The translations under genes and the position numbers were made by a program. 64,000 bases of DNA. Origin: a bacterium (lineage in GTDB: Bacteria; Vulcanimicrobiota; Vulcanimicrobiia; Vulcanimicrobiales; Vulcanimicrobiaceae). Where the stretch lies: the NCBI GenBank assembly GCA_021794205.1, contig JAJYRH010000004.1, positions 62,001 through 126,000 of the forward strand, written 5' to 3'. This document shows positions 1 to 64,000 of the stretch, in pieces. Each line of letters opens with the position of its first letter. Within the stretch, counting starts at the first letter, position 1. The notes beneath the pieces are model-generated. The model did no database searches, had not been told where the DNA came from, and worked only from the letters and a program-made list of their open reading frames with translations.

Positions 1-392
1 TGCGCCGCAATAAGTCGCGGTATCGGTGCTATCAGCGATTGCTCGCCGATGTCCCGGAATTACGATTAATCGAATTTGACGAACACGAAGAAACGAGCTT
101 CAAAAATATCGTTGTCGAACTTTGCGATTTGTGGCCGATCAATCGGGCCGCGACGTTGCGGCTACTGAATTCGGAAGGAGTACTCGCGCGAGCGTATTAT
201 GCGCCCGCATTACACCAAAAGAAAACATCCTACGAAACACGGTTTGACGAACTGCCTCTAACGGAGGAACTCGCCGAACGTTTTTTAAATCTTCCATGCG
301 GCGAGCACGTATCTCTCAATGACATCGAAAGCATAGTTCTTCTTTTGAAGTTCATCCGCGACCATGCTAACGAGATCGGCTCTCGTATATGA
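1..392 (+). CDS. DegT/DnrJ/EryC1-type aminotransferase, C-terminal fragment (5' end outside window)
   Basis: The reading frame is open from the left edge (codons from base 3), so this is the 3' end of a longer gene. The residues resemble the tail of sugar-nucleotide aminotransferases of the DegT/DnrJ/EryC1/StrS family: an RY..YQ.LL motif, a VPEL segment, and a closing LPCGEHVSLNDIESI helix that matches the family's usual end. The catalytic lysine half is missing here. It overlaps the next gene by 4 bp (ATGA), so the two are translationally coupled. The family moves an amino group to a keto sugar using PLP. The segment is less GC-rich than the rest of the window. Family assignment rests on the tail only. 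Confidence 0.65.
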   Translation, partial: RRNKSRYRCYQRLLADVPELRLIEFDEHEETSFKNIVVELCDLWPINRAATLRLLNSEGVLARAYYAPALHQKKTSYETRFDELPLTEELAERFLNLPCGEHVSLNDIESIVLLLKFIRDHANEIGSRI

Positions 393-1573
393 GCCGGCTT
401 GCGATTCTCGGAGGTTCGCCGCGCTTTTCTTCTGAGTTGCCGGTTGGGCAGCTCTATTTCCCTTCCTGGGATCGATATGAAGCGGCTATGCGCGGGATTT
501 TCGAACGACGCTTTTATACGAATCAGGGTCCGCTAACGAACGCCCTCGAGGAGAAGCTTCGTGCGTTTTTCGGCGTAAAGCATGTCATAGTTGTAGCAAA
601 TGCAACGTTAGGTCTGATAATGGCGGCAAAGGCGCTGAACCTGCAGGGGAAGGTTATTGTTCCGGCATTCACGTTTATTGCTAGCGTTCAGTCCCTAACG
701 TGGGCAGGCATCGATCCCGTATTTTGTGACGTTGACATCGAAACGCACGGTTTGCACCCTGCGAGTGTCAATAGGTTGATCGACGGTGAGGTCTCGGGAA
801 TTCTCGCCACCAATCTTTGGGGCGGAGCCTGTGCGATCGAAGAGTTGCAGAAAATTGCTCTCGAGAGAGGCGTGAAACTGTATTTTGACTCAGCACACGG
901 CTTCGGAGTAGAAGCCTTCGGCCGCAGACTAGGAGGCTTCGGCGAGCTTGAAGTATTTTCTTTTCACGCTACGAAAATTCTTAGCGCGACAGAGGGCGGA
1001 TGTATCTGTACCGACGATGATAATATTGCCGCGAGGCTGCGCAATATGCGTAGCAGCTATGGCGCCGGACCCCCGGTAGATGTACCCCTTACGAGCAACG
1101 CTCGTATGTCCGAAGCGCAGGCAGCAATCGCTCTAATGAGTTTGGAAGATTTCGAAACAAATGTCGAGAACAACCGACTGCAAAGCGCGGCCTATTCTCG
1201 TACAATCGCCGGCATTCCCGGGGTTTCTCTGGTTCGCGTCGATGCTGCTTCTAAATCGAATTTTCAATATGTTGTTTGTCGGTTAGACGAAGACACTTTT
1301 GGCATGAGTCGCGATCAGTTGTTAATTGCTCTAAAATGCGAAAACGTGAATGTTCGACGTTATTTCTATCCTGGTGTCCATCGGAGCATTCCGTATAGTG
1401 AGGCGTTTTCTCAATGTAACACTTTTCTTCCCAATACCGACAAGCTTTGCACGGAGCTTTTTCAGTTGCCGGTCGGTGCGATGGTGGATGTTGACATTGC
1501 CGCCGCGATCGGTGAGTTGATCGGTGATATTTCTGAACATGCCGGGGAGATTCGGGGGCGTTTGAGCCGATAA
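389..1573 (+). CDS. DegT/DnrJ/EryC1/StrS family PLP-dependent aminotransferase
   Basis: A full-length (394 aa) member of the sugar aminotransferase family. The N-terminal substrate/cofactor segment has NQGPLTNALE (about 45-54) and the phosphate-binding ANATLG (70-75). Asp167 in FDSAHG is the expected partner of the pyridine nitrogen, and Lys196 in FHATK is the expected Schiff-base lysine. These enzymes aminate keto sugar nucleotides for O-antigen, capsule or flagellar glycans; the substrate cannot be read from sequence. It starts at ATG overlapping the stop of the preceding related aminotransferase and is followed at once by a WbqC-like gene, which fits a glycan-sugar operon. Confidence 0.88.
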   Translation: MSRLAILGGSPRFSSELPVGQLYFPSWDRYEAAMRGIFERRFYTNQGPLTNALEEKLRAFFGVKHVIVVANATLGLIMAAKALNLQGKVIVPAFTFIASVQSLTWAGIDPVFCDVDIETHGLHPASVNRLIDGEVSGILATNLWGGACAIEELQKIALERGVKLYFDSAHGFGVEAFGRRLGGFGELEVFSFHATKILSATEGGCICTDDDNIAARLRNMRSSYGAGPPVDVPLTSNARMSEAQAAIALMSLEDFETNVENNRLQSAAYSRTIAGIPGVSLVRVDAASKSNFQYVVCRLDEDTFGMSRDQLLIALKCENVNVRRYFYPGVHRSIPYSEAFSQCNTFLPNTDKLCTELFQLPVGAMVDVDIAAAIGELIGDISEHAGEIRGRLSR

Positions 1574-2296
1574 GTGCGTTTAGGGATTATGCAGCCGTAC
1601 TATTTCCCAAATATCGGGCACTTCGCATTGATTGCGGGAACGGATCGATGGATCGTTTTTGATATCACGCAGTATACGCCAAAGTCATGGATGACTCGCA
1701 ACCGTGTTCTACGGCGCGAAGGCGGCTGGTCGTATATCAACCTTCCGTTACGCGATTCATCGCGCTCGCTGCGCATCCACGAAGTTCGCATCGGCGATCC
1801 AGCGGCGGCGGCGGCCTCGCTTCTCGGATCGCTCAGCCACTACCGGAAGCGTGCGCCTTTTTCAGGCGTGGTTGAAACGATCGTGCGCGAGACGTTCGCT
1901 ACGAGGGACGACTCGCTAGTCGCAATTAACGTTCGAGCGCTGCGTCTGGTTTGCGACTACCTTGGAGTGCCGTTTCACTACGAAATATGCTCTCAGATGA
2001 GTCTTCGGCTTCCTGCGAGCAGCACACCCGGCGGTTGGGCTCCAAGGATCGCAGAAGCGGTCGGCGCCGATGAATACGTGAATCCGATCGGCGGTCGCGA
2101 GCTTTTTGACGAGAACGAGTTCACGTCGCGAGGAATCCGACTCCGTTTTTTAGAGGCACCGCCATTCGAATATGCGACGGCGCCGTACACTTTTGAGCCG
2201 GGCCTCTCGATCCTCGATGTGATGATGTGGAACGACCCGCTTACGATCCGCAGCGCTCTCTCGCTCGCGCGTATCGTCGATGCTTCTTCTTCGTAA
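1574..2296 (+). CDS. WbqC-like family protein
   Basis: The 240-aa product opens with the family hallmark IMQPYYFPNIGHFALI and continues with D..QYTPKSWMTRNR and a C-terminal FEPGLSILDVMMWN block, the typical WbqC landmarks. WbqC-like proteins occur in O-antigen and other glycan clusters beside DegT-type aminotransferases and are thought to help make modified (often acylated) amino sugars; the reaction is not established. Translation starts at GTG directly after the stop codon of the aminotransferase gene, with no gap, so it belongs to the same operon. The next gene runs in the opposite direction, so this is the operon's last gene. Confidence 0.85.
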   Translation: MRLGIMQPYYFPNIGHFALIAGTDRWIVFDITQYTPKSWMTRNRVLRREGGWSYINLPLRDSSRSLRIHEVRIGDPAAAAASLLGSLSHYRKRAPFSGVVETIVRETFATRDDSLVAINVRALRLVCDYLGVPFHYEICSQMSLRLPASSTPGGWAPRIAEAVGADEYVNPIGGRELFDENEFTSRGIRLRFLEAPPFEYATAPYTFEPGLSILDVMMWNDPLTIRSALSLARIVDASSS

Positions 2297-2481
2297 AGGG
2301 AAGGAACGGCTCGACGACCTCGCATTCCTACTTTGCGCGATCTTAATTGGGCATAACGCGTCCGTGCTGGAATCGCCTCGCTTCAAATCCGACGCATGGT
2401 TTCCATCAGGATAACCCTGCCTTTTTACCAAACGACGCAGCCTCGGTGGTGAGATGCATGAGCACCTCCGTTGGCAAATTG

Positions 2482-3210
2482 TTATTTTCGAATTGTTGGT
2501 CGCGACAAAATTGCGTCGAACCGATAATGTGATGCGAAAAATGTGCTCGCCATAACTCTCACTTCACACGACCAACCCGCGCTTACTGCTAGTTCGATTA
2601 ATTCACTTTTGGATCGCCAAATACCGATCTGAGAGCGATGTTGATTCAACAGGTCATTATCAATATCCGATTCTAAGTAATACTTATGGGCACGATCTTT
2701 GTCCGGGAGGTTCCCTAAATATAATTTGCTAAGATTCGGAAATTTAATGGGCGACTTATAGATGAGCAGGCTTGCATCGTCATGACTAAAGTACGAAAAG
2801 CTCCCATAGCAAAGCGCTTTTGTTATGCGATGGTTTTCAGTAGAATCGGCGAATAGCTCGTTTATTGAGAGACGATCGAAGGAAAAGTCGGGCGGGCGTG
2901 CAAAATTTGTTTTGGCTACCTGAATGAGGTACTCCGAAGAGTCTACTCCGTAAAACGTTGCGACATCTGCAAAAAATTCTTTAGAGAGCGCCCCGTTCCC
3001 GCATGCAACATCCAGTAGACCGTCACTCATATCGAAAGAGAGACCGCTGCGAACGGCTTCGACAATCATCGCAATTTGTTCATCCCCGATCGGAGATCCG
3101 TTCACCGTGCGGCGGACTTGCCCCCAAAAATCATCCGGCGCGAGAGTCTTTGGATACTCGTCGTAATCGTACTTAGGAAATGTCGGCCTGTTATTGCCGG
3201 CATCAGGCAT
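2482..3210 (-). CDS. class I SAM-dependent methyltransferase
   Basis: The 242-aa protein has the SAM-binding motif I LLDVACGNG at about residues 65-73, followed by an acidic residue on the next strand (YGVDSSE). The core resembles Methyltransf_25/11-type enzymes. The start overlaps the end of the upstream glycosyltransferase by 8 bp, so the two form one minus-strand unit, probably for glycan decoration. The methyl acceptor cannot be deduced. Its base composition is noticeably more AT-rich than the flagellar region, as for its neighbours. The 185 bp between its end and the convergent WbqC-like gene show no obvious terminator. Confidence 0.8.
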   Translation of the reverse strand: MPDAGNNRPTFPKYDYDEYPKTLAPDDFWGQVRRTVNGSPIGDEQIAMIVEAVRSGLSFDMSDGLLDVACGNGALSKEFFADVATFYGVDSSEYLIQVAKTNFARPPDFSFDRLSINELFADSTENHRITKALCYGSFSYFSHDDASLLIYKSPIKFPNLSKLYLGNLPDKDRAHKYYLESDIDNDLLNQHRSQIGIWRSKSELIELAVSAGWSCEVRVMASTFFASHYRFDAILSRPTIRK

Positions 3211-4486
3211 TTAAATCGCTCGTTTGCATTATCGAAGAATGCCCAATCCGTGAGTCAACGACTGCGTGTGCGGAATCGAGCACCTCTAAAAACTCGGTCG
3301 TTAAATATTTCCCATTGTTGCCTCGACCGGCCAATGCGATAAATCCATTAAGCTCCGGAAAATCGACATGATTCGGTCTATAGAGTTCAACGACCAATCG
3401 TGCCATTGCTCGCAGGTAACTCACTTCGTCGACCCAGCCTCGGTCGGTCGCCCATCTAAGGATAAATTCCCATTCGAAGATTCCGGCCGAATATATGGCT
3501 CCCTTTGCTTGGGAGTTCTGTGAGGAGTGACGGCGAAACGCGCTCCCTAAATACCCGATTAACGCTATCTTCATGTCGGCTGCGAAAAAGTTGCAGTAAA
3601 GAGCGACGTCCGTAAGAAATCGCATCCTACGCTCCTGCAACATAAACGGCCGATCGAGTTGACGCAGAGAATCGCTGGCGATGAGTATACTGCTCGGTTC
3701 GCCAATGATATTTCCCAAAACGCTTACGACACGTTCCGCAAATTCACGTTTTTCAAACAATCGTGCTTTATCAAAACCAAAAGGAATCGTTGCTTCTAGA
3801 ATTTGTCCGTTCTTGTCCACTTCATATCGTGAATGAAATGCCAAGTCTGCGCCAAACTCATCGGCAAGTGCAACTAATGTCGACACTGAATCGGGCAACA
3901 AAAAATCATCGTCAAAAAGAAGCTTCAGATAACGTCCTCTGGCATGTTCGATCAAACCGTCACGATTGGCTCCGGGCTGCTGGCGATTCGGGTTATTTAT
4001 ATACCGAATTCTTTCGTCTTGCCATTTTGACACTACCGATTGCACGGCGTCGCCTATCGAGTCGTCACTTATAAGAAGTTCGAAATCTCTGTACGATTGC
4101 CCCAGAGCGCTCGATATGCAGATATCCAAAAAGTCGGGGCGGAAGGCGGGCACGAGAATCGATACGGTCGGAGCGGGAGTATGAAAAACAGGTGCTATCG
4201 TTTTTCCGTACGGGGCGCGGCCCTCGCGGCGACCATGCTGGATAAAATGGTAAAATGGCTCGACGCCGGCCGAGGCAACGTCAGGGTTACACTCAAGGTA
4301 GCGGGCGGGATCAAAATCGGCGCGCGGGTTCCGCCGCTCCTTCCATCCGTAGGTGACATAGTGATAGACTGGGTCGATACCCGAAAGCGCCACATCGCTG
4401 TATGCATTCCTATAAAACGAGCAGTCGAATTCGGTTCGAACGACGCGCAGCATTGAATCGACGACCTGAGGAATATATTGCTGCAT
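3203..4486 (-). CDS. GT2 family glycosyltransferase with N-terminal DP-x-HY repeats
   Basis: I chose the ATG at 4486 because GGAG lies four bases upstream; an in-frame TTG at 4534 would add 16 residues. The N-terminus carries two copies of the short repeat common before such transferases (DPVYHYVTYGWKERRNP, then EPFYHFIQHGRREGRAP, about residues 37-92). The GT-A fold follows with TVSILVPAF (107-115) and a metal/nucleotide-binding FDDD (191-194). Such enzymes add sugars from nucleotide donors in surface-glycan synthesis. It is coupled by an 8-bp overlap to the methyltransferase. Acceptor and linkage are unknown. Confidence 0.85.
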   Translation of the reverse strand: MQQYIPQVVDSMLRVVRTEFDCSFYRNAYSDVALSGIDPVYHYVTYGWKERRNPRADFDPARYLECNPDVASAGVEPFYHFIQHGRREGRAPYGKTIAPVFHTPAPTVSILVPAFRPDFLDICISSALGQSYRDFELLISDDSIGDAVQSVVSKWQDERIRYINNPNRQQPGANRDGLIEHARGRYLKLLFDDDFLLPDSVSTLVALADEFGADLAFHSRYEVDKNGQILEATIPFGFDKARLFEKREFAERVVSVLGNIIGEPSSILIASDSLRQLDRPFMLQERRMRFLTDVALYCNFFAADMKIALIGYLGSAFRRHSSQNSQAKGAIYSAGIFEWEFILRWATDRGWVDEVSYLRAMARLVVELYRPNHVDFPELNGFIALAGRGNNGKYLTTEFLEVLDSAHAVVDSRIGHSSIMQTSDLNA

Positions 4487-4723
4487 CTTACTCCAGGGCA
4501 ACAAGGGCGCCGAAAGCGTCGCGCCGGTCGGCAAGGTGCCTCAATTGACCGGGTTCGCGATGGGTGCCTTTATTTTTCTCTTTATACGGTAATTCTACGC
4601 ATGAGGCGTCGTTGACCTCCGCTTCATGGCGTCTAAAATTTGCTGCTCTCCGCCCCCCTTTGGCTTGGGTGAGATGACTCCGTTGGCGCCCGGTTCTCCC
4701 ACCCAAACCTCGCGAGGCCGCCC

Positions 4724-5977
4724 CTACGGTTTTATAGCGACGACGGCGTTCCCGTTGTATAAAGCGACCCACATCCGGCCATCGGGGCCCGCCACAATGC
4801 CGAATGGGAATAAGCCGCTTACTCCAATGCAGCTCCCCGGAGTCACTCCGGGCTCGCAATTTGCCTGGCCCGGTGTGATACCTAGGGTACTCATCGTATA
4901 CGTCGCGAGGGGCGACGGAGTCGCCACCCCGGCAACGGCTTGGTTCGGGGAATACACCATCACATGATCCGCGGGGGCGTCGACAACCCAAAGATTCCCA
5001 TCAGGACCGGTTGCAAGGTGTGCCGCCCAATTCACGTTGGCGTTAAATGGGTTATACGACTGGAAATAGATCTCCTTATCGGGCCCGTGTTGAGCTCCGT
5101 AGGCGAGACCAGTACTTCCGGGATCGCTGGGAGAGATTTCGGCGAGCTCTCCGGTACCACTGTCCACCCACCAAATGTTATTATCCGGTCCTACGACGAT
5201 TTGGTTCGGCTTCGGTGGCTCCTGTGGGCTGTGCCCATCGAGGTTCCAGTTCGAAGCGGCAAATTGCTTCACAACGGTATGCGACGTAATGGAAAATGCG
5301 TCAACTCCACCGTTTCCGAATTCGGTAAACCATAGGTTGCCATCGGGTCCGAACGTCAGGTAGGCCGGCGTAATCGGCTTCCACACTGGTCCACTCAACG
5401 GGTATTCCGTAATATTTCCTTGGTAGTCAATACGGCCGAGTCGATACGTTCCGTCCGGGCTCGACCACTCGTTAAACCAGAGCGCGTTATCCGGGCCTCG
5501 TACGATTTCCCAGGGGCCGCTCGGCGCGGTCGGGGTATGAAAAACAGTCGTTACGTGAGTGCATGGATCGAACCGTGCGATCGCATTCGCTCCGTATTCC
5601 GTGAACCAGATATTCCCGTCGGCGCCGACAACCGGCATGGCCGGCTGGGGAAACGCTTGGCTGCCGGTCAAAATCGACCAACTAGAAGTCCCCGCGATGG
5701 AGAGATCGCCAATCCCAGAATTGTTTTCCTGGGTAAACCAGAGTTGGCCGTCAGGCGTAAAATTGATAAACGACGGCCCGGCGTTTGTGGCGCTGTTAAT
5801 TAGATATGCCGTCATGTTTCCTACGGATATTGTGCCCGTAGTCCCCGCGGCGGTCATCGCGCTGGGCTTCCGCAAAATATTAGGCCCGCCGCTAGGGGCA
5901 AGTCCGGAGCTCCCTCCCGAGCATCCGACAATGCCAACGACGAGCCCTATGAGGGCCAACGCAATCTTCTTCGACAT
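4724..5977 (-). CDS. Vgb-like beta-propeller lipoprotein
   Basis: The 417-aa product has a lipoprotein signal (charged MSKK, hydrophobic core, GIVGC lipobox with Cys19). The rest consists of repeated blades with the signature GPDGNLWFTE and variants (DGQLWFTQ, DGNIWFTE, DNALWFNE, DGNLWVVD, DGRMWVAL), as in virginiamycin B lyase and related NHL/SMP-30 propellers. A secreted or outer-membrane-anchored propeller is well supported; lyase activity against streptogramins is not, because large environmental families share this repeat. An AAAGGAT ribosome site precedes the ATG. It stands alone between the glycan segment and the plus-strand ATPase gene. Confidence 0.82.
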   Translation of the reverse strand: MSKKIALALIGLVVGIVGCSGGSSGLAPSGGPNILRKPSAMTAAGTTGTISVGNMTAYLINSATNAGPSFINFTPDGQLWFTQENNSGIGDLSIAGTSSWSILTGSQAFPQPAMPVVGADGNIWFTEYGANAIARFDPCTHVTTVFHTPTAPSGPWEIVRGPDNALWFNEWSSPDGTYRLGRIDYQGNITEYPLSGPVWKPITPAYLTFGPDGNLWFTEFGNGGVDAFSITSHTVVKQFAASNWNLDGHSPQEPPKPNQIVVGPDNNIWWVDSGTGELAEISPSDPGSTGLAYGAQHGPDKEIYFQSYNPFNANVNWAAHLATGPDGNLWVVDAPADHVMVYSPNQAVAGVATPSPLATYTMSTLGITPGQANCEPGVTPGSCIGVSGLFPFGIVAGPDGRMWVALYNGNAVVAIKP

Positions 5978-6277
5978 GGATAATCCTTTGCGCTATTTTG
6001 AATAAAAGTAGTGATGGTATCTCGAGCATGCGTGTGACACCCGGCAGCCGGATCGTCTTGAGATCGAAAACTGCGCTGGGCTCTCTTTGCGCCGCAGACG
6101 CCGAGAACAGCCGTGAATTCGTACAGTCACGCTGCGCCCCCTGGACTCCGCCCGAGGAGATTATCCCTATCCTCGATCCGTTGTCGCCCATTCTCGAGGG
6201 GAACGCCGAAAGCAACACCCTTAAAAACCGGTGGAGACGGCAGTGTAGACCAAGGGGATTCGCTCGGAGGAAGATTC
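5978..6277. other. divergent intergenic region
   Basis: These 300 bases separate the divergent propeller and ATPase genes and must hold promoters for both. I see no RNA gene and no riboswitch I can name. A GGAGG ribosome site lies at its right end (6266-6270), seven bases before the TTG start of the ATPase gene. Open frames here (for example an ATG extension from 6113) lack ribosome sites and family similarity. Confidence 0.5.
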
Positions 6278-7222
6278 TTGGCCCGTAACGCCAATAACCT
6301 CTGCTGCATGGCGCGATATCATCGGCACTTCGGGCTCGAGCGGGACCCCTTTCTGGATACCGCCGATCCATTTTTTTACTGCGAACTCGGCGCGTTGGCG
6401 AAGGCGCGGACGCGGCTCTCCGCCTCCGTCGATGCCTCGCGCGGTATGACGGTCGTCCTCGGCGAGCCCGGTACCGGCAAGACGAGCCTCTGCGCCGCCT
6501 TGGAGCAAGAGCTGCTCTCCGACGATGCGATCGTTCTCGGCAAGATTCTCGACCCCACCTTTGCGAGCGATACCGAGTTCTTAGTCGCCGTCGGCAAGGT
6601 CTTTGGGCTCGCGCTGCCGCCGCGTTCGAGCGCCGCGCTGAAAAATGCGCTCAAAAACTTTCTCTTCGAATCGGCGATCCTCGAAAAGCGCACGCTCGTC
6701 CTGATTATCGACGAAGCGCAGAACCTCAGCGATGCAAATCTCGAAGCGCTGCGCATGCTGCTGAACTATCAAGTCCCGGCGAAGAAACTCCTCAACATCC
6801 TCCTCTTCGGACAGAGCGAACTCGCCTTGCGAATTGAAGCGCGCGGGAACCTCGCCGATCGCGTCGACGGCTGGCTCCGGCTCGATCGCCTCGACGACGG
6901 CATGGCGTCGGCACTGCTCGATTACCGGCTCACGCGCGCCGGGCTGCCGCCCGGGCGAGCGGTCTTCTCGCCGGAGGCGCGCGAGGTGCTGATTCGCGCC
7001 GCCGCAGGTCTTCCGCGCCGCCTCACCATGCTCGCGCACTTAGCCATGGAGGAGGCTGCGGATCGCAGCGCTCCGCTCGTCCTCGAAGATCACGTGCGCA
7101 GCGCGCTCTTTGCCCGCGGGATCGAACTCCCGGTGACGCCCCCGCCGGCCGCCACGGCGCGTAACGCGCAGCACCACGAATCGTTCTTCGCGCGGCTCTT
7201 TCGGCGATTCGCCACGAAGTAG
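6278..7222 (+). CDS. ExeA/GspA-type AAA ATPase
   Basis: I chose the TTG at 6278 because GGAGG lies seven bases upstream; an ATG at 6308 would remove ten residues. The N-terminal HFGLERDPF and the DPFFYC element are typical of ExeA-like proteins. Walker A is GEPGTGKTS (62-70), Walker B is LVLIIDEAQNL (about 140-150), and a GLPRRLTMLAHLAM sensor segment follows. ExeA relatives power assembly of the type II secretion multimer or transposition. No peptidoglycan-binding domain is visible in this 314-aa form. The next gene starts six bases downstream and is probably a functional partner. The role beside a flagellar region is unknown. Confidence 0.85.
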   Translation: MARNANNLCCMARYHRHFGLERDPFLDTADPFFYCELGALAKARTRLSASVDASRGMTVVLGEPGTGKTSLCAALEQELLSDDAIVLGKILDPTFASDTEFLVAVGKVFGLALPPRSSAALKNALKNFLFESAILEKRTLVLIIDEAQNLSDANLEALRMLLNYQVPAKKLLNILLFGQSELALRIEARGNLADRVDGWLRLDRLDDGMASALLDYRLTRAGLPPGRAVFSPEAREVLIRAAAGLPRRLTMLAHLAMEEAADRSAPLVLEDHVRSALFARGIELPVTPPPAATARNAQHHESFFARLFRRFATK

Positions 7223-7228
7223 CCGACG

Positions 7229-8761
7229 ATGGCGAAGCGCCCCGACTTCGAAGTGAGCGCCGACATGCGGCTGCTCGAACTCCAGCGTCAGGCCGCAGGA
7301 GCCCCGGTTCGCGAGACGCGTTGGGAACCGAGCGCCGCCGATCTCGAGGAGCTCGAAGATGCTCCCCAGGTCGCCGAGCCCCCAAGCGCACCCTCGACCG
7401 GAGCGGTGCTCCACCTCGCACTCGCCGCAGGCCCGGAACGCGGTCTCATTCCGGGGGCGCTCGTCAGCGTCACCATCGCGCTCTCGAACGACGGCGGCGT
7501 TCCCGCCGAAGGGATCGTGCTCTCTCTTCCGCTTCCCGCCGCCGCACGCTATCGGAGCGGCACCCTACAGCGTGACGGGCGCACGCTCGATGACGAGCGC
7601 GGCGAGGAGCTCTTTGGCGAAGGGCTCGCGATCGGCGCGCTCGCTCCCGGCGAACGCTGCACGATCGCCTATCGCATCGAGGTTGGGGCGGGCGTTACCC
7701 CCTTGCTCCTGTTGCCGCACGCCCGCTCGCTCAATGCCGCCGTCATCGGCGCACGTCCCCTTCGCCTCGCACGCGGTAGCGCCGGAACGGCGTTCTCCAG
7801 CGCGGTGCGCAACGAACTCGCCGATCTTCCGGCAGCGGAGCCGAGCGAGGAAGAGTTGCCGATCTACGAACTCGACGAGGAAGAGCAACTCGAATACGAA
7901 GCGACCGCTGCCGCGCTCTCGAGCGCTGCACCGCCTTTCTCGCCGCCTGCGGAGCCCACGCCTCCCGAGCCCGCACCGCCGTCCGCATCCACCCCCGCAC
8001 CGGAGCCCTCAGCTGCGACTCCGCCCGCTCCCGCACCACGCACCGCACGCGAACCTGTTCCCGCACGCGAACCCGCTCCCGCACGCGAACCCGCTCCCGC
8101 ACGCGAACCCGCTCCGCTCCCGCGCAGCGTCCCCGCGCTCCATCGTCGGCTCGACCGCGCGTCGGTCGCATTTTTCGAACGCTCCTTCGCCGCCGGGCGC
8201 GGTGCGACGCTCGTCGGGCACGCGCTCTTTGCTTCGGCGCTCGCGTGCGTTGATGGCGAAGAATCAGCGCTCCTCGCCCACCTCGATCGGCAAGCCGCGC
8301 TGCTCCACCGCATTACCCTCCACGCAAAACTTGGCCGCGCGGAGCGACTCGCTTCCTATGCAGGGGAGAGTTTCGTTCCCACGATCGCCGTCGATCTGCC
8401 CCCGCCCGCCTCGGCAAAAGGCGAGATCGTCCTCACCTTGGAGATCACCGACGCCGTGCGCGAGCGCATTGCGAGCGCGATCGGTGGGGATCGCCCGTGG
8501 GATTTTCACCGCGCTCGTCGTCTCGAACTCGCGCTCATGGCCGAAGCGATCTCCGCAGGATATCCGAACGAGCGCGAAGCGGAGCTCGATCGCGAAGCAC
8601 TCGCCGAGTACCGCGCACTCTGGCAGGCCGCTCTGCAGCGGCTCTTCGTCCGGGCGCGCCTCGAACCGAGCATCGCCGTCGTTCAGAGCGCCGACGCGGC
8701 CCTCGATACGGCGGCGCGGCGCCTCCTCGAACGCCTCAAGCGCACGAACGACGCGGGATAG
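7229..8761 (+). CDS. uncharacterised protein with DUF11-like domain and Pro-rich repeat linker
   Basis: I do not recognise this 510-aa protein as a named family. Residues about 70-175 resemble a DUF11-type beta-sandwich (GALVSVTIALSNDGGVPAEG, then LPLP and LAPGERCTIAYRIEV). An acidic stretch (EEELPIYELDEEEQLEYE) and a Pro/Ala/Glu-rich linker with a PAREPA repeat follow. The C-terminal 200 residues are mainly alpha-helical and Ala/Arg/Leu-rich. No signal peptide or membrane helix is visible, so it is probably cytoplasmic. It lies six bases after the ExeA-like ATPase gene and converges on the FliT-like gene 11 bp away. High Ala/Arg content makes other frames look open too, but this frame has the domain structure. 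Confidence 0.7.
   Translation: MAKRPDFEVSADMRLLELQRQAAGAPVRETRWEPSAADLEELEDAPQVAEPPSAPSTGAVLHLALAAGPERGLIPGALVSVTIALSNDGGVPAEGIVLSLPLPAAARYRSGTLQRDGRTLDDERGEELFGEGLAIGALAPGERCTIAYRIEVGAGVTPLLLLPHARSLNAAVIGARPLRLARGSAGTAFSSAVRNELADLPAAEPSEEELPIYELDEEEQLEYEATAAALSSAAPPFSPPAEPTPPEPAPPSASTPAPEPSAATPPAPAPRTAREPVPAREPAPAREPAPAREPAPLPRSVPALHRRLDRASVAFFERSFAAGRGATLVGHALFASALACVDGEESALLAHLDRQAALLHRITLHAKLGRAERLASYAGESFVPTIAVDLPPPASAKGEIVLTLEITDAVRERIASAIGGDRPWDFHRARRLELALMAEAISAGYPNEREAELDREALAEYRALWQAALQRLFVRARLEPSIAVVQSADAALDTAARRLLERLKRTNDAG
8045..8116 (+). repeat. 18-bp tandem repeat, four units
   Basis: Four consecutive 18-bp units (GCACGCGAACCCGCTCCC, first and last units slightly diverged) lie inside the linker of the preceding gene and encode PAREPA-type hexapeptides. 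The unit is a multiple of three, so a change in copy number would lengthen or shorten the linker without breaking the frame. Confidence 0.9.
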
Positions 8762-8772
8762 CTTCCCGGTCC

Positions 8773-9168
8773 TTACTGCTGCGAATCGAGCCCGGCGCGG
8801 CGCGGCGGAATGGAGTTCGCACCGATGGAGCGCGCGTAGGCCTTAAATTTCACGAACGTCTTCAAACGCTCGCCGAGTTCTTCGTGATAGGCGCTCAAGC
8901 GCACGATCTGACGGTCTCGAATTGCGTGAATGCGTTCGAGCCGTTCGCGCACGAATGCATCGAAGGCTTCGTCGCGATCGAGATCGGCGCGTTCGAGCTC
9001 CTTCTCCAGCGAATGCGTGATGCGACGCGCGTTGCCGATCGCCGTGTCGAGACGCTCCCAATCGTGCTCTTGCAGCGCCGATTCCAATTCCGCACACGAA
9101 CGTTCGAGCGCGCCGATCTCGGCGAGCGCCGCCGTGCGCGCGGGGCTATCCGACTGCGGCAAAACCAC
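8773..9168 (-). CDS. FliT-like coiled-coil protein, possible flagellar chaperone
   Basis: The 131-aa protein is almost entirely helical and charged, with heptad-like stretches (ALERSCAELESALQEHDW, then ITHSLEKELERADLDRDEA). It follows fliS with a 23-bp overlap at the end of the flaG-fliD-fliS operon, the place where fliT is normally found. FliT-type proteins chaperone FliD and, in some bacteria, regulate flagellar transcription. Sequence alone only supports a small helical protein; the FliT name comes from position and size. The GTG start at 9168 has no clear ribosome site, so coupling to fliS translation is likely. Confidence 0.6.
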   Translation of the reverse strand: MVLPQSDSPARTAALAEIGALERSCAELESALQEHDWERLDTAIGNARRITHSLEKELERADLDRDEAFDAFVRERLERIHAIRDRQIVRLSAYHEELGERLKTFVKFKAYARSIGANSIPPRRAGLDSQQ

Positions 9169-9592
9169 TGCTCGCCGTCGGCTCGCTCGCCTCGCTCTCG
9201 TTTCGCTGCATCGCCTTAAACTGCGAGACCGCCTCGGCCCAGGTTTTGCGATAATCGATAAAGTCCGGGAGCAAGCGTTCGACGCGTACGACGTCCTTCT
9301 GCATGTTCGCCATCACGAGTTCGTGATGCCAAAACTCGTAGACGCGAAAGAGATTCGTCGCGAGTTCGCCGCCGATCTCCATATCGAGCGCACCCATCAA
9401 CACGGCGAGAGCGCGCTGCGCGCGCAGGAGCGCGCGGTGAATTCTCTCGATATCGCCGACGTCGGCATGCATTTTCTCGACCGCCTGCTGTGCCGAAAGG
9501 ATCAAGATATCGAAGACGCGCACGATCAGGTCCTCTTTCGAAGCCGTTAAGATCGCCGTTTCGACGTACTTGTCGTTTGCCGAACGCGCCAC
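9146..9592 (-). CDS. fliS: flagellar secretion chaperone FliS
   Basis: The 148-aa protein has the FliS pattern: Y..TAILTASKEDLIVRVFDILI at the N-terminus, the LD.EIGGELATNLFRVYEFW core, and an LLPDFIDYRKTW segment. FliS binds the C-terminal D0 helix of flagellin in the cytoplasm and stops premature polymerisation before export. It lies 15 bp after fliD and overlaps the FliT-like gene. Length and motif order match the family. The final 20 residues (RNESEASEPTASSGFAAVG) look disordered. Confidence 0.92.
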   Translation of the reverse strand: MARSANDKYVETAILTASKEDLIVRVFDILILSAQQAVEKMHADVGDIERIHRALLRAQRALAVLMGALDMEIGGELATNLFRVYEFWHHELVMANMQKDVVRVERLLPDFIDYRKTWAEAVSQFKAMQRNESEASEPTASSGFAAVG

Positions 9593-9607
9593 GTGCCTGT
9601 CTGGTCC

Positions 9608-11623
9608 CTAACTTCCCGAGCTCGAGCCGTTAAAGAAGCCGGCGAGCTGCGATTGCAGCGATTGGTACTGCGCTAGCGTCGCCTCGGTCTGTACGAACTC
9701 TTGCCGCAACGTGTTCGCTTGTTGATTCGCGTTATCTTGAATCTGCGAGATCTGCGATTGAAGCTGAGTGATCTGGTTCGTATTTTGGTTTTGGAAGGTC
9801 TGCAATAACGAGACCGGGGGGACGCTCCCCACGATGCCGTTACTCAACAACGTCGGCAAGCCGGTGGCGTAGGTGAGGTAGGAGCCGAGTTGGTTGGTCA
9901 GGCCTTGCGCTCCGTTGAGGAGATCCTGCACCGCGTTTGGATTCGCAGCGAGCGCCGCATCGAGCTTTGTGACGTCCAACGGCTGCAACGTGCCGTCGGT
10001 ACCCTGGAACGTCGTCGTATTGACGGCCTGCTGTCCGGTCGATCCCGGCTGCGTCGCCTGACTGTTATACGAAAGTTGCGAGAACGCGCTGCTGGTCTGG
10101 AGCCCGATCTGCGAGAGCGAATTATAGCCCCCGAACGATCCGCTTCCCAAGAAGCCGCTGACGATATTGGTCAGTTGGTCCTTCAGATTCGTAACGCTGT
10201 CGACTCCGAAAAGAATACCGCCGCCGACCGCCGGTGCCACCTGCCCCGGTAGGGCCGTTCCCTGCGCGGCCTGCAGGACGATCGGAGCCTGCGTCGCGCT
10301 GTTGATCTCGGTCACCGCGGAGTTATATGCCGAAACGAAGGTGTTGAGCGCATTCACTAACTGCGAGTTATCCTGCGCCACCGTCACCGTAAACGGAGAA
10401 GGGGTGTTGCCCGTCAGTTGCAACGAGACGCCCGGTATTGCGGTCGTCACCGTGTTGCTGTTGCTGTAGTACGTCGTCGATCCGCCCGACGGATTTGCAA
10501 CGACGACCTGCGATTGCTGTCCGACCGTCGTCGTCGCTCCCGCTGCCGAGGTGAGCCCGACCGCGGTGAGAAAATTGCTGGTATCGCCCGAGGAACCGAC
10601 GATGATCGATTGCGCGCCGCTGCTCTTGTTCGTCAGCGAAATGCCGCCGGTCTGCGCGTTATACGTCGCGATGACGCCGGCATTACTCGTGTTGATCTTT
10701 GCAAGCACCGAGGCGAGATTATCGCCCGTGGCCGAGACGCTGATGGAGACGCCATTGATCGTGAAGTTTCCGCTGGTAACCGGGGTGACGAAACCCGCGT
10801 TCGTGCCGGTCGAATCGAATGAGACCGCTTGATTGATGCCGCCGACTCCGGCGGTCCCGGTAACGCCGGTCGTCGGCCCGGTATTGTTGATCTGCGCTCC
10901 CGAAAGGCGGAGCACGTCGAGAAGATTTCCTTGATCGTTCGCACTACCGAGTGTGATCGGCTTGCTTCCGCTCAGGACGACCGCACCCGATGCGTTCAGC
11001 GATGCGGTGAACGACGGATCGTAGGCTTGCACCGCGGTTTGAATATTCGCGAGAATCGTATTGAGCGACTGCGTGTTGACGTCGTAATTCACCGATACGC
11101 CGTCGATCGTTACCGATCCGGTCGATCCACTGCCGTTGGTCGGCGTGATCGCCGCATACGAATCGACGAGCGGAACGGTATTCGAGGCCTGGCCGGCGTA
11201 GATCCCCGCCGTCGCCGGGAGCAGGTCGGTAATCGCGTGTCCGGCCGCCGTATTGCTGAGGACCGAGGTCGGCGTCGCCGTCTGTACCGAGTCGATCGTA
11301 TAGACGCCGGGAACGGCATTCCCGCCGGCGATCCCCGAGGCGACGATCGCCGCGAGGTTCGTGCTCGTTGCCGAAACGGCATCGTAGATATTCGGTTGCG
11401 AGAGCGCACCGAGCGCCGTCTGCACGGAAGAAAGGAGATTGTTGATCTTGATCAGTTCGAGGTTGGCGGCATTGAGCGTCGCAATCTGCTGATTGATCTG
11501 CGTTGTCGGCGCCAGCGTCAGCGCGGTCAACTTCTGAATGATCGAATTATAATCGATACCCGACACGATGCCGGGAAAAGAAACGGGGGGGATGTTCGTC
11601 CCGGGGATCTGGCTAGTGGACAT
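9608..11623 (-). CDS. fliD: flagellar filament cap protein FliD (HAP2)
   Basis: The 671-aa product has the FliD layout: an N-terminal GIVSGIDYNSIIQKLTAL segment with the conserved GxDxxxxIxxL helix, central beta-rich D2/D3 domains containing FTINGVSISV repeats, and a C-terminal coiled coil (QLQSQISQIQDNANQQANTL) ending in LAQYQSLQSQLAGFF. FliD caps the filament tip and folds exported flagellin into place. At 671 residues it is larger than the enterobacterial protein, with the extra length in the variable outer domains. A GAGGAAAGGA ribosome site precedes the ATG. It follows flaG by 36 bp and is very probably read from the flaG promoter. Confidence 0.94.
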   Translation of the reverse strand: MSTSQIPGTNIPPVSFPGIVSGIDYNSIIQKLTALTLAPTTQINQQIATLNAANLELIKINNLLSSVQTALGALSQPNIYDAVSATSTNLAAIVASGIAGGNAVPGVYTIDSVQTATPTSVLSNTAAGHAITDLLPATAGIYAGQASNTVPLVDSYAAITPTNGSGSTGSVTIDGVSVNYDVNTQSLNTILANIQTAVQAYDPSFTASLNASGAVVLSGSKPITLGSANDQGNLLDVLRLSGAQINNTGPTTGVTGTAGVGGINQAVSFDSTGTNAGFVTPVTSGNFTINGVSISVSATGDNLASVLAKINTSNAGVIATYNAQTGGISLTNKSSGAQSIIVGSSGDTSNFLTAVGLTSAAGATTTVGQQSQVVVANPSGGSTTYYSNSNTVTTAIPGVSLQLTGNTPSPFTVTVAQDNSQLVNALNTFVSAYNSAVTEINSATQAPIVLQAAQGTALPGQVAPAVGGGILFGVDSVTNLKDQLTNIVSGFLGSGSFGGYNSLSQIGLQTSSAFSQLSYNSQATQPGSTGQQAVNTTTFQGTDGTLQPLDVTKLDAALAANPNAVQDLLNGAQGLTNQLGSYLTYATGLPTLLSNGIVGSVPPVSLLQTFQNQNTNQITQLQSQISQIQDNANQQANTLRQEFVQTEATLAQYQSLQSQLAGFFNGSSSGS

Positions 11624-11659
11624 GGATTCCTTTCCTCACTGCGCCCTGCGAGCAACGCA

Positions 11660-12115
11660 TTACGCGTTGCTGTCGAGCGTCACTCCTTGATGCTGATCGA
11701 AAAACTCGGCGATCCCGATGAGGATCTCCGGCGGGAACTGCGCGACCTCTTGATTCGTCCGTGGATCGGAGAAAACGGTCACGATCTCGTTGGGATGGTG
11801 CAACACGCGATACGATACGTTAAGGGTAACCGGTTGTGGGTTCGTGGGCGGCCCGAAAAAACGCGCGACCGACGAGACGACCTTCCCGTCGCCGTTCGCC
11901 GGCGCCGGGCCGAAGCCGACCTGGGGCGGAGCGCCCGAGGAATTCGGTGTGCCGATCGGCCCCGACGGGGCCGGAGGGACGCTCGCAACGCTCGGCGTTG
12001 CGCCTTCTAGCGGTGCGTTCTCACCCGCGCCCGGAGGGGCGCCGTTCGCACCGGAAACCGCGGCGGCTCCGGGAATCGGTGGCGGCGCGACCGCCGCTGC
12101 AGACGTGACATCCAT
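11660..12115 (-). CDS. flaG: FlaG family flagellar protein
   Basis: I chose the ATG at 12115 because a GGGGG ribosome site lies about eight bases upstream; longer frames to 12313 run into the preceding gene. The first 90 residues are Pro/Ala/Gly-rich and probably disordered. Residues about 105-145 carry the FlaG signature: LNVSYRVLHHPNEIVTVFSD, then QEVAQFPPEILIGIAEFF, equivalent to the family's R-Q-IPPE block. FlaG proteins influence filament length and usually precede fliD, as here. It begins the flaG-fliD-fliS-fliT-like unit and has its own sigma-28-type promoter. Confidence 0.87.
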   Translation of the reverse strand: MDVTSAAAVAPPPIPGAAAVSGANGAPPGAGENAPLEGATPSVASVPPAPSGPIGTPNSSGAPPQVGFGPAPANGDGKVVSSVARFFGPPTNPQPVTLNVSYRVLHHPNEIVTVFSDPRTNQEVAQFPPEILIGIAEFFDQHQGVTLDSNA

Positions 12116-12146
12116 GTGAAATCCCCCTCGAGTACTCTCTTCTTTA

Positions 12147-12174
12147 TCATCGGCGCCGCACGAGGGGCAGTTTA
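12147..12174 (-). promoter_or_regulatory. sigma-28 (FliA/SigD)-type promoter of the flaG operon
   Basis: Read on the minus strand, TAAACTGC (12174-12167) and GCCGATGA (12154-12147) are separated by 12 bases. They match the sigma-28 consensus TAAA and GCCGATAA (7 of 8 in the -10 box). The -10 box lies 31 bases before the flaG start. The TAA of the -35 box is also the stop codon of the upstream glycosyltransferase gene (12174-12172). Confidence 0.75.
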
Positions 12175-14178
12175 GTCGACGCCCGCGCGGCTCCGAGCCC
12201 GTTCGCCGGCGAGCTGATAGGCGGTCACGTAGGCGACGAACGCGGTGGTTTGATCGAATGCGACGCGGACGTGCGAGCGCAGGGCATCGCGCTCCGCAGG
12301 CGTCCGCTCCCACGCCCGCGCCAGCCCCGCCTCGATCGAGGCATGGTCACCGGGGTCGACGACCTCGGCGAATGAACCGAAGAGCTCGCGCCCGTATCCC
12401 GCTGCCGAGAGTACGGGAAAGGCCCCGGTCGCAGCGGCGGCGGCGACCACGTGGAGGCCGCGCCCCGACCAAGCGCAGTCGGCGACGACGCGCGCCCGCG
12501 CCCGAAGCCAGGCGCGGTTGGCAAGGTTGAGGTGGCGCTGCGGTACCCAGATCGCCTGGACGCCCATCGCCTCCATGAGGCTCTGGAACCACTGATGATC
12601 GATGACCGGCCCCGTAAAGACGATGGGCAGCGAGCGCTTCTTCGCCGCCAGCGCCAACGCGATCTGATTCGAGCGCGCTTCGACCGGGAGATCGCAGAGA
12701 ACGAATTCACCCTCCCCGGCGAGGACGCGCGCATCCTCGTAGCGCGGTGCACCTTCCACAAGCCCCGGCACCGCGATCGCGCTCCCCGCCCAGCCGAAGC
12801 GGCTGCGCAGCAGCGCCTCCTCAGCCGGGCACGAGAGCACCGCAACGTCGCACCGTTCCAGCATCGCCCGAACCCCGGCCTCCGCGGCGGGGCGCGGGTC
12901 GAATTCGCGCTCCGGCGCGGCATTCTCGATCGAGAGCGCGCGGGCACCGAGCGCGGCGAAATAGAGATCGAACATCGCCGCGTCGTTGACGTTACCGTAG
13001 ACCGCCTTCGTCGCCTTCGGCCCGGAGAACGCTTCGCCGCGCGGATCGTCGACGGAGAGCGAGGCGACGAGCGGCATCGCGGGCATCGATTTCAGCAGCG
13101 CGACCGCCGCCGGAGCGACCTCGCTCCCCCAGGCGTGCACGAGATCGTACGATGAAAGATCGGCGTGTGCGCCGACGGGGAAGACGCCGACGTCGAAGCC
13201 CTCGCGCTCCAAACGCCGCGCGAGCACGTGCATCGCCATTGCATCGGCGTCAGGATTGGTCAACGCATCCTCGCGCACGAGCATCGCGATGCGCCCCGAG
13301 GATCCGCCCTGCACCGCCGGCTCGTTCAGCACGCTCGCACGCGCTTCAACCGAAGTGCCCGCAAAGGAAACGCCGAGCGTACTCGCCGTCGGCCCATCAT
13401 CGGGATCGAACGAGACCGTGATCGCCGGCGGTAGCGCGACGGTCACGGGAATTGCAATATCACCGCTCTCTCCGCCGTCGCGAAGCACGCGTACCCGCGC
13501 GTCGGGGAGCGCTTCAGGGCGCTGCGCAACGACGAGATCGTAGGTTCCGGCGCGGTCGAGCGGAGTGGGAGCGATGTCGAGCCAGCGCGCGGCAAAAGCG
13601 AGTGCCTCGGGGTCGCCGAGATCGAGCGCGATATCGGCGCCCGCGCGCGCGAGCGAGAGCGCACCGACCGCCCCACGCGAATCGACGATCGCGGCCCGCG
13701 TTCCGGGCCGCACGTAGCGCGCGGCAAAAACGTAGGGCGCGAGATCTTCGTATAGGTCGGTGTAGCTCGTCACACCGAGGAGGCGCAATTCCCGGGCACG
13801 CGCGATATCGCGCTCCGTGCGAGGATCGAAGATCTCCAAGCTCTCGGCGCGCGCGCGCCGATTGAGAAATTGAACGCGGAGCCAGGGAAAGATCTTCCGT
13901 TCGATATCATCGGCGCGTTGCGGATCGAGCGATCGATAATCGAGCGGCCAGAGCAGCACGCTGCTCTCGCGCTCCAGCAATGAAGCGACTTCAATTTCGC
14001 AGTTGAAGACGATCGTCCAGCGCTCCGCATCGCGAAAGCCGAGATCGATCGTGCAGCGTTGCGTGAGCGACCAGCCGGGTTCCAAGCGCGCGAAGGCGAA
14101 CGTCGCGGCACCGATCGCGGCCATCGCTTCATCGCGAGGCCGCAGTGAGAAGCGCCGATGGCGATCGTGGAATCTCAC
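12172..14178 (-). CDS. probable GT-B-type glycosyltransferase of the flagellin locus
   Basis: The 668-aa protein has an N-terminal region with a Rossmann-like segment (RPGTRAAIVDSRGAVGALSLA, about 155-175) and a C-terminal half resembling GT4-type GT-B transferases: RIAMLVREDALTNPDADAM, an SYDLVHAWGSE segment, and a closing nucleotide-binding region (SGRGLHVVAAAAATGAFPVLS, then a FAEVVDPGD block). The usual E-x7-E motif is not clear, so activity is inferred. Its GTG start overlaps the preceding transferase gene by 4 bp (GTGA), and its stop codon forms part of the flaG promoter. Position between flagellin and flaG suggests flagellin glycosylation. Confidence 0.65.
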   Translation of the reverse strand: MRFHDRHRRFSLRPRDEAMAAIGAATFAFARLEPGWSLTQRCTIDLGFRDAERWTIVFNCEIEVASLLERESSVLLWPLDYRSLDPQRADDIERKIFPWLRVQFLNRRARAESLEIFDPRTERDIARARELRLLGVTSYTDLYEDLAPYVFAARYVRPGTRAAIVDSRGAVGALSLARAGADIALDLGDPEALAFAARWLDIAPTPLDRAGTYDLVVAQRPEALPDARVRVLRDGGESGDIAIPVTVALPPAITVSFDPDDGPTASTLGVSFAGTSVEARASVLNEPAVQGGSSGRIAMLVREDALTNPDADAMAMHVLARRLEREGFDVGVFPVGAHADLSSYDLVHAWGSEVAPAAVALLKSMPAMPLVASLSVDDPRGEAFSGPKATKAVYGNVNDAAMFDLYFAALGARALSIENAAPEREFDPRPAAEAGVRAMLERCDVAVLSCPAEEALLRSRFGWAGSAIAVPGLVEGAPRYEDARVLAGEGEFVLCDLPVEARSNQIALALAAKKRSLPIVFTGPVIDHQWFQSLMEAMGVQAIWVPQRHLNLANRAWLRARARVVADCAWSGRGLHVVAAAAATGAFPVLSAAGYGRELFGSFAEVVDPGDHASIEAGLARAWERTPAERDALRSHVRVAFDQTTAFVAYVTAYQLAGERARSRAGVD

Positions 14179-16793
14179 GGTTTCTCCACTTCGACGAGTC
14201 GCCGCAGCGAGCTCGGGCTCGCGTTGGGAATGTCGACGATGGCGACGGTTCGCGCGGCGACTTCGAGCTCTTCATCGAGGTCGATCACTTCGACGTCGGC
14301 GCACCTCTCCGACGAAATATCGAGCGACGCAAGAATTTTTTCGATCCGGCGTTCGACCGCCGCCGCATCGCCGCCCTCGCCGAGGCGCAACGTCAGCACG
14401 ACGGGATCCTCACTGCGGAACGCACGCAGATAGCGCCGCATGAAGCGCCCGACGGGTTCCCAGGCGGCATCGCCTCCGGAAAACTCGGCGACGAACCGCA
14501 CGTCGGCGGCGCGTTCGTTGCGCTCGCTCGGCCGCTCCTCTCGAGGTGCATCGAGTTTTGGTTTCGGTAACGCAGCGTAATGCAGCGCGCGATTGAAACC
14601 GTTGAAGTATCCCGGACGCGGGTCGTAGCCGCTCTCGGGATAGGCGGGCGGGTAGCCCCATTTCGCCGCAAAGTACGTCCAGTTCGCGCGCATCGTCGCG
14701 CCGTAATCGACGTTATTGGCAACGAAGCTGCGACTGCCGAAATGATGGATGAAGGCATCCTCGCAAACGAATATTTTGTACCCAGCCGCACGCGCGCGCA
14801 TGCAGAGATCGTCATCTTCGAAGTTGCCGACGCCGAAGCGTTCGTCGAAGCCGCCGATTTCATCGACGAGCGCTCTCGGCATGCAGAGACAGAAGCCGAC
14901 CGCGCGGTCGGTGTAGTATCCACGCCCCTTGAACCGACGCCCGCGCTCCGCAGCGAATGCCAGCATCGCCGCCTCGTCCTCGTAGCGCGCGTTCGGAACC
15001 TGCTGGTGCCCCGAGACGCTATTGCTCCGCGGAGCGGTGATGCCGACTGCGCGCTTATCTCGGTACGGGCGCAACAGTGCCTCCAGCCAACCATCGCTGA
15101 CTAAGACGTCGTTATTGAGCACGACGACGTACTCGCCGCGCGCCGCCGCCATACCGATGTTGTTTCCCGCACCGAAGCCACGATTCACGCCGTTGTAAAG
15201 CACGCGGACGTGGGGGTCGTCGATCGAACGCAGGTAGGCGATCGTATCGGGCCCCGATCCATTATCGACGACGATAATTTCGAACGGTTCGCGCGTCCTT
15301 GCGAGCAGGGAGTTCAATGCCAATTTCGTGTATTCGGGCGCGTTCCAACTGAGCGTGACGATCGAAACGAGTCCGGGTTCGGGTGCGTCGGCAACCGTCA
15401 GTCGCTCTTTCAAAAATGCGTCGTCGCGACCGATCAAGGAAGCGATGCTGCGCTGATAGGTGCGTTCGAAGAGATCGTCGCGCTCCGGCTCGGCGTTGCC
15501 TTCCACGACCGCCTCGTCCATCCCGACGACCCCGATCCCGAGTTCGAGGGCACGTACGCAGAGATCGGCGAGGCTTCCGGGGAGGCTCGGAAACGGCTCG
15601 AGCCGATAGTGCTGTGGAAGCCGCCACAGCGCGACGAGCAGCGCGCGCGCGTCACCGCACGCCGGCGACGCATCGAAACCGAGCATCGCTTCGGGCGCAC
15701 CCGTCGCCGCAAACGCGTCGTAGCGGATTTCGAGGCGCCGCGAAAGGTGTTCGAACCACCCGGGAGCGAGTGCGATGCGTGCGTCGAGAAAAAACGCGTA
15801 CCGATTTCCGCGCAATTCCATCGCCGCTTTCGCAGCATCGATATCGTCGCGACCGATCCAATCGATCCCGTCGATTTTTACGGGAGCCGCGCGCAGGTCG
15901 CGTTCGATACGTTCGCGGCGGTCCGGCGTCACCTCGCCGTGAACCACCGCACGCATCGACGGAGTCGGGAGCATCTGCGCCGAGACTACGGCGTTCGGCA
16001 TGACGACCGTTCGCTTCACGAGGCCGCGTTCGTAGTCCCAAAGCCCGGCGTCGATCCGCGGAAAATCTCGCCAGCGTCGCTCGAGGCGCGCGATATTGGG
16101 CATGACGCGCCGGAAGCGCTGCGAGCCGGATTGCGATTCGTAATGAAAGAGCACGGCCTTCGGTTCGTAGACGATGCGCAGGCCGGCATGGCGAATTTTC
16201 AGACAGTAATCGACATCTTCGTAGCCGTTCCAAAAGCCCTCGTCGAGCCCACCGAGACGAACGTAGAGATCGCGCGGCGTTGCCAGGCACGCTCCCGTCA
16301 CCGCCTGAACGTCGCGGCGCTTCATGACCGTCGGTTCCTCTGTCGGAGCGAGAAATCCGAAATGGGTCGGCGCCATCGTATTGACGCCGCTCAACACCTC
16401 GTTGAAGATCACGCCCGCGTGTTGAATCAAGCCGTCGCCGAATAGCAGACGGGCGCCGACCGCGCCGACATCCGGGTTTTCGAGATGCGCGAGCATCGCT
16501 TCGATCCAGCCCGGCATCGCCTTCGTATCGTTGTTGAGGAGCACGAGAAAACGCCCCGAAGCGACCGCCGCGCCCTGATTGTTCGCGACGGCAAAGCCGA
16601 GGTTCCGTTCGTTGACGATCGTCTTCACCCACGGGAACTCAGCGAGGACGGTGGCGGTATCGTCGGTCGAGCCATTGTCGACGACGATGACCTCGCCCAG
16701 AACATCGCGCGGCAACGTCTCGGCAAGCGCCTGCAAACAGACGCGCGTCAACGCGGCCTTATTGAAGACGGGAATAACGATCGAATAGAGCAA
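14175..16793 (-). CDS. tandem-domain GT2 glycosyltransferase
   Basis: The 872-aa product carries two GT-A domains. The first (about 1-250) has YSIVIPVFNK, VIVVDNGSTDDT and FLVLLNNDT; the second (about 472-740) has VSIVTLSWNAPEY, IIVVDNGSGPDT and YVVVLNNDV. Both keep the NND metal-binding motif and a GGLDE/GGFDE acceptor-loop motif, so both may be active. A C-terminal stretch of about 120 residues is of unknown type. Two-domain GT2 proteins often build short repeating glycans. It lies 8 bp after the TPR-glycosyltransferase gene and overlaps the next transferase gene, so all three form one operon. The start is a TTG with no strong ribosome site. Confidence 0.85.
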   Translation of the reverse strand: MLYSIVIPVFNKAALTRVCLQALAETLPRDVLGEVIVVDNGSTDDTATVLAEFPWVKTIVNERNLGFAVANNQGAAVASGRFLVLLNNDTKAMPGWIEAMLAHLENPDVGAVGARLLFGDGLIQHAGVIFNEVLSGVNTMAPTHFGFLAPTEEPTVMKRRDVQAVTGACLATPRDLYVRLGGLDEGFWNGYEDVDYCLKIRHAGLRIVYEPKAVLFHYESQSGSQRFRRVMPNIARLERRWRDFPRIDAGLWDYERGLVKRTVVMPNAVVSAQMLPTPSMRAVVHGEVTPDRRERIERDLRAAPVKIDGIDWIGRDDIDAAKAAMELRGNRYAFFLDARIALAPGWFEHLSRRLEIRYDAFAATGAPEAMLGFDASPACGDARALLVALWRLPQHYRLEPFPSLPGSLADLCVRALELGIGVVGMDEAVVEGNAEPERDDLFERTYQRSIASLIGRDDAFLKERLTVADAPEPGLVSIVTLSWNAPEYTKLALNSLLARTREPFEIIVVDNGSGPDTIAYLRSIDDPHVRVLYNGVNRGFGAGNNIGMAAARGEYVVVLNNDVLVSDGWLEALLRPYRDKRAVGITAPRSNSVSGHQQVPNARYEDEAAMLAFAAERGRRFKGRGYYTDRAVGFCLCMPRALVDEIGGFDERFGVGNFEDDDLCMRARAAGYKIFVCEDAFIHHFGSRSFVANNVDYGATMRANWTYFAAKWGYPPAYPESGYDPRPGYFNGFNRALHYAALPKPKLDAPREERPSERNERAADVRFVAEFSGGDAAWEPVGRFMRRYLRAFRSEDPVVLTLRLGEGGDAAAVERRIEKILASLDISSERCADVEVIDLDEELEVAARTVAIVDIPNASPSSLRRLVEVEKP

Positions 16794-16801
16794 GGCCGGG
16801 G

Positions 16802-18898
16802 CTATCGAACGAGTGCGGCGTCGGCGATCCGGCGCGCGTCCTCAAAACGCTCTTGCTTTAAATACAACATCGAGAGTTCGACCGCGACGCGCTGCGGATC
16901 GAGCTGGAGCGCGGCGAGTAACATTTGCTCGCTTTCGGGCTCGCGGCCTAGTTGTTGTAAGAGAGCCGAGCGCAGAATCACCGCTTCGATGTTCTGCGGT
17001 GCGCGCGAGAGCACCATCTCCGTCGATGCGAGTGCCTCTTCGAGGGCTCCGCGTCCGCGCGCGTCGAGCGCGAGCATCATCCGCGCCCGCAAAAAGAGAT
17101 CGCCGCTCTCCGCAGGCACCCGCACGGCCCAGCGCCGCGCGCTCTCCGCATCGCCCATGCTCGAGCATGCGAGCGCCGCGCCGAAGAGCAGGGCTCCGTC
17201 GGCAGGCTCGCGTTCGAGGCCGCGCTCGGCGATCGCCCGCGACTCCGAGAAACGCCCTTGCGCGAGCAGGCGGCTCGTGCGACGTCGAAAATCTGCAATC
17301 TCGAGCGGTTCGGTCGCATCCTCGGCTGCATAGAGCCGTTCGAGTCCCGCTTGGTCGCCGCGCGCCCGCAGAATCGCCTCCAACGGATCCAACGCGAGGG
17401 CGGCGCCCGGCATGCGTTCGGCCGCCTCTCGCAAAAACTGCTCCCGTTCCGGCCACCCATTCCGTTCGCAGACTGCCGCACCGGCCATCAACACCGGAAA
17501 TTGAGCGGTCGGAGAGATCTGCGGAACCGCCGCGCGGATCGCATCGAGCGCTTCGCGGTCGCGATGGGCGCGCAGGAGAAAGTTTACATAATCGACCGCG
17601 CTCTGGTCGGAGGGAAGATCGCGGAACGCCGCCGCGAAGGTCGCCGCGGCCTCATCGATCCGCTTGAGCCGTTCGTAGGCGCGCGCGAGATTGAGCCGCA
17701 GCGGCAACGCCGACGGGCGATTTTTCAGCCCTTTTTCGAACCACTCCACCGCCGCGATATCGTTTCCTTCGGCCACGTAGGTCGCGCCGACTTCGCTATA
17801 CGCCTTCCATTTCGAAACTTCGTCGTCGACGACGAACTGCAGGTGGTTGTATTCGCCGTCGCCGATCGCCGCCTGAAACGCCTCGCGTGCATTGACGAGT
17901 CGCTTCTGCGCGACGAGCGCCTTGCCGAGTGCGAAATGGCCGTTTGCATAACGCGGCGAGAACTTCAAACAGAGACGCGCCGCCTCTTCTCCTTTGACGG
18001 GATCGTTGAGCTTTTCCGTATAGACGTCGGCGAGCGCCGATAGCCCGTTGGCGAAAAATCCGCGCGGTTGATCCTTATTGACCTCGATCATCTTCTCCAG
18101 CGCCGTACGCGCGGTTTCGTAATCGCCGATCAAGAAGGCCGTCGTCCCGAGATTGAACCAATGGAACGCCTCCTCCGGTTCGCGCTCCACTGCCGCCTTC
18201 ACGATCGCGATATTCCGCGCGCCCTTATCTCGCTCGGTCACGATCTCTTTGAGATAGCCGCTATGCTTGATCGCAATCGGCGATGCCGAGGCCTTCAGCC
18301 CCAACTGCGACTGGTCGAGCGTGATGAATTCGTGGATCAGGCCACGATATCGAATGCGCGGGTGGTTCGGAAAGATGCGAATCAAAAGATGCGACATCTG
18401 CCCGGTGCCTTGGTAGTCGTTCGATTCGTTGTAACAACGCACCCAGACGCCCGTATCGAAGGCCGGGACGTTTTTGAGTTGAGCGAGAAGCGATTCGCTG
18501 CCCGGCAGATACTCTTCATCGGCGTCGAGCATAAAGATCCACCGATACGACGCCATCGCAATCGCTTCATTCCGCGCCCACGAAAAATCGTTCCGCCATT
18601 CCCGAATCTCGATTTTGGCGCCGAACTCTCGCGCGATCTCGACGGTTCGATCGATCGATCCGGTATCGACGATGCAGATTTCGTCGACGTAGGGCGCGAT
18701 GCTCTGCAAGCATTTTGCCAAGAACTTTTCTTCGTTCTTGACGATCATGCAGAGGCTCAGGCCCGCAGGGAGCTGCGGGGCATCGGCCGGCGGGCGCGGC
18801 AAAGAGATCGTTTGCGCGATAGTCGCAGGCTGCGTCGGCGAAGGAGAGACGCTCGGCGGAGCGGCCGCCTGTTTTTTTGCTTTGATCCGAACCGGCAT
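16802..18898 (-). CDS. GT2 glycosyltransferase fused to TPR repeats
   Basis: After a Pro/Gln-rich leader, residues about 45-250 form a GT2 domain of the SunS/TPR-glycosyltransferase type: LSLCMIVKNEEKFLAKCL, ICIVDTGSIDRTVEIA, FSWARNEAIAMASYRWIFML followed by DADEE. The remaining roughly 450 residues are tetratricopeptide-like helices (for example AFHWFNLGTTAFLIGDYETA). Related proteins glycosylate peptides or proteins, with the TPRs recognising the acceptor. It is the first gene of a three-gene glycosyltransferase operon directly downstream of flagellin, which makes flagellin the likely acceptor. The ATG is preceded by GAAGAGAAGAG. The flagellin terminator upstream implies a separate promoter. 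Confidence 0.85.
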   Translation of the reverse strand: MPVRIKAKKQAAAPPSVSPSPTQPATIAQTISLPRPPADAPQLPAGLSLCMIVKNEEKFLAKCLQSIAPYVDEICIVDTGSIDRTVEIAREFGAKIEIREWRNDFSWARNEAIAMASYRWIFMLDADEEYLPGSESLLAQLKNVPAFDTGVWVRCYNESNDYQGTGQMSHLLIRIFPNHPRIRYRGLIHEFITLDQSQLGLKASASPIAIKHSGYLKEIVTERDKGARNIAIVKAAVEREPEEAFHWFNLGTTAFLIGDYETARTALEKMIEVNKDQPRGFFANGLSALADVYTEKLNDPVKGEEAARLCLKFSPRYANGHFALGKALVAQKRLVNAREAFQAAIGDGEYNHLQFVVDDEVSKWKAYSEVGATYVAEGNDIAAVEWFEKGLKNRPSALPLRLNLARAYERLKRIDEAAATFAAAFRDLPSDQSAVDYVNFLLRAHRDREALDAIRAAVPQISPTAQFPVLMAGAAVCERNGWPEREQFLREAAERMPGAALALDPLEAILRARGDQAGLERLYAAEDATEPLEIADFRRRTSRLLAQGRFSESRAIAERGLEREPADGALLFGAALACSSMGDAESARRWAVRVPAESGDLFLRARMMLALDARGRGALEEALASTEMVLSRAPQNIEAVILRSALLQQLGREPESEQMLLAALQLDPQRVAVELSMLYLKQERFEDARRIADAALVR

Positions 18899-18907
18899 TC
18901 TCTCTTC

Positions 18908-18935
18908 TCTTCGGCATCTTCGCGGCAGGCTCTTA
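18908..18935 (-). promoter_or_regulatory. possible weak sigma-28-type promoter of the glycosyltransferase operon
   Basis: On the minus strand TAAGAGCC (18935-18928) and GCCGAAGA (18915-18908) are 12 bases apart, the same spacing as the stronger flagellar promoters. The -10 box matches GCCGATAA at only 6 of 8 positions. It lies between the flagellin terminator and the first glycosyltransferase start, nine bases from the ATG, the same geometry as at flgB. Weak on sequence; supported mainly by position. Confidence 0.35.
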
Positions 18936-18956
18936 CTCGGCGAGCGCGGGCGCGCA

Positions 18957-18990
18957 TAAAAAAACGGGGCCCGCTTGCGCGAGCCCCGCT
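18957..18990 (-). terminator. rho-independent terminator of the flagellin gene
   Basis: On the minus strand a GCGGGGC/GCCCCG stem is followed by a run of seven T (complement of 18958-18964). It lies about 30 bases past the flagellin stop codon and should end the flagellin transcript before the glycosyltransferase operon. Confidence 0.85.
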
Positions 18991-19018
18991 CCCAGGTTGG
19001 TTACCCGAGGATTCCGCC

Positions 19019-20296
19019 TTAGCGGAAGAGTCCGAGAACCGACTGAGCGTTCGTGTTGGACTGAGCCAACACCGAGGTGCCGACCTGTACCAGCACTTGC
19101 AGCTTCGTGAACTGCGTCGTCGCTTGACCGACGTTGAGGTCGCGGATCGACGATTCCGAGGCCTGCAGGTTGACGGCCGCGATGTTGTCGTTGTTCGAAT
19201 CTTCGTTGAGACGGACGACGACCGCACCGAGGAGTGCCTGCTGGTTGAGAATCGTGTTGAGCGCCTGGTCGATCTGACCGATCGCGTCTTCCGAACCGAT
19301 CGACGGGTTGTTCGCCGCCGAGAGTGCCAGGTTGATGTTCGAGATGCGCAGAGTCTGCGTATTCGTGGCCTGGATGCCGATTTGGATGACGTCCCCCTCG
19401 TTCGCTCCCGATTGGAAGTTGAACGCGGGGTTATTCGGATTGGTCAGCGCAGCGACGTTCTGCGTCACTTTGACGTACGAGGTCACACCGACATCGAGCG
19501 AGCTGATCGACCCGATGGTGACGTTCACGTTGTCGAACGCACCGGCGACGCTGGTCGCGCCGTAGAGCGTGCTCGAAACGCAGACCTGGCCCGTCGCGCT
19601 GGCGACGAAGGTTTCCTGAACGGCGATCGAGACGCCGGTGTTGATCACCTGGAGTTCGATCGTGCCGTCGAGCGTCGAACCGGTCGCACCCGAGAGACCG
19701 GCTGCGGGGCCGGCTGCCGTGGTGAAGAAGTTCGCGCTGTTGGCGACCGCCGAAGCGGCGAGGAAGCCGTAGTTGAAGCCCGAGACTTGGAGCGCTCCGT
19801 TGGTGGAGAGCGCCGAGTTCGAGGTAACGTTGATCGCAGCTTGCACCTGCGGCTGGAAGCCGGCATGGCTACCATCGAGGAGCGGCTGACCGTTGAAGTT
19901 GACGCTCTGCGAGATGCTGTTGACTTCGAGCAACAACTGGCTCACTTCAGCCTGAAGGTTGACGCGATCCTGATTGCTGTTGAGGTCGGACGAAGCCTCG
20001 ACTGCGAGGCTACGAATGCGCTGCAGAATGTCGGTCGTCGTAGAAAGCGCACCGAGCGCGACTTGCGCCGCGTTGTTCGCGTTCTGGACGTTCTGAACGG
20101 CGGTGTTAAAGCCATCGACCTGCGTTTGCAGATTGGTGGCGATGGCGAGACCGGACGGATCGTCCGCCGCGGAGTTGATGCGCAAACCAGACGAAAGCTG
20201 AGTAACAATGTTCTTCAGCGCAGCCTGGTTATTGTTCAGGTTAAACTGAACGCTATTGGCCAACAGGTTGTTGGCGATGCTCAGACCTTGAGCCAT
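19019..20296 (-). CDS. fliC: flagellin
   Basis: The 425-aa protein keeps the conserved ends of flagellin. The N-terminal D0/D1 region has the LNNNQAALKNIVTQLSSGLRINSAADDPSGLAIA block, here as N..AL..I...LSSGLRINSAADD. The C-terminal helix runs from DAIGQIDQALNTI to an RDLNVGQATTQFTKLQVLVQ segment and ends NAQSVLGLF. The middle (about 160-330) is variable and Asn/Thr/Ser-rich, with many possible O-glycosylation sites. I used the ATG at 20296, with AAGGAGG seven to eight bases upstream; an upstream in-frame start at 20332 lacks a ribosome site. It is monocistronic, with its own sigma-28-type promoter and terminator, and is flanked by csrA and the glycosyltransferase operon. Confidence 0.96.
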   Translation of the reverse strand: MAQGLSIANNLLANSVQFNLNNNQAALKNIVTQLSSGLRINSAADDPSGLAIATNLQTQVDGFNTAVQNVQNANNAAQVALGALSTTTDILQRIRSLAVEASSDLNSNQDRVNLQAEVSQLLLEVNSISQSVNFNGQPLLDGSHAGFQPQVQAAINVTSNSALSTNGALQVSGFNYGFLAASAVANSANFFTTAAGPAAGLSGATGSTLDGTIELQVINTGVSIAVQETFVASATGQVCVSSTLYGATSVAGAFDNVNVTIGSISSLDVGVTSYVKVTQNVAALTNPNNPAFNFQSGANEGDVIQIGIQATNTQTLRISNINLALSAANNPSIGSEDAIGQIDQALNTILNQQALLGAVVVRLNEDSNNDNIAAVNLQASESSIRDLNVGQATTQFTKLQVLVQVGTSVLAQSNTNAQSVLGLFR

Positions 20297-20381
20297 GTGA
20301 TTTCCTCCTTGATTGTTGCGCGCAGAGCGCACAGGTAGAGACTGGTCATCTGCGAGGAAGCGTCCTGCTCCCTCCCTCAGT

Positions 20382-20409
20382 TTATCGGAACCCCGGGGTG
20401 GCGACTTTA
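20382..20409 (-). promoter_or_regulatory. sigma-28 (FliA/SigD)-type promoter of flagellin
   Basis: On the minus strand TAAAGTCG (20409-20402) and TCCGATAA (20389-20382) are separated by 12 bases. They match the consensus TAAAGTTT and GCCGATAA at 6 and 7 of 8 positions. The predicted leader is about 80 nt and contains several GGA motifs, including one in the AAGGAGG ribosome site, which are potential CsrA contacts. Confidence 0.85.
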
Positions 20410-20427
20410 GGGGAGAGGAGCCCTTTT

Positions 20428-20691
20428 TTAGCGCTTTTTCGAGGGAATATGCGGCCGGAGGGCGGCGACCCCGGTTTTCCCGGGTGCCGGCTCCCCGGTG
20501 GGGGCCGATTCGGCGGCGGCGCGCTGGTTCGCCCGCTGGATCTCTTCATAGACCTCGGAGCGGTGCACCGGGATATCGCGCGGGGCGTCGATGCCGATCT
20601 TTACCTGGTCGTGGTCGAGCGAGACGACCACCAAACGAATATCATCGCCGATCATGATCGACTGATTCGCTTTACGGCTAAGAACGAGCAT
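20428..20691 (-). CDS. csrA: carbon storage regulator / flagellin translation repressor CsrA
   Basis: The 87-aa protein begins [18 protein letters not shown] and keeps the RNA-binding [22 protein letters not shown] core of CsrA. A roughly 30-residue Pro/Ala/Lys tail is longer than in classic CsrA (about 61 aa). CsrA dimers bind GGA motifs in mRNA leaders and block ribosome access. It lies between fliW and the flagellin gene, the arrangement in which FliW binds and inhibits CsrA until flagellin accumulates. A ribosome-site overlap with GGA in the flagellin leader fits that model. It follows fliW by 93 bp. Confidence 0.94.
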
Positions 20692-20784
20692 GGAAGCGCC
20701 CTCCGTGGCTACAGCGGGCCGCAGACGGGCCCGTTTCGGGGCGAATTTCGCGGGGTGCGGAGTGCCCCCCTGCGCCGGAGGCGG

Positions 20785-21291
20785 TTAGCCGCCCTGAAGC
20801 GCCGCCGATTCACCGGCGCTCGCCTTACGCGGCATCGGCATGCGGACCGAGTAGGAACTTCCGTCGAGCGGGATTTGGCGTCCGCGATGGTTCTTCAGGT
20901 TGAGCAGAATCGGCGCGAAGAGGTTCATCGAGATCTCTTCGGCGTTCGCCGAGACGAGAACGACGCAGAGGGTCGCGAAATCCGTCGGTGCGGCGATCTC
21001 CAGCGAGGCGATCGCGTAGGCCGGGATACGCGGTGCATAATCTTCGAAGACGGCGTAGGGATCGGCGGTCGGTATCGCCACATTGAGGTCGTCGAGGCTC
21101 TGCAACCAGACGAAATTCGGCTGCGACTCGAGCGTCAGAGCGAGCCAACGATGGAGCGACGGGAAGCCCGGCAACCCCCACGTGAAGTCGAAAACATCGG
21201 GCGGGGTGAACGTGAAGGTTCCAAAACGCGGAAAATCGATCGTCGTGCTCTCAGGCGTACTCTGCACCGATAGATCATTCATCGTTAACAC
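20785..21291 (-). CDS. fliW: flagellar assembly factor FliW
   Basis: The 168-aa protein matches FliW: FPRFGTFTFTPPDVFDFTWGLPGF (compare F.F..pe.IlGFp), the NFVWLQSLDDLNVAI core, a DPYAVFEDYAP segment and NLFAPILLNLKNHRGRQ. FliW binds flagellin and CsrA alternately, releasing CsrA from inhibition once flagellin is in excess. The GTG at 21291 has an AGAGG site seven bases upstream; an ATG nine bases downstream is possible. It lies 23 bp after flgL and before csrA. The C-terminal 20 residues are probably disordered. Confidence 0.92.
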   Translation of the reverse strand: MLTMNDLSVQSTPESTTIDFPRFGTFTFTPPDVFDFTWGLPGFPSLHRWLALTLESQPNFVWLQSLDDLNVAIPTADPYAVFEDYAPRIPAYAIASLEIAAPTDFATLCVVLVSANAEEISMNLFAPILLNLKNHRGRQIPLDGSSYSVRMPMPRKASAGESAALQGG

Positions 21292-21314
21292 CGTAAAGCC
21301 TCTCTATAAGTCCC

Positions 21315-22616
21315 TTATGAGATGTAGTCGAAGAGACTCTTCTGCTCGATCTGAGCGGTCGTACTAAATGCCGCCTGCAGCGCGGTCTGGGTTAAGGAAA
21401 ACTGCGACGTCACTTTAGCGATATCGGTATCCTCGATATTCGACTGCACCTGCGTATCGTTAAGAACCTGTGCGTTCACGGCGGTGCCGGCGGCTTGAAT
21501 CGATTGAATATTCGCGCCGAGGAATGCACGCGCGTTCGAAACGGCCTGAATCACGCGATCGATGTCGCCGAGCTGCGTGCTGAGCTGCTGGACCGTATTG
21601 GCCTGCGTTTGCAGGTTGAAGACCGCGGTGAAGTTTGCCGCCGTCGTCGTTCCCGCGCTCGGTACGTTATTCACTTGGAACGCCCCCGCGGAGTCGCTTA
21701 ACAGCAAGCGTTCAGCGCCTTGTTGGGGGAACGTCCCCGGAACGAACTGCGCGGTCACTCCGGTCCCCGAGCCGTCGATCGCAGCGATCACGGCACCGAT
21801 CGTCGCCGTCGACGCAAAGGTGAGCGTCACCCCCGACGGGACAGATGCGTTGGAGATGTTTATGGAGATTTGTCCGCTGCCGTCGGGCACCATCGAGGTG
21901 AGGAATCCCGCGGCGTTGAGTTGCGTGCCCAAGGTTATATACGAGCCGCCCTGGTTCACGGCGACGCTACTTTCGTCGACGACGGTCGAACTCGTGAGCG
22001 CGAGTTGCAGATTCTTCATCACCTGAAACACGTCGGGCGATCCGTCGGGGGAATTGTAGTTAAACGCCTGCTGGAAGGTCACTGAAGAATCGACGATCTG
22101 TCCGTTGGGAAGGCGCTGCGTCTGCGCTTGCAGGTTGCCGCTAAAGGTGATGCCGTTCGGCGCGGTACCGACCGCCTGGACCGGCGTCCCGGCGGTATTC
22201 GCCGTTCCCGCGAAGACGTATTGCCCGGCGAACTGCGTGTTCGCGAGTCCGACGCTCTCCTGAAAGAGCTGGTTGACCTGCGTCGCGATCGCCTGGCGCT
22301 GCGAAGCCGTCACGGTATCGCTCGCGCCTTGGATGGCGAGCGAACGAACCTGCTGCAAGACGCTGGTTAACGAATTGAGCGCGCCGTCGACGGTGGTGAG
22401 CTGGTTCGAAAGATTGGTAAGGTTCGACGAGGTCTGCGTTCCCAGGGCGCCATCGGTACGAATTGCGAGGTCCTCGGCGATCAACGACGGATTATCGGAG
22501 GGTTGGTTCAGCGACTTTCCGGTCGAAAGCTGCTGCCCTTCGTTTGCCTGTTGGACCACGAGGTTGTCGATCGCATTGGTCTGTTGCTCGTAGAGCGATG
22601 AAGTGGCGATACGCAT
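21315..22616 (-). CDS. flgL: flagellar hook-filament junction protein FlgL (HAP3)
   Basis: The 433-aa protein has the flagellin-like N-terminus MRIATSSLYEQQTNAIDNL, then GKSLNQPSDNPSLIAEDLAIR, and the C-terminal helix NSNIEDTDIAKVTSQFSLTQTAL-type block (IEDTDIAKVTSQFSLTQ). FlgL sits between FlgK and the first flagellin ring. Its length is above that of enterobacterial FlgL because of the variable centre. It lies 17 bp after flgK within the long minus-strand flagellar unit. Confidence 0.93.
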   Translation of the reverse strand: MRIATSSLYEQQTNAIDNLVVQQANEGQQLSTGKSLNQPSDNPSLIAEDLAIRTDGALGTQTSSNLTNLSNQLTTVDGALNSLTSVLQQVRSLAIQGASDTVTASQRQAIATQVNQLFQESVGLANTQFAGQYVFAGTANTAGTPVQAVGTAPNGITFSGNLQAQTQRLPNGQIVDSSVTFQQAFNYNSPDGSPDVFQVMKNLQLALTSSTVVDESSVAVNQGGSYITLGTQLNAAGFLTSMVPDGSGQISINISNASVPSGVTLTFASTATIGAVIAAIDGSGTGVTAQFVPGTFPQQGAERLLLSDSAGAFQVNNVPSAGTTTAANFTAVFNLQTQANTVQQLSTQLGDIDRVIQAVSNARAFLGANIQSIQAAGTAVNAQVLNDTQVQSNIEDTDIAKVTSQFSLTQTALQAAFSTTAQIEQKSLFDYIS

Positions 22617-22633
22617 GTTCGAACTCCCTATCC

Positions 22634-24793
22634 TTAGGATCCGACTCCGAGGTTATTGATGAGCGTCTGCATCATCTGGTTGATCACGTTAATCGTGCGC
22701 GCGGCGGCAGAATAAGCGTTCTGATACTGCACGAGGTTCTGCGTCTCTTCGTTGATATTGATCCCGCTAATGCTCTGACGGACCTGATTGATGTTATTAG
22801 CAAGCGTCGTCTGCGTCTGATTGCCGGCAATCGCAGCTTGCCCGTCGAGGCCCAGGCGCGTTACGAAGTTTCCGTAGAACTGTCCGAGCGTCTGCGTTTG
22901 CGCGCTTTGAACCGAGTATCCCGCCGCATGGGCGAGGCTCGGCGTAAAGGTGACCGATTCGATTCCGGTCGTCGGATTCACCGAGATCGCCGAAACCACG
23001 ACGTTCTCTTGCGGTGCGCCGCCGCCCGAGGTCGCATCGATCGTCAACACTTGCCCGACCGCGACGTTACTGACGCCGGCGGGCAGCGCCACCGTCGTGG
23101 GCGTCCCCGCGGTCGCCGCCGCAGCCGAGGTCGTCAGGAGCGCCGGCACGCCGACGTTCGCCGAGAAGACCGAGAGCAGCGCGTTCGCGCCGGAGTTGTC
23201 CTGCGCGCCGAAAGCATTCCCCGCATTTTGCGCGACGCCGTCGATCGCCCCGGCACCGAGGACGCCCAAAAGATATTGATTTGCGGGCGTCGTTCCCGGA
23301 ACCGCATCGAGCGAATCGCTAATCGTAAAGCCTGGTTGCTGAGGCGCGCCGCCTTGCACCGCTCGGCTCGCAGGATCGACGTTGGTCGGGTCCTGAGCGA
23401 AGACGATCCGTTGCGAGTTGGGGTCGAAGGATGCGGTAACGCCGAGGTGCGCGCCGTTGAAATGCGTCACGAACGCGTTGACGCTACCGTCGGTCGTTCC
23501 GGTATTGTAGTTGAACGTCTGCGGAATGCCATTAATCGTCACCGTCAACGTGCCCACGAGCGGTGCGGTCGGAGGATTCGCAAGCGAGGCATAGTTCGTC
23601 ATGGACGCGGAGGTATCGATGCTGTTATTGCCGGAGTTCATTGGAATCACCAGACTCCCGGCGGCGGTCGACGCAAATGCGATCGGCAGCTGCGCCGGGT
23701 CGGTGATGCCGGCCTTGATATTCCCAGCAGAGATCGGAAGATTCCCGACGATCGGCTGAAAGAGCGCAGCGCCCGCCTGCCCGTTTTGGTCGTACGCCGA
23801 TTGGGTGATCCGATTGACCTCGTTCGCGAGCGAACTCGCGAATTGATCGAGCTGATTCCCATAGACGGTGAGCTTGTTGTTGTAGAGATCCTGAAGGGCG
23901 GCGAGCTGGCCGCTTCCCAACGGAATCCCCGGCGCGCTCGACGAGGCGGGGGGCGTGCTCTGGAAATTGATCTTAAAGGTCGAGGTGCCGTTGCTCGCGG
24001 TTCCGATCGTCGGCGCCGCCAGATGGTAGACGACCGTGTCGTTGACGAGCGCTTGACCGTTCACGCTCACCAAGACCGAGCCGTCGGACTGAATCGAGGT
24101 TTGCGTGGAAAGGTACTGCGAGAGCTGATCGATGAGGTAGTCGCGCTGATCCTTGTAGGTGTTCGGGCTATCGCCGGCCGCGGTCGATGCACGAATCTGA
24201 CCGTTGAGCGCGCCGATCTGATCGAGGATGCCGTTCGCCGTCGTTACCAGCGTCGTCGCTTGCGAGAGCGCGGAATTTTGCTGCGTGACGATCGCGCTCG
24301 AGGCGTTATTCAGCGCGGTCGAGAGCGCCTGTGCCTGCGCGATGACGCTCGCGCGCACGGAGGTGCTCTGCGCACCGCTTCCCTGCGCGACGAGCTGGTT
24401 GATCGCGGTTTGAAAAGCCGTATACTGCGCGCCGATTCCAGAGTTGGGATCGCCGAGCGTCGATTGCAGTGCGTTGAGCGTATTTTGTTCGGTGCTGTAG
24501 AAATTTTGCGAAGATGAGGCACCACGGAAGAGCTGATCGTAATTATCAGCATGAATGCGAAGGATCTGCTGCACGAGCACGCCGTCGCCGACGGTCCCTT
24601 GCGAATGCGTCGGCGAGAACGGCGAGCCGGCGATCGGCGGAGCCTCGTTGAGAATCACGCTCTGGCGCGATGCGCCGGGCGTATTCACGTTCGCGATGTT
24701 ATTCGAGGTCACGCTCTCGGCATATTGGAAGGCGTTGAGCGCGCCGCCCATCATGCTGAGATCGAAAAACGTGCCCTGCGGAATAAAACTCAT
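22634..24793 (-). CDS. flgK: flagellar hook-associated protein FlgK (HAP1)
   Basis: The 719-aa product begins FFDLSMMGGALNAFQYAESVTSNNIANVNTPGASRQ, the typical rod/hook-family N-terminus, with S.TSNNIANVNTPG at about 28-40. The end, INEETQNLVQYQNAYSAAARTINVINQMM, is the matching C-terminal coiled coil. FlgK is the first junction protein distal to the hook. Insertions in the central region (for example around 300-600) make it larger than enterobacterial FlgK. Its start overlaps the flgN stop by 4 bp and it precedes flgL. Confidence 0.94.
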   Translation of the reverse strand: MSFIPQGTFFDLSMMGGALNAFQYAESVTSNNIANVNTPGASRQSVILNEAPPIAGSPFSPTHSQGTVGDGVLVQQILRIHADNYDQLFRGASSSQNFYSTEQNTLNALQSTLGDPNSGIGAQYTAFQTAINQLVAQGSGAQSTSVRASVIAQAQALSTALNNASSAIVTQQNSALSQATTLVTTANGILDQIGALNGQIRASTAAGDSPNTYKDQRDYLIDQLSQYLSTQTSIQSDGSVLVSVNGQALVNDTVVYHLAAPTIGTASNGTSTFKINFQSTPPASSSAPGIPLGSGQLAALQDLYNNKLTVYGNQLDQFASSLANEVNRITQSAYDQNGQAGAALFQPIVGNLPISAGNIKAGITDPAQLPIAFASTAAGSLVIPMNSGNNSIDTSASMTNYASLANPPTAPLVGTLTVTINGIPQTFNYNTGTTDGSVNAFVTHFNGAHLGVTASFDPNSQRIVFAQDPTNVDPASRAVQGGAPQQPGFTISDSLDAVPGTTPANQYLLGVLGAGAIDGVAQNAGNAFGAQDNSGANALLSVFSANVGVPALLTTSAAAATAGTPTTVALPAGVSNVAVGQVLTIDATSGGGAPQENVVVSAISVNPTTGIESVTFTPSLAHAAGYSVQSAQTQTLGQFYGNFVTRLGLDGQAAIAGNQTQTTLANNINQVRQSISGININEETQNLVQYQNAYSAAARTINVINQMMQTLINNLGVGS

Positions 24794-25266
24794 GCTTTGC
24801 TGCTCACTAAAACGCTGTTGCTGGGCGGAGCGACGAAGCCGCGCCGACGATAGGTGCTCGGCTCGCTCGCCGCGCGCTGCATCGCCAAGGTCGTCTTGAC
24901 CAACCGATCCATCCCGCCGGCGATCAACGCCTTATTGTTGTTGTTCGTAATCGTCACCCCGATCGAGGTGGTCATGAGCTCGGCGAGACGTTGATTCATC
25001 TCCCATGCCAGCGCGCGCGGAGCGTAACTGCAGACCTGTCGCAGCGTCATCGTGCCGAAACCGCGAACTTGCATCGCTCGGCGCTCGGAGGCGGCCCGAG
25101 AGAAGCTCTCGCGAGCCTCGTCGAGCGCCCGCTGGGCGATGGTTATCTGCTCGGCGTCGAGCTGGACCAACGCCTTGGAGAGGGCCTGCGCGCGTTCGCC
25201 TAGGACCCGTAGTGCCTCGGATTCGGTGCCGAGAGCTTGGGCAAATAACTCCCATGAATCGTTCAC
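24790..25266 (-). CDS. flgN: FlgN-like flagellar export chaperone
   Basis: The 158-aa helical protein lies directly upstream of flgK, with 4-bp overlaps on both sides, exactly where flgN normally sits. It has the long N-terminal helices of the family (ELFAQALGTESEALRVLGERAQALSKAL region) and a C-terminal segment with NNNNKALIAGGMDRLVKTTL. FlgN escorts FlgK and FlgL to the export gate. Sequence similarity in the family is low, so the name depends partly on position. GTG start. Confidence 0.75.
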   Translation of the reverse strand: MNDSWELFAQALGTESEALRVLGERAQALSKALVQLDAEQITIAQRALDEARESFSRAASERRAMQVRGFGTMTLRQVCSYAPRALAWEMNQRLAELMTTSIGVTITNNNNKALIAGGMDRLVKTTLAMQRAASEPSTYRRRGFVAPPSNSVLVSSKA

Positions 25267-25601
25267 GGTCCGCTACTCCTCTTGACGTTCACTTTCGCTT
25301 CCTGCGATGCATCGGAGAGAACGCTCGCTTTGAGCTGCTCTTCCAACATTTTGGCGATTCCGATGCTTCCGGTTTTGGCCATCTCCTCGGCGCGCTGTTG
25401 GTCGAGCATCGACTGGAAGATTCGCTCCCCATTGCTCTGCTTGCCGAAAATCGAGTCGTGCGATACGGTCTTATCCATCGCACCCATGACGAGTTGGAGG
25501 AAAACGCCCTCGAGCTGCGTCGCAGCCTGATCGAGGCGTTTCATCGCTTGCTGTTGGACGGGCGTTAAGGGCGTCGCCGCCGCTTTACCGATCTCACTCA
25601 T
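25263..25601 (-). CDS. flgJ: single-domain FlgJ-like rod-binding protein
   Basis: The 112-aa protein matches only the N-terminal rod-binding domain of FlgJ: AATQLEGVFLQLVMGAMDKT, then SIFGKQSNGERIFQSMLDQQRAEEMAKTG as separate blocks, and GIAKMLEEQL. The muramidase domain of enterobacterial FlgJ is absent, so another enzyme must open the peptidoglycan. It lies between flgI (1-bp TAATG overlap) and flgN, a common order in bacteria with short FlgJ. Confidence 0.88.
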   Translation of the reverse strand: MSEIGKAAATPLTPVQQQAMKRLDQAATQLEGVFLQLVMGAMDKTVSHDSIFGKQSNGERIFQSMLDQQRAEEMAKTGSIGIAKMLEEQLKASVLSDASQEAKVNVKRSSGP

Positions 25602-26752
25602 TATTGTAAGACCACCTCCGCTTGTAACGAGCCGGCGCGTCGGAGCGCCTGAACGATCGCGATGAGATCGCGCGGCGCCACTCCCAAGGTATTGAGCGCG
25701 CGAACGACCGACGCGAGCGTCGCGGCACCGGCGATAAACTCGAGCCGCTTTCCCTTATTGGTTGCGGTCACCGTGGTATTGCTCTGCGTTCCCGGCGAGG
25801 CGGTGGTAAACGGCTGCTGCACGACTTTATTGCGCGTCGAAATGGTAATCGTGAGGTTGCCGTGGGCGATCGCGCAGGGAGCGAGCTTGATATCGCCGCC
25901 GAAAACGATCGTGCCGGTCCGCTCGTTCATCACCACCATTGCGGGCTCGTCTTGCTGCACGCCGAGATCGGATGCGTCGGCGAGAAACTGAACGGCGTTC
26001 CCCGCATAGGCGCGCGGCAGCGTTACGTGCACCGTCTCGGCGTCGAGCGCGCGCGCGGTACCGTATCCGAAGTGCCCGTTGAGCGTGTAGGCGAGATCGG
26101 CGGCGGTCTTAAAATCGGGGGTCGTCAACACGTAGTTGAACCCGCTTCCGCTCTGGTTCGTAATCGGCGTCTTCATGCTGCGAGCGACGATGCCGCCGCG
26201 CGGGACCATACCCACCGCGGTGTAATTCTGCGTCACGCTATTTCCGGCCGCAGGGCCGGCGACGAAGCCGCCGACCGAGATCGGCCCTTGCGCGGTCGCA
26301 TAGACGAGATTGTTCGCGGCATGTAGCTCGGTGAGAACCAAGGTGCCGCCCTGGAGCGTCGATGCATCGCCCATCGCCGAGACGGTGACGTCGATCTTAT
26401 CGCCTTCGTGCGCGAACGGCGGCAACGACGCCGTAACGATCACCGCTGCGACGTCGCGCGTCCGCACGGCCTGGCTGCTCACGGTGAGGCCGAAGGATTG
26501 GAGAATATTCTGAATCGTCTGGCTCGTGAAGAGCACGGAGGTCGAATCCCCGGTTCCCTGGAGGCCGACGACGACGCCGTAGCCGACGAGCTGGTTCGAA
26601 GTAACGCCCTGAACGCGCGCGATATTTTTGACGAGCACGCGTTCGTAAAATGCCGCCATCGTGGCCTGCGGCGCGACGAGCGTCGCAAGAAACGCGAACG
26701 AGGCCAGCAGGGCGGCGAATCGGCGGAGGGCGTGGTTGCTACGTGCGATCAT
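25601..26752 (-). CDS. flgI: flagellar P-ring protein FlgI
   Basis: The 383-aa protein has a Sec signal peptide (about 1-33) and the FlgI pattern: RVQGVTSNQLVGYGVVVGLQGTGDST, MKTPITNQSGSG, RTGTIVFGGDIKLAPCAIAHG and a C-terminal LVRALNTLGVAPRDLIAIVQ-type block (VRALNTLGVAPRDLIAIVQ). FlgI forms the periplasmic P-ring around the rod, which is strong evidence for a diderm envelope. It lies two bases after flgH and overlaps flgJ by one base. Confidence 0.95.
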   Translation of the reverse strand: MIARSNHALRRFAALLASFAFLATLVAPQATMAAFYERVLVKNIARVQGVTSNQLVGYGVVVGLQGTGDSTSVLFTSQTIQNILQSFGLTVSSQAVRTRDVAAVIVTASLPPFAHEGDKIDVTVSAMGDASTLQGGTLVLTELHAANNLVYATAQGPISVGGFVAGPAAGNSVTQNYTAVGMVPRGGIVARSMKTPITNQSGSGFNYVLTTPDFKTAADLAYTLNGHFGYGTARALDAETVHVTLPRAYAGNAVQFLADASDLGVQQDEPAMVVMNERTGTIVFGGDIKLAPCAIAHGNLTITISTRNKVVQQPFTTASPGTQSNTTVTATNKGKRLEFIAGAATLASVVRALNTLGVAPRDLIAIVQALRRAGSLQAEVVLQ

Positions 26753-26754
26753 GG

Positions 26755-27360
26755 CTAGAACAGAAAGTCCAAGAGCTTGCGGATGAGCCCCTTGTGGCCC
26801 TCCTGGAAATTCCCCGAGAAGGTCGCCTGAACGTCGGCGATACGCGAGCTGAGCACCTGATCGGTCGAATCGATATCCTCGGGGCGAACGTAGCCGATCA
26901 CGTGCAGAACCTGCGCGCTTCCATTGACGGTGAGCCCTTGGTTGCCTTCGATCTGCAGAACGCCGCTCGGCAGGACGTTGGTCACGGTCGCCATCATCGC
27001 CGAGACGAAGCTGTTTTGGCCGGTATGCTGCGTCTGTGACTGCACCTGCGAGGAGCCGCCGATCGAGGTGGGGATCCGAAGGAACGCGAGCGCGAGGTTT
27101 CCGGTCGCCCCGGGGTAGCCGAGGCTCGCGGTTTTGCTATTGTTGACGATGTTCGAGCTATTGCTCGAGACGCTGAAATCATAGACGACGTAAACGAGGT
27201 CGCCGATCTGCGAGGCACGGTGATCGGGGCCAAGCTGCAACGGATGCCCCGGTCCTGCGGGCGCTGGAGCGGGCACGTAGAGCGAGCCGGCGAGCGCACT
27301 TGCGGGTGCGAGAACGAGCGAGAGCCCGACGAGCGCGAGGGTGCGAATGATTCGGTTCAT
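26755..27360 (-). CDS. flgH: flagellar L-ring protein FlgH without a lipobox
   Basis: The 201-aa protein has a signal peptide (MNRIIRTLALVGLSLVL, cleavage near ASALA-G) and FlgH features: GSLY at the mature start, QIGDLVYVVYDFSV, the LPSGVLQIEGNQGLTVNG core, the VIGYVRPEDIDSTDQVLSSRIAD block, and the GHKGLIRKLLDFLF end. FlgH forms the outer-membrane L-ring and is normally a lipoprotein; here no cysteine follows the signal peptide, so acylation is unlikely. It overlaps flgA by 4 bp. Confidence 0.93.
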   Translation of the reverse strand: MNRIIRTLALVGLSLVLAPASALAGSLYVPAPAPAGPGHPLQLGPDHRASQIGDLVYVVYDFSVSSNSSNIVNNSKTASLGYPGATGNLALAFLRIPTSIGGSSQVQSQTQHTGQNSFVSAMMATVTNVLPSGVLQIEGNQGLTVNGSAQVLHVIGYVRPEDIDSTDQVLSSRIADVQATFSGNFQEGHKGLIRKLLDFLF

Positions 27361-28073
27361 CGTCCATCTCCTCCGGAGAGATCGAGTTCGACGCGGTCCG
27401 GCCCGACGACCGTGCCGGAGAGCAGTTTATTGGTTTCTGGATTATAGAGCGAGACCTGATCGCCGAGTCCACCGCTGCTCCGAGCGATGACGTCGGCGAC
27501 GAGCGAGACGCCGTTGTCGCGAATGACGAGCACGCAGCTCATACCGGCGCGAACGATCTCGTTCACGAGCGTCTGCTCGATAGCGATCGGTTGTCCGGCA
27601 CGAACTGGCGCGATGATCTGCCGGCCAACGAGGACCTTCGTGCCGTTGATCGGAAGGCCGGTAAAGGGAACCAGCGCCATCTTGAGGTCGGTCGCCGAAA
27701 GAACGGTTCCGGGAGCGAGATCGTGCGCAGCCGTCGCCGCCATCACGTAATGCTGGATGCGATAGCCGACGAAGACGGTGCGCACAAAATGTCCGTTGAG
27801 ATCGATCGCGATCGGAACGTTGACGTACGCCGGGGTCACGAGTGGCGAGCGCAGGTGCAACGAGACGCGTCCGGGATCGACGTATTGATCGGAGAGCGAG
27901 GAGACCGGCAGATAGGCGATGGTGGCGCCGTGAGGCAGCCGAGCGATTGCAGAACGAGCGAGCGCCGTCAGTTTGGCGGCAGGAATGCGCTGCGCGTGGG
28001 AATATGCCGCCGCTGCCGGTCGCGCATGGATGACCGACAGTAGCAGCATACACCCAACGAGCATGGTGCGCAC
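27357..28073 (-). CDS. flgA: flagellar P-ring assembly chaperone FlgA
   Basis: The 238-aa protein has a signal peptide (about 1-23) and a C-terminal SAF-type domain: HDLAPGTVLSATDLKMALVP, VGRQIIAPVRAGQPI and a closing VSLYNPETNKLLSGTVVGPD. FlgA is the periplasmic chaperone for FlgI. Its place between flgG and flgH-flgI is the usual one. The GTG at 28073 and an ATG at 28064 are both possible starts; neither has a clear ribosome site, and flgG ends five bases upstream, so coupling is likely. Confidence 0.9.
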   Translation of the reverse strand: MRTMLVGCMLLLSVIHARPAAAAYSHAQRIPAAKLTALARSAIARLPHGATIAYLPVSSLSDQYVDPGRVSLHLRSPLVTPAYVNVPIAIDLNGHFVRTVFVGYRIQHYVMAATAAHDLAPGTVLSATDLKMALVPFTGLPINGTKVLVGRQIIAPVRAGQPIAIEQTLVNEIVRAGMSCVLVIRDNGVSLVADVIARSSGGLGDQVSLYNPETNKLLSGTVVGPDRVELDLSGGDGR

Positions 28074-28078
28074 GTTTG

Positions 28079-28867
28079 TTACTGCACCAAGTTATTCGCC
28101 GTTTGAAGCATCTGGTCCGAGGCGGTGATCGCCTTGGAGTTCGCTTCAAACGCGCGTTGCGATACGATCATATTCACGATTTCGTTGACGACCTGGACGT
28201 TCGAATTCTCCAGGTAGCCGCTCTGGAGCGAGCCGGCACCGTTGAGTTCGGGCTGGGTGACCACCGGAGGGCCGCTCGCCGCGGTCTGCGTGTAAATGTT
28301 CTGCCCGCCGATCGGTGAGAGGCCGGCGTTGTTGACGAACCGCGCGAGCGTGAGCTGCCCGAGTTGCTGCGGGATCGCGCTACCCGGAACGAGCGCGGTG
28401 ACCGTGCCGTCCTGTCCGATCTGCACCGAGGTCGCGTTCGCCGGGATCGTGATCTGCGGCTGAACGAAATATCCGTCGGCGGTGACGATCGCACCGTTGG
28501 CATCGACCTTGAAAGAGCCGTCGCGGGTGTAACCGGTCGTGCCGTCGGGAAGCGTCACTTGGAAAAATCCGTCGCCTTCGATCGCCACGTCGAGCGGGTT
28601 ACCGGTCTGTTGCAACGAGCCTTGGGTGAAGACTTTCTCCGAAGAGCCGACCTTCACGCCGAGACCGACCTGCTGACCGACCGGAACGATCGAAGCGCCG
28701 ATCGGCGCGCCGGGTGCCTGGATTTGCTGGTAGACCAGATCCTGAAAGTGCGCGACGTTGCGACGAAAACCCGTGGTATCGACGTTCGCTAAGTTGTTGG
28801 AGATCGTGTCCATATTGTACTGTTGGGCGATCATCCCGCTGGCGGCCGTATAGAGCGCTCGCATCAT
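28079..28867 (-). CDS. flgG: flagellar distal rod protein FlgG
   Basis: The 262-aa protein has the classic FlgG N-terminus ALYTAASGMIAQQYNMDT followed by ISNNLANVDTTGF, the LDVAIEGDGFFQVTLPDG block, and the C-terminal SGYLENSNVQVVNEIVNMI with QRAFEANSKAI. FlgG forms the distal rod through the P- and L-rings. GAGGAAAC precedes the first ATG. It lies 21 bp after flgF. Confidence 0.95.
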   Translation of the reverse strand: MMRALYTAASGMIAQQYNMDTISNNLANVDTTGFRRNVAHFQDLVYQQIQAPGAPIGASIVPVGQQVGLGVKVGSSEKVFTQGSLQQTGNPLDVAIEGDGFFQVTLPDGTTGYTRDGSFKVDANGAIVTADGYFVQPQITIPANATSVQIGQDGTVTALVPGSAIPQQLGQLTLARFVNNAGLSPIGGQNIYTQTAASGPPVVTQPELNGAGSLQSGYLENSNVQVVNEIVNMIVSQRAFEANSKAITASDQMLQTANNLVQ

Positions 28868-28888
28868 GGTAGAAGTTTCCTCTCTCCG

Positions 28889-29686
28889 TTATGCCGTAGT
28901 GCCGACGTCTTGAATCGCCAGCTGGGTAGCTTGATCTTGCATTTTGACCGATTTGGAGTTCGAATCGAACCAACGCTCGGCGACGATAAGATCGACCATC
29001 GAGCGAACGACGTTGGAGTTGCTCTTTTCGAGCGATCCTTGAATGACCGTCGCATTCGCCGTCGCTTGCGGTTGTGCGTTGCCGGTATCGACGAACAGAT
29101 TGTTGCCCTGTTTGCGCAGGTCGACGATATTGTTGAAGCGCGTCAGCGCGAGGCGATCGATCGTGAGGCCGTTCTGCGAGACGGTGCCGTCGGGACCGAC
29201 GGTGACTGCACCCAACTGTTGCTGCACCTGAATCGGGCCGTTCTGGCCGAGCACGTTGTTCCCGTCCATCGTCACCAAATAGCCGTTCGGGTTGACCGTG
29301 AACTGGCCGTCGCGCGTGTACCGCACGCCCTGGGGCGTCTGCACGTTAAAAAACGCGTTCGTTCCGCCGAGTGCGAGATCGTACGGGTTTCCGGTTGCCT
29401 GTAAGGGGCCTTGGGCGAAGGTCTCGGGCGTATCGTAGACCCAAGCTCCAGTCCCCAGTTGGCCGACCGGCGCAGCGACCGAGACGCCCGGAAGGGCGTT
29501 CGTGCCCGTTCGCGGACCGGGATCGGTCTGCAAACGATAGATGTCGAGCGTCGGAGCGGATTGAATCTCCAGCAACGTCTGCTTGAAGCCGTTGGTATTG
29601 ACGTTGGCGAGGTTATTCGCCACCGTATCGGCGAGTTGCTGCGCGACGAGCATCCCGCTCGCAGAGGTATAAAGACCGCGTACCAA
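28889..29686 (-). CDS. flgF: flagellar rod protein FlgF
   Basis: The 265-aa protein is a second FlgG-family rod protein: MVRGLYTSASGMLVAQQ, VANNLANVNTNGFKQTLLEI, NAFFNVQTPQGVRYTRDG, and the C-terminal EKSNSNVVRSMVDLIVAERWF. Position directly before flgG and the shorter core indicate FlgF, part of the proximal rod. The TTG start has a GGAGGG site seven bases upstream. It is the first gene of the long minus-strand operon down to csrA and is preceded by a sigma-28-type promoter. Confidence 0.88.
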   Translation of the reverse strand: MVRGLYTSASGMLVAQQLADTVANNLANVNTNGFKQTLLEIQSAPTLDIYRLQTDPGPRTGTNALPGVSVAAPVGQLGTGAWVYDTPETFAQGPLQATGNPYDLALGGTNAFFNVQTPQGVRYTRDGQFTVNPNGYLVTMDGNNVLGQNGPIQVQQQLGAVTVGPDGTVSQNGLTIDRLALTRFNNIVDLRKQGNNLFVDTGNAQPQATANATVIQGSLEKSNSNVVRSMVDLIVAERWFDSNSKSVKMQDQATQLAIQDVGTTA

Positions 29687-29805
29687 TACAAGACCCTCCG
29701 CACGGATTCGGTTTCGTATATCGTGGTCGAACCATCAATCGGTCAGGTTCGCCCTGCGGCCCCGCCCCCGTGCGAGAGGTCGTCCAGCCGCATCTTCTCC
29801 TAGTG

Positions 29806-29833
29806 CTATCGGCGAAAAAGGGGCGGGATTTTA
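29806..29833 (-). promoter_or_regulatory. sigma-28 (FliA/SigD)-type promoter of the flgF-csrA operon
   Basis: On the minus strand TAAAATCC (29833-29826) and GCCGATAG (29813-29806) are separated by 12 bases; the -10 box matches GCCGATAA at 7 of 8 positions and the TAAA is perfect. It lies about 119 bases before the flgF start. The spacer contains a TTTTT run. Confidence 0.8.
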
Positions 29834-29860
29834 GCCCACCCGCGCGAGCGCCGATCCCGG

Positions 29861-29896
29861 CCGGCAGCCGGCCTCATCGTGCCCGGGGGCTGCCGG
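29861..29896. repeat. GC-rich inverted repeat
   Basis: CCGGCAGCC (29861-29869) and GGCTGCCGG (29888-29896) are perfect 9-bp arms around an 18-base loop, upstream of the flgF promoter. No T-run follows on either side, so it is not a standard terminator. Function unknown. Confidence 0.6.
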
Positions 29897-30288
29897 CGCG
29901 ACTCGGTTCCCGGCCCCGCGTTTCCAGTCGCTCGGTCGACACGCGCGAACGAGATCGAGTGGCGGTAGGGGCCACCCAGCTCGCCGAACCTGCGTCGACC
30001 GAAGGGATCGTCGGTCGCATGGCGGATGCGCCGAACGAATCGCGGGTCGGATGTGCGCGCGCCGTACGCTGCGACGGGCTTTTTCGCTGCTCGGTTGCTT
30101 TTGAACCACCACAAATACGCGTTTGGAGCGCACGCGCGGGAGCAGGAGCGCGCACCGCCGACGCGAACGCCGCGCCGCGTCTGGGGGGACACCGATCCTT
30201 GCGCGTTTCCACCGGTGGGAACCCGCAACGGTTGCTGTTTGCTTGCGGAGAGCGCGTCTCTTCGCTCCTTTCAGAAAGGCCCTTCTTC

Positions 30289-31797
30289 GTGAAACAGATT
30301 CGTCCGGCCGCGCTATTGGCGTTGCTCGTTCCTCTGGTGTTCAGTGCGTGCTCGGCGGGAAGCCCTGGCGGCGTCGTGCCGAAAGGAGTTCCGAACGGCT
30401 CCGGAACTCAGGAGGTTGGAAGTTTTCGACCTCAAATTCGCTCTTACCGCGACGCGCTATCGGCGGCATTGTCGACAATGCGCCCCGGTCAACGAGTCCC
30501 AAATGTTTTTGCCCAAGCGCAAAACAGGACGCTCTCAGTTTCCGAAATTGCTACCTATATTGACCCAGCCGTCACGGGGACTGACCGACTGACAGCGGAG
30601 CGCATTATGAGCTATATGCCGGCAAATCAACGTGGCGATTTTGTGTACATGGCTCCTGACGGTCACCTCATCAGCAATAACCCGTCGCTACTCCAGTACG
30701 TTACTGCAACCAACGGATACACTAAGCGCCCTTCGACGGCTGCCTACCCGACATCAAACGTGACGCCGATGTACTATACATCAAGTTGTTCGCCGCCTCA
30801 ATCAAATTCAGGCGCATTCATTCGAGAGGTTTCTGTTTGTGGGATGACAGATGGGTGGGCGTTTGTTTCTGTCCCGTGTGGCTATACGAGTTTTGCGACT
30901 GGCGACGAAGGACAACTGTACTTCGAGCTGAGAGGGAATGCGGGAAGTTTAAGTGAGGGCGGGCTTCAGTACAACAGCGACTCGTCGATACAACCCTATA
31001 TGCGCACCATTGGTTACTCGAGTAACGGTTATCAGCAATTGCTCGGTGGCAGTCAAGAGTACACATGCAATGATGGTACCGAGATCATTCACCATGGGGC
31101 CACGAGTGATGGTCAATATGATTTTACAGAGGTTGGATTACTTCCATCAAATATTGGCGCTGATCCACAAGATCAATGGATTAATATGAATTCTCAATTC
31201 TTTCAAGCAATAAATGCTAATTGGTTATTTCTTAGCGCGCCTTCTGACATTTCCGGTTCAGGGACGGATGCAGCGGGGTACCCAACGCCGTGCACGGCTT
31301 GTTCAATCACGAAGGTTACGTCGATTGCGCAATCCGGCGGTTATTCTGAAGATGGATCGTATTTTGGGACTGACGGCACAGCTAACTACATCCAGTGGAT
31401 GGAAGTTGGTTTTGGTGAACTTGCGGCGAGTTGCTCACCTGCATTCAATGGGGGCTCGCTGGGAACGTGCCAGGCCGAAATTTCTAATGATCCCACCGTA
31501 TACTATGGGGGAATACAGAATTACCCGAACGGATTTGTGGCGTCGTCGAATTTCTACACGCTTACCTATGGCCCATATGAGAGTTATGATGGAATTGCCG
31601 TAGGGACCGCGTCTGCGCAGTCGACAACGCGTCGGGTTGCTGGAGGGCCGTTTGATGAGCCGTTGCCGCCATCGCCTTCACCGGTGCCGGTCCCACAGCA
31701 TACACCATTCCCAATTCCCCACCCATGTGGATACGCCGCGCGAACGAGCAGCACTGGTGCTAAATCGCTGTTTGCGTGCCCGCCACCAATTCACTAG
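30289..31797 (+). CDS. uncharacterised lipoprotein
   Basis: I chose the GTG at 30289, preceded by AAAGG, because it starts a clean lipoprotein signal: KQIRPAALLALLVPLVF then the lipobox SAC. The frame stays open upstream to 29770 only as low-complexity translation. The mature protein (about 480 aa) is rich in Gly, Ser, Tyr, Thr and Cys and may be beta-rich; a Pro-rich tail (PLPPSPSPVPVPQHTPFPIP region) follows. I do not recognise the family. The coding sequence from about 30420 is clearly more AT-rich than the flagellar genes around it, a sign of transfer. It lies between flgF and fliE, on the opposite strand. Confidence 0.75.
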   Translation: MKQIRPAALLALLVPLVFSACSAGSPGGVVPKGVPNGSGTQEVGSFRPQIRSYRDALSAALSTMRPGQRVPNVFAQAQNRTLSVSEIATYIDPAVTGTDRLTAERIMSYMPANQRGDFVYMAPDGHLISNNPSLLQYVTATNGYTKRPSTAAYPTSNVTPMYYTSSCSPPQSNSGAFIREVSVCGMTDGWAFVSVPCGYTSFATGDEGQLYFELRGNAGSLSEGGLQYNSDSSIQPYMRTIGYSSNGYQQLLGGSQEYTCNDGTEIIHHGATSDGQYDFTEVGLLPSNIGADPQDQWINMNSQFFQAINANWLFLSAPSDISGSGTDAAGYPTPCTACSITKVTSIAQSGGYSEDGSYFGTDGTANYIQWMEVGFGELAASCSPAFNGGSLGTCQAEISNDPTVYYGGIQNYPNGFVASSNFYTLTYGPYESYDGIAVGTASAQSTTRRVAGGPFDEPLPPSPSPVPVPQHTPFPIPHPCGYAARTSSTGAKSLFACPPPIH

Positions 31798-31805
31798 CCG
31801 TCACC

Positions 31806-31852
31806 GATGCTAATGCACCTATTGTCAAGTAGACGACGGGTGCATTAGCATC
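31806..31852. repeat. 14-bp inverted repeat between two lipoprotein genes
   Basis: GATGCTAATGCACC (31806-31819) and GGTGCATTAGCATC (31839-31852) are perfect arms around 19 bases, starting eight bases after the stop of the upstream lipoprotein gene. No strong T-run follows. It could be a transcript-end hairpin or a protein-binding operator for the next gene, whose start lies 27 bases further on. Confidence 0.75.
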
Positions 31853-31878
31853 AATCATTCTCTAAAGCGAGGCTTACG

Positions 31879-32514
31879 ATGAGTAGAAGAGTTCCCCCCA
31901 TTTTGTTGCTCTTCGTGTTTTGTATCTCTACTCTTGCATGTAGCGGACAACGACCGCGAACGCAGGCAACCCGCGATCCTGGCTCGAGGCATTATGCAGG
32001 CGGGGCGGAGGCTACGGTTTTCCAACCGCCGGAGGCCGTTCTCGAACCAAACGGGGCGCTTACGCCGGTTGAAGTGCAAATGGGGTTAGGTACCGCATGT
32101 TATCTTAACGGCCAAACCAGCGCCGTAAGCTTCGCCGTAAGTGATATTGGAAGACCGGGCGTTCCTAAGGTACGCCCTTCAGATTTATCCATGTTGCATG
32201 CAATCATGCGCTACGTGCATACCAGAACATTGCGCTTTGTTTTCCTTAGCGGAAAATTTTACGTTTACGATGCATCGGCTGGCTTGTGTAATCCAAGCCC
32301 ATCGGGCTATTATGTGTTGAACGTCTCCTCATGTAACGAATACTATCAGCCGCCGCTTGACTTGAAGGCTCCTCACGCCGTCCCTGGTTGTTGGAACGTG
32401 CCTCGTCCCTGGATACCGCACGATCGTGGGCGCGGAAAGGGCTCTTGGTCACACTATCCTTCCGGTAACCCCGGAGGACAAATCACGAGAGGCGGCCCCG
32501 GAAAACTGGAGTGA
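31879..32514 (+). CDS. small uncharacterised lipoprotein
   Basis: The 211-aa product has a lipoprotein signal (RRVPPILLLFVFCIST, lipobox LAC). The mature part contains four or more cysteines (TACYLNGQ, GLCNPSPSGYY, SSCNEYYQ, PGCWNVP), which suggests disulfides, and ends in a Gly/Arg/Pro-rich tail. I do not recognise it. It follows the larger lipoprotein gene on the same strand, has similar lower GC content, and the two look like one acquired cassette. The 220 bp downstream to fliE hold no gene I can support. Confidence 0.65.
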   Translation: MSRRVPPILLLFVFCISTLACSGQRPRTQATRDPGSRHYAGGAEATVFQPPEAVLEPNGALTPVEVQMGLGTACYLNGQTSAVSFAVSDIGRPGVPKVRPSDLSMLHAIMRYVHTRTLRFVFLSGKFYVYDASAGLCNPSPSGYYVLNVSSCNEYYQPPLDLKAPHAVPGCWNVPRPWIPHDRGRGKGSWSHYPSGNPGGQITRGGPGKLE

Positions 32515-32734
32515 GCGTTCGAGGAGATGGTTGTGCCGAACGATACGGGGATCTCCGAAAATCCACAAACTCCCGTTTGAAGCGCACTCGGTCGTCGGCT
32601 TCGGCGAAACGAAGGACGAGTAACGCAGTTTCGAAAAATCCCGACCGTGTTTCGAGCGCCGTCGGAGGGTAGGAATTATTTGTCGGAATACAACTCGAAT
32701 GAAAGAAAGACGCCGTTAAGCGCACGAACCCTCG

Positions 32735-33073
32735 CTAGACCTGCATCTGCTGAATCTCTTGGTACGCGGTCAAGAGTTTGTTGCGTACCGCGAGCGTAAA
32801 TTGAAAGGCGAGATTCGCCTCCTCGACCGAGGTAATCACCTTCTCGCTGTTATGGGTCTGGCCGGCGGCGAGCTCGGTGGTGAGCTTGTCGGAGGTCGCC
32901 ATCTTTTCGTTCACGCCGCCCAAGAACGACTTCACGGCGTCCTTGAACGATCCGCCAGCGACCGGTGCGACCTCGGGGCTCGCGCTCGGGGTTCCGCCGC
33001 CCGGGGTGACGTCGGGAACGAACGTTCCCGGTAGGACCTGACGCACGGCATCGGCGTAGCTCTTGATATCCAT
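32735..33073 (-). CDS. fliE: flagellar hook-basal body protein FliE
   Basis: The 112-aa protein has the FliE C-terminal pattern: SFKDAVKSFLGGVNEKM, then HNSEKVITSVEEANLAFQFTL as overlapping blocks, and VRNKLLTAYQEIQQMQV. FliE links the MS-ring to the rod. It ends the flgB-flgC-fliE operon, the near-universal order, 20 bp after flgC. Confidence 0.93.
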   Translation of the reverse strand: MDIKSYADAVRQVLPGTFVPDVTPGGGTPSASPEVAPVAGGSFKDAVKSFLGGVNEKMATSDKLTTELAAGQTHNSEKVITSVEEANLAFQFTLAVRNKLLTAYQEIQQMQV

Positions 33074-33093
33074 ACGAAGCTCCTTACGAATCG

Positions 33094-33543
33094 CTAGCTT
33101 AGGAGGCCGATTTCGGCACTGTTCATCAGACGCGTCTCTTTGATCGCGGCGACGTTGGCTTGGTAGGCCCGCGAGGCGGCCATCATATCGACCATCTCTT
33201 TGACGACTTGAACGTTGGGATAGTGCACGTAACCGCGCGCATCGGCCTGCGGATTTCCCGGATCGAAAACTAAACGATCCGGCGACTGGTCCTGCGTAAT
33301 ACCGAGCACTTCGACACCGGCTTGGCCGGGGTTTTGGGTGTGGAACGGGTTGAACGGATCGCTGCTCGATTGCGTCGTCGCATCGGGCTTCTGTGCGAAG
33401 ACCACCAACTGCCGCTTGAACGCGCCGCCCTGCGGCGTCAGCGTCGTGTTGGCGTTCGCGATGTTATTGGCGATAACGTCCATCGCCAGGCGCTCTGCGG
33501 AGAGCCCCGACGCGCTAATATCGATCGCGGTATAAAAGCCCAT
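33094..33543 (-). CDS. flgC: flagellar proximal rod protein FlgC
   Basis: The 149-aa protein has the rod-family N-terminus FYTAIDISASGLSAERLAMDV then IANNIANANTT, and the C-terminal VHYPNVQVVKEMVDMMAASRAYQANV pattern typical of FlgC. It forms part of the proximal rod. It begins one base after flgB ends. Confidence 0.94.
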   Translation of the reverse strand: MGFYTAIDISASGLSAERLAMDVIANNIANANTTLTPQGGAFKRQLVVFAQKPDATTQSSSDPFNPFHTQNPGQAGVEVLGITQDQSPDRLVFDPGNPQADARGYVHYPNVQVVKEMVDMMAASRAYQANVAAIKETRLMNSAEIGLLS

Positions 33544-33544
33544 C

Positions 33545-33979
33545 TTACGGTTGTTCCTTGATCGCTTCGGAGTATCGGTTGTACTGCTGCAGGAGCAACT
33601 TCGCCATGTCCTGCGCGTACCCGGCGTTCATCGAGAGATGCGCCATCTCTTGATCGATATCGACGTTGCTGCGGTCGACGCGCATCTGCGTGCCGGTATC
33701 GATGATGGGAACCGGGTCGAACGGCTTGGGCGGCGCTCCGTCGCCGATGGCGAACTGGCGCGCGCTATTGGTCTCCATCGGCAACTCGCTCGTCGAGGGC
33801 GGCGTACCCAACGATTCGGCGAGCAATTCCTTGAAGTCCGTGGTCGTCCGCCGATAGTTCGGCGTGTTCACGTTCGCGATGTTATTCGCAATCTGCGTTT
33901 GCTCGAGACCGGCGCCGGACAAGCCCTCCTTGAGGACGTTGACCGTCGATCCGAACGAGAGCCCTGGAATCTCTGCCAT
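33545..33979 (-). CDS. flgB: flagellar proximal rod protein FlgB
   Basis: The product (144 aa from ATG 33979) has the FlgB signature: LEQTQIANNIANVNTPNYRRTTTDF and the C-terminal DIDQEMAHLSMNAGYAQDMAKLLL pattern. I prefer the ATG at 33979 to the GTG at 33988, since the GTG would abut the -10 box and has no ribosome site. AGGTGA lies five bases before the ATG, although the predicted transcription start is so close that the message may be leaderless. It starts the flgB-flgC-fliE operon. Confidence 0.93.
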   Translation of the reverse strand: MAEIPGLSFGSTVNVLKEGLSGAGLEQTQIANNIANVNTPNYRRTTTDFKELLAESLGTPPSTSELPMETNSARQFAIGDGAPPKPFDPVPIIDTGTQMRVDRSNVDIDQEMAHLSMNAGYAQDMAKLLLQQYNRYSEAIKEQP

Positions 33980-33988
33980 CGTCTTCAC

Positions 33989-34016
33989 CTATCGGCGCCC
34001 GCGCCGCGGAACTTGA
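33989..34016 (-). promoter_or_regulatory. sigma-28 (FliA/SigD)-type promoter of flgB-flgC-fliE
   Basis: On the minus strand TCAAGTTC (34016-34009) and GCCGATAG (33996-33989) are 12 bases apart, with 6 and 7 of 8 matches to TAAAGTTT and GCCGATAA. Only nine bases separate the -10 box from the flgB ATG, so the transcript should start at or next to the start codon. Confidence 0.75.
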
Positions 34017-34032
34017 GTCTCGCGCCCCCGGC

Positions 34033-35781
34033 TCACGCGCGGTGCTCGGCGAATTGCGCCTCGTAGAGCGCGGCGTACGCGCCGCCCCGCGCCATCAACT
34101 CCTCGTGGCTCCCCGACTCGGCGATGCGCCCGTGTGCGAAGTAGAGGATGCGATCCGCCCTCCGGATCGTCGAGAGGCGGTGCGCGACGATGAGCGTCGT
34201 GCGGCCGGGAAGCAAGCGATCGAGCGCCGATTCGATCAGCGTCTCGGAGTGGGTATCGAGCGCGCTGGTCGCTTCGTCGAGAATGAGGATCCGCGGGTCG
34301 CGCAGGATCGCCCGCGCGATCGCGATCCGCTGCCGCTGCCCGCCGGAGAGGCGGACGCCGCGCTCGCCGACCTCGGTCTCGTAGCCCTCGGGGAGCTCCG
34401 AGATGAACTCGTCGGCGTTCGCCTCCCGAGCGGCGGCGATGACCTCGTGCTCGTCGGCTTCGAGCCGTCCATAGCGAATATTTTCGAGGATGCTCCGTCG
34501 GAAGAGCTGCGGATCCTGGGGAACGATCGCGATCGCGGCGCGGATATCGGCGAGCGGGTAGGCGTCGAGCGGATGCCCGTCGATCGCGATCTGACCCGAC
34601 TGCGGCTGGTAAAAACGTGGGACGAGATTGATAAAGGTGGTTTTGCCGGCGCCCGAAGGTCCGACGAGCGCGACGATCTCGCCGGGCGCGATATCGACGC
34701 TGACGCCGTCGAGCGCCGGGCTCTCACCCTCGGCATAGGAAAACCGAACGTTGTCGAACGTGATCCGGCCGGCGATCGCCGGAGCGGAGAGGGGGCGAGG
34801 GGGCTCGGCTTCCTCCGTCGGAAGATCGACAATCTCGTAGATGCGTCCGGTTGCGACGATCGCGCGGTTGAGATCGCCAACGAACGCAGCGACGCGGTTG
34901 AGCGGGTTGACGAGATTCACGAGTAGGAGATAATACGTGAAGACTTCGCCGACATTCAAACGCCCGACCAACACTTCGCGGGCGGAGAGCCAGATCACCA
35001 CCGTCACCGCGAGGATCATAATCGAGCTGACGACCATCGGCTGCGTCTGCACGAATTGCGTCATTTTCAACGATGCGGTCACGTAATCGTCGGTCCGTTC
35101 GCGAAAACGCCGGACTTCATAGGATTCGCGCCCGAAGGCTTTGACGATACGTTGCCCTTGTAGTACCTCGCTCAGCGCCGCAATCACTTCGGCAATACGC
35201 ATCTGCGTCGTCGTCGTGCTCCGCGTGATCAGTCGCGAGAAGCGAGAGACGGCGAACGAGATGACCGGAGCGACGAGTACCAAGACCACCGTGAGCAACC
35301 AGTCGAGCCAGAGCATGTACGCGAACGACGAAACGAAGGTGACGACCGAGACGACGAGCTGGGGGAGCGAGATCGTCACCGCGTCGCTGACGATCTGCAA
35401 GTCGGAATTAAAACGCGAGATGAGGTCGCCGGGGCGCCAACGGTCGAAGATCGGCAGCGGCAGCCGGAGGATCCGGTCGACGAGCTGCAGGCGCAGCATC
35501 GCGATAAAGTGTTGACCGCACCACGCAGTCGCGTAGGTCTGGGCGTAGGTCGCCGCTTGCGCGGCGATCAGCGGCAGAGCGACGAGCCCCAGCATGCGGT
35601 AGAGCACCCCCAGATCGGGGTGCTTCGCCTCGAGAACGCGGGAGATAATCTGCCCGAAGGCCCAGGGCGGAACCGTGGTGAGCACGCCGGCGACGGTTCC
35701 TAATGCGACAGCAACCGCGAGGCGTCCGAGATAGGGGCGTGCTTCGCGCGAAAGACGTCGCAATGTTTCCTGTCGTGTCAT
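34033..35781 (-). CDS. ABC transporter, fused permease and ATPase (MsbA/LmrA type)
   Basis: I chose the ATG at 35781 (MTRQETLRRLSREA), which gives the usual half-transporter length of 582 aa; a longer frame to 35883 overlaps the divergent gene. The N-terminal half has about six membrane helices with the ABC-membrane pattern (FDRWRPGDLISRFNSDL). The ATPase has Walker A GPSGAGKTT, Q-loop VPQDPQLF, signature LSGGQRQR, Walker B ILILDEATSALD and the H-loop VAHRLST. Homodimeric exporters of this type move lipids or drugs; the substrate is unknown. It lies upstream of flgB but ends before the flgB promoter. Confidence 0.92.
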   Translation of the reverse strand: MTRQETLRRLSREARPYLGRLAVAVALGTVAGVLTTVPPWAFGQIISRVLEAKHPDLGVLYRMLGLVALPLIAAQAATYAQTYATAWCGQHFIAMLRLQLVDRILRLPLPIFDRWRPGDLISRFNSDLQIVSDAVTISLPQLVVSVVTFVSSFAYMLWLDWLLTVVLVLVAPVISFAVSRFSRLITRSTTTTQMRIAEVIAALSEVLQGQRIVKAFGRESYEVRRFRERTDDYVTASLKMTQFVQTQPMVVSSIMILAVTVVIWLSAREVLVGRLNVGEVFTYYLLLVNLVNPLNRVAAFVGDLNRAIVATGRIYEIVDLPTEEAEPPRPLSAPAIAGRITFDNVRFSYAEGESPALDGVSVDIAPGEIVALVGPSGAGKTTFINLVPRFYQPQSGQIAIDGHPLDAYPLADIRAAIAIVPQDPQLFRRSILENIRYGRLEADEHEVIAAAREANADEFISELPEGYETEVGERGVRLSGGQRQRIAIARAILRDPRILILDEATSALDTHSETLIESALDRLLPGRTTLIVAHRLSTIRRADRILYFAHGRIAESGSHEELMARGGAYAALYEAQFAEHRA

Positions 35782-35865
35782 GATCTCGGCGCGAAGTTGC
35801 CGCAGTGCGCCGATGAAACCTCTCGAGGCTCCCGGCGGTAGGTGCAGGCAAAGGGAGAATCGAGA

Positions 35866-36456
35866 ATGGACTGTTTCTTTCACGCTCGCGTCCCGGCGGT
35901 TGCCGGATGCCCGACCTGCTCGAAGGGGATCTGCGCGACCTGTCGCGACAGCAGCGGCCTCTGCCCGAGTTGCCGCCTCGCCGCTCGGATCGAGAGCGCG
36001 AGTTCGCAGACGACGTTAACCGGCGGGCGCGCCCCCAATCGCGGCACCGGGGCGACCTACGATGGCGGCGCCGTTGTGCCGCCGCGGGCGGCGACGGTGA
36101 GCGTCGGCGATCCGCTCGACCCGGTCGAATCGCGTGCGCTCGTCGCGCTCGGCTATCCGCTTCTCCCGCTCGCATTGCTCTCGTTGCTCGAACGCCGCCG
36201 CTCGCGCTTCCTCAAGCGCGCCGCGATGCAGGCGATCGGTTTCAATCTCGCGTTCGCCGCCTTCTGGGGTGTCCTTCAACTCATGAGTTCGCTCGCGATT
36301 CCCTGGATCGGGATCGAGTCGGCGATCCTCATTCCATTTCTCGTACCGCTCTTTTTGGTCGCCTCAGTCTATTACGGCGTAAAGACCTGGCACGGCGATG
36401 AAGTGCGCGTGCCGATCGTCACCGACTGGATCGAAGAGCACCTACCGGCTGCGTAG
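35866..36456 (+). CDS. zinc-ribbon membrane protein
   Basis: I chose the ATG at 35866, with AAGGGAG eight bases upstream. The N-terminus is a B-box-like zinc-binding region (MDCFFHARVPAVAGCPTC, then GICATC and GLCPSC). A linker follows, then a C-terminal region of about 110 residues with two or three hydrophobic segments resembling DUF4870-type small membrane proteins (FLKRAAMQAIGFNLAFAAFW). Function is unknown. It is divergent from the ABC transporter gene and its last 38 bp overlap the end of the convergent photolyase gene. Confidence 0.78.
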   Translation: MDCFFHARVPAVAGCPTCSKGICATCRDSSGLCPSCRLAARIESASSQTTLTGGRAPNRGTGATYDGGAVVPPRAATVSVGDPLDPVESRALVALGYPLLPLALLSLLERRRSRFLKRAAMQAIGFNLAFAAFWGVLQLMSSLAIPWIGIESAILIPFLVPLFLVASVYYGVKTWHGDEVRVPIVTDWIEEHLPAA

Positions 36457-37837
36457 CCGCGCGCCACAGGGAGTACCGCTCCAAAAATGCGACGGCGCGT
36501 GCGCGGTGGTCGAGCATTGGGCGCGGATAGCGCTCGATCTCGAAAAAATCGAGCGCGAGTTGGCGATCCTGCCATGCGTGGAGCTGCCGCGCGTCGGAGA
36601 GCAGCGCGAGTTCGGGAATCCAGCGCCGTACGTACCGTGCCTGCGGATCGCCCCGGAGGAACTGTCGCTGCGGATCGATGATGCGCGGGAAATGCATATC
36701 GACGCGGAGCCCCGCGCTCCAGCGCCAATTCCCGATCGCGAGCGCTGGCTCGTCTTCAGTGAGATATCGCTCCCATTCCTCCATTCCGACGCGCCAATCG
36801 AGCCCGAGGTCGAAGCAACAGAACGAGGCGACGACCGAGCGTACCGCGGGGTGCATCGTTCCGGTCGCAACGAGTTCGCGCATCCCCGCGTCGACGAGCG
36901 GAAACCCGGTACGCGCCTCGGCGAGTGCTGCGAACTCGGCGCTCGCGCGGGTGAAGAGGCGTTCCTCGGGTTGCGGAGCTTCATCGCATCCGGCGAATAG
37001 CAGAAAATCTCGTCGCGCCATCGCACGGAGAAAGCGTTCGATTCCCGCACGCTCCTCGGCTAGCAAAAACGGATCTTCCAAGCGTTTGCAAACGTTACGG
37101 ACGACGTCGCGCCCCGAGAGCAATCCGTAGGAGAGCGGTAGTCCAAGCCCCGAGGTCGGAAGCGCGGGCGTGCGAACCGCGCGCGCGTATTCAACCAGGC
37201 GGTCGTTGACGAAACGTTCGAGTTCGGCGCGCGCGACGCGTTCGCCGACCGTGCCGGGAAAACACGAAGCAGCGAACTCCTCGGGGTGAGGCAAAGGTTC
37301 GCTCGGTAGGACGCTCGGCGAGAGATGTGCGGCTGCATCGACCGGCGACCGCACGCTCTCCGGCGCGCGCCAACGCCGATAGAACGCATTGAAGGAACGA
37401 AACCCGGCATCGCCCTCATCGTCGATTGCGAATCGTTCCGGATCGACCGCGACCGCCTCGTGCACGGCGAGCGCGCGCATGCCGTGTTCCTCGGCGATCG
37501 CCTGCAAGCGCAGGTCTTCGCGCGCGCCGGCGGGATCGTATCGTTTGCTCCAGGCAACGACCCGCGCGCCGGTCGCCCGCGCAACCGAGCGAATCGTCGT
37601 GTCGAGCGGCGCTCGACGGACGAGCAATCGCGAACCACGGAGCCGTAATTCGGCATCGAGTGCTTCGACCGCCGCACAAAAATACGCCGCACGTCGCGGA
37701 TTGCGAGCGATGCGCTCGATACGGCGTCGATCGAGAACGAGCAGTGGAACGATCTGCGTACCCGGCTCCAACGCTGCGAAGATCGCTCGATCGGTGAGCC
37801 GAAGATCGCGGTCGAAACAGAGCAGCGTCGGATTCAT
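36419..37837 (-). CDS. DNA photolyase/cryptochrome family protein
   Basis: The 472-aa protein has an N-terminal photolyase alpha/beta domain (CFDRDLRLTDRAIFAAL, VPLLVLD) and a C-terminal FAD-binding helical domain with TGFPLVDAGMRELVATGTMHP and VASFCCFDLGLDW. The region before the tryptophan pair reads ALAIGNWRWSAG; the Asn found four residues before the first Trp in E. coli photolyase (Asn378) is Ala here. This may mean changed FAD chemistry, and assignment to repair or signalling is open. A cytochrome c gene overlaps its start by 4 bp. Confidence 0.88.
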   Translation of the reverse strand: MNPTLLCFDRDLRLTDRAIFAALEPGTQIVPLLVLDRRRIERIARNPRRAAYFCAAVEALDAELRLRGSRLLVRRAPLDTTIRSVARATGARVVAWSKRYDPAGAREDLRLQAIAEEHGMRALAVHEAVAVDPERFAIDDEGDAGFRSFNAFYRRWRAPESVRSPVDAAAHLSPSVLPSEPLPHPEEFAASCFPGTVGERVARAELERFVNDRLVEYARAVRTPALPTSGLGLPLSYGLLSGRDVVRNVCKRLEDPFLLAEERAGIERFLRAMARRDFLLFAGCDEAPQPEERLFTRASAEFAALAEARTGFPLVDAGMRELVATGTMHPAVRSVVASFCCFDLGLDWRVGMEEWERYLTEDEPALAIGNWRWSAGLRVDMHFPRIIDPQRQFLRGDPQARYVRRWIPELALLSDARQLHAWQDRQLALDFFEIERYPRPMLDHRARAVAFLERYSLWRAATQPVGALRSSR

Positions 37838-38169
37838 TTGTCGGCGGCGATTCCATCAATATAGGCCGCAACGTCGGCGAGATCGCGACGCGTCAGCTGC
37901 GAGGGATAGAGTTTCGGCATCGGCGCCTCGGGCTCTTCGATTGCCACGAAGATCCGCTTCTCGTTCCACGACGGTGCGAGTGCGTGGAGCGACGGCCCCA
38001 GGCGGGTTCCACGCGCCTCTGCCCCGTGGCACGCGGCGCAGCGCTCGAGATAGACGCTCCGCCCGCGCGCGCCGTCGCCTCGTATCATGCCCGCGCGCTC
38101 GCCGCTCGCATGTCCGGAGCATGCCGTTAGGAGGAGGGCGAGGCCCGCCACGCCTGCTCGATTCTTCAC
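37834..38169 (-). CDS. cytochrome c lipoprotein
   Basis: I chose the GTG at 38169, which begins a short lipoprotein signal (KNRAGVAGLALLL, lipobox TAC, Cys17). The mature 94 residues contain a class I haem site CAACH (44-48) and a likely axial methionine in APMPKL. It is a small periplasmic, membrane-anchored electron carrier; the partner oxidase or reductase is not in the window. Its stop overlaps the photolyase start by 4 bp. The first 56 residues of a longer open frame overlap the divergent GNAT gene and are not used. Confidence 0.82.
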   Translation of the reverse strand: MKNRAGVAGLALLLTACSGHASGERAGMIRGDGARGRSVYLERCAACHGAEARGTRLGPSLHALAPSWNEKRIFVAIEEPEAPMPKLYPSQLTRRDLADVAAYIDGIAADK

Positions 38170-38226
38170 GCGACACGCGTTCGCTCCGTGCAGGCGCTTC
38201 TCCCCACCATTTGGAAAGGAGCGCTC

Positions 38227-38718
38227 GTGGCAGGACGCAAGATTTTCCTCCGCTTCGCACAAGCAAGCGATGTGGAGCGTCTGACGCGCGAGGGCGTCAT
38301 TACGGCTCCCCCACCAGCGAAAGAGACGTGGAACCAACGCATCGTGCGCTGGCTCTCCGAGCAGCGCGCGGGGCGGCGCGCCGTGCTCGTCGCCGAAGAC
38401 TCAACCGGCCTTCTCGGAATCCTCCATCTCGTCTTCGAACTTCCCGTCGGATTCAAGGACCCCGAAGCGGCGAATGGCTTCGATATCGCGATGATCGAAG
38501 GGCTGCATATGCGCGCCGGCGTCCCTCCCGAAGTCGGCAACGAAATGGTTGAAGAGATCCAGCGCATCGCAACCAAGCGCAATGTGACGACACTGACCTT
38601 CTGCATTCCGATGAATCAGCCACGCGCGATTCGCCAGGTGAAAGAGTGGGGCTTCGAGGAGTTCCGTATTATGGCCGAGCCGTCGAAGATGCTCGCTTTT
38701 TTCCGGAAGACCGTCTAG
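38227..38718 (+). CDS. GNAT-like acetyltransferase
   Basis: I chose the GTG at 38227, with AAAGGAG five bases upstream. The 163-aa protein has the GNAT order: an N-terminal IFLRFAQASDVERL strand, AVLVAEDSTGLLGILHLVF, a FDIAMIEGLHMRAGV strand, and the acceptor-side TFCIPMNQPRAIRQVKEWGFEEF. The R/Q-x-x-G-x-G/A loop is poorly conserved (RAGVPPEVGNEM), so acetyl-CoA binding is likely but not certain. The substrate is unknown. It is divergent from the cytochrome gene and followed by the TPR/ATP-grasp gene. Confidence 0.72.
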   Translation: MAGRKIFLRFAQASDVERLTREGVITAPPPAKETWNQRIVRWLSEQRAGRRAVLVAEDSTGLLGILHLVFELPVGFKDPEAANGFDIAMIEGLHMRAGVPPEVGNEMVEEIQRIATKRNVTTLTFCIPMNQPRAIRQVKEWGFEEFRIMAEPSKMLAFFRKTV

Positions 38719-38750
38719 AACCCCGACGGATCGAGAGCGAGAACCGCCTG

Positions 38751-39908
38751 GTGTACGAGGTCGAAAAACCGATCGAACTCTTTCGCAACGCGCAGGCGCT
38801 CTATCGCGCACGGCAATTCGAGGAAGCCGCAGCGGGCTATCGACGTTGCATCGCCCTCGTGCCGGATTTTGCGACCGCCCATATGCGGTACGCAGAGCTC
38901 CTCATGCAACTCGGGCGCGCCGACGCCGCGCTCGCCGAGATGCGCGCCGGCTTTCGGCCCGTCTCCGGACAGATCTCTCCCTTCCGCGGAACGGGCGAGC
39001 CGCTTCGCGTGCTCCAACTCGGCTCGTCGTCGGTGCAGGGGCAGACGGGAACCGAGCACATTCTCGATTCGCAACTCTTCGAAACGACGACGATCCTCGT
39101 GCAATACTGGGATCCCGAACTCGCGCTGCCGGCACACGACCTCACGTTCAATCTCATCGCCGACCCCGATATCGACGCGCCCGCGCTCGCGATGGCAACC
39201 GAATTGCTCGCCGCCGATCCCGCGCCGGTGCTCAACCCTCCGCATCTCATCGCCACGACCTCGCGCGTCGCTCACCCGGTGCGGCTCCAAGAGATTCCCG
39301 ACACCATCGCACCGGTCGCGCGCCTCCTGTCGCGAACGGAGATCGAGGCCGAACATTTACCCTTCCTCCTGCGCTCCCCCGGCTTCCATAACGGCGCACA
39401 CTTCGAACTCATAACGACCGAGGCGGAGCTCGTCAGCGCGCTCGCAACGCTCCCCGGCTACGAATTGCTCCAGATCGAATACGTCGACACTGCCGCCGCG
39501 GATGGACGCATTCGGAAATATCGCGCCATGATCGTCGATGGCGTTCCGTACCCCGCGCATCTCGCCATCGCACGCCATTGGAACATTCACTATTTTAGCG
39601 CGGAGATGGGCGCCTCGGAACGAGCGGAGGAGATTTCCTACTTGAGCGACCTTCGCGCGCATCTCGGCGACCGCGTGACCGACGCGCTCGTCGCGGTCGG
39701 TCGTTCGACCGAACTCGATTACGTCGGCGTCGATTTTTCCGTTTCGCACGACGGGCGTCTCGTCGTCTTCGAAGCGAATGCGGCGATGACCGTCTATCTT
39801 CCCGACGAGAGCGCGGGTGTTCCCGAACGCCGAGCCGCAGCCATACGCATCTTTACGGCAGCACAAAAGATGATCGCCGAACGGGTCGCTAGCCGCCGAT
39901 CTCGCTGA
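38751..39908 (+). CDS. TPR protein with C-terminal ATP-grasp-like domain
   Basis: Starting at GTG 38751 (weak ribosome site; the start is uncertain) gives 385 aa. Residues about 10-70 are TPR-like (AQALYRARQFEEAAAGYRRC). The central region has VLQLGSSS and FNLIADPD. The C-terminal third has ATP-grasp features: LLQIEYVDT, KYRAMIVDGVPYPAHLAI, and the metal-binding end LDYVGVDFSVSHDGRLVVFE followed by AN. Such fusions may ligate amino acids or peptides; the substrate is unknown. Its last 20 bp overlap the convergent moaA gene. Confidence 0.7.
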   Translation: MYEVEKPIELFRNAQALYRARQFEEAAAGYRRCIALVPDFATAHMRYAELLMQLGRADAALAEMRAGFRPVSGQISPFRGTGEPLRVLQLGSSSVQGQTGTEHILDSQLFETTTILVQYWDPELALPAHDLTFNLIADPDIDAPALAMATELLAADPAPVLNPPHLIATTSRVAHPVRLQEIPDTIAPVARLLSRTEIEAEHLPFLLRSPGFHNGAHFELITTEAELVSALATLPGYELLQIEYVDTAAADGRIRKYRAMIVDGVPYPAHLAIARHWNIHYFSAEMGASERAEEISYLSDLRAHLGDRVTDALVAVGRSTELDYVGVDFSVSHDGRLVVFEANAAMTVYLPDESAGVPERRAAAIRIFTAAQKMIAERVASRRSR

Positions 39909-40899
39909 ACGCACGCATCTGCGATGCTGCCTCGCCGACACGCAAGTGGTGGCGCTCGGGTTTCACCAGCATCGATGCCAATATCCGCTCGCGAATTCGT
40001 TCGTCACTCTCGCCGGCCCGCAGCGAACTCTTGAGGTCGAGATGGTTCTCGCCGAAGAGGCAGAGCCGCAGGCGACCGTCGGCGGTGAGGCGGACCCGAT
40101 TGCACCGCTCGCAATAATCGTGCGAGAGCGGGCTGATGACGCCGATCGTTCCCGCGCCGTCGGCGAACCCAAAATAGCGCGCCGGGCCGTTGCCGGGCGG
40201 TCCTGCGACGGGAACGAGCGCATCGATTGCCGATAGCCGTTCGAGAATCTCTTCCGCGGAGATATACGCGTCGGCGGCGATACCGAGGTTTTCGTGGACC
40301 GGCATCAATTCGATGAAGCGGACCGTTACGTCTCGCTCGCGGGCATAACGAGCGAAAGCTTCGATTTCGTCGTCGTTGCGCCCGCGCATCGCGACGCAAT
40401 TAATCTTCACCGGTCGCGCACCAACGCGCACGGAGGCATCGATCGCCCGGAGAACGTTCGCGAGCCCGGGACGGCGCGCGAGCGCTTCGAAGCGATCCTC
40501 GCGTAACGTATCGAGCGAGATATTCACGCGCGTGAGCCCGGCATCCATCAGGTCGGGAAGCCGCTCTTCGAGCAGGATGCCGTTGGTCGAGAGCGCGATC
40601 TCGTCGATGCCGCCGACCGCCGACAACATGCTCACGAGCCGCGGGAGATCGCGCCGAACCAACGGCTCGCCACCGGAGATGCGCAACTTGCGCACGCCGA
40701 CCGAAGCAAAGATACCGACGAGCCGTTCGATCTCCTCGAAGCTCAGCAATTCGTCGCGCTCGATCCACGCCAGTCCCTCGGCCGGCATGCAGTAAATGCA
40801 GCGGAGATTGCATTTATCGGTGACCGAGATGCGTAGGTAATCGATCCGGCGCGCGAATGCATCGGTGAGCGGGGCGTCGAGCAGATCGATCGTTTTCAC
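39889..40899 (-). CDS. moaA: GTP 3',8-cyclase MoaA
   Basis: The 336-aa radical SAM enzyme catalyses the first step of molybdenum cofactor synthesis, converting GTP to 3',8-cyclo-GTP. The N-terminal [4Fe-4S] cluster ligands are Cys30, Cys34 and Cys37 in CNLRCIYC; the second cluster uses Cys263, Cys266 and Cys280. ISGGEPL is the radical SAM GGE motif, and the chain ends in the conserved Gly-Gly (SEIGG). It is the last gene of a minus-strand operon that also holds moeB, moaE and moaD, and it overlaps queG by 4 bp. Confidence 0.96.
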   Translation of the reverse strand: MKTIDLLDAPLTDAFARRIDYLRISVTDKCNLRCIYCMPAEGLAWIERDELLSFEEIERLVGIFASVGVRKLRISGGEPLVRRDLPRLVSMLSAVGGIDEIALSTNGILLEERLPDLMDAGLTRVNISLDTLREDRFEALARRPGLANVLRAIDASVRVGARPVKINCVAMRGRNDDEIEAFARYARERDVTVRFIELMPVHENLGIAADAYISAEEILERLSAIDALVPVAGPPGNGPARYFGFADGAGTIGVISPLSHDYCERCNRVRLTADGRLRLCLFGENHLDLKSSLRAGESDERIRERILASMLVKPERHHLRVGEAASQMRAFSEIGG

Positions 40900-42068
40900 T
40901 CTGTAGCGCCTTCAACGCCGGGAAGAGCGCTTTTGGATGCAAGCGCGATTTCCTCGAGCACCGTCGCCTCCCGTTCCTGCGCGTGCGCTTGCAGTAAGAG
41001 ACGCCGCGCCGCCGATCCGCCGATTCGGCCGAGCGCCCAGGCCGCCGCGCCGCGCACGAGCGGGTGAGGATCCTCGGCGAGCGCGCGAGCGAGCGCGGGA
41101 ATCGCCGCACGGTCGAGCGCGTTTCCAAGCCCGATAGCGGCATTGCGACGCAGCACCGCGGCCCCGCGCCAGCCCATCGCCGTCGGGCGATATCGACGCT
41201 TATACGCTCCGCTTCGCAGCGAGAGCAATTCCTGAAGATCGGGGGCTGCAAGTCCCTCCTCGAAGGGGTCGAATGCCGCATCGCCGCGCGCTCCCGCGCG
41301 AACCGTCGGCGGACAAATGTCCTGGCAGAGATCGCAGCCCCAGATCCAATCTCCGAGCAGCGCTCGCAGGTCGCGCGGGATCGCGTCAACGCGCTGCGTG
41401 AGATCGGCGATGCAGCGCCTGGCATCGATCGTGTAGTCGCCGCGGAGCGCACCGGTCGGGCAGACATCCACGCAACGCCGACAGCTGCCGCAATGGGTCT
41501 TCAGCGGCGCGTCGGGCACGAGCGGGAGCGAACAAAAAATCTCGCCAAGAAAAACGTACGAGCCGAGTTCGGGCGCGATGGCATTGGTGTGCTTGCCGAT
41601 CCAGGCGAGGCCGGAGCGAGCCGCTCGGGCGCGCTCGGCGACCGGTGCGGTGTCGCAGGCGAACGCCGTGACGGCACCTCCCGCGGCGCTATCGATATGT
41701 CGAGCGATATCGTCGAGAACCGCGCGCACCCGGCCGTGGTAATCGCGCGACCACGCATACTTCGAGACGCGCCCGCTCCCGCGCGCCCATCGCTGCGGCG
41801 TCGGCCGGGCGTACGGTATCGCGACGCAGATGACGCTACGCGCTTCACGAAGGATATTCAGCGGATCGGCGGCGGCAATGGCGTACTCGTCTCCGTATCC
41901 CCACGTCTCGAGATCGCCGCGCTCGAACGACGCTCGCAGACGCTCCCGCGTCTGCGCGTCTTCCTCGGCATCGGCGACGCGCACGCGAACGCCCAACGCA
42001 GCGCCGCGCTCCGCAAGTACGCCGCGCACCTTTGCGAGATCGAGGATGCTAGATCGTTGCGAGATCAC
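40896..42068 (-). CDS. queG: epoxyqueuosine reductase QueG
   Basis: I chose the GTG at 42068, with GAGGG seven bases upstream. QueG performs the last step of queuosine synthesis in tRNA, reducing epoxyqueuosine with cobalamin. Asp139 (CDTAPV) is the expected catalytic acid, GLAWIGKHTN is the conserved core, and two [4Fe-4S] clusters are bound by Cys193/196/199/203 and Cys219/245/248/252. The C-terminus has PBS/HEAT-like repeats (HPLVRGAAAWALGRIG). The gene overlaps the aldo/keto reductase gene by 20 bp and moaA by 4 bp. Confidence 0.94.
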   Translation of the reverse strand: MISQRSSILDLAKVRGVLAERGAALGVRVRVADAEEDAQTRERLRASFERGDLETWGYGDEYAIAAADPLNILREARSVICVAIPYARPTPQRWARGSGRVSKYAWSRDYHGRVRAVLDDIARHIDSAAGGAVTAFACDTAPVAERARAARSGLAWIGKHTNAIAPELGSYVFLGEIFCSLPLVPDAPLKTHCGSCRRCVDVCPTGALRGDYTIDARRCIADLTQRVDAIPRDLRALLGDWIWGCDLCQDICPPTVRAGARGDAAFDPFEEGLAAPDLQELLSLRSGAYKRRYRPTAMGWRGAAVLRRNAAIGLGNALDRAAIPALARALAEDPHPLVRGAAAWALGRIGGSAARRLLLQAHAQEREATVLEEIALASKSALPGVEGATE

Positions 42069-42894
42069 CGAGCGGCCCTCGTGGAAACGCGCGGTCGATC
42101 GCGTCGATCTCCTCGTCGCGCAAGAGGATCTCTCCGGCGCGCGCGTTTTCTTCCACGTGGGCGACCGAGGAAGCTTTCGGAATGGCAAAGAGCATCGGAT
42201 CGCGCGTTAAGAACGCGAGAACGATCGAGCGTACCGTCGTTCCGCGCGCCGTCGCGATCGATCGCAGCGTCGCATCGGCGAGAAACGCCTCGATATTGCG
42301 CCGCCCGAACGGCGTGTAGCCCACGACCGGCACGTCGTGGGTGCGAGCGTACGGCAGGAGGCGATGCTCCGGAGTTCGTTCGCCGAGATTGTAGAGTACT
42401 TGATCGCAGAGCAAGGGATAAGGAGCGAGCGAGCGACGCGCGATCTCGAGGTCCTCGACGTCGCAGTTGCTCGCCCCGGCGAAACGGATCTGCCCGTTCT
42501 CGATCAGCGTTCGCATCGCGCGCATCGTCTCTTCGATGGGGTAGGCGCCGCACCAATGCAAGAGGTATCCGTCGAGATAGGGCGTTCCGAGCCGCTCGAG
42601 GCTCCGTCGTGCCGCCGCAAGCGTCCCTTCGTAGCTCGCATTACTCGGCAAGACCTTACTCACCAGAAAGAGCGCGCTGCGGTCGAGCGGCGCGATAGCT
42701 TCGCCGACGACGCGCTCGACCTCGCCCGCGCCGTACATCTCCGCGGTGTCGATATGCGTCATTCCCAGTTCGACGCCGCGACGAATCGCGGCGATCGCAT
42801 CGGCGCGCCCGCGACGATGCTCCGGCAGATTCCAGGTACCCTGGCCGATAACCGGGAGCTCGCGTTCCGTTCTCCCGAAGCGTCGCCGTCGCAT
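42049..42894 (-). CDS. aldo/keto reductase
   Basis: The 281-aa protein has the aldo/keto reductase barrel with its complete catalytic tetrad: Asp49 (HIDTAEMYG), Tyr54, Lys80 (LVSKVLP) and His113 (LLHWCG). A later VVGYTPFGRRN segment and a C-terminal IPKASSVAHVEENA loop match NADPH-binding positions. The substrate is unknown. It begins directly after moeB with no gap and overlaps queG by 20 bp; the reason for its presence in the Moco operon is unclear. Confidence 0.93.
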   Translation of the reverse strand: MRRRRFGRTERELPVIGQGTWNLPEHRRGRADAIAAIRRGVELGMTHIDTAEMYGAGEVERVVGEAIAPLDRSALFLVSKVLPSNASYEGTLAAARRSLERLGTPYLDGYLLHWCGAYPIEETMRAMRTLIENGQIRFAGASNCDVEDLEIARRSLAPYPLLCDQVLYNLGERTPEHRLLPYARTHDVPVVGYTPFGRRNIEAFLADATLRSIATARGTTVRSIVLAFLTRDPMLFAIPKASSVAHVEENARAGEILLRDEEIDAIDRAFPRGPLGDLATI

Positions 42895-44010
42895 CTAAAA
42901 AAACTCGAACCCGGCGTCGAGCGCGGCGTAGCGAAGCAGCCCGCCCTCTAAATGCGCCACGCGTTGAAAGCCGGCATCGCGTAGCCGTGCGATCGCCCAG
43001 CGCGAACGCACGCCGACGCGACAGGCGACAATGTAGCGTTTTGCGGAGTCGAGTTCGTGCATCCGCGCCTCTAACTGCGAAGCGGGGATATGCACCGCTC
43101 CGGGAATCACGCCGAGCACCGCTTCGTGCGGTTCGCGGACGTCGAGCAGCAGCGCGTCGCGCAACGCGGCATCGAGTTCCTCGGGAGCGACCTCGGCGAT
43201 TCCGGCGATCGATGCCGTCGATTCGTCGTCGTGGGCGTCGACCGGATCGAAGAGCGTCGGGCGATCGCCGCAACGTATGCAATCGGGGTCGCGGGCGAAG
43301 CGGACTTCGCGCGTGCGTGCGGCGAGCGCATCGACGAGCAGCAGGCGCCCGCGCAGCGGCTCGCCGATCTGCAGCAATGCTTTGAGCGCCTCGCTCGCCT
43401 GCCACGCGCCGACGATACCCGGCAGCACTCCCAACACGCCGCCCTCGGCGCAGGTCGGCACGCTGCCGGGTTCGGGTGCGTACGGAAAGAGGCAACGGTA
43501 GCACGGCCCATCGGGATCGAAGCGCGTCACTTGGCCGTCGAAGCGAAAGATCGCGGCGAAGATCTCGATCTTCTTCTCCAACGAACAGGCATCGCTCGCG
43601 CAATAGCGCGTGGTAAACCGATCGCTGCAATCGATCACAACGTCGTAGAGGCGCACCAAGTCGCGAGCGTTGCTCGCATCGAAACGTACTTGCAGCGCGT
43701 CGATGGTAATCTGCGGATTGAGCGCTTGCAGGCGTTCGGCGGCGACCGTCGCCTTGGGGCGGCCGATATCGGCGTGCTCGAAGAGAATCTGCCGCTGCAG
43801 GTTACTCTCGTCGACGGAGTCGTCGTCGAGAACGCCGATCCGTCCGACTCCCGCCGCCGCAAGGTAGGCGAGCACCGGCGCGCCGAGCCCGCCCGCACCG
43901 ATCACCAGCGCGCGCGAGGACGCAAGCCGTTCCTGACCGGCCAAGCCGATCTCGGGGATGAGGAGATGCCTGCTATAGCGCCGCAGGTCGCGCGATCCGG
44001 CGAGCGTCAC
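42895..44010 (-). CDS. moeB: MoeB/ThiF-type adenylyltransferase fused to rhodanese
   Basis: The 371-aa protein adenylates the C-terminal Gly-Gly of a sulfur-carrier protein such as MoaD. The E1-like domain has GAGGLG (38-43), Arg73 in NLQRQ and paired zinc cysteines Cys171/174 and Cys245/248; Cys188 lies in the crossover loop. A rhodanese domain (about 275-365) with Cys331 in ACRVGVRS may provide persulfide sulfur. The moaE and moaD genes upstream in the same operon support MoeB over ThiF. It overlaps the upstream hydrolase gene by 4 bp. Confidence 0.92.
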   Translation of the reverse strand: MTLAGSRDLRRYSRHLLIPEIGLAGQERLASSRALVIGAGGLGAPVLAYLAAAGVGRIGVLDDDSVDESNLQRQILFEHADIGRPKATVAAERLQALNPQITIDALQVRFDASNARDLVRLYDVVIDCSDRFTTRYCASDACSLEKKIEIFAAIFRFDGQVTRFDPDGPCYRCLFPYAPEPGSVPTCAEGGVLGVLPGIVGAWQASEALKALLQIGEPLRGRLLLVDALAARTREVRFARDPDCIRCGDRPTLFDPVDAHDDESTASIAGIAEVAPEELDAALRDALLLDVREPHEAVLGVIPGAVHIPASQLEARMHELDSAKRYIVACRVGVRSRWAIARLRDAGFQRVAHLEGGLLRYAALDAGFEFF

Positions 44011-44726
44011 GATCGTGGGAAACGTTCGTCAAGCCACGCCAAAACCTCGGCACGAGCGCGAGGCCCGGCCTCGGTGTGGTCGCTCTCGATGGTGACGAAG
44101 TGCTTCTCGTCGGGTGCGCGTTCGTACAAATCGCGTACGCTCGCCGGCGAGACCATCGCATCGGCACGCGCGGCGATGTAGAGCGCCTGTCGCCCGAGCA
44201 ACCGCGGAAGCGCTCGATCGAAACGCCGGTCGATCCCTTCGACGAGCTCGGGAAGGCTCGCGCCGTCGACGTACCCGGAGCGAAAATCCGTCACCCCCGC
44301 GCGTTGCAATGCCGAGAGCGCGGTCGGGCGGCCGTACCCGGTAGCGATAGCGATAGAGCCGAGGATCGCCGCATCCTCGGCGGCGGCGAGGAGTGCCGCC
44401 ATCGCGCCCATGCTATGCCCCAGCGTCAGCACCCGCGCGAACCCGTGGCCGCGCGCGAGTGCGACGACGGCGGCGACGGCCGCGACGGCATCGTCGGCAT
44501 CGCGCAAGCGCCCGCCGCTCGCCCCGAGTTTATGTCCGGGAAAATCGAGCGAGTACATCGCACATCCGTGCGCTGCGAGAAACGCGCAGAGTGGATCGAG
44601 ATTGTGTTTGCTGCTCGAGTAGCCGTGACCGGCGACGATGGCGAGGTCGCGTGGGCGGCGCGGCTCGTAGGCTAACGCTGCGATGCTGCCGTTCTCGGTA
44701 GCGACGTGATGGAGATCGAGCCTCAC
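44007..44726 (-). CDS. alpha/beta hydrolase
   Basis: The 239-aa protein has the hydrolase core: VAGHGYSSSKHNLDPL (oxyanion region), the nucleophile elbow GHSMG, and a late histidine in SDHTEAG. A candidate acid is Asp in ARADAMVSP. The substrate is unknown. It overlaps moaE and moeB by 4 bp each, so it is tightly built into the Moco operon, although no known Moco step needs such an enzyme. Confidence 0.88.
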   Translation of the reverse strand: MRLDLHHVATENGSIAALAYEPRRPRDLAIVAGHGYSSSKHNLDPLCAFLAAHGCAMYSLDFPGHKLGASGGRLRDADDAVAAVAAVVALARGHGFARVLTLGHSMGAMAALLAAAEDAAILGSIAIATGYGRPTALSALQRAGVTDFRSGYVDGASLPELVEGIDRRFDRALPRLLGRQALYIAARADAMVSPASVRDLYERAPDEKHFVTIESDHTEAGPRARAEVLAWLDERFPRS

Positions 44727-45157
44727 TGCCGCTCCCCACTACAGCGATTTTCGACCCAGAGCCGTTCGCCGTCGGAATACCGTTCTTGCTTCCAAATCGG
44801 CGAGCGCTCCTTGAGCGCGTCGATGGCAAAGCGCGCGGCGGAGAAGGCCTCCGCGCGGTGCGGCGCGGCGGCGGCGACGACGACCGCAATCTCACCGACG
44901 TTCAACGCGCCGATGCGGTGCACGATTGCGAGCCGAACCTCAGGCATCGTCGCGAGCACTTCATCGGCGATCTCGCGAAAGCTCGCGCGCGCCATCGCTT
45001 CATGGGCTTCGTAGCGCAGCCCCTCGACGGCGCGCCCGTCGTCGGCGCGTTCGCGAACGCTCCCGCAAAAGCTCACGATTCCGCCGCAGCCCGGAGCGAG
45101 CACGGCACGTTCGATCGCGCGCAGGTCGATCGGATCGCGAACGATCTCCAAAAGCAC
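44723..45157 (-). CDS. moaE: molybdopterin synthase large subunit MoaE
   Basis: The 144-aa protein has the MoaE landmarks: GGIVSFCGSVRE, LRYEAHEAMA, IVHRIGALNVGE and KERSPIWKQE with Lys116 and Lys123 equivalent to the catalytic lysines. With MoaD it converts precursor Z (cPMP) to molybdopterin. It lies three bases after moaD and overlaps the hydrolase gene by 4 bp. Confidence 0.95.
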   Translation of the reverse strand: MLLEIVRDPIDLRAIERAVLAPGCGGIVSFCGSVRERADDGRAVEGLRYEAHEAMARASFREIADEVLATMPEVRLAIVHRIGALNVGEIAVVVAAAAPHRAEAFSAARFAIDALKERSPIWKQERYSDGERLWVENRCSGERQ

Positions 45158-45160
45158 CCG

Positions 45161-45406
45161 CTACCCTCCGCCGAAGGGTGGCAGCAGCGAGATCTCGTCA
45201 CCCTCGCAAAGCGCCGTCTCCGCGCCGCAGAGCGCGCCGTTTCGCGCGAAACGCAATCCTCGCGCGAGCGCCGACGCATGCGGCTCCTCTCGCAGCAGGG
45301 TATCCCAGAGGTCGCCGACCTTTGCGCCCTCGGGAAGAGCGATCTCCCGTCGCTCACCGAAGAGTTCGCGAAGCCGGGCGAAGGCGACGAGCCGTACGAC
45401 GGGCAT
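45161..45406 (-). CDS. moaD: molybdopterin synthase sulfur carrier subunit MoaD
   Basis: The 81-aa ubiquitin-like protein starts VVRLVAFARLRELFG and ends in SLLPPFGGG, the Gly-Gly tail that is thiocarboxylated after adenylation by MoeB. The middle GDLWDTLLREEP fits the fold. It lies four bases after the small unknown gene and just before moaE; both subunits of molybdopterin synthase are therefore adjacent. Confidence 0.94.
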   Translation of the reverse strand: MPVVRLVAFARLRELFGERREIALPEGAKVGDLWDTLLREEPHASALARGLRFARNGALCGAETALCEGDEISLLPPFGGG

Positions 45407-45410
45407 CGCC

Positions 45411-45668
45411 TTAGAAACCGCCGAGATCGGTGCTGTAGCCGTTGCGGTCGAGCCACGCGCGAGAGGCGGCGTGAAGGTGCAGCTGGTCGATGCGATTGCA
45501 GATAATTTTATGCATCAGCACGCTCCAAAAATGTTCGTCCTTTTCATAGACATCGTCGGGAATCTGGTTTTCGCTCCGAGCGAACTCCCGCAACGCCGCC
45601 CAATCGCCGTCGGCGAGAATCTTGCGGAGCCGCGATTCGTACTCCGGATTCGCATTCGGTTGCATCAT
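45411..45668 (-). CDS. small uncharacterised protein in the Moco operon
   Basis: I chose the first of two ATGs at 45668, preceded by AGGGAG nine bases upstream. The 85-aa helical protein (ESRLRKILADGDWAALREF; VYEKDEHFWSVLMHKIICNR) is acidic and without signal or membrane segments. It overlaps the HAD phosphatase gene by 4 bp and ends four bases before moaD. I do not recognise it. Its coupling to moaD is the main clue to its role. Confidence 0.68.
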   Translation of the reverse strand: MMQPNANPEYESRLRKILADGDWAALREFARSENQIPDDVYEKDEHFWSVLMHKIICNRIDQLHLHAASRAWLDRNGYSTDLGGF

Positions 45669-46477
45669 GCGCTTCTTCTCCCTTCCGAGACCAAGGCGTA
45701 TCGTTCGATCGCGCGCGCGACTCCGTGATGCGCGACGTCGAGCGTCACGCGTCCGACCGACTCCCGTACCGCCGGTTCCGCGTTCCCCATCGCAACGCCG
45801 ATGCCCGCCCAGCGCAGCATCGGCAGATCGTTCGCCGAATCTCCGATCGCGAGCACGCGTTCGCGCGCGATCTGAAAATCCGCACAGAGTCGTGCCAAGG
45901 CCCGTTCCTTCGTCGCCTCGCGCGCGGTGACCGCGCACTCTTCGAAGTCGCCCCACCGTTCGAACTTTGCGTGCAGCGGGCGCCTCGTCAGCTCCGCGCG
46001 TATCCCTTCGACCGCGGCGTTTCCGAGAAAGCGAAGCATCGTCGGCGCACCGTCTTCGAGAAAACGAAAATCCTCGACCTCGACCCAATTCGGCCCGACC
46101 ATATCGGGCATGTAGCGTTCCCGGCCTGCGAGGCGATGGAATCGTTCCTCGTGATAGACGGCGAGGTCGAGATGGCGCTCGATCGAGAGATCGATCAGCT
46201 CGCGTGCTTCGCGGAGCGGCACCGGAATATGTCCGAGCGTCCGGCCACTGAGGAAATCTTTCGTTAACGCCCCGTGACAGCAGATGATGGGCAGATCGAG
46301 CCCTAATTCTCGCGCGAGCATCGAGGGAAACTCGGCACCGCGCCCGGTAACGAAGACGACGCGGATTCCGCGAGCGAGCGCCCGCTCGATCGCCTTGCGT
46401 TCGGGCACGGCAACTCGGTCGTCGGCTTGCAACAACGTTCCGTCGAGGTCGAGAGCGATCAAATCGATATGTGCCAC
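45665..46477 (-). CDS. Cof-type HAD hydrolase
   Basis: The 270-aa protein has the class IIB HAD motifs: LIALDLDGTLL (nucleophile DLD), VFVTGRG (motif II), a mid-chain Lys region (REATKERAL) and the closing GDSANDLPMLRWAGIGVAMGN as motif IV. Such phosphatases act on sugar phosphates or flavin/nucleotide intermediates. It is the first gene of the run ending in moaA. The substrate is unknown. Confidence 0.93.
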   Translation of the reverse strand: MAHIDLIALDLDGTLLQADDRVAVPERKAIERALARGIRVVFVTGRGAEFPSMLARELGLDLPIICCHGALTKDFLSGRTLGHIPVPLREARELIDLSIERHLDLAVYHEERFHRLAGRERYMPDMVGPNWVEVEDFRFLEDGAPTMLRFLGNAAVEGIRAELTRRPLHAKFERWGDFEECAVTAREATKERALARLCADFQIARERVLAIGDSANDLPMLRWAGIGVAMGNAEPAVRESVGRVTLDVAHHGVARAIERYALVSEGRRSA

Positions 46478-46547
46478 GGCCTCATAGCATAACCGCTGCG
46501 GTCAATGTGAGGGGTGCGACCATCGGCGGTCGAACTGGCAGATCATC

Positions 46548-46961
46548 GTGAAATTCCCGCTCTTCGCTCGCCGGCGCTCGCTCGGCTCCCTTTTCGCCCT
46601 GGCGACCGCGCTCTGGGTGGGAAGCCTTGGGATCGCGCGGGCCGCCTGCAGCAGCGAGAGCTTCACCGTCGAGGGCACGCCGCTGACGATCCAGCTCTGC
46701 CTCGCCTCCCTCACCCTCGACCCCACCGCGGCTTCCCGGGTCGCGCACGTCGAGGCGACGACCTCGACGCCGACGCGCAGCGCCACCGCACAGCTCGCCC
46801 TGCTGCTGCCCGTCGGGAGTGCCCCGGCGCACGCCCCGGCTTCGATCGAGCTCGCTCCAGTGGGCCTGGTGGGGACCCTGCACCTCACCCTCCACGTCGC
46901 TCCGACGACGGTGACGATCGACTCCGCCCTGTTGACCCCCGGCGCGGTCATCATCAAGTAA
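46548..46961 (+). CDS. secreted uncharacterised protein
   Basis: The 137-aa product starts at GTG with a signal peptide (FARRRSLGSLFALATALWVG, likely cleavage ARA-A). The mature part is small and beta-rich, with Cys at positions about 34 and 51 that could pair, and alternating Thr/Val/Leu strands. I do not recognise the family. It is divergent from the Moco operon and 105 bp before the ATP-grasp-like gene. The neighbouring frames are open because of high GC, but only this one has a signal peptide. Confidence 0.6.
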   Translation: MKFPLFARRRSLGSLFALATALWVGSLGIARAACSSESFTVEGTPLTIQLCLASLTLDPTAASRVAHVEATTSTPTRSATAQLALLLPVGSAPAHAPASIELAPVGLVGTLHLTLHVAPTTVTIDSALLTPGAVIIK

Positions 46962-47066
46962 GGCGAAACCGAGTTCGAGGGAAAGGCGTTCCAAAGCATC
47001 ATGCGGCGACGTTACATCGCGTATAACTCAGCAAAAATCCCCGACGGCTGTCGATAGAGGTTTCTT

Positions 47067-48512
47067 TTGTCCTGTACGTCCACCATCCCCGACCTGACCG
47101 CCCGCGAGCGCGCGCTTCAGGTCGAAGCAGCGATTCCCCCGGGCCTCTTCCGGGTCGAGAACGAGCAAGACCGCATCGCTTGGCGCGTCGCCCCCGAACC
47201 CTTTGGGCTCTCGGAGGAGCAGCTCTCGCAGATCGAACGCATCGGTAACGATCTCCTCCGCTTTTATAAAGCGCTCAACACGCTCTATACCCGCAGCGTG
47301 CGCGGAACCGCTCCGGCATTCATCGCCGAGTACCTCGATCTCGGGAAACCCGAACATATCGTCCGTCTCTCTCGGCAGAATCGATTTAAGAACGATATTC
47401 CGGCGGTGATTCGCCCCGACCTCTTGATCACCGAGAGCGGCTTTGTTGCCTCGGAGCTCGACAGCGTTCCCGGCGGCATGGGGTTCGTCGGCGCGATGGC
47501 GCATGCGTACTGCTCGGTCGGCCTCGAAAGCGTCGGCGGGCGCGAGGGTATGGCGCGCGGCTTCGCCGAGATCTTCGCCGCGCAGACCGGTAAGGAGCGC
47601 CCGAGCGTTGCGGTCGTCGTCTCCGAAGAATCCGGTGATTACCGCGCCGAGATGAGCTGGCTCGCCGCCGATATCGCGCGGTTGGGCATCGCGAATATCT
47701 CGGTCGTTCGCCCCGAGCAGATCCTTTTCACCGAGGAAGCGCTCTTCGTGCGCGACGAAACCGGCGGCGAACATCGCATCGACGCGCTCTATCGCAACTT
47801 CGAACTCTTCGATCTGCTCAACGTTCCCAAACAAGAATTGATGCTCTACGCGGCGCGCCATCAGCGCGTGAGAATGACCCCGCCGCCGAAGGCGCATTTA
47901 GAGGAAAAGCTCTCCTTCGCGCTCCTCCACCATTACGCGCTGCAACGGCTCTGGGTCGGAGAGCTCGGCGAAGAACTCTTTATTCGTCTGCGCTCGCTCT
48001 TTCCCGAAACGTGGATTCTCGATCCGCGACCGCTGCCGCCGCAGGCGGCGATCGTCGGCGTCACGGTCGCCGGCCGCCCCGTCGACGATTTCATGCATCT
48101 CGCCGAATTGACGAAAGGCGAGCGCGAATACGTGGTAAAGCCGTCGGGCTTCTCCGAACTCGCGTGGGGATCGCGCGGCGTCAAGGTTGCCAACGACCTC
48201 ACGCGCGAGGAATGGAGCGAGGCGCTTCGCAGCGCGCTCGCGGCATTTGAGAAAACGCCGCATATTCTCCAGCGCTTTCATAAGCCCAAACGCGTACGTC
48301 AGAGCTATCTCGACCGCAGGAGCGATGAAATCCGCACCTTCGACGGCCGCGTTCGGCTCTGCCCCTATTACTTCGTTTCCGGCGATGCGGTCCGCGTCGG
48401 CGGCATCCTCGCAACGGTCGCACCCGCCGACAAACGCTTGATCCACGGCATGACCGACGCCGTTATGGCCTCCTGCGCGCTCGCCCCGGGGGCGGCGGCG
48501 GCCGCTCCCTAG
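47067..48512 (+). CDS. probable circularly permuted ATP-grasp protein
   Basis: The 481-aa product starts at TTG with AGAGG six bases upstream. It has features of ATP-grasp enzymes in permuted order: LLITESGFVASELDSVPGG, PSVAVVVSEESGDYR, a VRPEQILF strand, YVVKPSGFSELAWGSRGVKV (nucleotide-binding lysine) and HILQRFHKPKRVRQ. The resemblance is to glutathionylspermidine-synthase-like and peptide-ligase families, but I cannot name a substrate. No signal peptide. It stands alone, flanked by a small secreted protein and a STAS protein gene. Confidence 0.6.
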   Translation: MSCTSTIPDLTARERALQVEAAIPPGLFRVENEQDRIAWRVAPEPFGLSEEQLSQIERIGNDLLRFYKALNTLYTRSVRGTAPAFIAEYLDLGKPEHIVRLSRQNRFKNDIPAVIRPDLLITESGFVASELDSVPGGMGFVGAMAHAYCSVGLESVGGREGMARGFAEIFAAQTGKERPSVAVVVSEESGDYRAEMSWLAADIARLGIANISVVRPEQILFTEEALFVRDETGGEHRIDALYRNFELFDLLNVPKQELMLYAARHQRVRMTPPPKAHLEEKLSFALLHHYALQRLWVGELGEELFIRLRSLFPETWILDPRPLPPQAAIVGVTVAGRPVDDFMHLAELTKGEREYVVKPSGFSELAWGSRGVKVANDLTREEWSEALRSALAAFEKTPHILQRFHKPKRVRQSYLDRRSDEIRTFDGRVRLCPYYFVSGDAVRVGGILATVAPADKRLIHGMTDAVMASCALAPGAAAAAP

Positions 48513-48626
48513 CTTCGGCTCCGCAGAAGAGGGGCTCGGCGTCGAGCGATTCTGACCAGACGGTGCGAAGCCTCACGCGCTACGATGGGCTGAGAAAAGG
48601 GCCGAGCGTAACGCTCGAGGTGATCC

Positions 48627-48998
48627 ATGAACCAGCATGCCGTCGTCGTCGCTCTCTCCGGGGACTTAGATCTCGAGGTTCGTGACGAACTTCAATGGGA
48701 TCTCGCGGCGTTGATCGAAGCGCCGATCGCCATCGTCGATATGACCGCAGTCACGTTTGCCGACACGACCTTCGTGAACGCCGTTCGCGAGACCACGCGC
48801 ATGCGTGCCGCGCGACTCGGGAATGCCACGCGCTTACGAATCGTCGGGGCCTCGGAGATCGTTACGCGGATGTTTACGATCGGACACCTCCAGTCGCTCG
48901 TCGATTTTTTCGTCTCGGTCCATGAGGCCGAAATCGAATGGAGGCCGGCGACCTTTCCCCGCATCACGCTTGAGGATGTTGCGAACCTCTCCCGATAA
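48627..48998 (+). CDS. STAS-domain protein (anti-anti-sigma-like)
   Basis: The 123-aa protein has the STAS fold pattern: VVVALSGDLDLEVRDELQWDL, then PIAIVDMTAVTFADTTFVNA and a late RLRIVGASEIVTRMFTIGHL. In anti-sigma-factor antagonists the site after the D is a serine; here the segment is ADTTFVN, so a threonine would have to be the phosphorylated residue. No anti-sigma kinase is nearby. A CGAGCG-TAA-CGCTCG hairpin (48603-48617) abuts the ribosome site. Its end lies three bases from the convergent aminotransferase gene. Confidence 0.82.
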   Translation: MNQHAVVVALSGDLDLEVRDELQWDLAALIEAPIAIVDMTAVTFADTTFVNAVRETTRMRAARLGNATRLRIVGASEIVTRMFTIGHLQSLVDFFVSVHEAEIEWRPATFPRITLEDVANLSR

Positions 48999-49000
48999 GA

Positions 49001-50140
49001 CTAGACTTTCGAAGCGAGTGCGGCGAGAAACGCATCGATCTCCGCGACGTCGTTGTATCCGTGCGGTGAGACGCGAATGCCGTTCGCACGCCAGGTCGTT
49101 ACGAACCCTTCGTTCTGCAGGGTTTTTCCGAGCGCGACGCTCTCGCGACCCGGCATCGCAAACGTGAGAATTCCCGAGGAAGCGAAACTCCCCGGACGCT
49201 CCACGACCGACGCACCGACCCTGCGTACTCCTGCAGCGAGACGTTCGCGCAGCGAAACGACGTGCCGTTCGATGCGTGCGATGCCGACGGAGCGAAACAG
49301 TTCGAGCGAAGTCGCCAATGAGAGCGCGCCGACAAAATTTGGCGTTCCACCCTCGAAGCGCGACGCATCGCCGATCCATCCCTGCGACTGGTTGTGGAAG
49401 TCCCACATATCGGCGACGCTCCGCCATCCCGGCGCGGCGACGCGCAACCGTTCGCGCAACTCCGGAGTGACGTAGAGCATCGCGACGCCCTGCAACGCGC
49501 AGAGCCATTTCGCTCCCCCCGCAAAGAGCGCATCGATCCCGGTCGCGACGACATCGAGATCGAGTGCCCCGAGCCCTTGAATCGCGTCGACGACGATAGA
49601 GCAACTGCGGGCGTGAGCGACCGCCGAGAGCCCGGCGAGATCGTGGCGCGCGCCGTCGGCATACCCGATCCACGAGATCGCGAGCACGCGCGTCCGTGGC
49701 GAGATCTCGCGATCGAGCCGCTCGGGGCTCAACACCGCGGCCGAGCAATCGAGTTCGCGCACCCGCACGCCCTTCGCGCGGAGCGCGCGCCAAGGCCACG
49801 CATTGCTTGGAAACTCTTCGGCCGGGAGAAGCACTTCGTCGCCCGGCTGTAGATCGAAGCCCTGGGCGAGCACCGTCGCGCCCTCGCCGGTATTGCGGAG
49901 AACGGCGATATCGCTGCCGCGCGCACCGATCGCTGCGGCGACCGCTTCCCGATAGCGAGCCATCGAGGCTTCGTAGGGAAAGGTTCCGAGAACGCCGCCG
50001 GTTGCATGGGCGTCGACAAATCCGTGCAACGCCTCCGCAGTCGGGGAGGGGAGAACGCCGACGGCGGCGTGGTTGAGATACGTGCGCTCGCGCGTTACCG
50101 CGAAAAGACTGCGGTCGAGCGGCGGAGCGAGCTCCCCCAC
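49001..50140 (-). CDS. class V aminotransferase (cysteine desulfurase-like)
   Basis: The 379-aa PLP enzyme has YLNHAAVGVLP at the N-terminus, Asp185 and Gln188 in VVDAIQ, and Lys211 in FAGGAKWL as the Schiff-base lysine. The C-terminal catalytic-Cys loop of desulfurases is not evident, so it may be an isopenicillin-N-epimerase-like or other class V enzyme. It begins one base after the phoU stop codon, so the two are probably co-transcribed, though no functional link is known. Confidence 0.87.
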   Translation of the reverse strand: MGELAPPLDRSLFAVTRERTYLNHAAVGVLPSPTAEALHGFVDAHATGGVLGTFPYEASMARYREAVAAAIGARGSDIAVLRNTGEGATVLAQGFDLQPGDEVLLPAEEFPSNAWPWRALRAKGVRVRELDCSAAVLSPERLDREISPRTRVLAISWIGYADGARHDLAGLSAVAHARSCSIVVDAIQGLGALDLDVVATGIDALFAGGAKWLCALQGVAMLYVTPELRERLRVAAPGWRSVADMWDFHNQSQGWIGDASRFEGGTPNFVGALSLATSLELFRSVGIARIERHVVSLRERLAAGVRRVGASVVERPGSFASSGILTFAMPGRESVALGKTLQNEGFVTTWRANGIRVSPHGYNDVAEIDAFLAALASKV

Positions 50141-50141
50141 G

Positions 50142-50774
50142 CTATTCGCCGATCATGTCTTTCGTGTGCCACGCGATGTTACTCGCGCGATCGCCGACTC
50201 GTTCTACCGCGGTCAGCACGAAGAGATAGCGCGTTCCGGAGGTGACCAGCTCGGAGTCGCGCTGCATCTCTTCTTGCAGCAGCGCGATGCTCCGCTTGTA
50301 GAGTCGGTCGACGTCGTCGTCGCGCGCTATGACCTCGGTCGCGAGCTCGGAGTCTCGTTCGGTGTACGCGCGCATCGCGTCGAGCAGCATGCCATGAGCG
50401 ACAGCGGCGATCCGATCGATCTCCACCTTCTGCGGGCGCAGCGCGGTATCTGCGAGTTTTATCGCATTCTTTGCGATCTCAACCGCGTAATCGCCGACCC
50501 GCTCGAGGTCGGTCGCGATCTCGAGCATCGCGGCGATCTCGCGGAGTTCGCCGGCGACGGGCTGCTGGCGCCAGATCAACTCGATGCAATGCGCCTCGAT
50601 CTTGCGACGAAGGTCGTCGATGATATCATCGCCGGCGACAACGCGCGCGCCGGTCGCCTCGTCGCGGCGCTCGAGGGCATCCACGCTCACGCGAATGGCG
50701 TCGCCAACCAGCGCGCCGAGACGCACGACATCGAGCCGGGTTCCCTCTAGAGCCTCATGATACGCTGTCCGCAC
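50142..50774 (-). CDS. phoU: phosphate signalling regulator PhoU
   Basis: The 210-aa all-helical protein has the two PhoU repeats, each with the metal-binding ERVGD signature (ATDLERVGDYAVEIAKNAI and LTAVERVGDRASNIAWHT). PhoU restrains PhoR/PhoB signalling and phosphate uptake through the Pst transporter. No pst or pho genes are in this window. GTG start with GGGGAG upstream. It is divergent from the 3-hydroxyacyl-CoA dehydrogenase gene. Confidence 0.92.
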   Translation of the reverse strand: MRTAYHEALEGTRLDVVRLGALVGDAIRVSVDALERRDEATGARVVAGDDIIDDLRRKIEAHCIELIWRQQPVAGELREIAAMLEIATDLERVGDYAVEIAKNAIKLADTALRPQKVEIDRIAAVAHGMLLDAMRAYTERDSELATEVIARDDDVDRLYKRSIALLQEEMQRDSELVTSGTRYLFVLTAVERVGDRASNIAWHTKDMIGE

Positions 50775-50871
50775 CGATACCGTCTCCCCTTTCTCCTAGG
50801 GTGATACCGACGAGAGGACGAAAGCACCTGCGCTCTTTATCTCATTTTAAGGAAGCGAGAGGTTTTCACAC

Positions 50872-51726
50872 GTGTCAAAGATTCGTACTGTCGGCGTCTG
50901 CGGCGCCGGGCTCATGGGTAACGGGATCGCGCAAACCGCGGCAAGCGCCGGCTTCGACGTGGTGCTCATGGAGGTCGCCGATGCGCCCTTACAGCGCGGC
51001 CTCGCATCGATCGCCAAGTCGCTCGACAAGTTCGTCGAAAAAGGCAAGCTCCCTCAGAACGAGCGCGACGCGATTGTCGGGCGCATCAAGGGAACGACGG
51101 CGATCGCCGATCTCAAACATTGCGACCTCGTCATCGAAGCGATCGTCGAAAACCCCGAAGCGAAGAAGTCGCTCTTCAAACAACTCGACGAACTCCTCGC
51201 TCCGCACGCCATCATTTGCACGAATACGTCGAGCTTTTGCGTGATCGAACTCGCGGCAACGACGAAACGCCCCAATCGCGTCGCCGGCCTGCATTTTTTC
51301 AACCCGGTTCCCATTATGAAACTCGTCGAGGTGGTCCGCACGATCGCGACGACGCAGGACACGATCGACGAGCTCTACGCGTTCGCCAAGACGCTCGGCA
51401 AAGAGCCGATTCTCGCGCAAGATACGCCCGGCTTCGTCGTGAACCGGCTGTTGATTCCCTATCTTCTCTATGCCATTCGTTGTTACGAAGGCGGCCTCGC
51501 AAGTAAAGAAGATATCGACAAGGGAATGAAACTCGGTTGCGGTTATCCCATGGGCCCGCTCGAGCTCCTCGATTTCGTCGGACTCGACACCACCTACTAC
51601 ATCGCCCAGATCATGTTCGAAGAGTTCAAGGATCCAATGATGGCGGCGCCGCCGTTGCTCAAACGCATGGTGCTCGCCGGACGGCACGGACGCAAGAGCG
51701 GAAAAGGCTTCTACGATTATGAGTAG
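50872..51726 (+). CDS. 3-hydroxybutyryl-CoA dehydrogenase
   Basis: The 284-aa protein has the NAD-binding GVCGAGLMGNGIA (about 8-20), DLVIEAIVE, NTSSF, the catalytic HFFNPVP and VEVVRT, and the C-terminal GYPMGPLELLDFVGLDT. It oxidises 3-hydroxyacyl-CoA to 3-ketoacyl-CoA in fatty-acid, butyrate or polyhydroxybutyrate metabolism. GTG start with AGAGG upstream. It overlaps the enoyl-CoA hydratase gene by 8 bp, so the two act in sequence; a thiolase lies 2.2 kb downstream on the other strand. Confidence 0.94.
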   Translation: MSKIRTVGVCGAGLMGNGIAQTAASAGFDVVLMEVADAPLQRGLASIAKSLDKFVEKGKLPQNERDAIVGRIKGTTAIADLKHCDLVIEAIVENPEAKKSLFKQLDELLAPHAIICTNTSSFCVIELAATTKRPNRVAGLHFFNPVPIMKLVEVVRTIATTQDTIDELYAFAKTLGKEPILAQDTPGFVVNRLLIPYLLYAIRCYEGGLASKEDIDKGMKLGCGYPMGPLELLDFVGLDTTYYIAQIMFEEFKDPMMAAPPLLKRMVLAGRHGRKSGKGFYDYE

Positions 51727-52510
51727 CGCGTACGTCGAGCTCCTCGTCACCGAGGCGGGGCAGATCGCGACCATCGCGCTCAACCGCCCCAACGTTCTCA
51801 ACGCGCTCAACGCCTCGTTGCTCGGCGAACTCTCGCGCGCGCTCGCCGAGCTCGACGCGCGCCCCGATATCCGCGCGATCGTCCTCACCGGCTCCGGCGA
51901 GAAAGCCTTCGCCGCCGGCGCCGATATCGGCGAGCTCAACGCGCTCCCCAATGCCGGAGCGGGCGCCGACAAAGCGCGGATCGGGCAGGCGATCACGACG
52001 CAGATCGAATCCCTCGCAACCCCGGTGATCGCTGCGGTCAACGGCTTCGCGCTCGGCGGCGGCTGCGAGTTGGCGATGGCCTGCGATATTCGCGTCGCCT
52101 CGGAGAATGCGAAATTCGGACAGCCGGAGGTCAATCTCGGCCTCATTCCGGGATACGGTGGTTCGCAGCGAAGCACGCGTCTCGTCGGAAAAGGAATGGC
52201 GCTCTATCTTTGCCTCACCGGCGAGATCGTCGACGCCCGGGAAGCACTGCGCATCGGGCTCGTGCAGCGCGTCGTGCCGCTCGCCGGGCTGATGGATGAA
52301 GCACATCGCATCGCCGCGGCGATTGCGACGAAAGCGCCCCTCGCGACCGCGGCCTGCAAACGCGCGATCCATCGCGGAGCGCATCTCTCGCTCTCCGACG
52401 CGCTCGAAGTGGAAGCAATGGAGTTCGGCCTTCTCGTGAACACCGACGACTTCCGCGAAGGGACGAGCGCCTTTCTCGAAAAGCGAAAAGCGGCTTGGGC
52501 GGGGCGGTAA
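51719..52510 (+). CDS. enoyl-CoA hydratase/isomerase (crotonase family)
   Basis: The 263-aa protein has the crotonase core: LNRPNVLNALN, the AAGADIGEL oxyanion-hole segment, GFALGGGCELAMACD, and QPEVNLGLIPGYGGSQR with a likely catalytic Glu. It hydrates enoyl-CoA, matching the dehydrogenase gene it overlaps by 8 bp. Length and motifs are normal for the family. Confidence 0.93.
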   Translation: MSSAYVELLVTEAGQIATIALNRPNVLNALNASLLGELSRALAELDARPDIRAIVLTGSGEKAFAAGADIGELNALPNAGAGADKARIGQAITTQIESLATPVIAAVNGFALGGGCELAMACDIRVASENAKFGQPEVNLGLIPGYGGSQRSTRLVGKGMALYLCLTGEIVDAREALRIGLVQRVVPLAGLMDEAHRIAAAIATKAPLATAACKRAIHRGAHLSLSDALEVEAMEFGLLVNTDDFREGTSAFLEKRKAAWAGR

Positions 52511-52573
52511 CCGCAGGTACCCCTATCTTGCAACATTCGAGCAGATGTTCGGCGATCGAGAAAAGGGGGTGAG

Positions 52574-52590
52574 CCTTCCCTAACGGAAGG
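52574..52590 (+). promoter_or_regulatory. hairpin that could hide the ribosome site of the C1 protease gene
   Basis: CCTTCC (52574-52579) can pair with GGAAGG (52585-52590), and the latter is the likely Shine-Dalgarno sequence (GGAAGGGG) of the gene starting at 52598. Pairing would block ribosome access. This is a structural inference from sequence. Confidence 0.45.
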
Positions 52591-52597
52591 GGCGCCC

Positions 52598-54151
52598 ATG
52601 TTTTCTACGCGCGCTCTACTGAGCACGATCGCCGCGTTTGGAGCGCTGCTCCTCACAGCGTGCGGTGGATCCAACGCGACGTTTCTTCCGTCGCAACCCT
52701 CGGCTCCGCTCGCCGTCGCAACGCCGGCGACGGTCCCTGGGTTTATCAGCGGTCTCACGACACCGCTTACCTTCAACATCACGATTCCCTCGCCGGGAGT
52801 CGGAGCCGTTACGGGGGTATCCGTCAGCGGCAACATTATTGGCCAGCCCGCGCAAACGGTCACTGCGCCTTGTACGCCGACTGGATGCAGCGTGAGCGTT
52901 CCAAACGCACCGGTCGGGCCGAGCGGTTACGTTATCAACCTTACCGCCGGAAGCACCCTCCTCTCGACGGCGACGATCGGCCAATACGTGCTCTATCACG
53001 CGCAGAGCGTCGGCTTGAGCTTCGGCGGATCCATCTCGTCGGTGAAACTCTCCGTCGAGCCGACGACCGTCAAGATCGGTACTCCGCAGAACGTCCTGAT
53101 CACGCTGCTCGCGTACGATGCAAACGGCAATCGGATCGTCGGCTCGCAGCCGCTCTCGACGCCGGTGCTCGTCACCCCCCCGAGCGGCGCTCCGGGAACG
53201 CTCCCGGTCATTCAGTTTACGAGTGCGAACCAGCGGTTGACCTTCGCCTATAACGGCGGATCGTCGGGCTATGGAGCGACGGTCTTCACGGGAAGCGTCG
53301 GATCGCTCACCGGAACGGCAACGCTCGTCGAACACATTCCCAACGACACGGTGAACGTCAATGGGACGACCGATACCGTCGGCGGCGATCAACGCATGAC
53401 GAATGAGATGGCGGCCGCCTTCGGCGACGGCAGCACGACGTTTAGCGGCGCGGCGCGGCGCCCGCTCGCCGTGCGACTACCGCAGTCGGCGATTATCTCG
53501 GTTCGCCCTCCAAGCGGAAACCAAGGATCCCAAAGCTCCTGCGTCGCCTGGGCGACCGGGTACATGACCGCCTCGACGATCTCGGGAAACCGTTTCGGAT
53601 ACACGAGTTTCTTAACCGGCGCCGGGGCACCCGATTACACCAAGATCCTGTCGCCGGCATTCGTCTATAACCAAATCAACCGCGGGCGCGACGCCGGAAG
53701 TATGGAAGCCGACGCCCTAACGCTCCTCATTGCGAGGGGCGATGCGCCGTGGGTCAATATGCCGTTCAATCCAACCGATTATTTGACGCAACCTACCGCT
53801 GCGGCGTTTACCGCCGCGCTACCCAATCGCATCACGAACTTCACGCATATTCCGCGCACCGATCCAAACGGGCCGGCACAGATCAAAGCCTCGATCGCCG
53901 CCGGCGTTCCGGTGCTCTGGGGAGCGAATGTCGATCCCGCGTTCAGTAACCTCACGGCAAATGATATATGGACCGGCCCAACGGCGACCGGTGGCGGACA
54001 CGCCATGACGATCGTCGGCTACGACGACACCAAGCAGGCCTTCATCGTGGCAAACTCGTGGGGCCCGGACTGGGCAAATCAAGGTACGTTCTACCTCGCG
54101 TATAGCGCCTGGAACATCCCCTCGAGCGACACCTTCATCGTCAATCCCTAG
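52598..54151 (+). CDS. papain-like (C1A) cysteine protease lipoprotein
   Basis: The 517-aa product has a lipoprotein signal (LLSTIAAFGALLLTAC, Cys22) and an N-terminal region of about 250 residues with two beta-sandwich-like segments. The C-terminal C1A protease has the oxyanion Gln309, nucleophile Cys315 in GSQSSCVAWAT, His468 in GGGHAMTIVGYDD, and Asn487 in VANSWGPDW. All catalytic residues are present, and Gln309 lies six residues before Cys315 as in papain. It is anchored outside the cytoplasm; its targets are unknown. A bidirectional terminator follows. Confidence 0.92.
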   Translation: MFSTRALLSTIAAFGALLLTACGGSNATFLPSQPSAPLAVATPATVPGFISGLTTPLTFNITIPSPGVGAVTGVSVSGNIIGQPAQTVTAPCTPTGCSVSVPNAPVGPSGYVINLTAGSTLLSTATIGQYVLYHAQSVGLSFGGSISSVKLSVEPTTVKIGTPQNVLITLLAYDANGNRIVGSQPLSTPVLVTPPSGAPGTLPVIQFTSANQRLTFAYNGGSSGYGATVFTGSVGSLTGTATLVEHIPNDTVNVNGTTDTVGGDQRMTNEMAAAFGDGSTTFSGAARRPLAVRLPQSAIISVRPPSGNQGSQSSCVAWATGYMTASTISGNRFGYTSFLTGAGAPDYTKILSPAFVYNQINRGRDAGSMEADALTLLIARGDAPWVNMPFNPTDYLTQPTAAAFTAALPNRITNFTHIPRTDPNGPAQIKASIAAGVPVLWGANVDPAFSNLTANDIWTGPTATGGGHAMTIVGYDDTKQAFIVANSWGPDWANQGTFYLAYSAWNIPSSDTFIVNP

Positions 54152-54165
54152 AACGATCTCGCTCT

Positions 54166-54204
54166 AAAAAAAGCGGTAGGGGCGTACGCTCCTACCGCTT
54201 TTTC
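54166..54204. terminator. bidirectional rho-independent terminator
   Basis: The arms GCGGTAGG and CCTACCGC flank an inner GCGTACGC palindrome, with A-run on the left (54166-54172) and T-run on the right (54198-54203). It lies between the convergent protease and thioredoxin-like genes and can serve both. Confidence 0.92.
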
Positions 54205-54740
54205 GTGAGGTCGTGCACTGCGTGACTCATCGCGAGGCCGATCGCCGGATTGAAGCCGGTCCAGGTAGCGCGAATATTTCCCTGCGGATCGATCGTCACG
54301 ATCGTCGGAAATCCCAGAACCTGAAAGAAGCCGCGTGAGAGCCGATCGGGATCGAGCACGACGTGCCGCATGGTATGCGCGAGAGCAAAACGGCGGACGA
54401 CGGCGGCCGGTTCGCCGACATCGACGGGGACGACCAACGCACGCGGGTGCGCGCGCTCCCACGATTGGATGAAGGGCAGCTCCGCCCGACACGGCGTGCA
54501 CCAGGTCGCAAAAAAATCGAGAAAGAGGACGCGCCCGCGCGCCGAGGCGATGGTAAACGGCGCGCCGCCATCGAGGCGAGCGAACGCAACGCGCGGTGCC
54601 GGATAGGCGCCGGGAGCGTTGAGGAATCGTGGGGCGACGAAGAGCCTCCACAGCGCGAACAGGATGAGCGCGAGCGCCACGCCATCGAGAATGCGCCCCC
54701 ACGGCACGCGGCGTTGTGGGGGCGCCTGCTCGCCGTTCAT
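54192..54740 (-). CDS. TlpA-like thioredoxin-fold protein
   Basis: I chose the ATG at 54740, one base after the thiolase stop; longer frames lie inside the thiolase gene. The 182-aa protein has one membrane segment (ILDGVALALILFALWRLFV, about 17-35) and a periplasmic thioredoxin fold with the redox motif WCTPC (Cys81, Cys84) and a cis-Pro in GFPTIVTID. Such proteins reduce disulfides, for example in cytochrome c maturation; a cytochrome c lipoprotein is elsewhere in the window. Its last bases are inside the terminator stem. Confidence 0.9.
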   Translation of the reverse strand: MNGEQAPPQRRVPWGRILDGVALALILFALWRLFVAPRFLNAPGAYPAPRVAFARLDGGAPFTIASARGRVLFLDFFATWCTPCRAELPFIQSWERAHPRALVVPVDVGEPAAVVRRFALAHTMRHVVLDPDRLSRGFFQVLGFPTIVTIDPQGNIRATWTGFNPAIGLAMSHAVHDLTKKR

Positions 54741-54741
54741 C

Positions 54742-55944
54742 TTACTCGGCGGCGAAAACCGCGGCGATCCCTTGCCCGCCGCCGATACATGCCGACGCCA
54801 CCGCGATCCCACCGCCGCGGCGTTGGAGTTCGTGCAGCGCGGTGTAGGCGATGCGCGTACCGGAGGCTCCGAGCGGATGCCCGAGCGCGATCGCGCCGCC
54901 ATGCGGATTGAGATTGCTCCCGTCGTCACCGAGATCGCGAAGGCAAGCGATCACCTGCGGTGCGAACGCTTCGTTGATCTCGACGAGGTCGATCCGATCG
55001 CGCGCGATACCGGCGCGCTGCAAGGCCGCGGGGATCGCCATCGCCGGGCCGATGCCCATGATGTCGGGTTCGACGCCGACCGATGCTCCGCCGAGCAGTC
55101 GTCCGATCCAACGGAGGCCATCCGCGCGCGCTTGTTTCACGGTCGTCAACACGACCGCCGCCGCTCCATCGGTGATGCCGCTCGCGTTCCCCGGCGTCAC
55201 GACGCCGTCTTTGCGGAATCGCGCCGGCAACTTCGCGAGCCGTTCCATCGAGAGCCCTTCGCGCGGCCCTTCATCACGATCGATCCGTTGGGTCGTCCCC
55301 TTCGGCCCGGGAACATCGACGGCCACGATCTCGTCGGCGAAATATCCACTCCGCTGCGCTTCGAGCGCGCGTTCCTGGCTCGCGAGTGCGAATGCATCGC
55401 ACTCCTCGCGCGATACCGAATACTTCGCAGCGAGGTTCTCGGCGGTAATCGCCATCGGCATGCCGTTGTACGAATCGGTCAGTGCTTCCCAGAGCGAATC
55501 TTCGAACGCGACTTTCGCACCGAGTGCGAAGCCGCTGCGAGCGCCGCGAACGACGTGCGGTGCCTGGCTCATCGATTCGGCTCCCCCGGCGAGCACGTAT
55601 CGCGCTTGCCCGAGGGCGAGCGACTGGGCGCCCGAAAGAATCGCCTGCAGCCCGGAGCCGCAGAGCCGATTGAGGGTGAGGGCCGGGGCCGCGACCGGAA
55701 GGCCGGCCCGCAGACCGATGTGGCGTGCGAGGTAGATCGCGTCGGCGCTGCTCTGAATGACGTTGCCGAAGATCACCTCGTCGATCGAGGCCGCCGGAAC
55801 GCCGCTGCGCAGGATCGCGCCGCTCGCCGCCGCGACGCCGAGGTCGGTTGCGGTCAGCGCCGAGAGCGCCCCGCCGAAGTTGCCGAACGGGGTGCGGGCG
55901 CCGGCAATGATGACGATGTCCTGATCTGATGGGGTACTGTTCAT
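54742..55944 (-). CDS. acetyl-CoA acetyltransferase (thiolase)
   Basis: I chose the ATG at 55944 (MNSTPSDQDIVIIAGARTP), matching the family length at 400 aa. The nucleophile is Cys95 in LNRLCGSGLQA, NEAFAPQ and the GGAIALGHPLGASG histidine block are present, and the second Cys is in ACIGGGQG. It interconverts acetyl-CoA and acetoacetyl-CoA and complements the dehydrogenase/hydratase pair. It is divergent from the DUF2249-CRP gene. Confidence 0.94.
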   Translation of the reverse strand: MNSTPSDQDIVIIAGARTPFGNFGGALSALTATDLGVAAASGAILRSGVPAASIDEVIFGNVIQSSADAIYLARHIGLRAGLPVAAPALTLNRLCGSGLQAILSGAQSLALGQARYVLAGGAESMSQAPHVVRGARSGFALGAKVAFEDSLWEALTDSYNGMPMAITAENLAAKYSVSREECDAFALASQERALEAQRSGYFADEIVAVDVPGPKGTTQRIDRDEGPREGLSMERLAKLPARFRKDGVVTPGNASGITDGAAAVVLTTVKQARADGLRWIGRLLGGASVGVEPDIMGIGPAMAIPAALQRAGIARDRIDLVEINEAFAPQVIACLRDLGDDGSNLNPHGGAIALGHPLGASGTRIAYTALHELQRRGGGIAVASACIGGGQGIAAVFAAE

Positions 55945-56018
55945 ACCCCCCCACTTCTGCCTGGGAAAGCCTCGCTCCGGCAGGCCCATCCCTCCTCCAT
56001 CCATAATGAGCGCGCGTT

Positions 56019-56966
56019 ATGCCGATCAATCGACCTGCTGCCTTTACGCTCGATGCACGCTCGCTTTCGCCGGCGACGAAGACCGACCAGATCCTCGAAG
56101 CCTTCGATAAACTCCAGCTCGGAAATATCTTGGAGATCCGCGAAGAGGGCGACCCGCGAGCGCTGCGCAACGAACTCACCCAGTTGCGACCGGGGCGTTT
56201 TTCGTGGGACGCGCGCAACCTCGGCGGCAATCGCTGGACGCTGCGACTCGAACGCATCGACGAGCATGCCGATGGCGAAGTTTTTCTTCAGCACGTCTCG
56301 CAATTCAGCGACGCCAAGGCCTCTACGATTAAGGAACTCGCCGGCCAGTTGAGCGAACGCTCCTTTAAATCGGGCGATACGATTTTCGACGAGGGCGAAC
56401 TCTGGCCGTATCTCGGCATCGTGAAAAGTGGCAAAGTTATTTACACGCTGCTCTCGCCGGACGGGAAAACGCACACCATCGGCGAGCGGCTCACGCACGA
56501 CACCCTCAACGAAAGCGGCACCTTCGACGGCGGGGGCGCCACCACGCGCGCCGAAGCGCTTACCGACGCGACGATCGTCACGATACCGAGCGAAGCGGTC
56601 ATTCACGCCTGCCGTAACGATGCCGAGCTCGCGCTCGGTTTTCTCATCGGCTCGTCGCAGGCGCGCCGACGCTCGATCGATACGATCGCCGATCTCGCTT
56701 TCGCACATGTGTTGCAGCGAGTATCGAAGTTTCTGCTCGGTTACGCGCGGACCTCGGTCGGTATGACGCGCGGATTACCGGGCGTCGAGAATCTTTCGCA
56801 AGCGCAGATCGCCGCAGCCGCCGGCACCGTCCGCGACATGGCCGCGCGCGCGCTGCTCCGATTGAAAAACGCGCACGCGGTCGAGTTAGACCGCGGGCGC
56901 GTCAAAGCGATCGATCGAGCGCGCCTGGAAGCGTTCGCGCAGAACGTCCAGGCGCCGCCCGTCTAA
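56019..56966 (+). CDS. DUF2249-CRP/FNR fusion transcription regulator
   Basis: The 315-aa protein begins with a DUF2249/SirA-like domain (about 10-90: TLDARSLSPATKTDQILEAF, IREEGDPRAL, LRLERID). A cyclic-nucleotide-binding-like beta barrel (about 110-220: GDTIFDEGELWPYLGIVKSG) and a helix-turn-helix (LSQAQIAAAAGTVRDMAARA) follow, as in CRP/FNR regulators. No N-terminal cysteine cluster like FNR is present. DUF2249 and CRP-like regulators occur together in nitrosative-stress genes, so an N-oxide or redox signal is possible. It is divergent from the thiolase gene (74 bp). Confidence 0.87.
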   Translation: MPINRPAAFTLDARSLSPATKTDQILEAFDKLQLGNILEIREEGDPRALRNELTQLRPGRFSWDARNLGGNRWTLRLERIDEHADGEVFLQHVSQFSDAKASTIKELAGQLSERSFKSGDTIFDEGELWPYLGIVKSGKVIYTLLSPDGKTHTIGERLTHDTLNESGTFDGGGATTRAEALTDATIVTIPSEAVIHACRNDAELALGFLIGSSQARRRSIDTIADLAFAHVLQRVSKFLLGYARTSVGMTRGLPGVENLSQAQIAAAAGTVRDMAARALLRLKNAHAVELDRGRVKAIDRARLEAFAQNVQAPPV

Positions 56967-56971
56967 CGCTC

Positions 56972-56993
56972 GCGCTCTCGTTTACGAGAGCGC
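56972..56993. terminator. hairpin over the stop codon between convergent genes
   Basis: GCGCTCTCG-TTTA-CGAGAGCGC is a perfect inverted repeat between the convergent CRP-type gene and the coiled-coil gene; the stop codon of the latter lies in the loop. There is no T-run, so termination may be weak or rho-assisted. Confidence 0.55.
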
Positions 56994-57548
56994 TTCTACC
57001 GCTTCGGCTTCCTCCGGCGCCTGCGCATCGAATGCCAGGCGCTTATTTTTTGCGGCGGCATCGGCGAGCGGATCGTTTGTTACTGCAGCAGCGGCAGCGG
57101 GCTGCGGAACGCGACCCGCAAGTGCATCGCGCCCTTTGCGCACCGAAGCGAGCGCTCCACCGAGACGACCTTCGAGTTCGGCGAGCATCTGCTCGGCGTA
57201 GTGATCGGCGCCCTCGCGCACCTTCTTGGCGCGCTCCTGCGCGTCGCGAAGCACCGCCTCGGCGGTCGCTCGCGCGCGGCGAACGATTTCGTGCTCGTCG
57301 AGTAATTCCTCATGTTTCGCCGAGGCCTCGGCGAGTAACGCTTCGGCCCGTTCTTGAGCGTTGCGCACCAAAAGATCGCCATCGCGTGCGATCACCTTCG
57401 CGCGACCGATCTCGTTGGGAAGCGAATCGCGAATTTTATCGACGAATTCCTCGATCCGCTCGGCCGAAAGAATGCGATATCCGGCCGGCAACCACATCCC
57501 TTCTTGGACGTAGGCTTGAAGTTTCTCGAGAACGCGTTCAACCGACAT
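56982..57548 (-). CDS. coiled-coil protein conserved next to coaD
   Basis: The 188-aa protein has an N-terminal segment with ILSAERIEEFVDKIRDSLPNEIGRAK and a long Ala/Glu-rich coiled coil (ERAEALLAEASAKHEELL; ERAKKVREGADHYAEQML). Proteins of this type, sometimes loosely annotated as ATP synthase b-like or DivIVA-like, are found beside coaD in several phyla; the function is not known. It lies two bases after coaD in the same direction. The last 45 residues are Ala-rich and probably disordered. Confidence 0.78.
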   Translation of the reverse strand: MSVERVLEKLQAYVQEGMWLPAGYRILSAERIEEFVDKIRDSLPNEIGRAKVIARDGDLLVRNAQERAEALLAEASAKHEELLDEHEIVRRARATAEAVLRDAQERAKKVREGADHYAEQMLAELEGRLGGALASVRKGRDALAGRVPQPAAAAAVTNDPLADAAAKNKRLAFDAQAPEEAEAVEALS

Positions 57549-57550
57549 TA

Positions 57551-58051
57551 TTACCCTCCGTTTCGATGCGAACGTTCGCTGCGTTTGGTCGACATCATTC
57601 GAAGCACGGGATCGGGGACCAACCCGCTCACATCCCCGCCGAGAAAAAACACTTCTTTGACGATACTCGAACTCACGAACGAAAATCGCTGATCCGACAT
57701 GAGAAAGAGCGTATCGACGTCGGAGAGCGTTCGATTCATGAGTGCGGTCGCCATCTCGCTCTCGAAGTCCGAGACGACGCGCAACCCCTTGACGATAACG
57801 TCCACCTTCTCGGCGCGAACGAAGTCGGCGAGCAGGCCCCGAAAGTGGCAGACGCGCACGTTGCCGAGATGCGCGACGGATTCACGTAACATTCGTTCCC
57901 GTTCGTCGAGCGTAAACATCGGGTGCCGCTTCTGCGGATTGACGACGACGGCGACCAGGAGTTCGGCGAACGCATGCGAGGCGCGTTCGATGACGTCGAG
58001 ATGTCCGTTCGTCGGTGGATCGAAGGAGCCCGGATAGATCGCACGGGTCAC
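57551..58051 (-). CDS. coaD: phosphopantetheine adenylyltransferase CoaD
   Basis: The 166-aa protein has the nucleotidyltransferase motif YPGSFDPPTNGH (T14 to H17 as TxGH) and the SFVSSSIVKEVFF motif near the C-terminus, with VIVKGLRVVSDFESE in between. It makes dephospho-CoA in coenzyme A synthesis. It follows rsmD by 12 bp, the common rsmD-coaD order. Confidence 0.95.
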   Translation of the reverse strand: MTRAIYPGSFDPPTNGHLDVIERASHAFAELLVAVVVNPQKRHPMFTLDERERMLRESVAHLGNVRVCHFRGLLADFVRAEKVDVIVKGLRVVSDFESEMATALMNRTLSDVDTLFLMSDQRFSFVSSSIVKEVFFLGGDVSGLVPDPVLRMMSTKRSERSHRNGG

Positions 58052-58063
58052 GCGGCGGCGATC

Positions 58064-58615
58064 CTAGCCGTTGTCGGGTTCGAAAAACGCGAGAGCGACA
58101 TCGCCGTAGACTTCTTCTCGCACGCCGCGATACCCCGGTATCGTCGGCAAAATTCGCTTCGCGCTATGTTCGTAAATCACGACGGCGTTGGGTGCGAGCA
58201 GTTCGCGTTCGGCCATCAGTCGGAATGCCTGAAGCGGCACGGGGTCGGCGTAAGGCGGGTCCATGTACACGATATCGAAGGGACCGGCGACACGATAGAG
58301 CGCCCGCTCGACCGGAGCGGCAAGTACGGCATACCCGGGTTCCCGAAGTCCGAAATTCTCGGCGGCCGCTTCGATCGCCAGGGCGGTCTCACGATGCCCT
58401 TCGACGCTTACGACGCGCCCCGCACCTCGCGACGCCGCCTCGAACCCGATCGCCCCGGTACCGGCGAAGAGATCGAGAAAGGCCGCTCCCGCGATACGGG
58501 GAGCGAGGATCGAGAAGAGCGATTCCTTGACGCGCCCCGGGGTTGGGCGAACGTTGGGGCCCTTTGGCGATTTGAGTTTGCGGCTATTGAGTGCGCCGCC
58601 GGTTATTTTGGGCAT
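58064..58615 (-). CDS. rsmD: 16S rRNA (guanine(966)-N(2))-methyltransferase RsmD
   Basis: The 183-aa protein has PTPGRVKESLFSIL near the N-terminus, the SAM-binding DLFAGTGAIG (48-57) and the catalytic DPPY (119-122), the full RsmD pattern. It methylates G966 of 16S rRNA. It is followed by coaD. Confidence 0.94.
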   Translation of the reverse strand: MPKITGGALNSRKLKSPKGPNVRPTPGRVKESLFSILAPRIAGAAFLDLFAGTGAIGFEAASRGAGRVVSVEGHRETALAIEAAAENFGLREPGYAVLAAPVERALYRVAGPFDIVYMDPPYADPVPLQAFRLMAERELLAPNAVVIYEHSAKRILPTIPGYRGVREEVYGDVALAFFEPDNG

Positions 58616-58667
58616 CGTGCTCTCTTACGGATTGGGGCGTCGAACGGTTCCATACCACGGCGGTCTA

Positions 58668-59366
58668 TCATACTGCCGCCGCGCTACAGAGCGATAGTAA
58701 TTCATCGAGCGCGTGAATGACCGCAGTTGGCGGGGGAATCTCGGCAGGATAGGGTCTGTTGCCGCCATCGAACCAAATCGCGGAGAGCCCTGCCTCAAGC
58801 GCACCGCCGACGTCGAGGAGGGGGTCATCGCCGACGTAGGCGAGCCGCCCCGGCGCGATACCCATATTCTGTGCGAGCCGTTCGAACGCCGCCGGATCGG
58901 GTTTTCTTACGCCCATTTGCTCGCTAGCGAGAACCGGATGATAGAAACCGATCTGCGCGGCCTTGCGCTCCTGAAGGGGGCTCGGCCCATTCGAGAGCGC
59001 GGCGATCTTCAGCCCCATTCGCTCCAGCGCCGCGATGCTGCGCCGCGCTCCAGGCATCGGCAGCACGAACTGTGCGGTCAGATCGAGGCACCGCTGCCGG
59101 AACCAGGGCGACCAAGAAGCCCCCTCGCGCCCGCCGCAGCGCTGCACGAAGCGCTCGAGCATCGCGTCGAGCGCCTCACCCTCGTTGCGATACCGCGAGA
59201 GCTCGTCGTCGGCGACGATGCCCGCTCGGTCGAGCGAGAGGCGCATGGGCGCGCCCGCGGCATCGATACGCACGATTAAATCGAGAAGGGCAACGCGCTC
59301 GAGGCGGTTATCGACCAGCAAGGTGTGGTCGAGATCGAACGCCACGCCCTCAAAGCGAAGCTCCAT
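58668..59366 (-). CDS. HAD family hydrolase
   Basis: I used the ATG at 59366 (MELRFEGVAFDLDHTLL), giving 232 aa; a longer frame upstream lies opposite the M16 peptidase gene and has no family content. Motif I is FDLDHTL, motif II is ALSNGPSP, the lysine lies in GVRKPDP, and motif IV is YVGDDPLLDVGGALEAG. It resembles the YjjG/haloacid-dehalogenase-like phosphatases. No strong ribosome site is visible. The substrate is unknown. Confidence 0.85.
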   Translation of the reverse strand: MELRFEGVAFDLDHTLLVDNRLERVALLDLIVRIDAAGAPMRLSLDRAGIVADDELSRYRNEGEALDAMLERFVQRCGGREGASWSPWFRQRCLDLTAQFVLPMPGARRSIAALERMGLKIAALSNGPSPLQERKAAQIGFYHPVLASEQMGVRKPDPAAFERLAQNMGIAPGRLAYVGDDPLLDVGGALEAGLSAIWFDGGNRPYPAEIPPPTAVIHALDELLSLCSAAAV

Positions 59367-59432
59367 GGGGGGCTGGTTCGCCGCGCTGGGTTGGGCACCT
59401 CGACCGCCGAGGGAGAGCGCCTCCTCTCTGCA

Positions 59433-59469
59433 GAGAAAAGCCCTCGCACCATGACGATGCGAGGGCTTG
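59433..59469 (-). terminator. rho-independent terminator of the M16 peptidase gene
   Basis: On the minus strand AAGCCCTCGCA pairs with TGCGAGGGCTT (59468-59458 and 59448-59438), followed by TTTTCTCT. It lies about 20 bases after the peptidase stop codon. Confidence 0.88.
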
Positions 59470-59488
59470 GGGAGCGAGTAGCTCGCGC

Positions 59489-62149
59489 CTAGCGCGGGCC
59501 GGGGCCGGTGACCACGCGGACGAAGTCCTTCGGGCGCACCCACTTCGCAACGGCCGCCTGCACCTGTGCGGGCGTCGTTGCCAATTCTTGGCGCGCTTCG
59601 AGGATATTTTCGTCGAGCGGTAAGCCTTCTTGAGCGTAACCGAGCAAGAGATCGGCAACGCCGCCATAGGATTGCTGGCGCACCGGGATGAGTCCCAGCA
59701 AGAGCGCCTTGGCGCGCAACAGACGATGCGCTCCGAGCGGATGCTGCTGGAGTTGCTCGATATCGGAGACGATCTGCTGCTGGGCCGGAACGATATTCTG
59801 CGGATTCGATCCGTAGCTGATCGTAAAGACCGAGCGATGCTTCTCGATGTTGAACTGCGATCCAACGTAGTAGACCCAACCATGGATCTCGCGCAGATCG
59901 TGGTAGAGCATCGAGCTGTAGAAGCCACCGGTCAACACGGTATTCGCTAGTTGTAGCGCGGCGTAATCCGGATTCGCGCGGCCGAAGGCCATGCTCTGCG
60001 CGAGCGTCGTTGACGACTGCACGCGCCCGGTCGCCGGGACGACGGCGGCTCCCGGCGGGTTGTTCGGTTGCGAGGCGAGCTCGGTCTGCGGTTTCGGACC
60101 GACGGCCTTCCACGATCCGAAATAGCGCTCGACGAGAATCTTCGCGCGCTCCGGAGTGATGTCACCGACGATGGCGATCGTCGTGAGATCCGGGCGATAC
60201 GCCGCGTGGTAGTAGTTCTGCAGATCGGCGAGCGTCAATCCCTTGATCGACGCCGGCGTTGCGTGACGCTGGGTCGGGTCACCCGCCGGATAGAGCAACT
60301 TCTGCAATTGCTCGCGTGCGAGCGTGTCGGGTGCGTTTTCAGATCCGAGAATCGCCCCGAGCGCTTGTTGGCGGACCACCGGGAAGACCGTCGCGGGGAG
60401 TGCGGGATGCAATTCTTCGTCGGCGAGGAGTTGCATGCCGCGGGCGACGTGGTTGGAGAGAACGTCGAGCGAGAAGTTCGTACCCACGCTGACGTTTGCG
60501 GCGATCTTATCGAGCTGTGCCTGGTAGGCGAGCCGGTTGTAGGTTGTACTTCCGTATCCCATCAAGGTTGCGAGGACGTCGCCGACCCCGGATTGCCCCT
60601 TGGGTTCCTGAAGGACCGGAGTGTTTTCGATCGAGCCGCGCAGGACGACCGTCTTGCTCAGCTTGCTCGGAACGACGATGACGCGCAAGCCGTTGGCGAG
60701 GGTGAACGTCGTGGGATGAATCGTCTGCGGCGGAACCTTGAGATTCGCGAGAATATTATTCGCCCACGCCGGGAGCGCTTCGTGCTTCGTCGGCGGGATC
60801 GAATTATTTTCTTTCGCCAGGGCGCCGGTTCCCATCGAGATCTTGCCGGAGTTGCTGGGAACGGCGTAGGCGAGAATCGATGTATTGTAAACGAGGTAGC
60901 GACGGAGCACGGCGTTCACCTCGGCGGTGGTGACGTGCTTGTACGCGGCGATCATTTGGTTCGGCGAGCGCAATCCTTGCACCGCGAGCGCCGTCGACCA
61001 TGCGAACGCGAGGTTCGCGATGTTGTTGTATTGGAACGACGCCTGCGCCACCTCGCGACGGATCGCGGCCCGTACTAACGCGGCCGGGACACCGTTCTTT
61101 TTATAGCCTTCGATCACCGCTTTCATCTCAGCGGCGATCGTCTGCGGTTTCGTGCTCGGCGCAACCGCGGCAAAGAGGAACCCACCCGAGAGTTTCGGAT
61201 GATTGTCGCTCTGAAAACCGGTGAAGAGCGCCTTGCCGTCGGCGGTAAGGCCGTAGAGCGCTCCGCGCTGCGAGTTCAACACATCGGAAGCAATCACCGA
61301 GGCGGCGTACATTTTGCTGTCGTAGCCGGGAAAGCGAAACGCCTGCGCGACCAACGTATAGGGTTGGTCGCTCGTCTCGGAGATGACCTGCGCCTTCATC
61401 GGCAGCGGCGCCACCTTCGGACGCGCCGGTAATTTTGCGGCGGGAATCGAACCGAAGAGTTTTTTCACCATCGCGATCGTCGAATGTGGATCGACGTTGC
61501 CGACGATGACGAAGATGGCGTTATTCGGGTGATACCACGTGTTATAGAAGTCGATGAGTTGTTTGTGGTTGATCTGCGTCGAGAACGTCTTGATCGTTCC
61601 CAGCGTGTTGTTTCCGTACGGCGTCCCCACGTAGACCGCCTTTTGGATCTTCATCAGCATGCGCGAGATCGCGTTGCTGTTATCCTGCGTGACCTCTTGT
61701 TCGATCGCGCCGCGCTCTTGGTTCCATTGGTTTTGCGCCATGAGCAGGCCGCGCGCGCGGGAGGCTTCGAGACGAAGCGCCACGTCGAGATATTGGGAGG
61801 GGACCGTAAAGAAATATTGCGTCATTTCGGCCTGAGTGTCGGCGTCGAAATCGCCGCCGGTGAGGCCGATGATCTCGGTGAGCTGATTCGCCGAAATCGT
61901 CTTGCTGCCGCGGAACATCATGTGTTCGGTCGCGTGCGCGAGACCGTCGAGCGGCTCTTCGTTCGAGCCGACTTTGTAATTCATCATCGTCGTGACGACG
62001 GGCGCGAGCGTATCGCGTACGACCACGACCTGAAGACCGTTAGAAAGCGTAGTGCGGGTGACGTTCGAATCGGCACGCGCTTGCCCGACGAGGGCGAACC
62101 CAAGGGCGAGCGCCGCCGCGAACGCGACGAGCGGGCGAGTAAATCGCAC
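59489..62149 (-). CDS. M16 family zinc metallopeptidase (two-domain)
   Basis: The 886-aa product has a signal peptide (about 1-27, cleavage near ARA-D) and two M16 repeats. The first holds the inverted zinc motif HATEH (72-76) and a third ligand in EQEVTQDN (Glu152). The second half (about 470-880) has M16 structure but no zinc motif (GYGSTTYNRLAY and so on), as in single-chain peptidases. It is periplasmic and its substrate is unknown. GTG start with AAGGAG upstream; a terminator follows. Confidence 0.93.
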   Translation of the reverse strand: MRFTRPLVAFAAALALGFALVGQARADSNVTRTTLSNGLQVVVVRDTLAPVVTTMMNYKVGSNEEPLDGLAHATEHMMFRGSKTISANQLTEIIGLTGGDFDADTQAEMTQYFFTVPSQYLDVALRLEASRARGLLMAQNQWNQERGAIEQEVTQDNSNAISRMLMKIQKAVYVGTPYGNNTLGTIKTFSTQINHKQLIDFYNTWYHPNNAIFVIVGNVDPHSTIAMVKKLFGSIPAAKLPARPKVAPLPMKAQVISETSDQPYTLVAQAFRFPGYDSKMYAASVIASDVLNSQRGALYGLTADGKALFTGFQSDNHPKLSGGFLFAAVAPSTKPQTIAAEMKAVIEGYKKNGVPAALVRAAIRREVAQASFQYNNIANLAFAWSTALAVQGLRSPNQMIAAYKHVTTAEVNAVLRRYLVYNTSILAYAVPSNSGKISMGTGALAKENNSIPPTKHEALPAWANNILANLKVPPQTIHPTTFTLANGLRVIVVPSKLSKTVVLRGSIENTPVLQEPKGQSGVGDVLATLMGYGSTTYNRLAYQAQLDKIAANVSVGTNFSLDVLSNHVARGMQLLADEELHPALPATVFPVVRQQALGAILGSENAPDTLAREQLQKLLYPAGDPTQRHATPASIKGLTLADLQNYYHAAYRPDLTTIAIVGDITPERAKILVERYFGSWKAVGPKPQTELASQPNNPPGAAVVPATGRVQSSTTLAQSMAFGRANPDYAALQLANTVLTGGFYSSMLYHDLREIHGWVYYVGSQFNIEKHRSVFTISYGSNPQNIVPAQQQIVSDIEQLQQHPLGAHRLLRAKALLLGLIPVRQQSYGGVADLLLGYAQEGLPLDENILEARQELATTPAQVQAAVAKWVRPKDFVRVVTGPGPR

Positions 62150-62200
62150 GATAGGAGGACTCCTTCAGTTACAGAGGGCGATGTAGACTTTACTGCGGCC

Positions 62201-64000
62201 TTACGAAGAAAGTTGCAGATCCCGGAGATTTGGCTCGGCGAGGAGCGCTGCGCGGAGTCCCGCGTTCCCGGGATCGCGCAATTCGGGGTCGCGCTCGAAG
62301 ATCTCGCGGGCGGCCCCGGCGGCCGCGATGAAGAGCGCCCGATCCGCGATGGGGTCGCCGAAGCGCATCCCGCTGTGCCCGGACTGCAGGATGCCGCCGA
62401 GCTGGCCGCCGCCGCGCAACTCGAGATCGCGTTCGGCGATCGCGAAGCCATCGGAACTCTCCAGGAGAAACTCGAGTCGCGCGCTCTGCGACGTCTCGTC
62501 GGGATGTACCAGCAAACAGTAGGAGGAAGCGGCTCCGCGCCCGACGCGCCCTCGTAATTGGTGGAGCTGCGCGAGGCCGTAGCGATGCGCGTCGAGCACG
62601 AGCATGACGACCGCGTTGGAAACGTCTACGCCGACCTCCACCACCGTCGTCGCCACCAATACGTCGATCTCCCCGGCGGCGAACTGTCGCATCGTCCGAT
62701 CCTTTGCATCGCCCGGCATGCGCCCGTGGAGCAATCCCACCCGCAACCCTGCGAACGGCCCGGCGGCGACGCGCTCCGCTTCTTCAACCGCGCCGATCAG
62801 GCCGGTCCCTTCATCGTCGTCGCTCTCGATCGCGGCGCAGACGATATAGGCCTGTTGGCGATCTTTCTCGACGCGCTCGCGAATGAAGCGATAGGCGCGC
62901 TCGAGCCGACTCATCCGCAGCACGTAGGTTTCGATCGGCGTGCGTCCGGGCGGCAACTCATCGATCGACGAAATATCGAGCCCGGCGAGCAACGTCTGCG
63001 AGAGCGTCCGCGGAATCGGCGTCGCCGTTAAATGGAGCGTGTGCGGCGTACCTCCCTTCGCGCGTAAGCGCGCGCGCTGCTCGACGCCGAAACGATGTTG
63101 TTCGTCGATCGCGACGAGACCGAGGCGGAAAAACTCGGTGCTCTCCGTCAACAGCGCATGGGTTCCAACCGCAACGGCGGCTTCGCCGCTTCCGAGACGC
63201 CGCAACGCCTCTCGGCGCTCGGAGGCACGTTGGCTACCGAGAACGGGTTGGACGGCGATGCCGAACGGCATGAGCAGCGGCCCCAATTTCTGCGCGTGTT
63301 GGAGGGCGAGCAGTTCGGTCGGCGCCATCAACGCCGATTGCACGTTATTCCGCGCCGCGATTAACATTGCGGCGGCGGCGACGAGCGTCTTGCCGCTCCC
63401 GACGTCGCCCTGCACCAATCGATTCATCGGTACCTCGCCGGCGAGGTCGCGCGCGATCTCGTCGATGACGCGCCGTTGCGCGCCGGTGAGCGGGAAGGGC
63501 AGATCGCATTCGAGTTCTTCGATGCACCGTCGCGCGTCGGGCATCGCCTCGGCGCCGCGTTCGAGAGATCGCACCGCTCGCCGCCGGAGCGACGCGAACG
63601 CGTGAACTAAAAATTCACCGAAGGCGAATCGCTCTCGCGCGCGCCGCGCGTCCTCCGGGGCCTCCGGTGCGTGCAGGATCCGATACGCTCGCTCGATCGG
63701 CTCGTAGCCGATGCGTTGAAGGATCGCAGGCGGAATCGGATCGGGGGGTGCTTCTTCGAGAAGGTGCGGAAAATTTCGCGCGATCGCGGCGGCGATCGTT
63801 TTACTGGTAAGCTCGCGCGTCGCGTGATAGATCGGCACGAGCGCGCCGCGGTACCGTTCGTCGCGTTCGAGAATGCGATAGGTGCTTACGCTGATGACGG
63901 GCCCCGCGAGCGAACGCTCGACGCGACCGCGCACGAAGAGTCGCATTCCGACTTTAAAGCGGCCGATCGCGTACCGATTGCGGCCGATCCATTTTGCGCG
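62201..64000 (-). CDS. recG: ATP-dependent DNA helicase RecG (5' end outside window)
   Basis: The frame is open to the right edge, and an apparent Met at 63944-63946 is internal: codons before it (RAKWIGRNRYAIGRFKVG) continue the RecG wedge/OB domain. The helicase core has Walker A GDVGSGKT, the DEQH box (VAIDEQHRFG), LTATPIPRTL and the RecG-specific VVEVGVDVSNA, QLHQLRGRVGRG and ERDLELRGGG blocks. RecG remodels stalled replication forks and branched DNA. The N-terminal part lies beyond base 64000. Confidence 0.95.
   Translation of the reverse strand, partial: RAKWIGRNRYAIGRFKVGMRLFVRGRVERSLAGPVISVSTYRILERDERYRGALVPIYHATRELTSKTIAAAIARNFPHLLEEAPPDPIPPAILQRIGYEPIERAYRILHAPEAPEDARRARERFAFGEFLVHAFASLRRRAVRSLERGAEAMPDARRCIEELECDLPFPLTGAQRRVIDEIARDLAGEVPMNRLVQGDVGSGKTLVAAAAMLIAARNNVQSALMAPTELLALQHAQKLGPLLMPFGIAVQPVLGSQRASERREALRRLGSGEAAVAVGTHALLTESTEFFRLGLVAIDEQHRFGVEQRARLRAKGGTPHTLHLTATPIPRTLSQTLLAGLDISSIDELPPGRTPIETYVLRMSRLERAYRFIRERVEKDRQQAYIVCAAIESDDDEGTGLIGAVEEAERVAAGPFAGLRVGLLHGRMPGDAKDRTMRQFAAGEIDVLVATTVVEVGVDVSNAVVMLVLDAHRYGLAQLHQLRGRVGRGAASSYCLLVHPDETSQSARLEFLLESSDGFAIAERDLELRGGGQLGGILQSGHSGMRFGDPIADRALFIAAAGAAREIFERDPELRDPGNAGLRAALLAEPNLRDLQLSS

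Follow-up and report, generated by a model that had tools for sequence, protein, structure and literature searches.

A candidate flagellin glycosylation operon with a probable pseudo-glycosyltransferase in the Vulcanimicrobiaceae

A three-gene operon downstream of flagellin

Sequence comparisons give good support to the interpretation of a three-gene operon from the Vulcanimicrobiaceae as a dedicated flagellin-glycosylation operon, which very probably serves to assemble a sugar chain on flagellin. The operon lies within a 64,000-nucleotide stretch of contig JAJYRH010000004.1 (hereafter the window), which derives from a 2.2-Mb MAG of 45 contigs, and it encodes a GT2-TPR protein, a tandem GT2 protein and a third protein with a predicted GT-B fold. 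Flagellin glycosylation islands are of a known kind, and the variant found here is new. The explanation that best accounts for the whole, in which we place somewhat more belief than doubt, is that the GT2-TPR and tandem GT2 proteins would make a cytoplasmic flagellin glycan, with the third protein as a pseudo-enzyme partner.

The genes of the region are arranged on the minus strand in the order FlgK, FlgL, FliW, CsrA, flagellin, GT2-TPR, tandem GT2, third protein, FlaG, FliD, FliS and a 131-aa protein, with CsrA, FlgK and FlgL assigned by eye. Flagellin (19019-20332 as called, with a likely start at 20296; Flagellin_N 1.2e-33, Flagellin_C 4.8e-15) is the presumed acceptor, and its gene is followed after 120 bp by that of the 698-aa GT2-TPR protein (16802-18898), in which a GT2 domain at residues ~46-230 (Pfam PF00535, 1.2e-22 at residues 48-176) precedes many TPRs at residues ~231-698 (Pfam TPR families at ~235-696). 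After a further 8 bp comes the gene for the 872-aa tandem GT2 protein (14175-16793), which matches Pfam GT2 in two stretches (3.9e-52) and has domains at residues ~1-235 and ~471-700. The end of this gene and the start of the third gene (12172-14178; 668 aa) share a 4-bp start-stop overlap, GTGA, and this start-in-stop coupling was present in 31 of the 34 locus rows compared, three of which come from genomes already represented. The third gene is separated by 56 bp from that of FlaG (11660-12115), beyond which lie those of the FliD filament cap (9608-11623; PF07195 6.7e-33, PF02465 3e-13) and the FliS flagellin chaperone (9146-9592; PF02561 1.3e-23). An earlier note on this DNA had described three glycosyltransferase genes forming one operon between flagellin and its cap and chaperone genes, and both the tight spacing and the flanking assignments agree with that placement.

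The identification of FlaG is based on PF03646 matches among its family members, 11 of 14 of which matched (best 6.9e-9, with E values up to 1 counted). The protein of the window itself scored 0.11 and 13.1 bits, under the cut-off of 23.8, and a profile search of its own genome with PF03646 returned no match, though the family of the downstream gene is FlaG. Promoter-like sites were sought between 11500 and 20900 and none were found, and a scan for terminators detected 13 compared to 8.3 expected, an uninformative result.

The flagellin center had also been called Ser/Thr/Asn-rich. Residues 141-330 contain 11% S, 10% T and 10.5% N, compared to 11% S, 5% T and 15% N in the conserved N-terminal part, and because the two hardly differ in summed S/T/N, the Ser/Thr/Asn content carries little weight. 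Two further flagellin genes are present in the source genome (G000:C39:90168 and C39:125630; L034 and L035), with no GT operon beside them.

Co-occurrence of the operon and flagellin

The distribution of the operon was analyzed in 98 relatives, 65 of which belong to the family and order of the window. Genes were called in these genomes with a simple ORF rule that misses genes in contigs of odd composition (e.g., L070 and L072), and those missed were recovered either from the ORF list or by running HMMs over every ORF. GT2-TPR was detected (E <= 1e-30) in 42 of the 98 genomes and flagellin above cut-off in 45. Within the family and order, 37 genomes carried both genes, 3 flagellin only, 2 GT2-TPR only and 23 neither, a co-occurrence with a Fisher p of 3e-12 when kinship among the 65 genomes is ignored. 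Moreover, flagellin was directly upstream of GT2-TPR in 34 of the 39 carriers in this group. Among the other five, GT2-TPR lies at a contig edge in three (G001, G050, G052), flagellin is missing in one (G047), and the only copy is flgE-linked in one (G053). The three genomes with flagellin and no GT2-TPR match (G028, G056, G065) are all drafts, and the G065 contig begins inside the third gene. The two with GT2-TPR only are G050 and G047, the latter (L070; 96% complete) having kept the operon, FliD and FliS, with flagellin found neither upstream nor elsewhere. G047 and the three genomes with flagellin only, like the two further flagellins of the source genome, weigh against the proposal. In two more distant genomes of the same phylum (G080 and G087), GT2-TPR and flagellin share a contig and are 2.4-4 kb apart; in G081, GT2-TPR is present and flagellin is absent.

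In no relative was the same operon seen far from motility genes, the arrangement that the earlier note had named as evidence against its proposal. It is the co-occurrence and adjacency, together with the likeness to GmaR described below, that lead us to regard the operon as a dedicated one. The proposal of a dedicated flagellin glycan made by four GT domains is thus supported as to the dedication of the operon to flagellin, from which we infer that flagellin is modified, but not as to the number of GT domains.

In G080, which belongs to another family of the phylum, a gene at L075:4108-8751 encodes a 1547-aa fusion that matches both the GT2-TPR and the tandem-GT2 models. It is situated behind flagellin, and the genes after it were judged by eye to be epimerase-like and DegT-like.

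The two GT2 proteins

The best PDB match for the GT2-TPR protein was the flagellin GlcNAc transferase GmaR (1.5e-30, residues 44-239), in accord with the earlier assignment of this enzyme to a type that glycosylates proteins. The protein has three features of the GmaR type, namely a GT2 domain with DxD, an array of TPRs on the C-terminal side of this domain and a gene beside flagellin, and the DxDE motif is kept in all 37 aligned rows. For the tandem GT2 of the window, NND and ED motifs were found at 87/192 and 560/659, and among 30 aligned rows, in which two genomes are represented twice, NND and ED are intact in both domains of 22. The motifs have been lost from the first domain in five operon copies (G014, G044, G047, G066, G070), and the other three rows without both NND/ED pairs (L075, L076, L077) are more distant or are not the operon gene.

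Gene content across the genomes is nested, from GT2-TPR alone (G059), through GT2-TPR with a single GT2 (G025-G027), to GT2-TPR with the tandem GT2 and the third protein (most genomes elsewhere), as would be expected if GT2-TPR starts the sugar chain. This natural series could serve to work out the order of sugar addition.

GT2-TPR genes behind flgE

Five genomes (G014, G044, G053, G064, G070) have a GT2-TPR gene away from the flagellin cluster, in every case directly behind flgE, which was assigned by eye and by match to the copies in other genomes. These copies are located at L087:9839-11464, L071:4991-6505, L090:8649-10193, L091:2009-3508 and L092 about 3643-4981, and in G053 the flgE-linked copy was the only one found. 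Four of the copies were usable for a tree, in which they group as a single clade (97/99), and the G070 copy is partly masked. In 11 other genomes, flgE is present without a following GT2-TPR, and FlgE is 496-504 aa long in four genomes with the flgE-linked copy compared to 530-650 aa in eleven others.

GT2-TPR genes therefore follow the genes for axial flagellar proteins, both flagellin and flgE, which leads us to think that the enzymes are encoded next to their substrates. This pattern suggests that the flgE-linked GT2-TPR is a dedicated hook glycosyltransferase, and hook glycosylation becomes a testable idea; no paper on glycosylation of the hook or FlgE came up in phrase searches of the library consulted. 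The combined proposal, that the tandem GT2 and the coupled GT-B pseudo-glycosyltransferase form a pair and that, in addition, one GT2-TPR duplication was re-targeted to the hook protein FlgE, is one that we advance tentatively and with some doubt.

The third protein lacks the GT4 donor-site residues

The third protein matched no family in Pfam or NCBIfam, and only a few of its relatives matched GT4-type models, weakly (best 0.00099). A structure predicted with AlphaFold2 from a 13-row alignment had a pLDDT of 79.8, compared to 37 from the single sequence, and VIA-align matched this model to sucrose-phosphate synthase (6kih) over 326 residues with a Z of 29.6 and an rmsd of 3.2 A. The fold match to GT4-type GT-B enzymes spans residues 292-663, while the N-terminal domain (residues 1 to ~290), which is without assignment, is barely covered by the fold search, and we do not propose a new fold for it. 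The earlier description of this ORF as GT-B type is consequently right as to fold, on the evidence of the predicted model and the fold search.

The operon form has lost three residues that we take to be markers of the GT4 donor site, namely the donor-site lysine and the two glutamates of the E-x7-E motif. The lysine was present in 0 of the 26 distinct operon copies counted, compared to 14/14 of the nearest stand-alone relatives, the first glutamate in 0/26 compared to 13/14, and the second in 0/26 compared to 12/14. Operon and stand-alone forms split at 100/100 in a tree from which the motif columns were left out. Given that the 26 operon copies form one clade, the loss of these residues represents one event, not 26, and a single ancestral change that has been kept since rather than decay in one strain. 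A search of 37 genomes detected the operon form in 25; among the remaining 12, G002 and G071 are truncated at contig ends.

Because none of the 26 copies retains the GT4 donor-site residues in its GT-B domain, the protein is more likely a non-catalytic partner, and we regard it as probably a pseudo-glycosyltransferase. By analogy, it may work as a helper, perhaps like the inactive GtfB of the GtfA-GtfB pair. The four GT domains of the earlier note are thereby reduced to three GT2 domains that keep their motifs in the proteins of the window. A literature phrase search for a pseudo-glycosyltransferase in connection with flagellin found no paper.

The main rival to the pseudo-glycosyltransferase reading is a re-made active site. 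A protein that has lost the GT4 residues is not necessarily inactive, and inverting GT-B enzymes are not known to require E-x7-E. The operon would then encode four working transferases, with the third protein an active, diverged GT-B enzyme whose new donor site round D567/W570/G574 serves to add an outermost, fast-changing sugar. Consistent with this possibility, the GT-B fold was recovered with a very high Z, and several residues are near-invariant in the operon copies (D567 and W570 in 24/26 each, G574 in 26/26, and H348 and E453 in 26/26), so that the conserved D-W-G pattern could mark a new active site. The rate of divergence, expressed as the median identity to the family's other genera, is also that expected of an outer-sugar enzyme: the third protein (31/32%) is the fastest-changing of the three operon proteins, compared to 60% (GT2) and 44% (TPR) for GT2-TPR and 57/31/60/34% (domain 1/middle/domain 2/tail) for the tandem GT2, and flagellin is at 80/66/80% (N-end/center/C-end), FliD at 56% and FliS at 63%. 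This fits an inner-to-outer order of action, without proving such an order. However, every counted copy has lost the three residues of the GT4 donor site, whereas the stand-alone relatives keep them, and we consider four working transferases possible but unlikely.

Proposed mechanism and comparison with known systems

In the explanation that we favor, a short glycan would be put on flagellin in the cytoplasm, prior to export. As suggested by GmaR and FlmG, GT2-TPR would grip flagellin by its TPR superhelix and add the first sugar to Ser/Thr, and the tandem GT2 would extend the chain with one or two more. The third protein, translationally coupled to the tandem GT2, may hold or position the acceptor or allosterically support its partner, in the manner of inactive GtfB. 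The gene order, its conservation, the co-occurrence with flagellin, the motifs kept and lost and the fold of the model are the observations on which this scheme is built.

Several known systems bear on the scheme. GmaR of Listeria monocytogenes, which is both a flagellin O-GlcNAc transferase and the MogR anti-repressor (PMC9638930), shares with the window protein an N-terminal GT2, subsequent TPRs and a link to flagellin, but here GT2-TPR is the first gene of an operon, located behind fliC, that continues with a tandem GT2 and a GT-B protein. In Clostridium flagellar islands, GT2-TPR enzymes are likewise read as flagellin GTs, and the GT2-TPR gene is also beside flagellin with sugar-synthesis genes near (PMC13317340). 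Unlike these islands, the operon described here keeps its three genes in an invariable order within one bacterial family and includes a coupled GT-B protein from which the GT4 residues are missing. A further difference is that no Maf was found here; the Maf domain PF01973 was matched in 0 of 23 genomes, in a search whose control matches were in archaea only and whose sensitivity is accordingly established for archaeal members alone. Caulobacter FlmG is similarly modular, with a TPR part that binds flagellin and a GT part, and carries out cytoplasmic flagellin O-glycosylation with no Maf (PMC7591256), but it has the TPR first and the GT last, whereas the window protein has the GT2 first and the TPR last. 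In the GtfA-GtfB pair of SecA2/SRRP systems, GtfB is the catalytically inactive, acceptor-binding partner of GtfA (PMC6973325, PMC12809243). By analogy, we predict that a protein glycosyltransferase here has an inactive partner that binds the acceptor, although the catalytic partner in GtfA-GtfB is a GT4 and here would be a GT2. These results would extend flagellin glycosylation to a phylum, Eremiobacterota, whose first cultured member is described as without flagella (PMC9758169), and they propose a pseudo-enzyme for a flagellin glycosylation pathway.

The acceptor is one that we infer, and other GT and sugar genes lie just beyond the operon, so the operon might instead make another surface glycan, such as LPS or capsule, and merely be sited in the flagellar cluster. 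We consider this very unlikely, because the operon tracks flagellin near-perfectly, has a fixed place between fliC and flaG/fliD, includes a gene of GT2-TPR architecture of which a further copy lies behind flgE, and consists of three genes only, none of which encodes a flippase, polymerase or priming transferase. It is likewise very unlikely that GT2-TPR is chiefly a GmaR-like anti-repressor with secondary transferase activity, even with GmaR described as both transferase and anti-repressor (PMC9638930), given DxDE in 37/37 rows and a conservation of 60% in the GT2 domain compared to 44% in the TPR part.

Flanking and possible sugar-supply genes

Possible sugar-supply genes are located at 1-4534 and encode, by Pfam, two DegT aminotransferases, a WbqC-like protein, a methyltransferase and one more GT2, with a putative link to flagellin; the first DegT is cut by the window edge and is 402 aa in L068. 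On the plus strand, an AAA_22 ATPase (6113-7222) and a DUF11-containing protein (7229-8761) are encoded beside the FliS end, as they are family-wide. The flank beyond this conserved pair varies between genomes, with PF02719 dehydratase, DegT and NeuB genes in L064 and nucleotidyltransferase and dehydratase genes in L066. In many genera, not including that of the window, a GT2-like protein of ~255 aa is encoded between the 131-aa and DUF11 proteins (L062:15259-16026 and equivalents).
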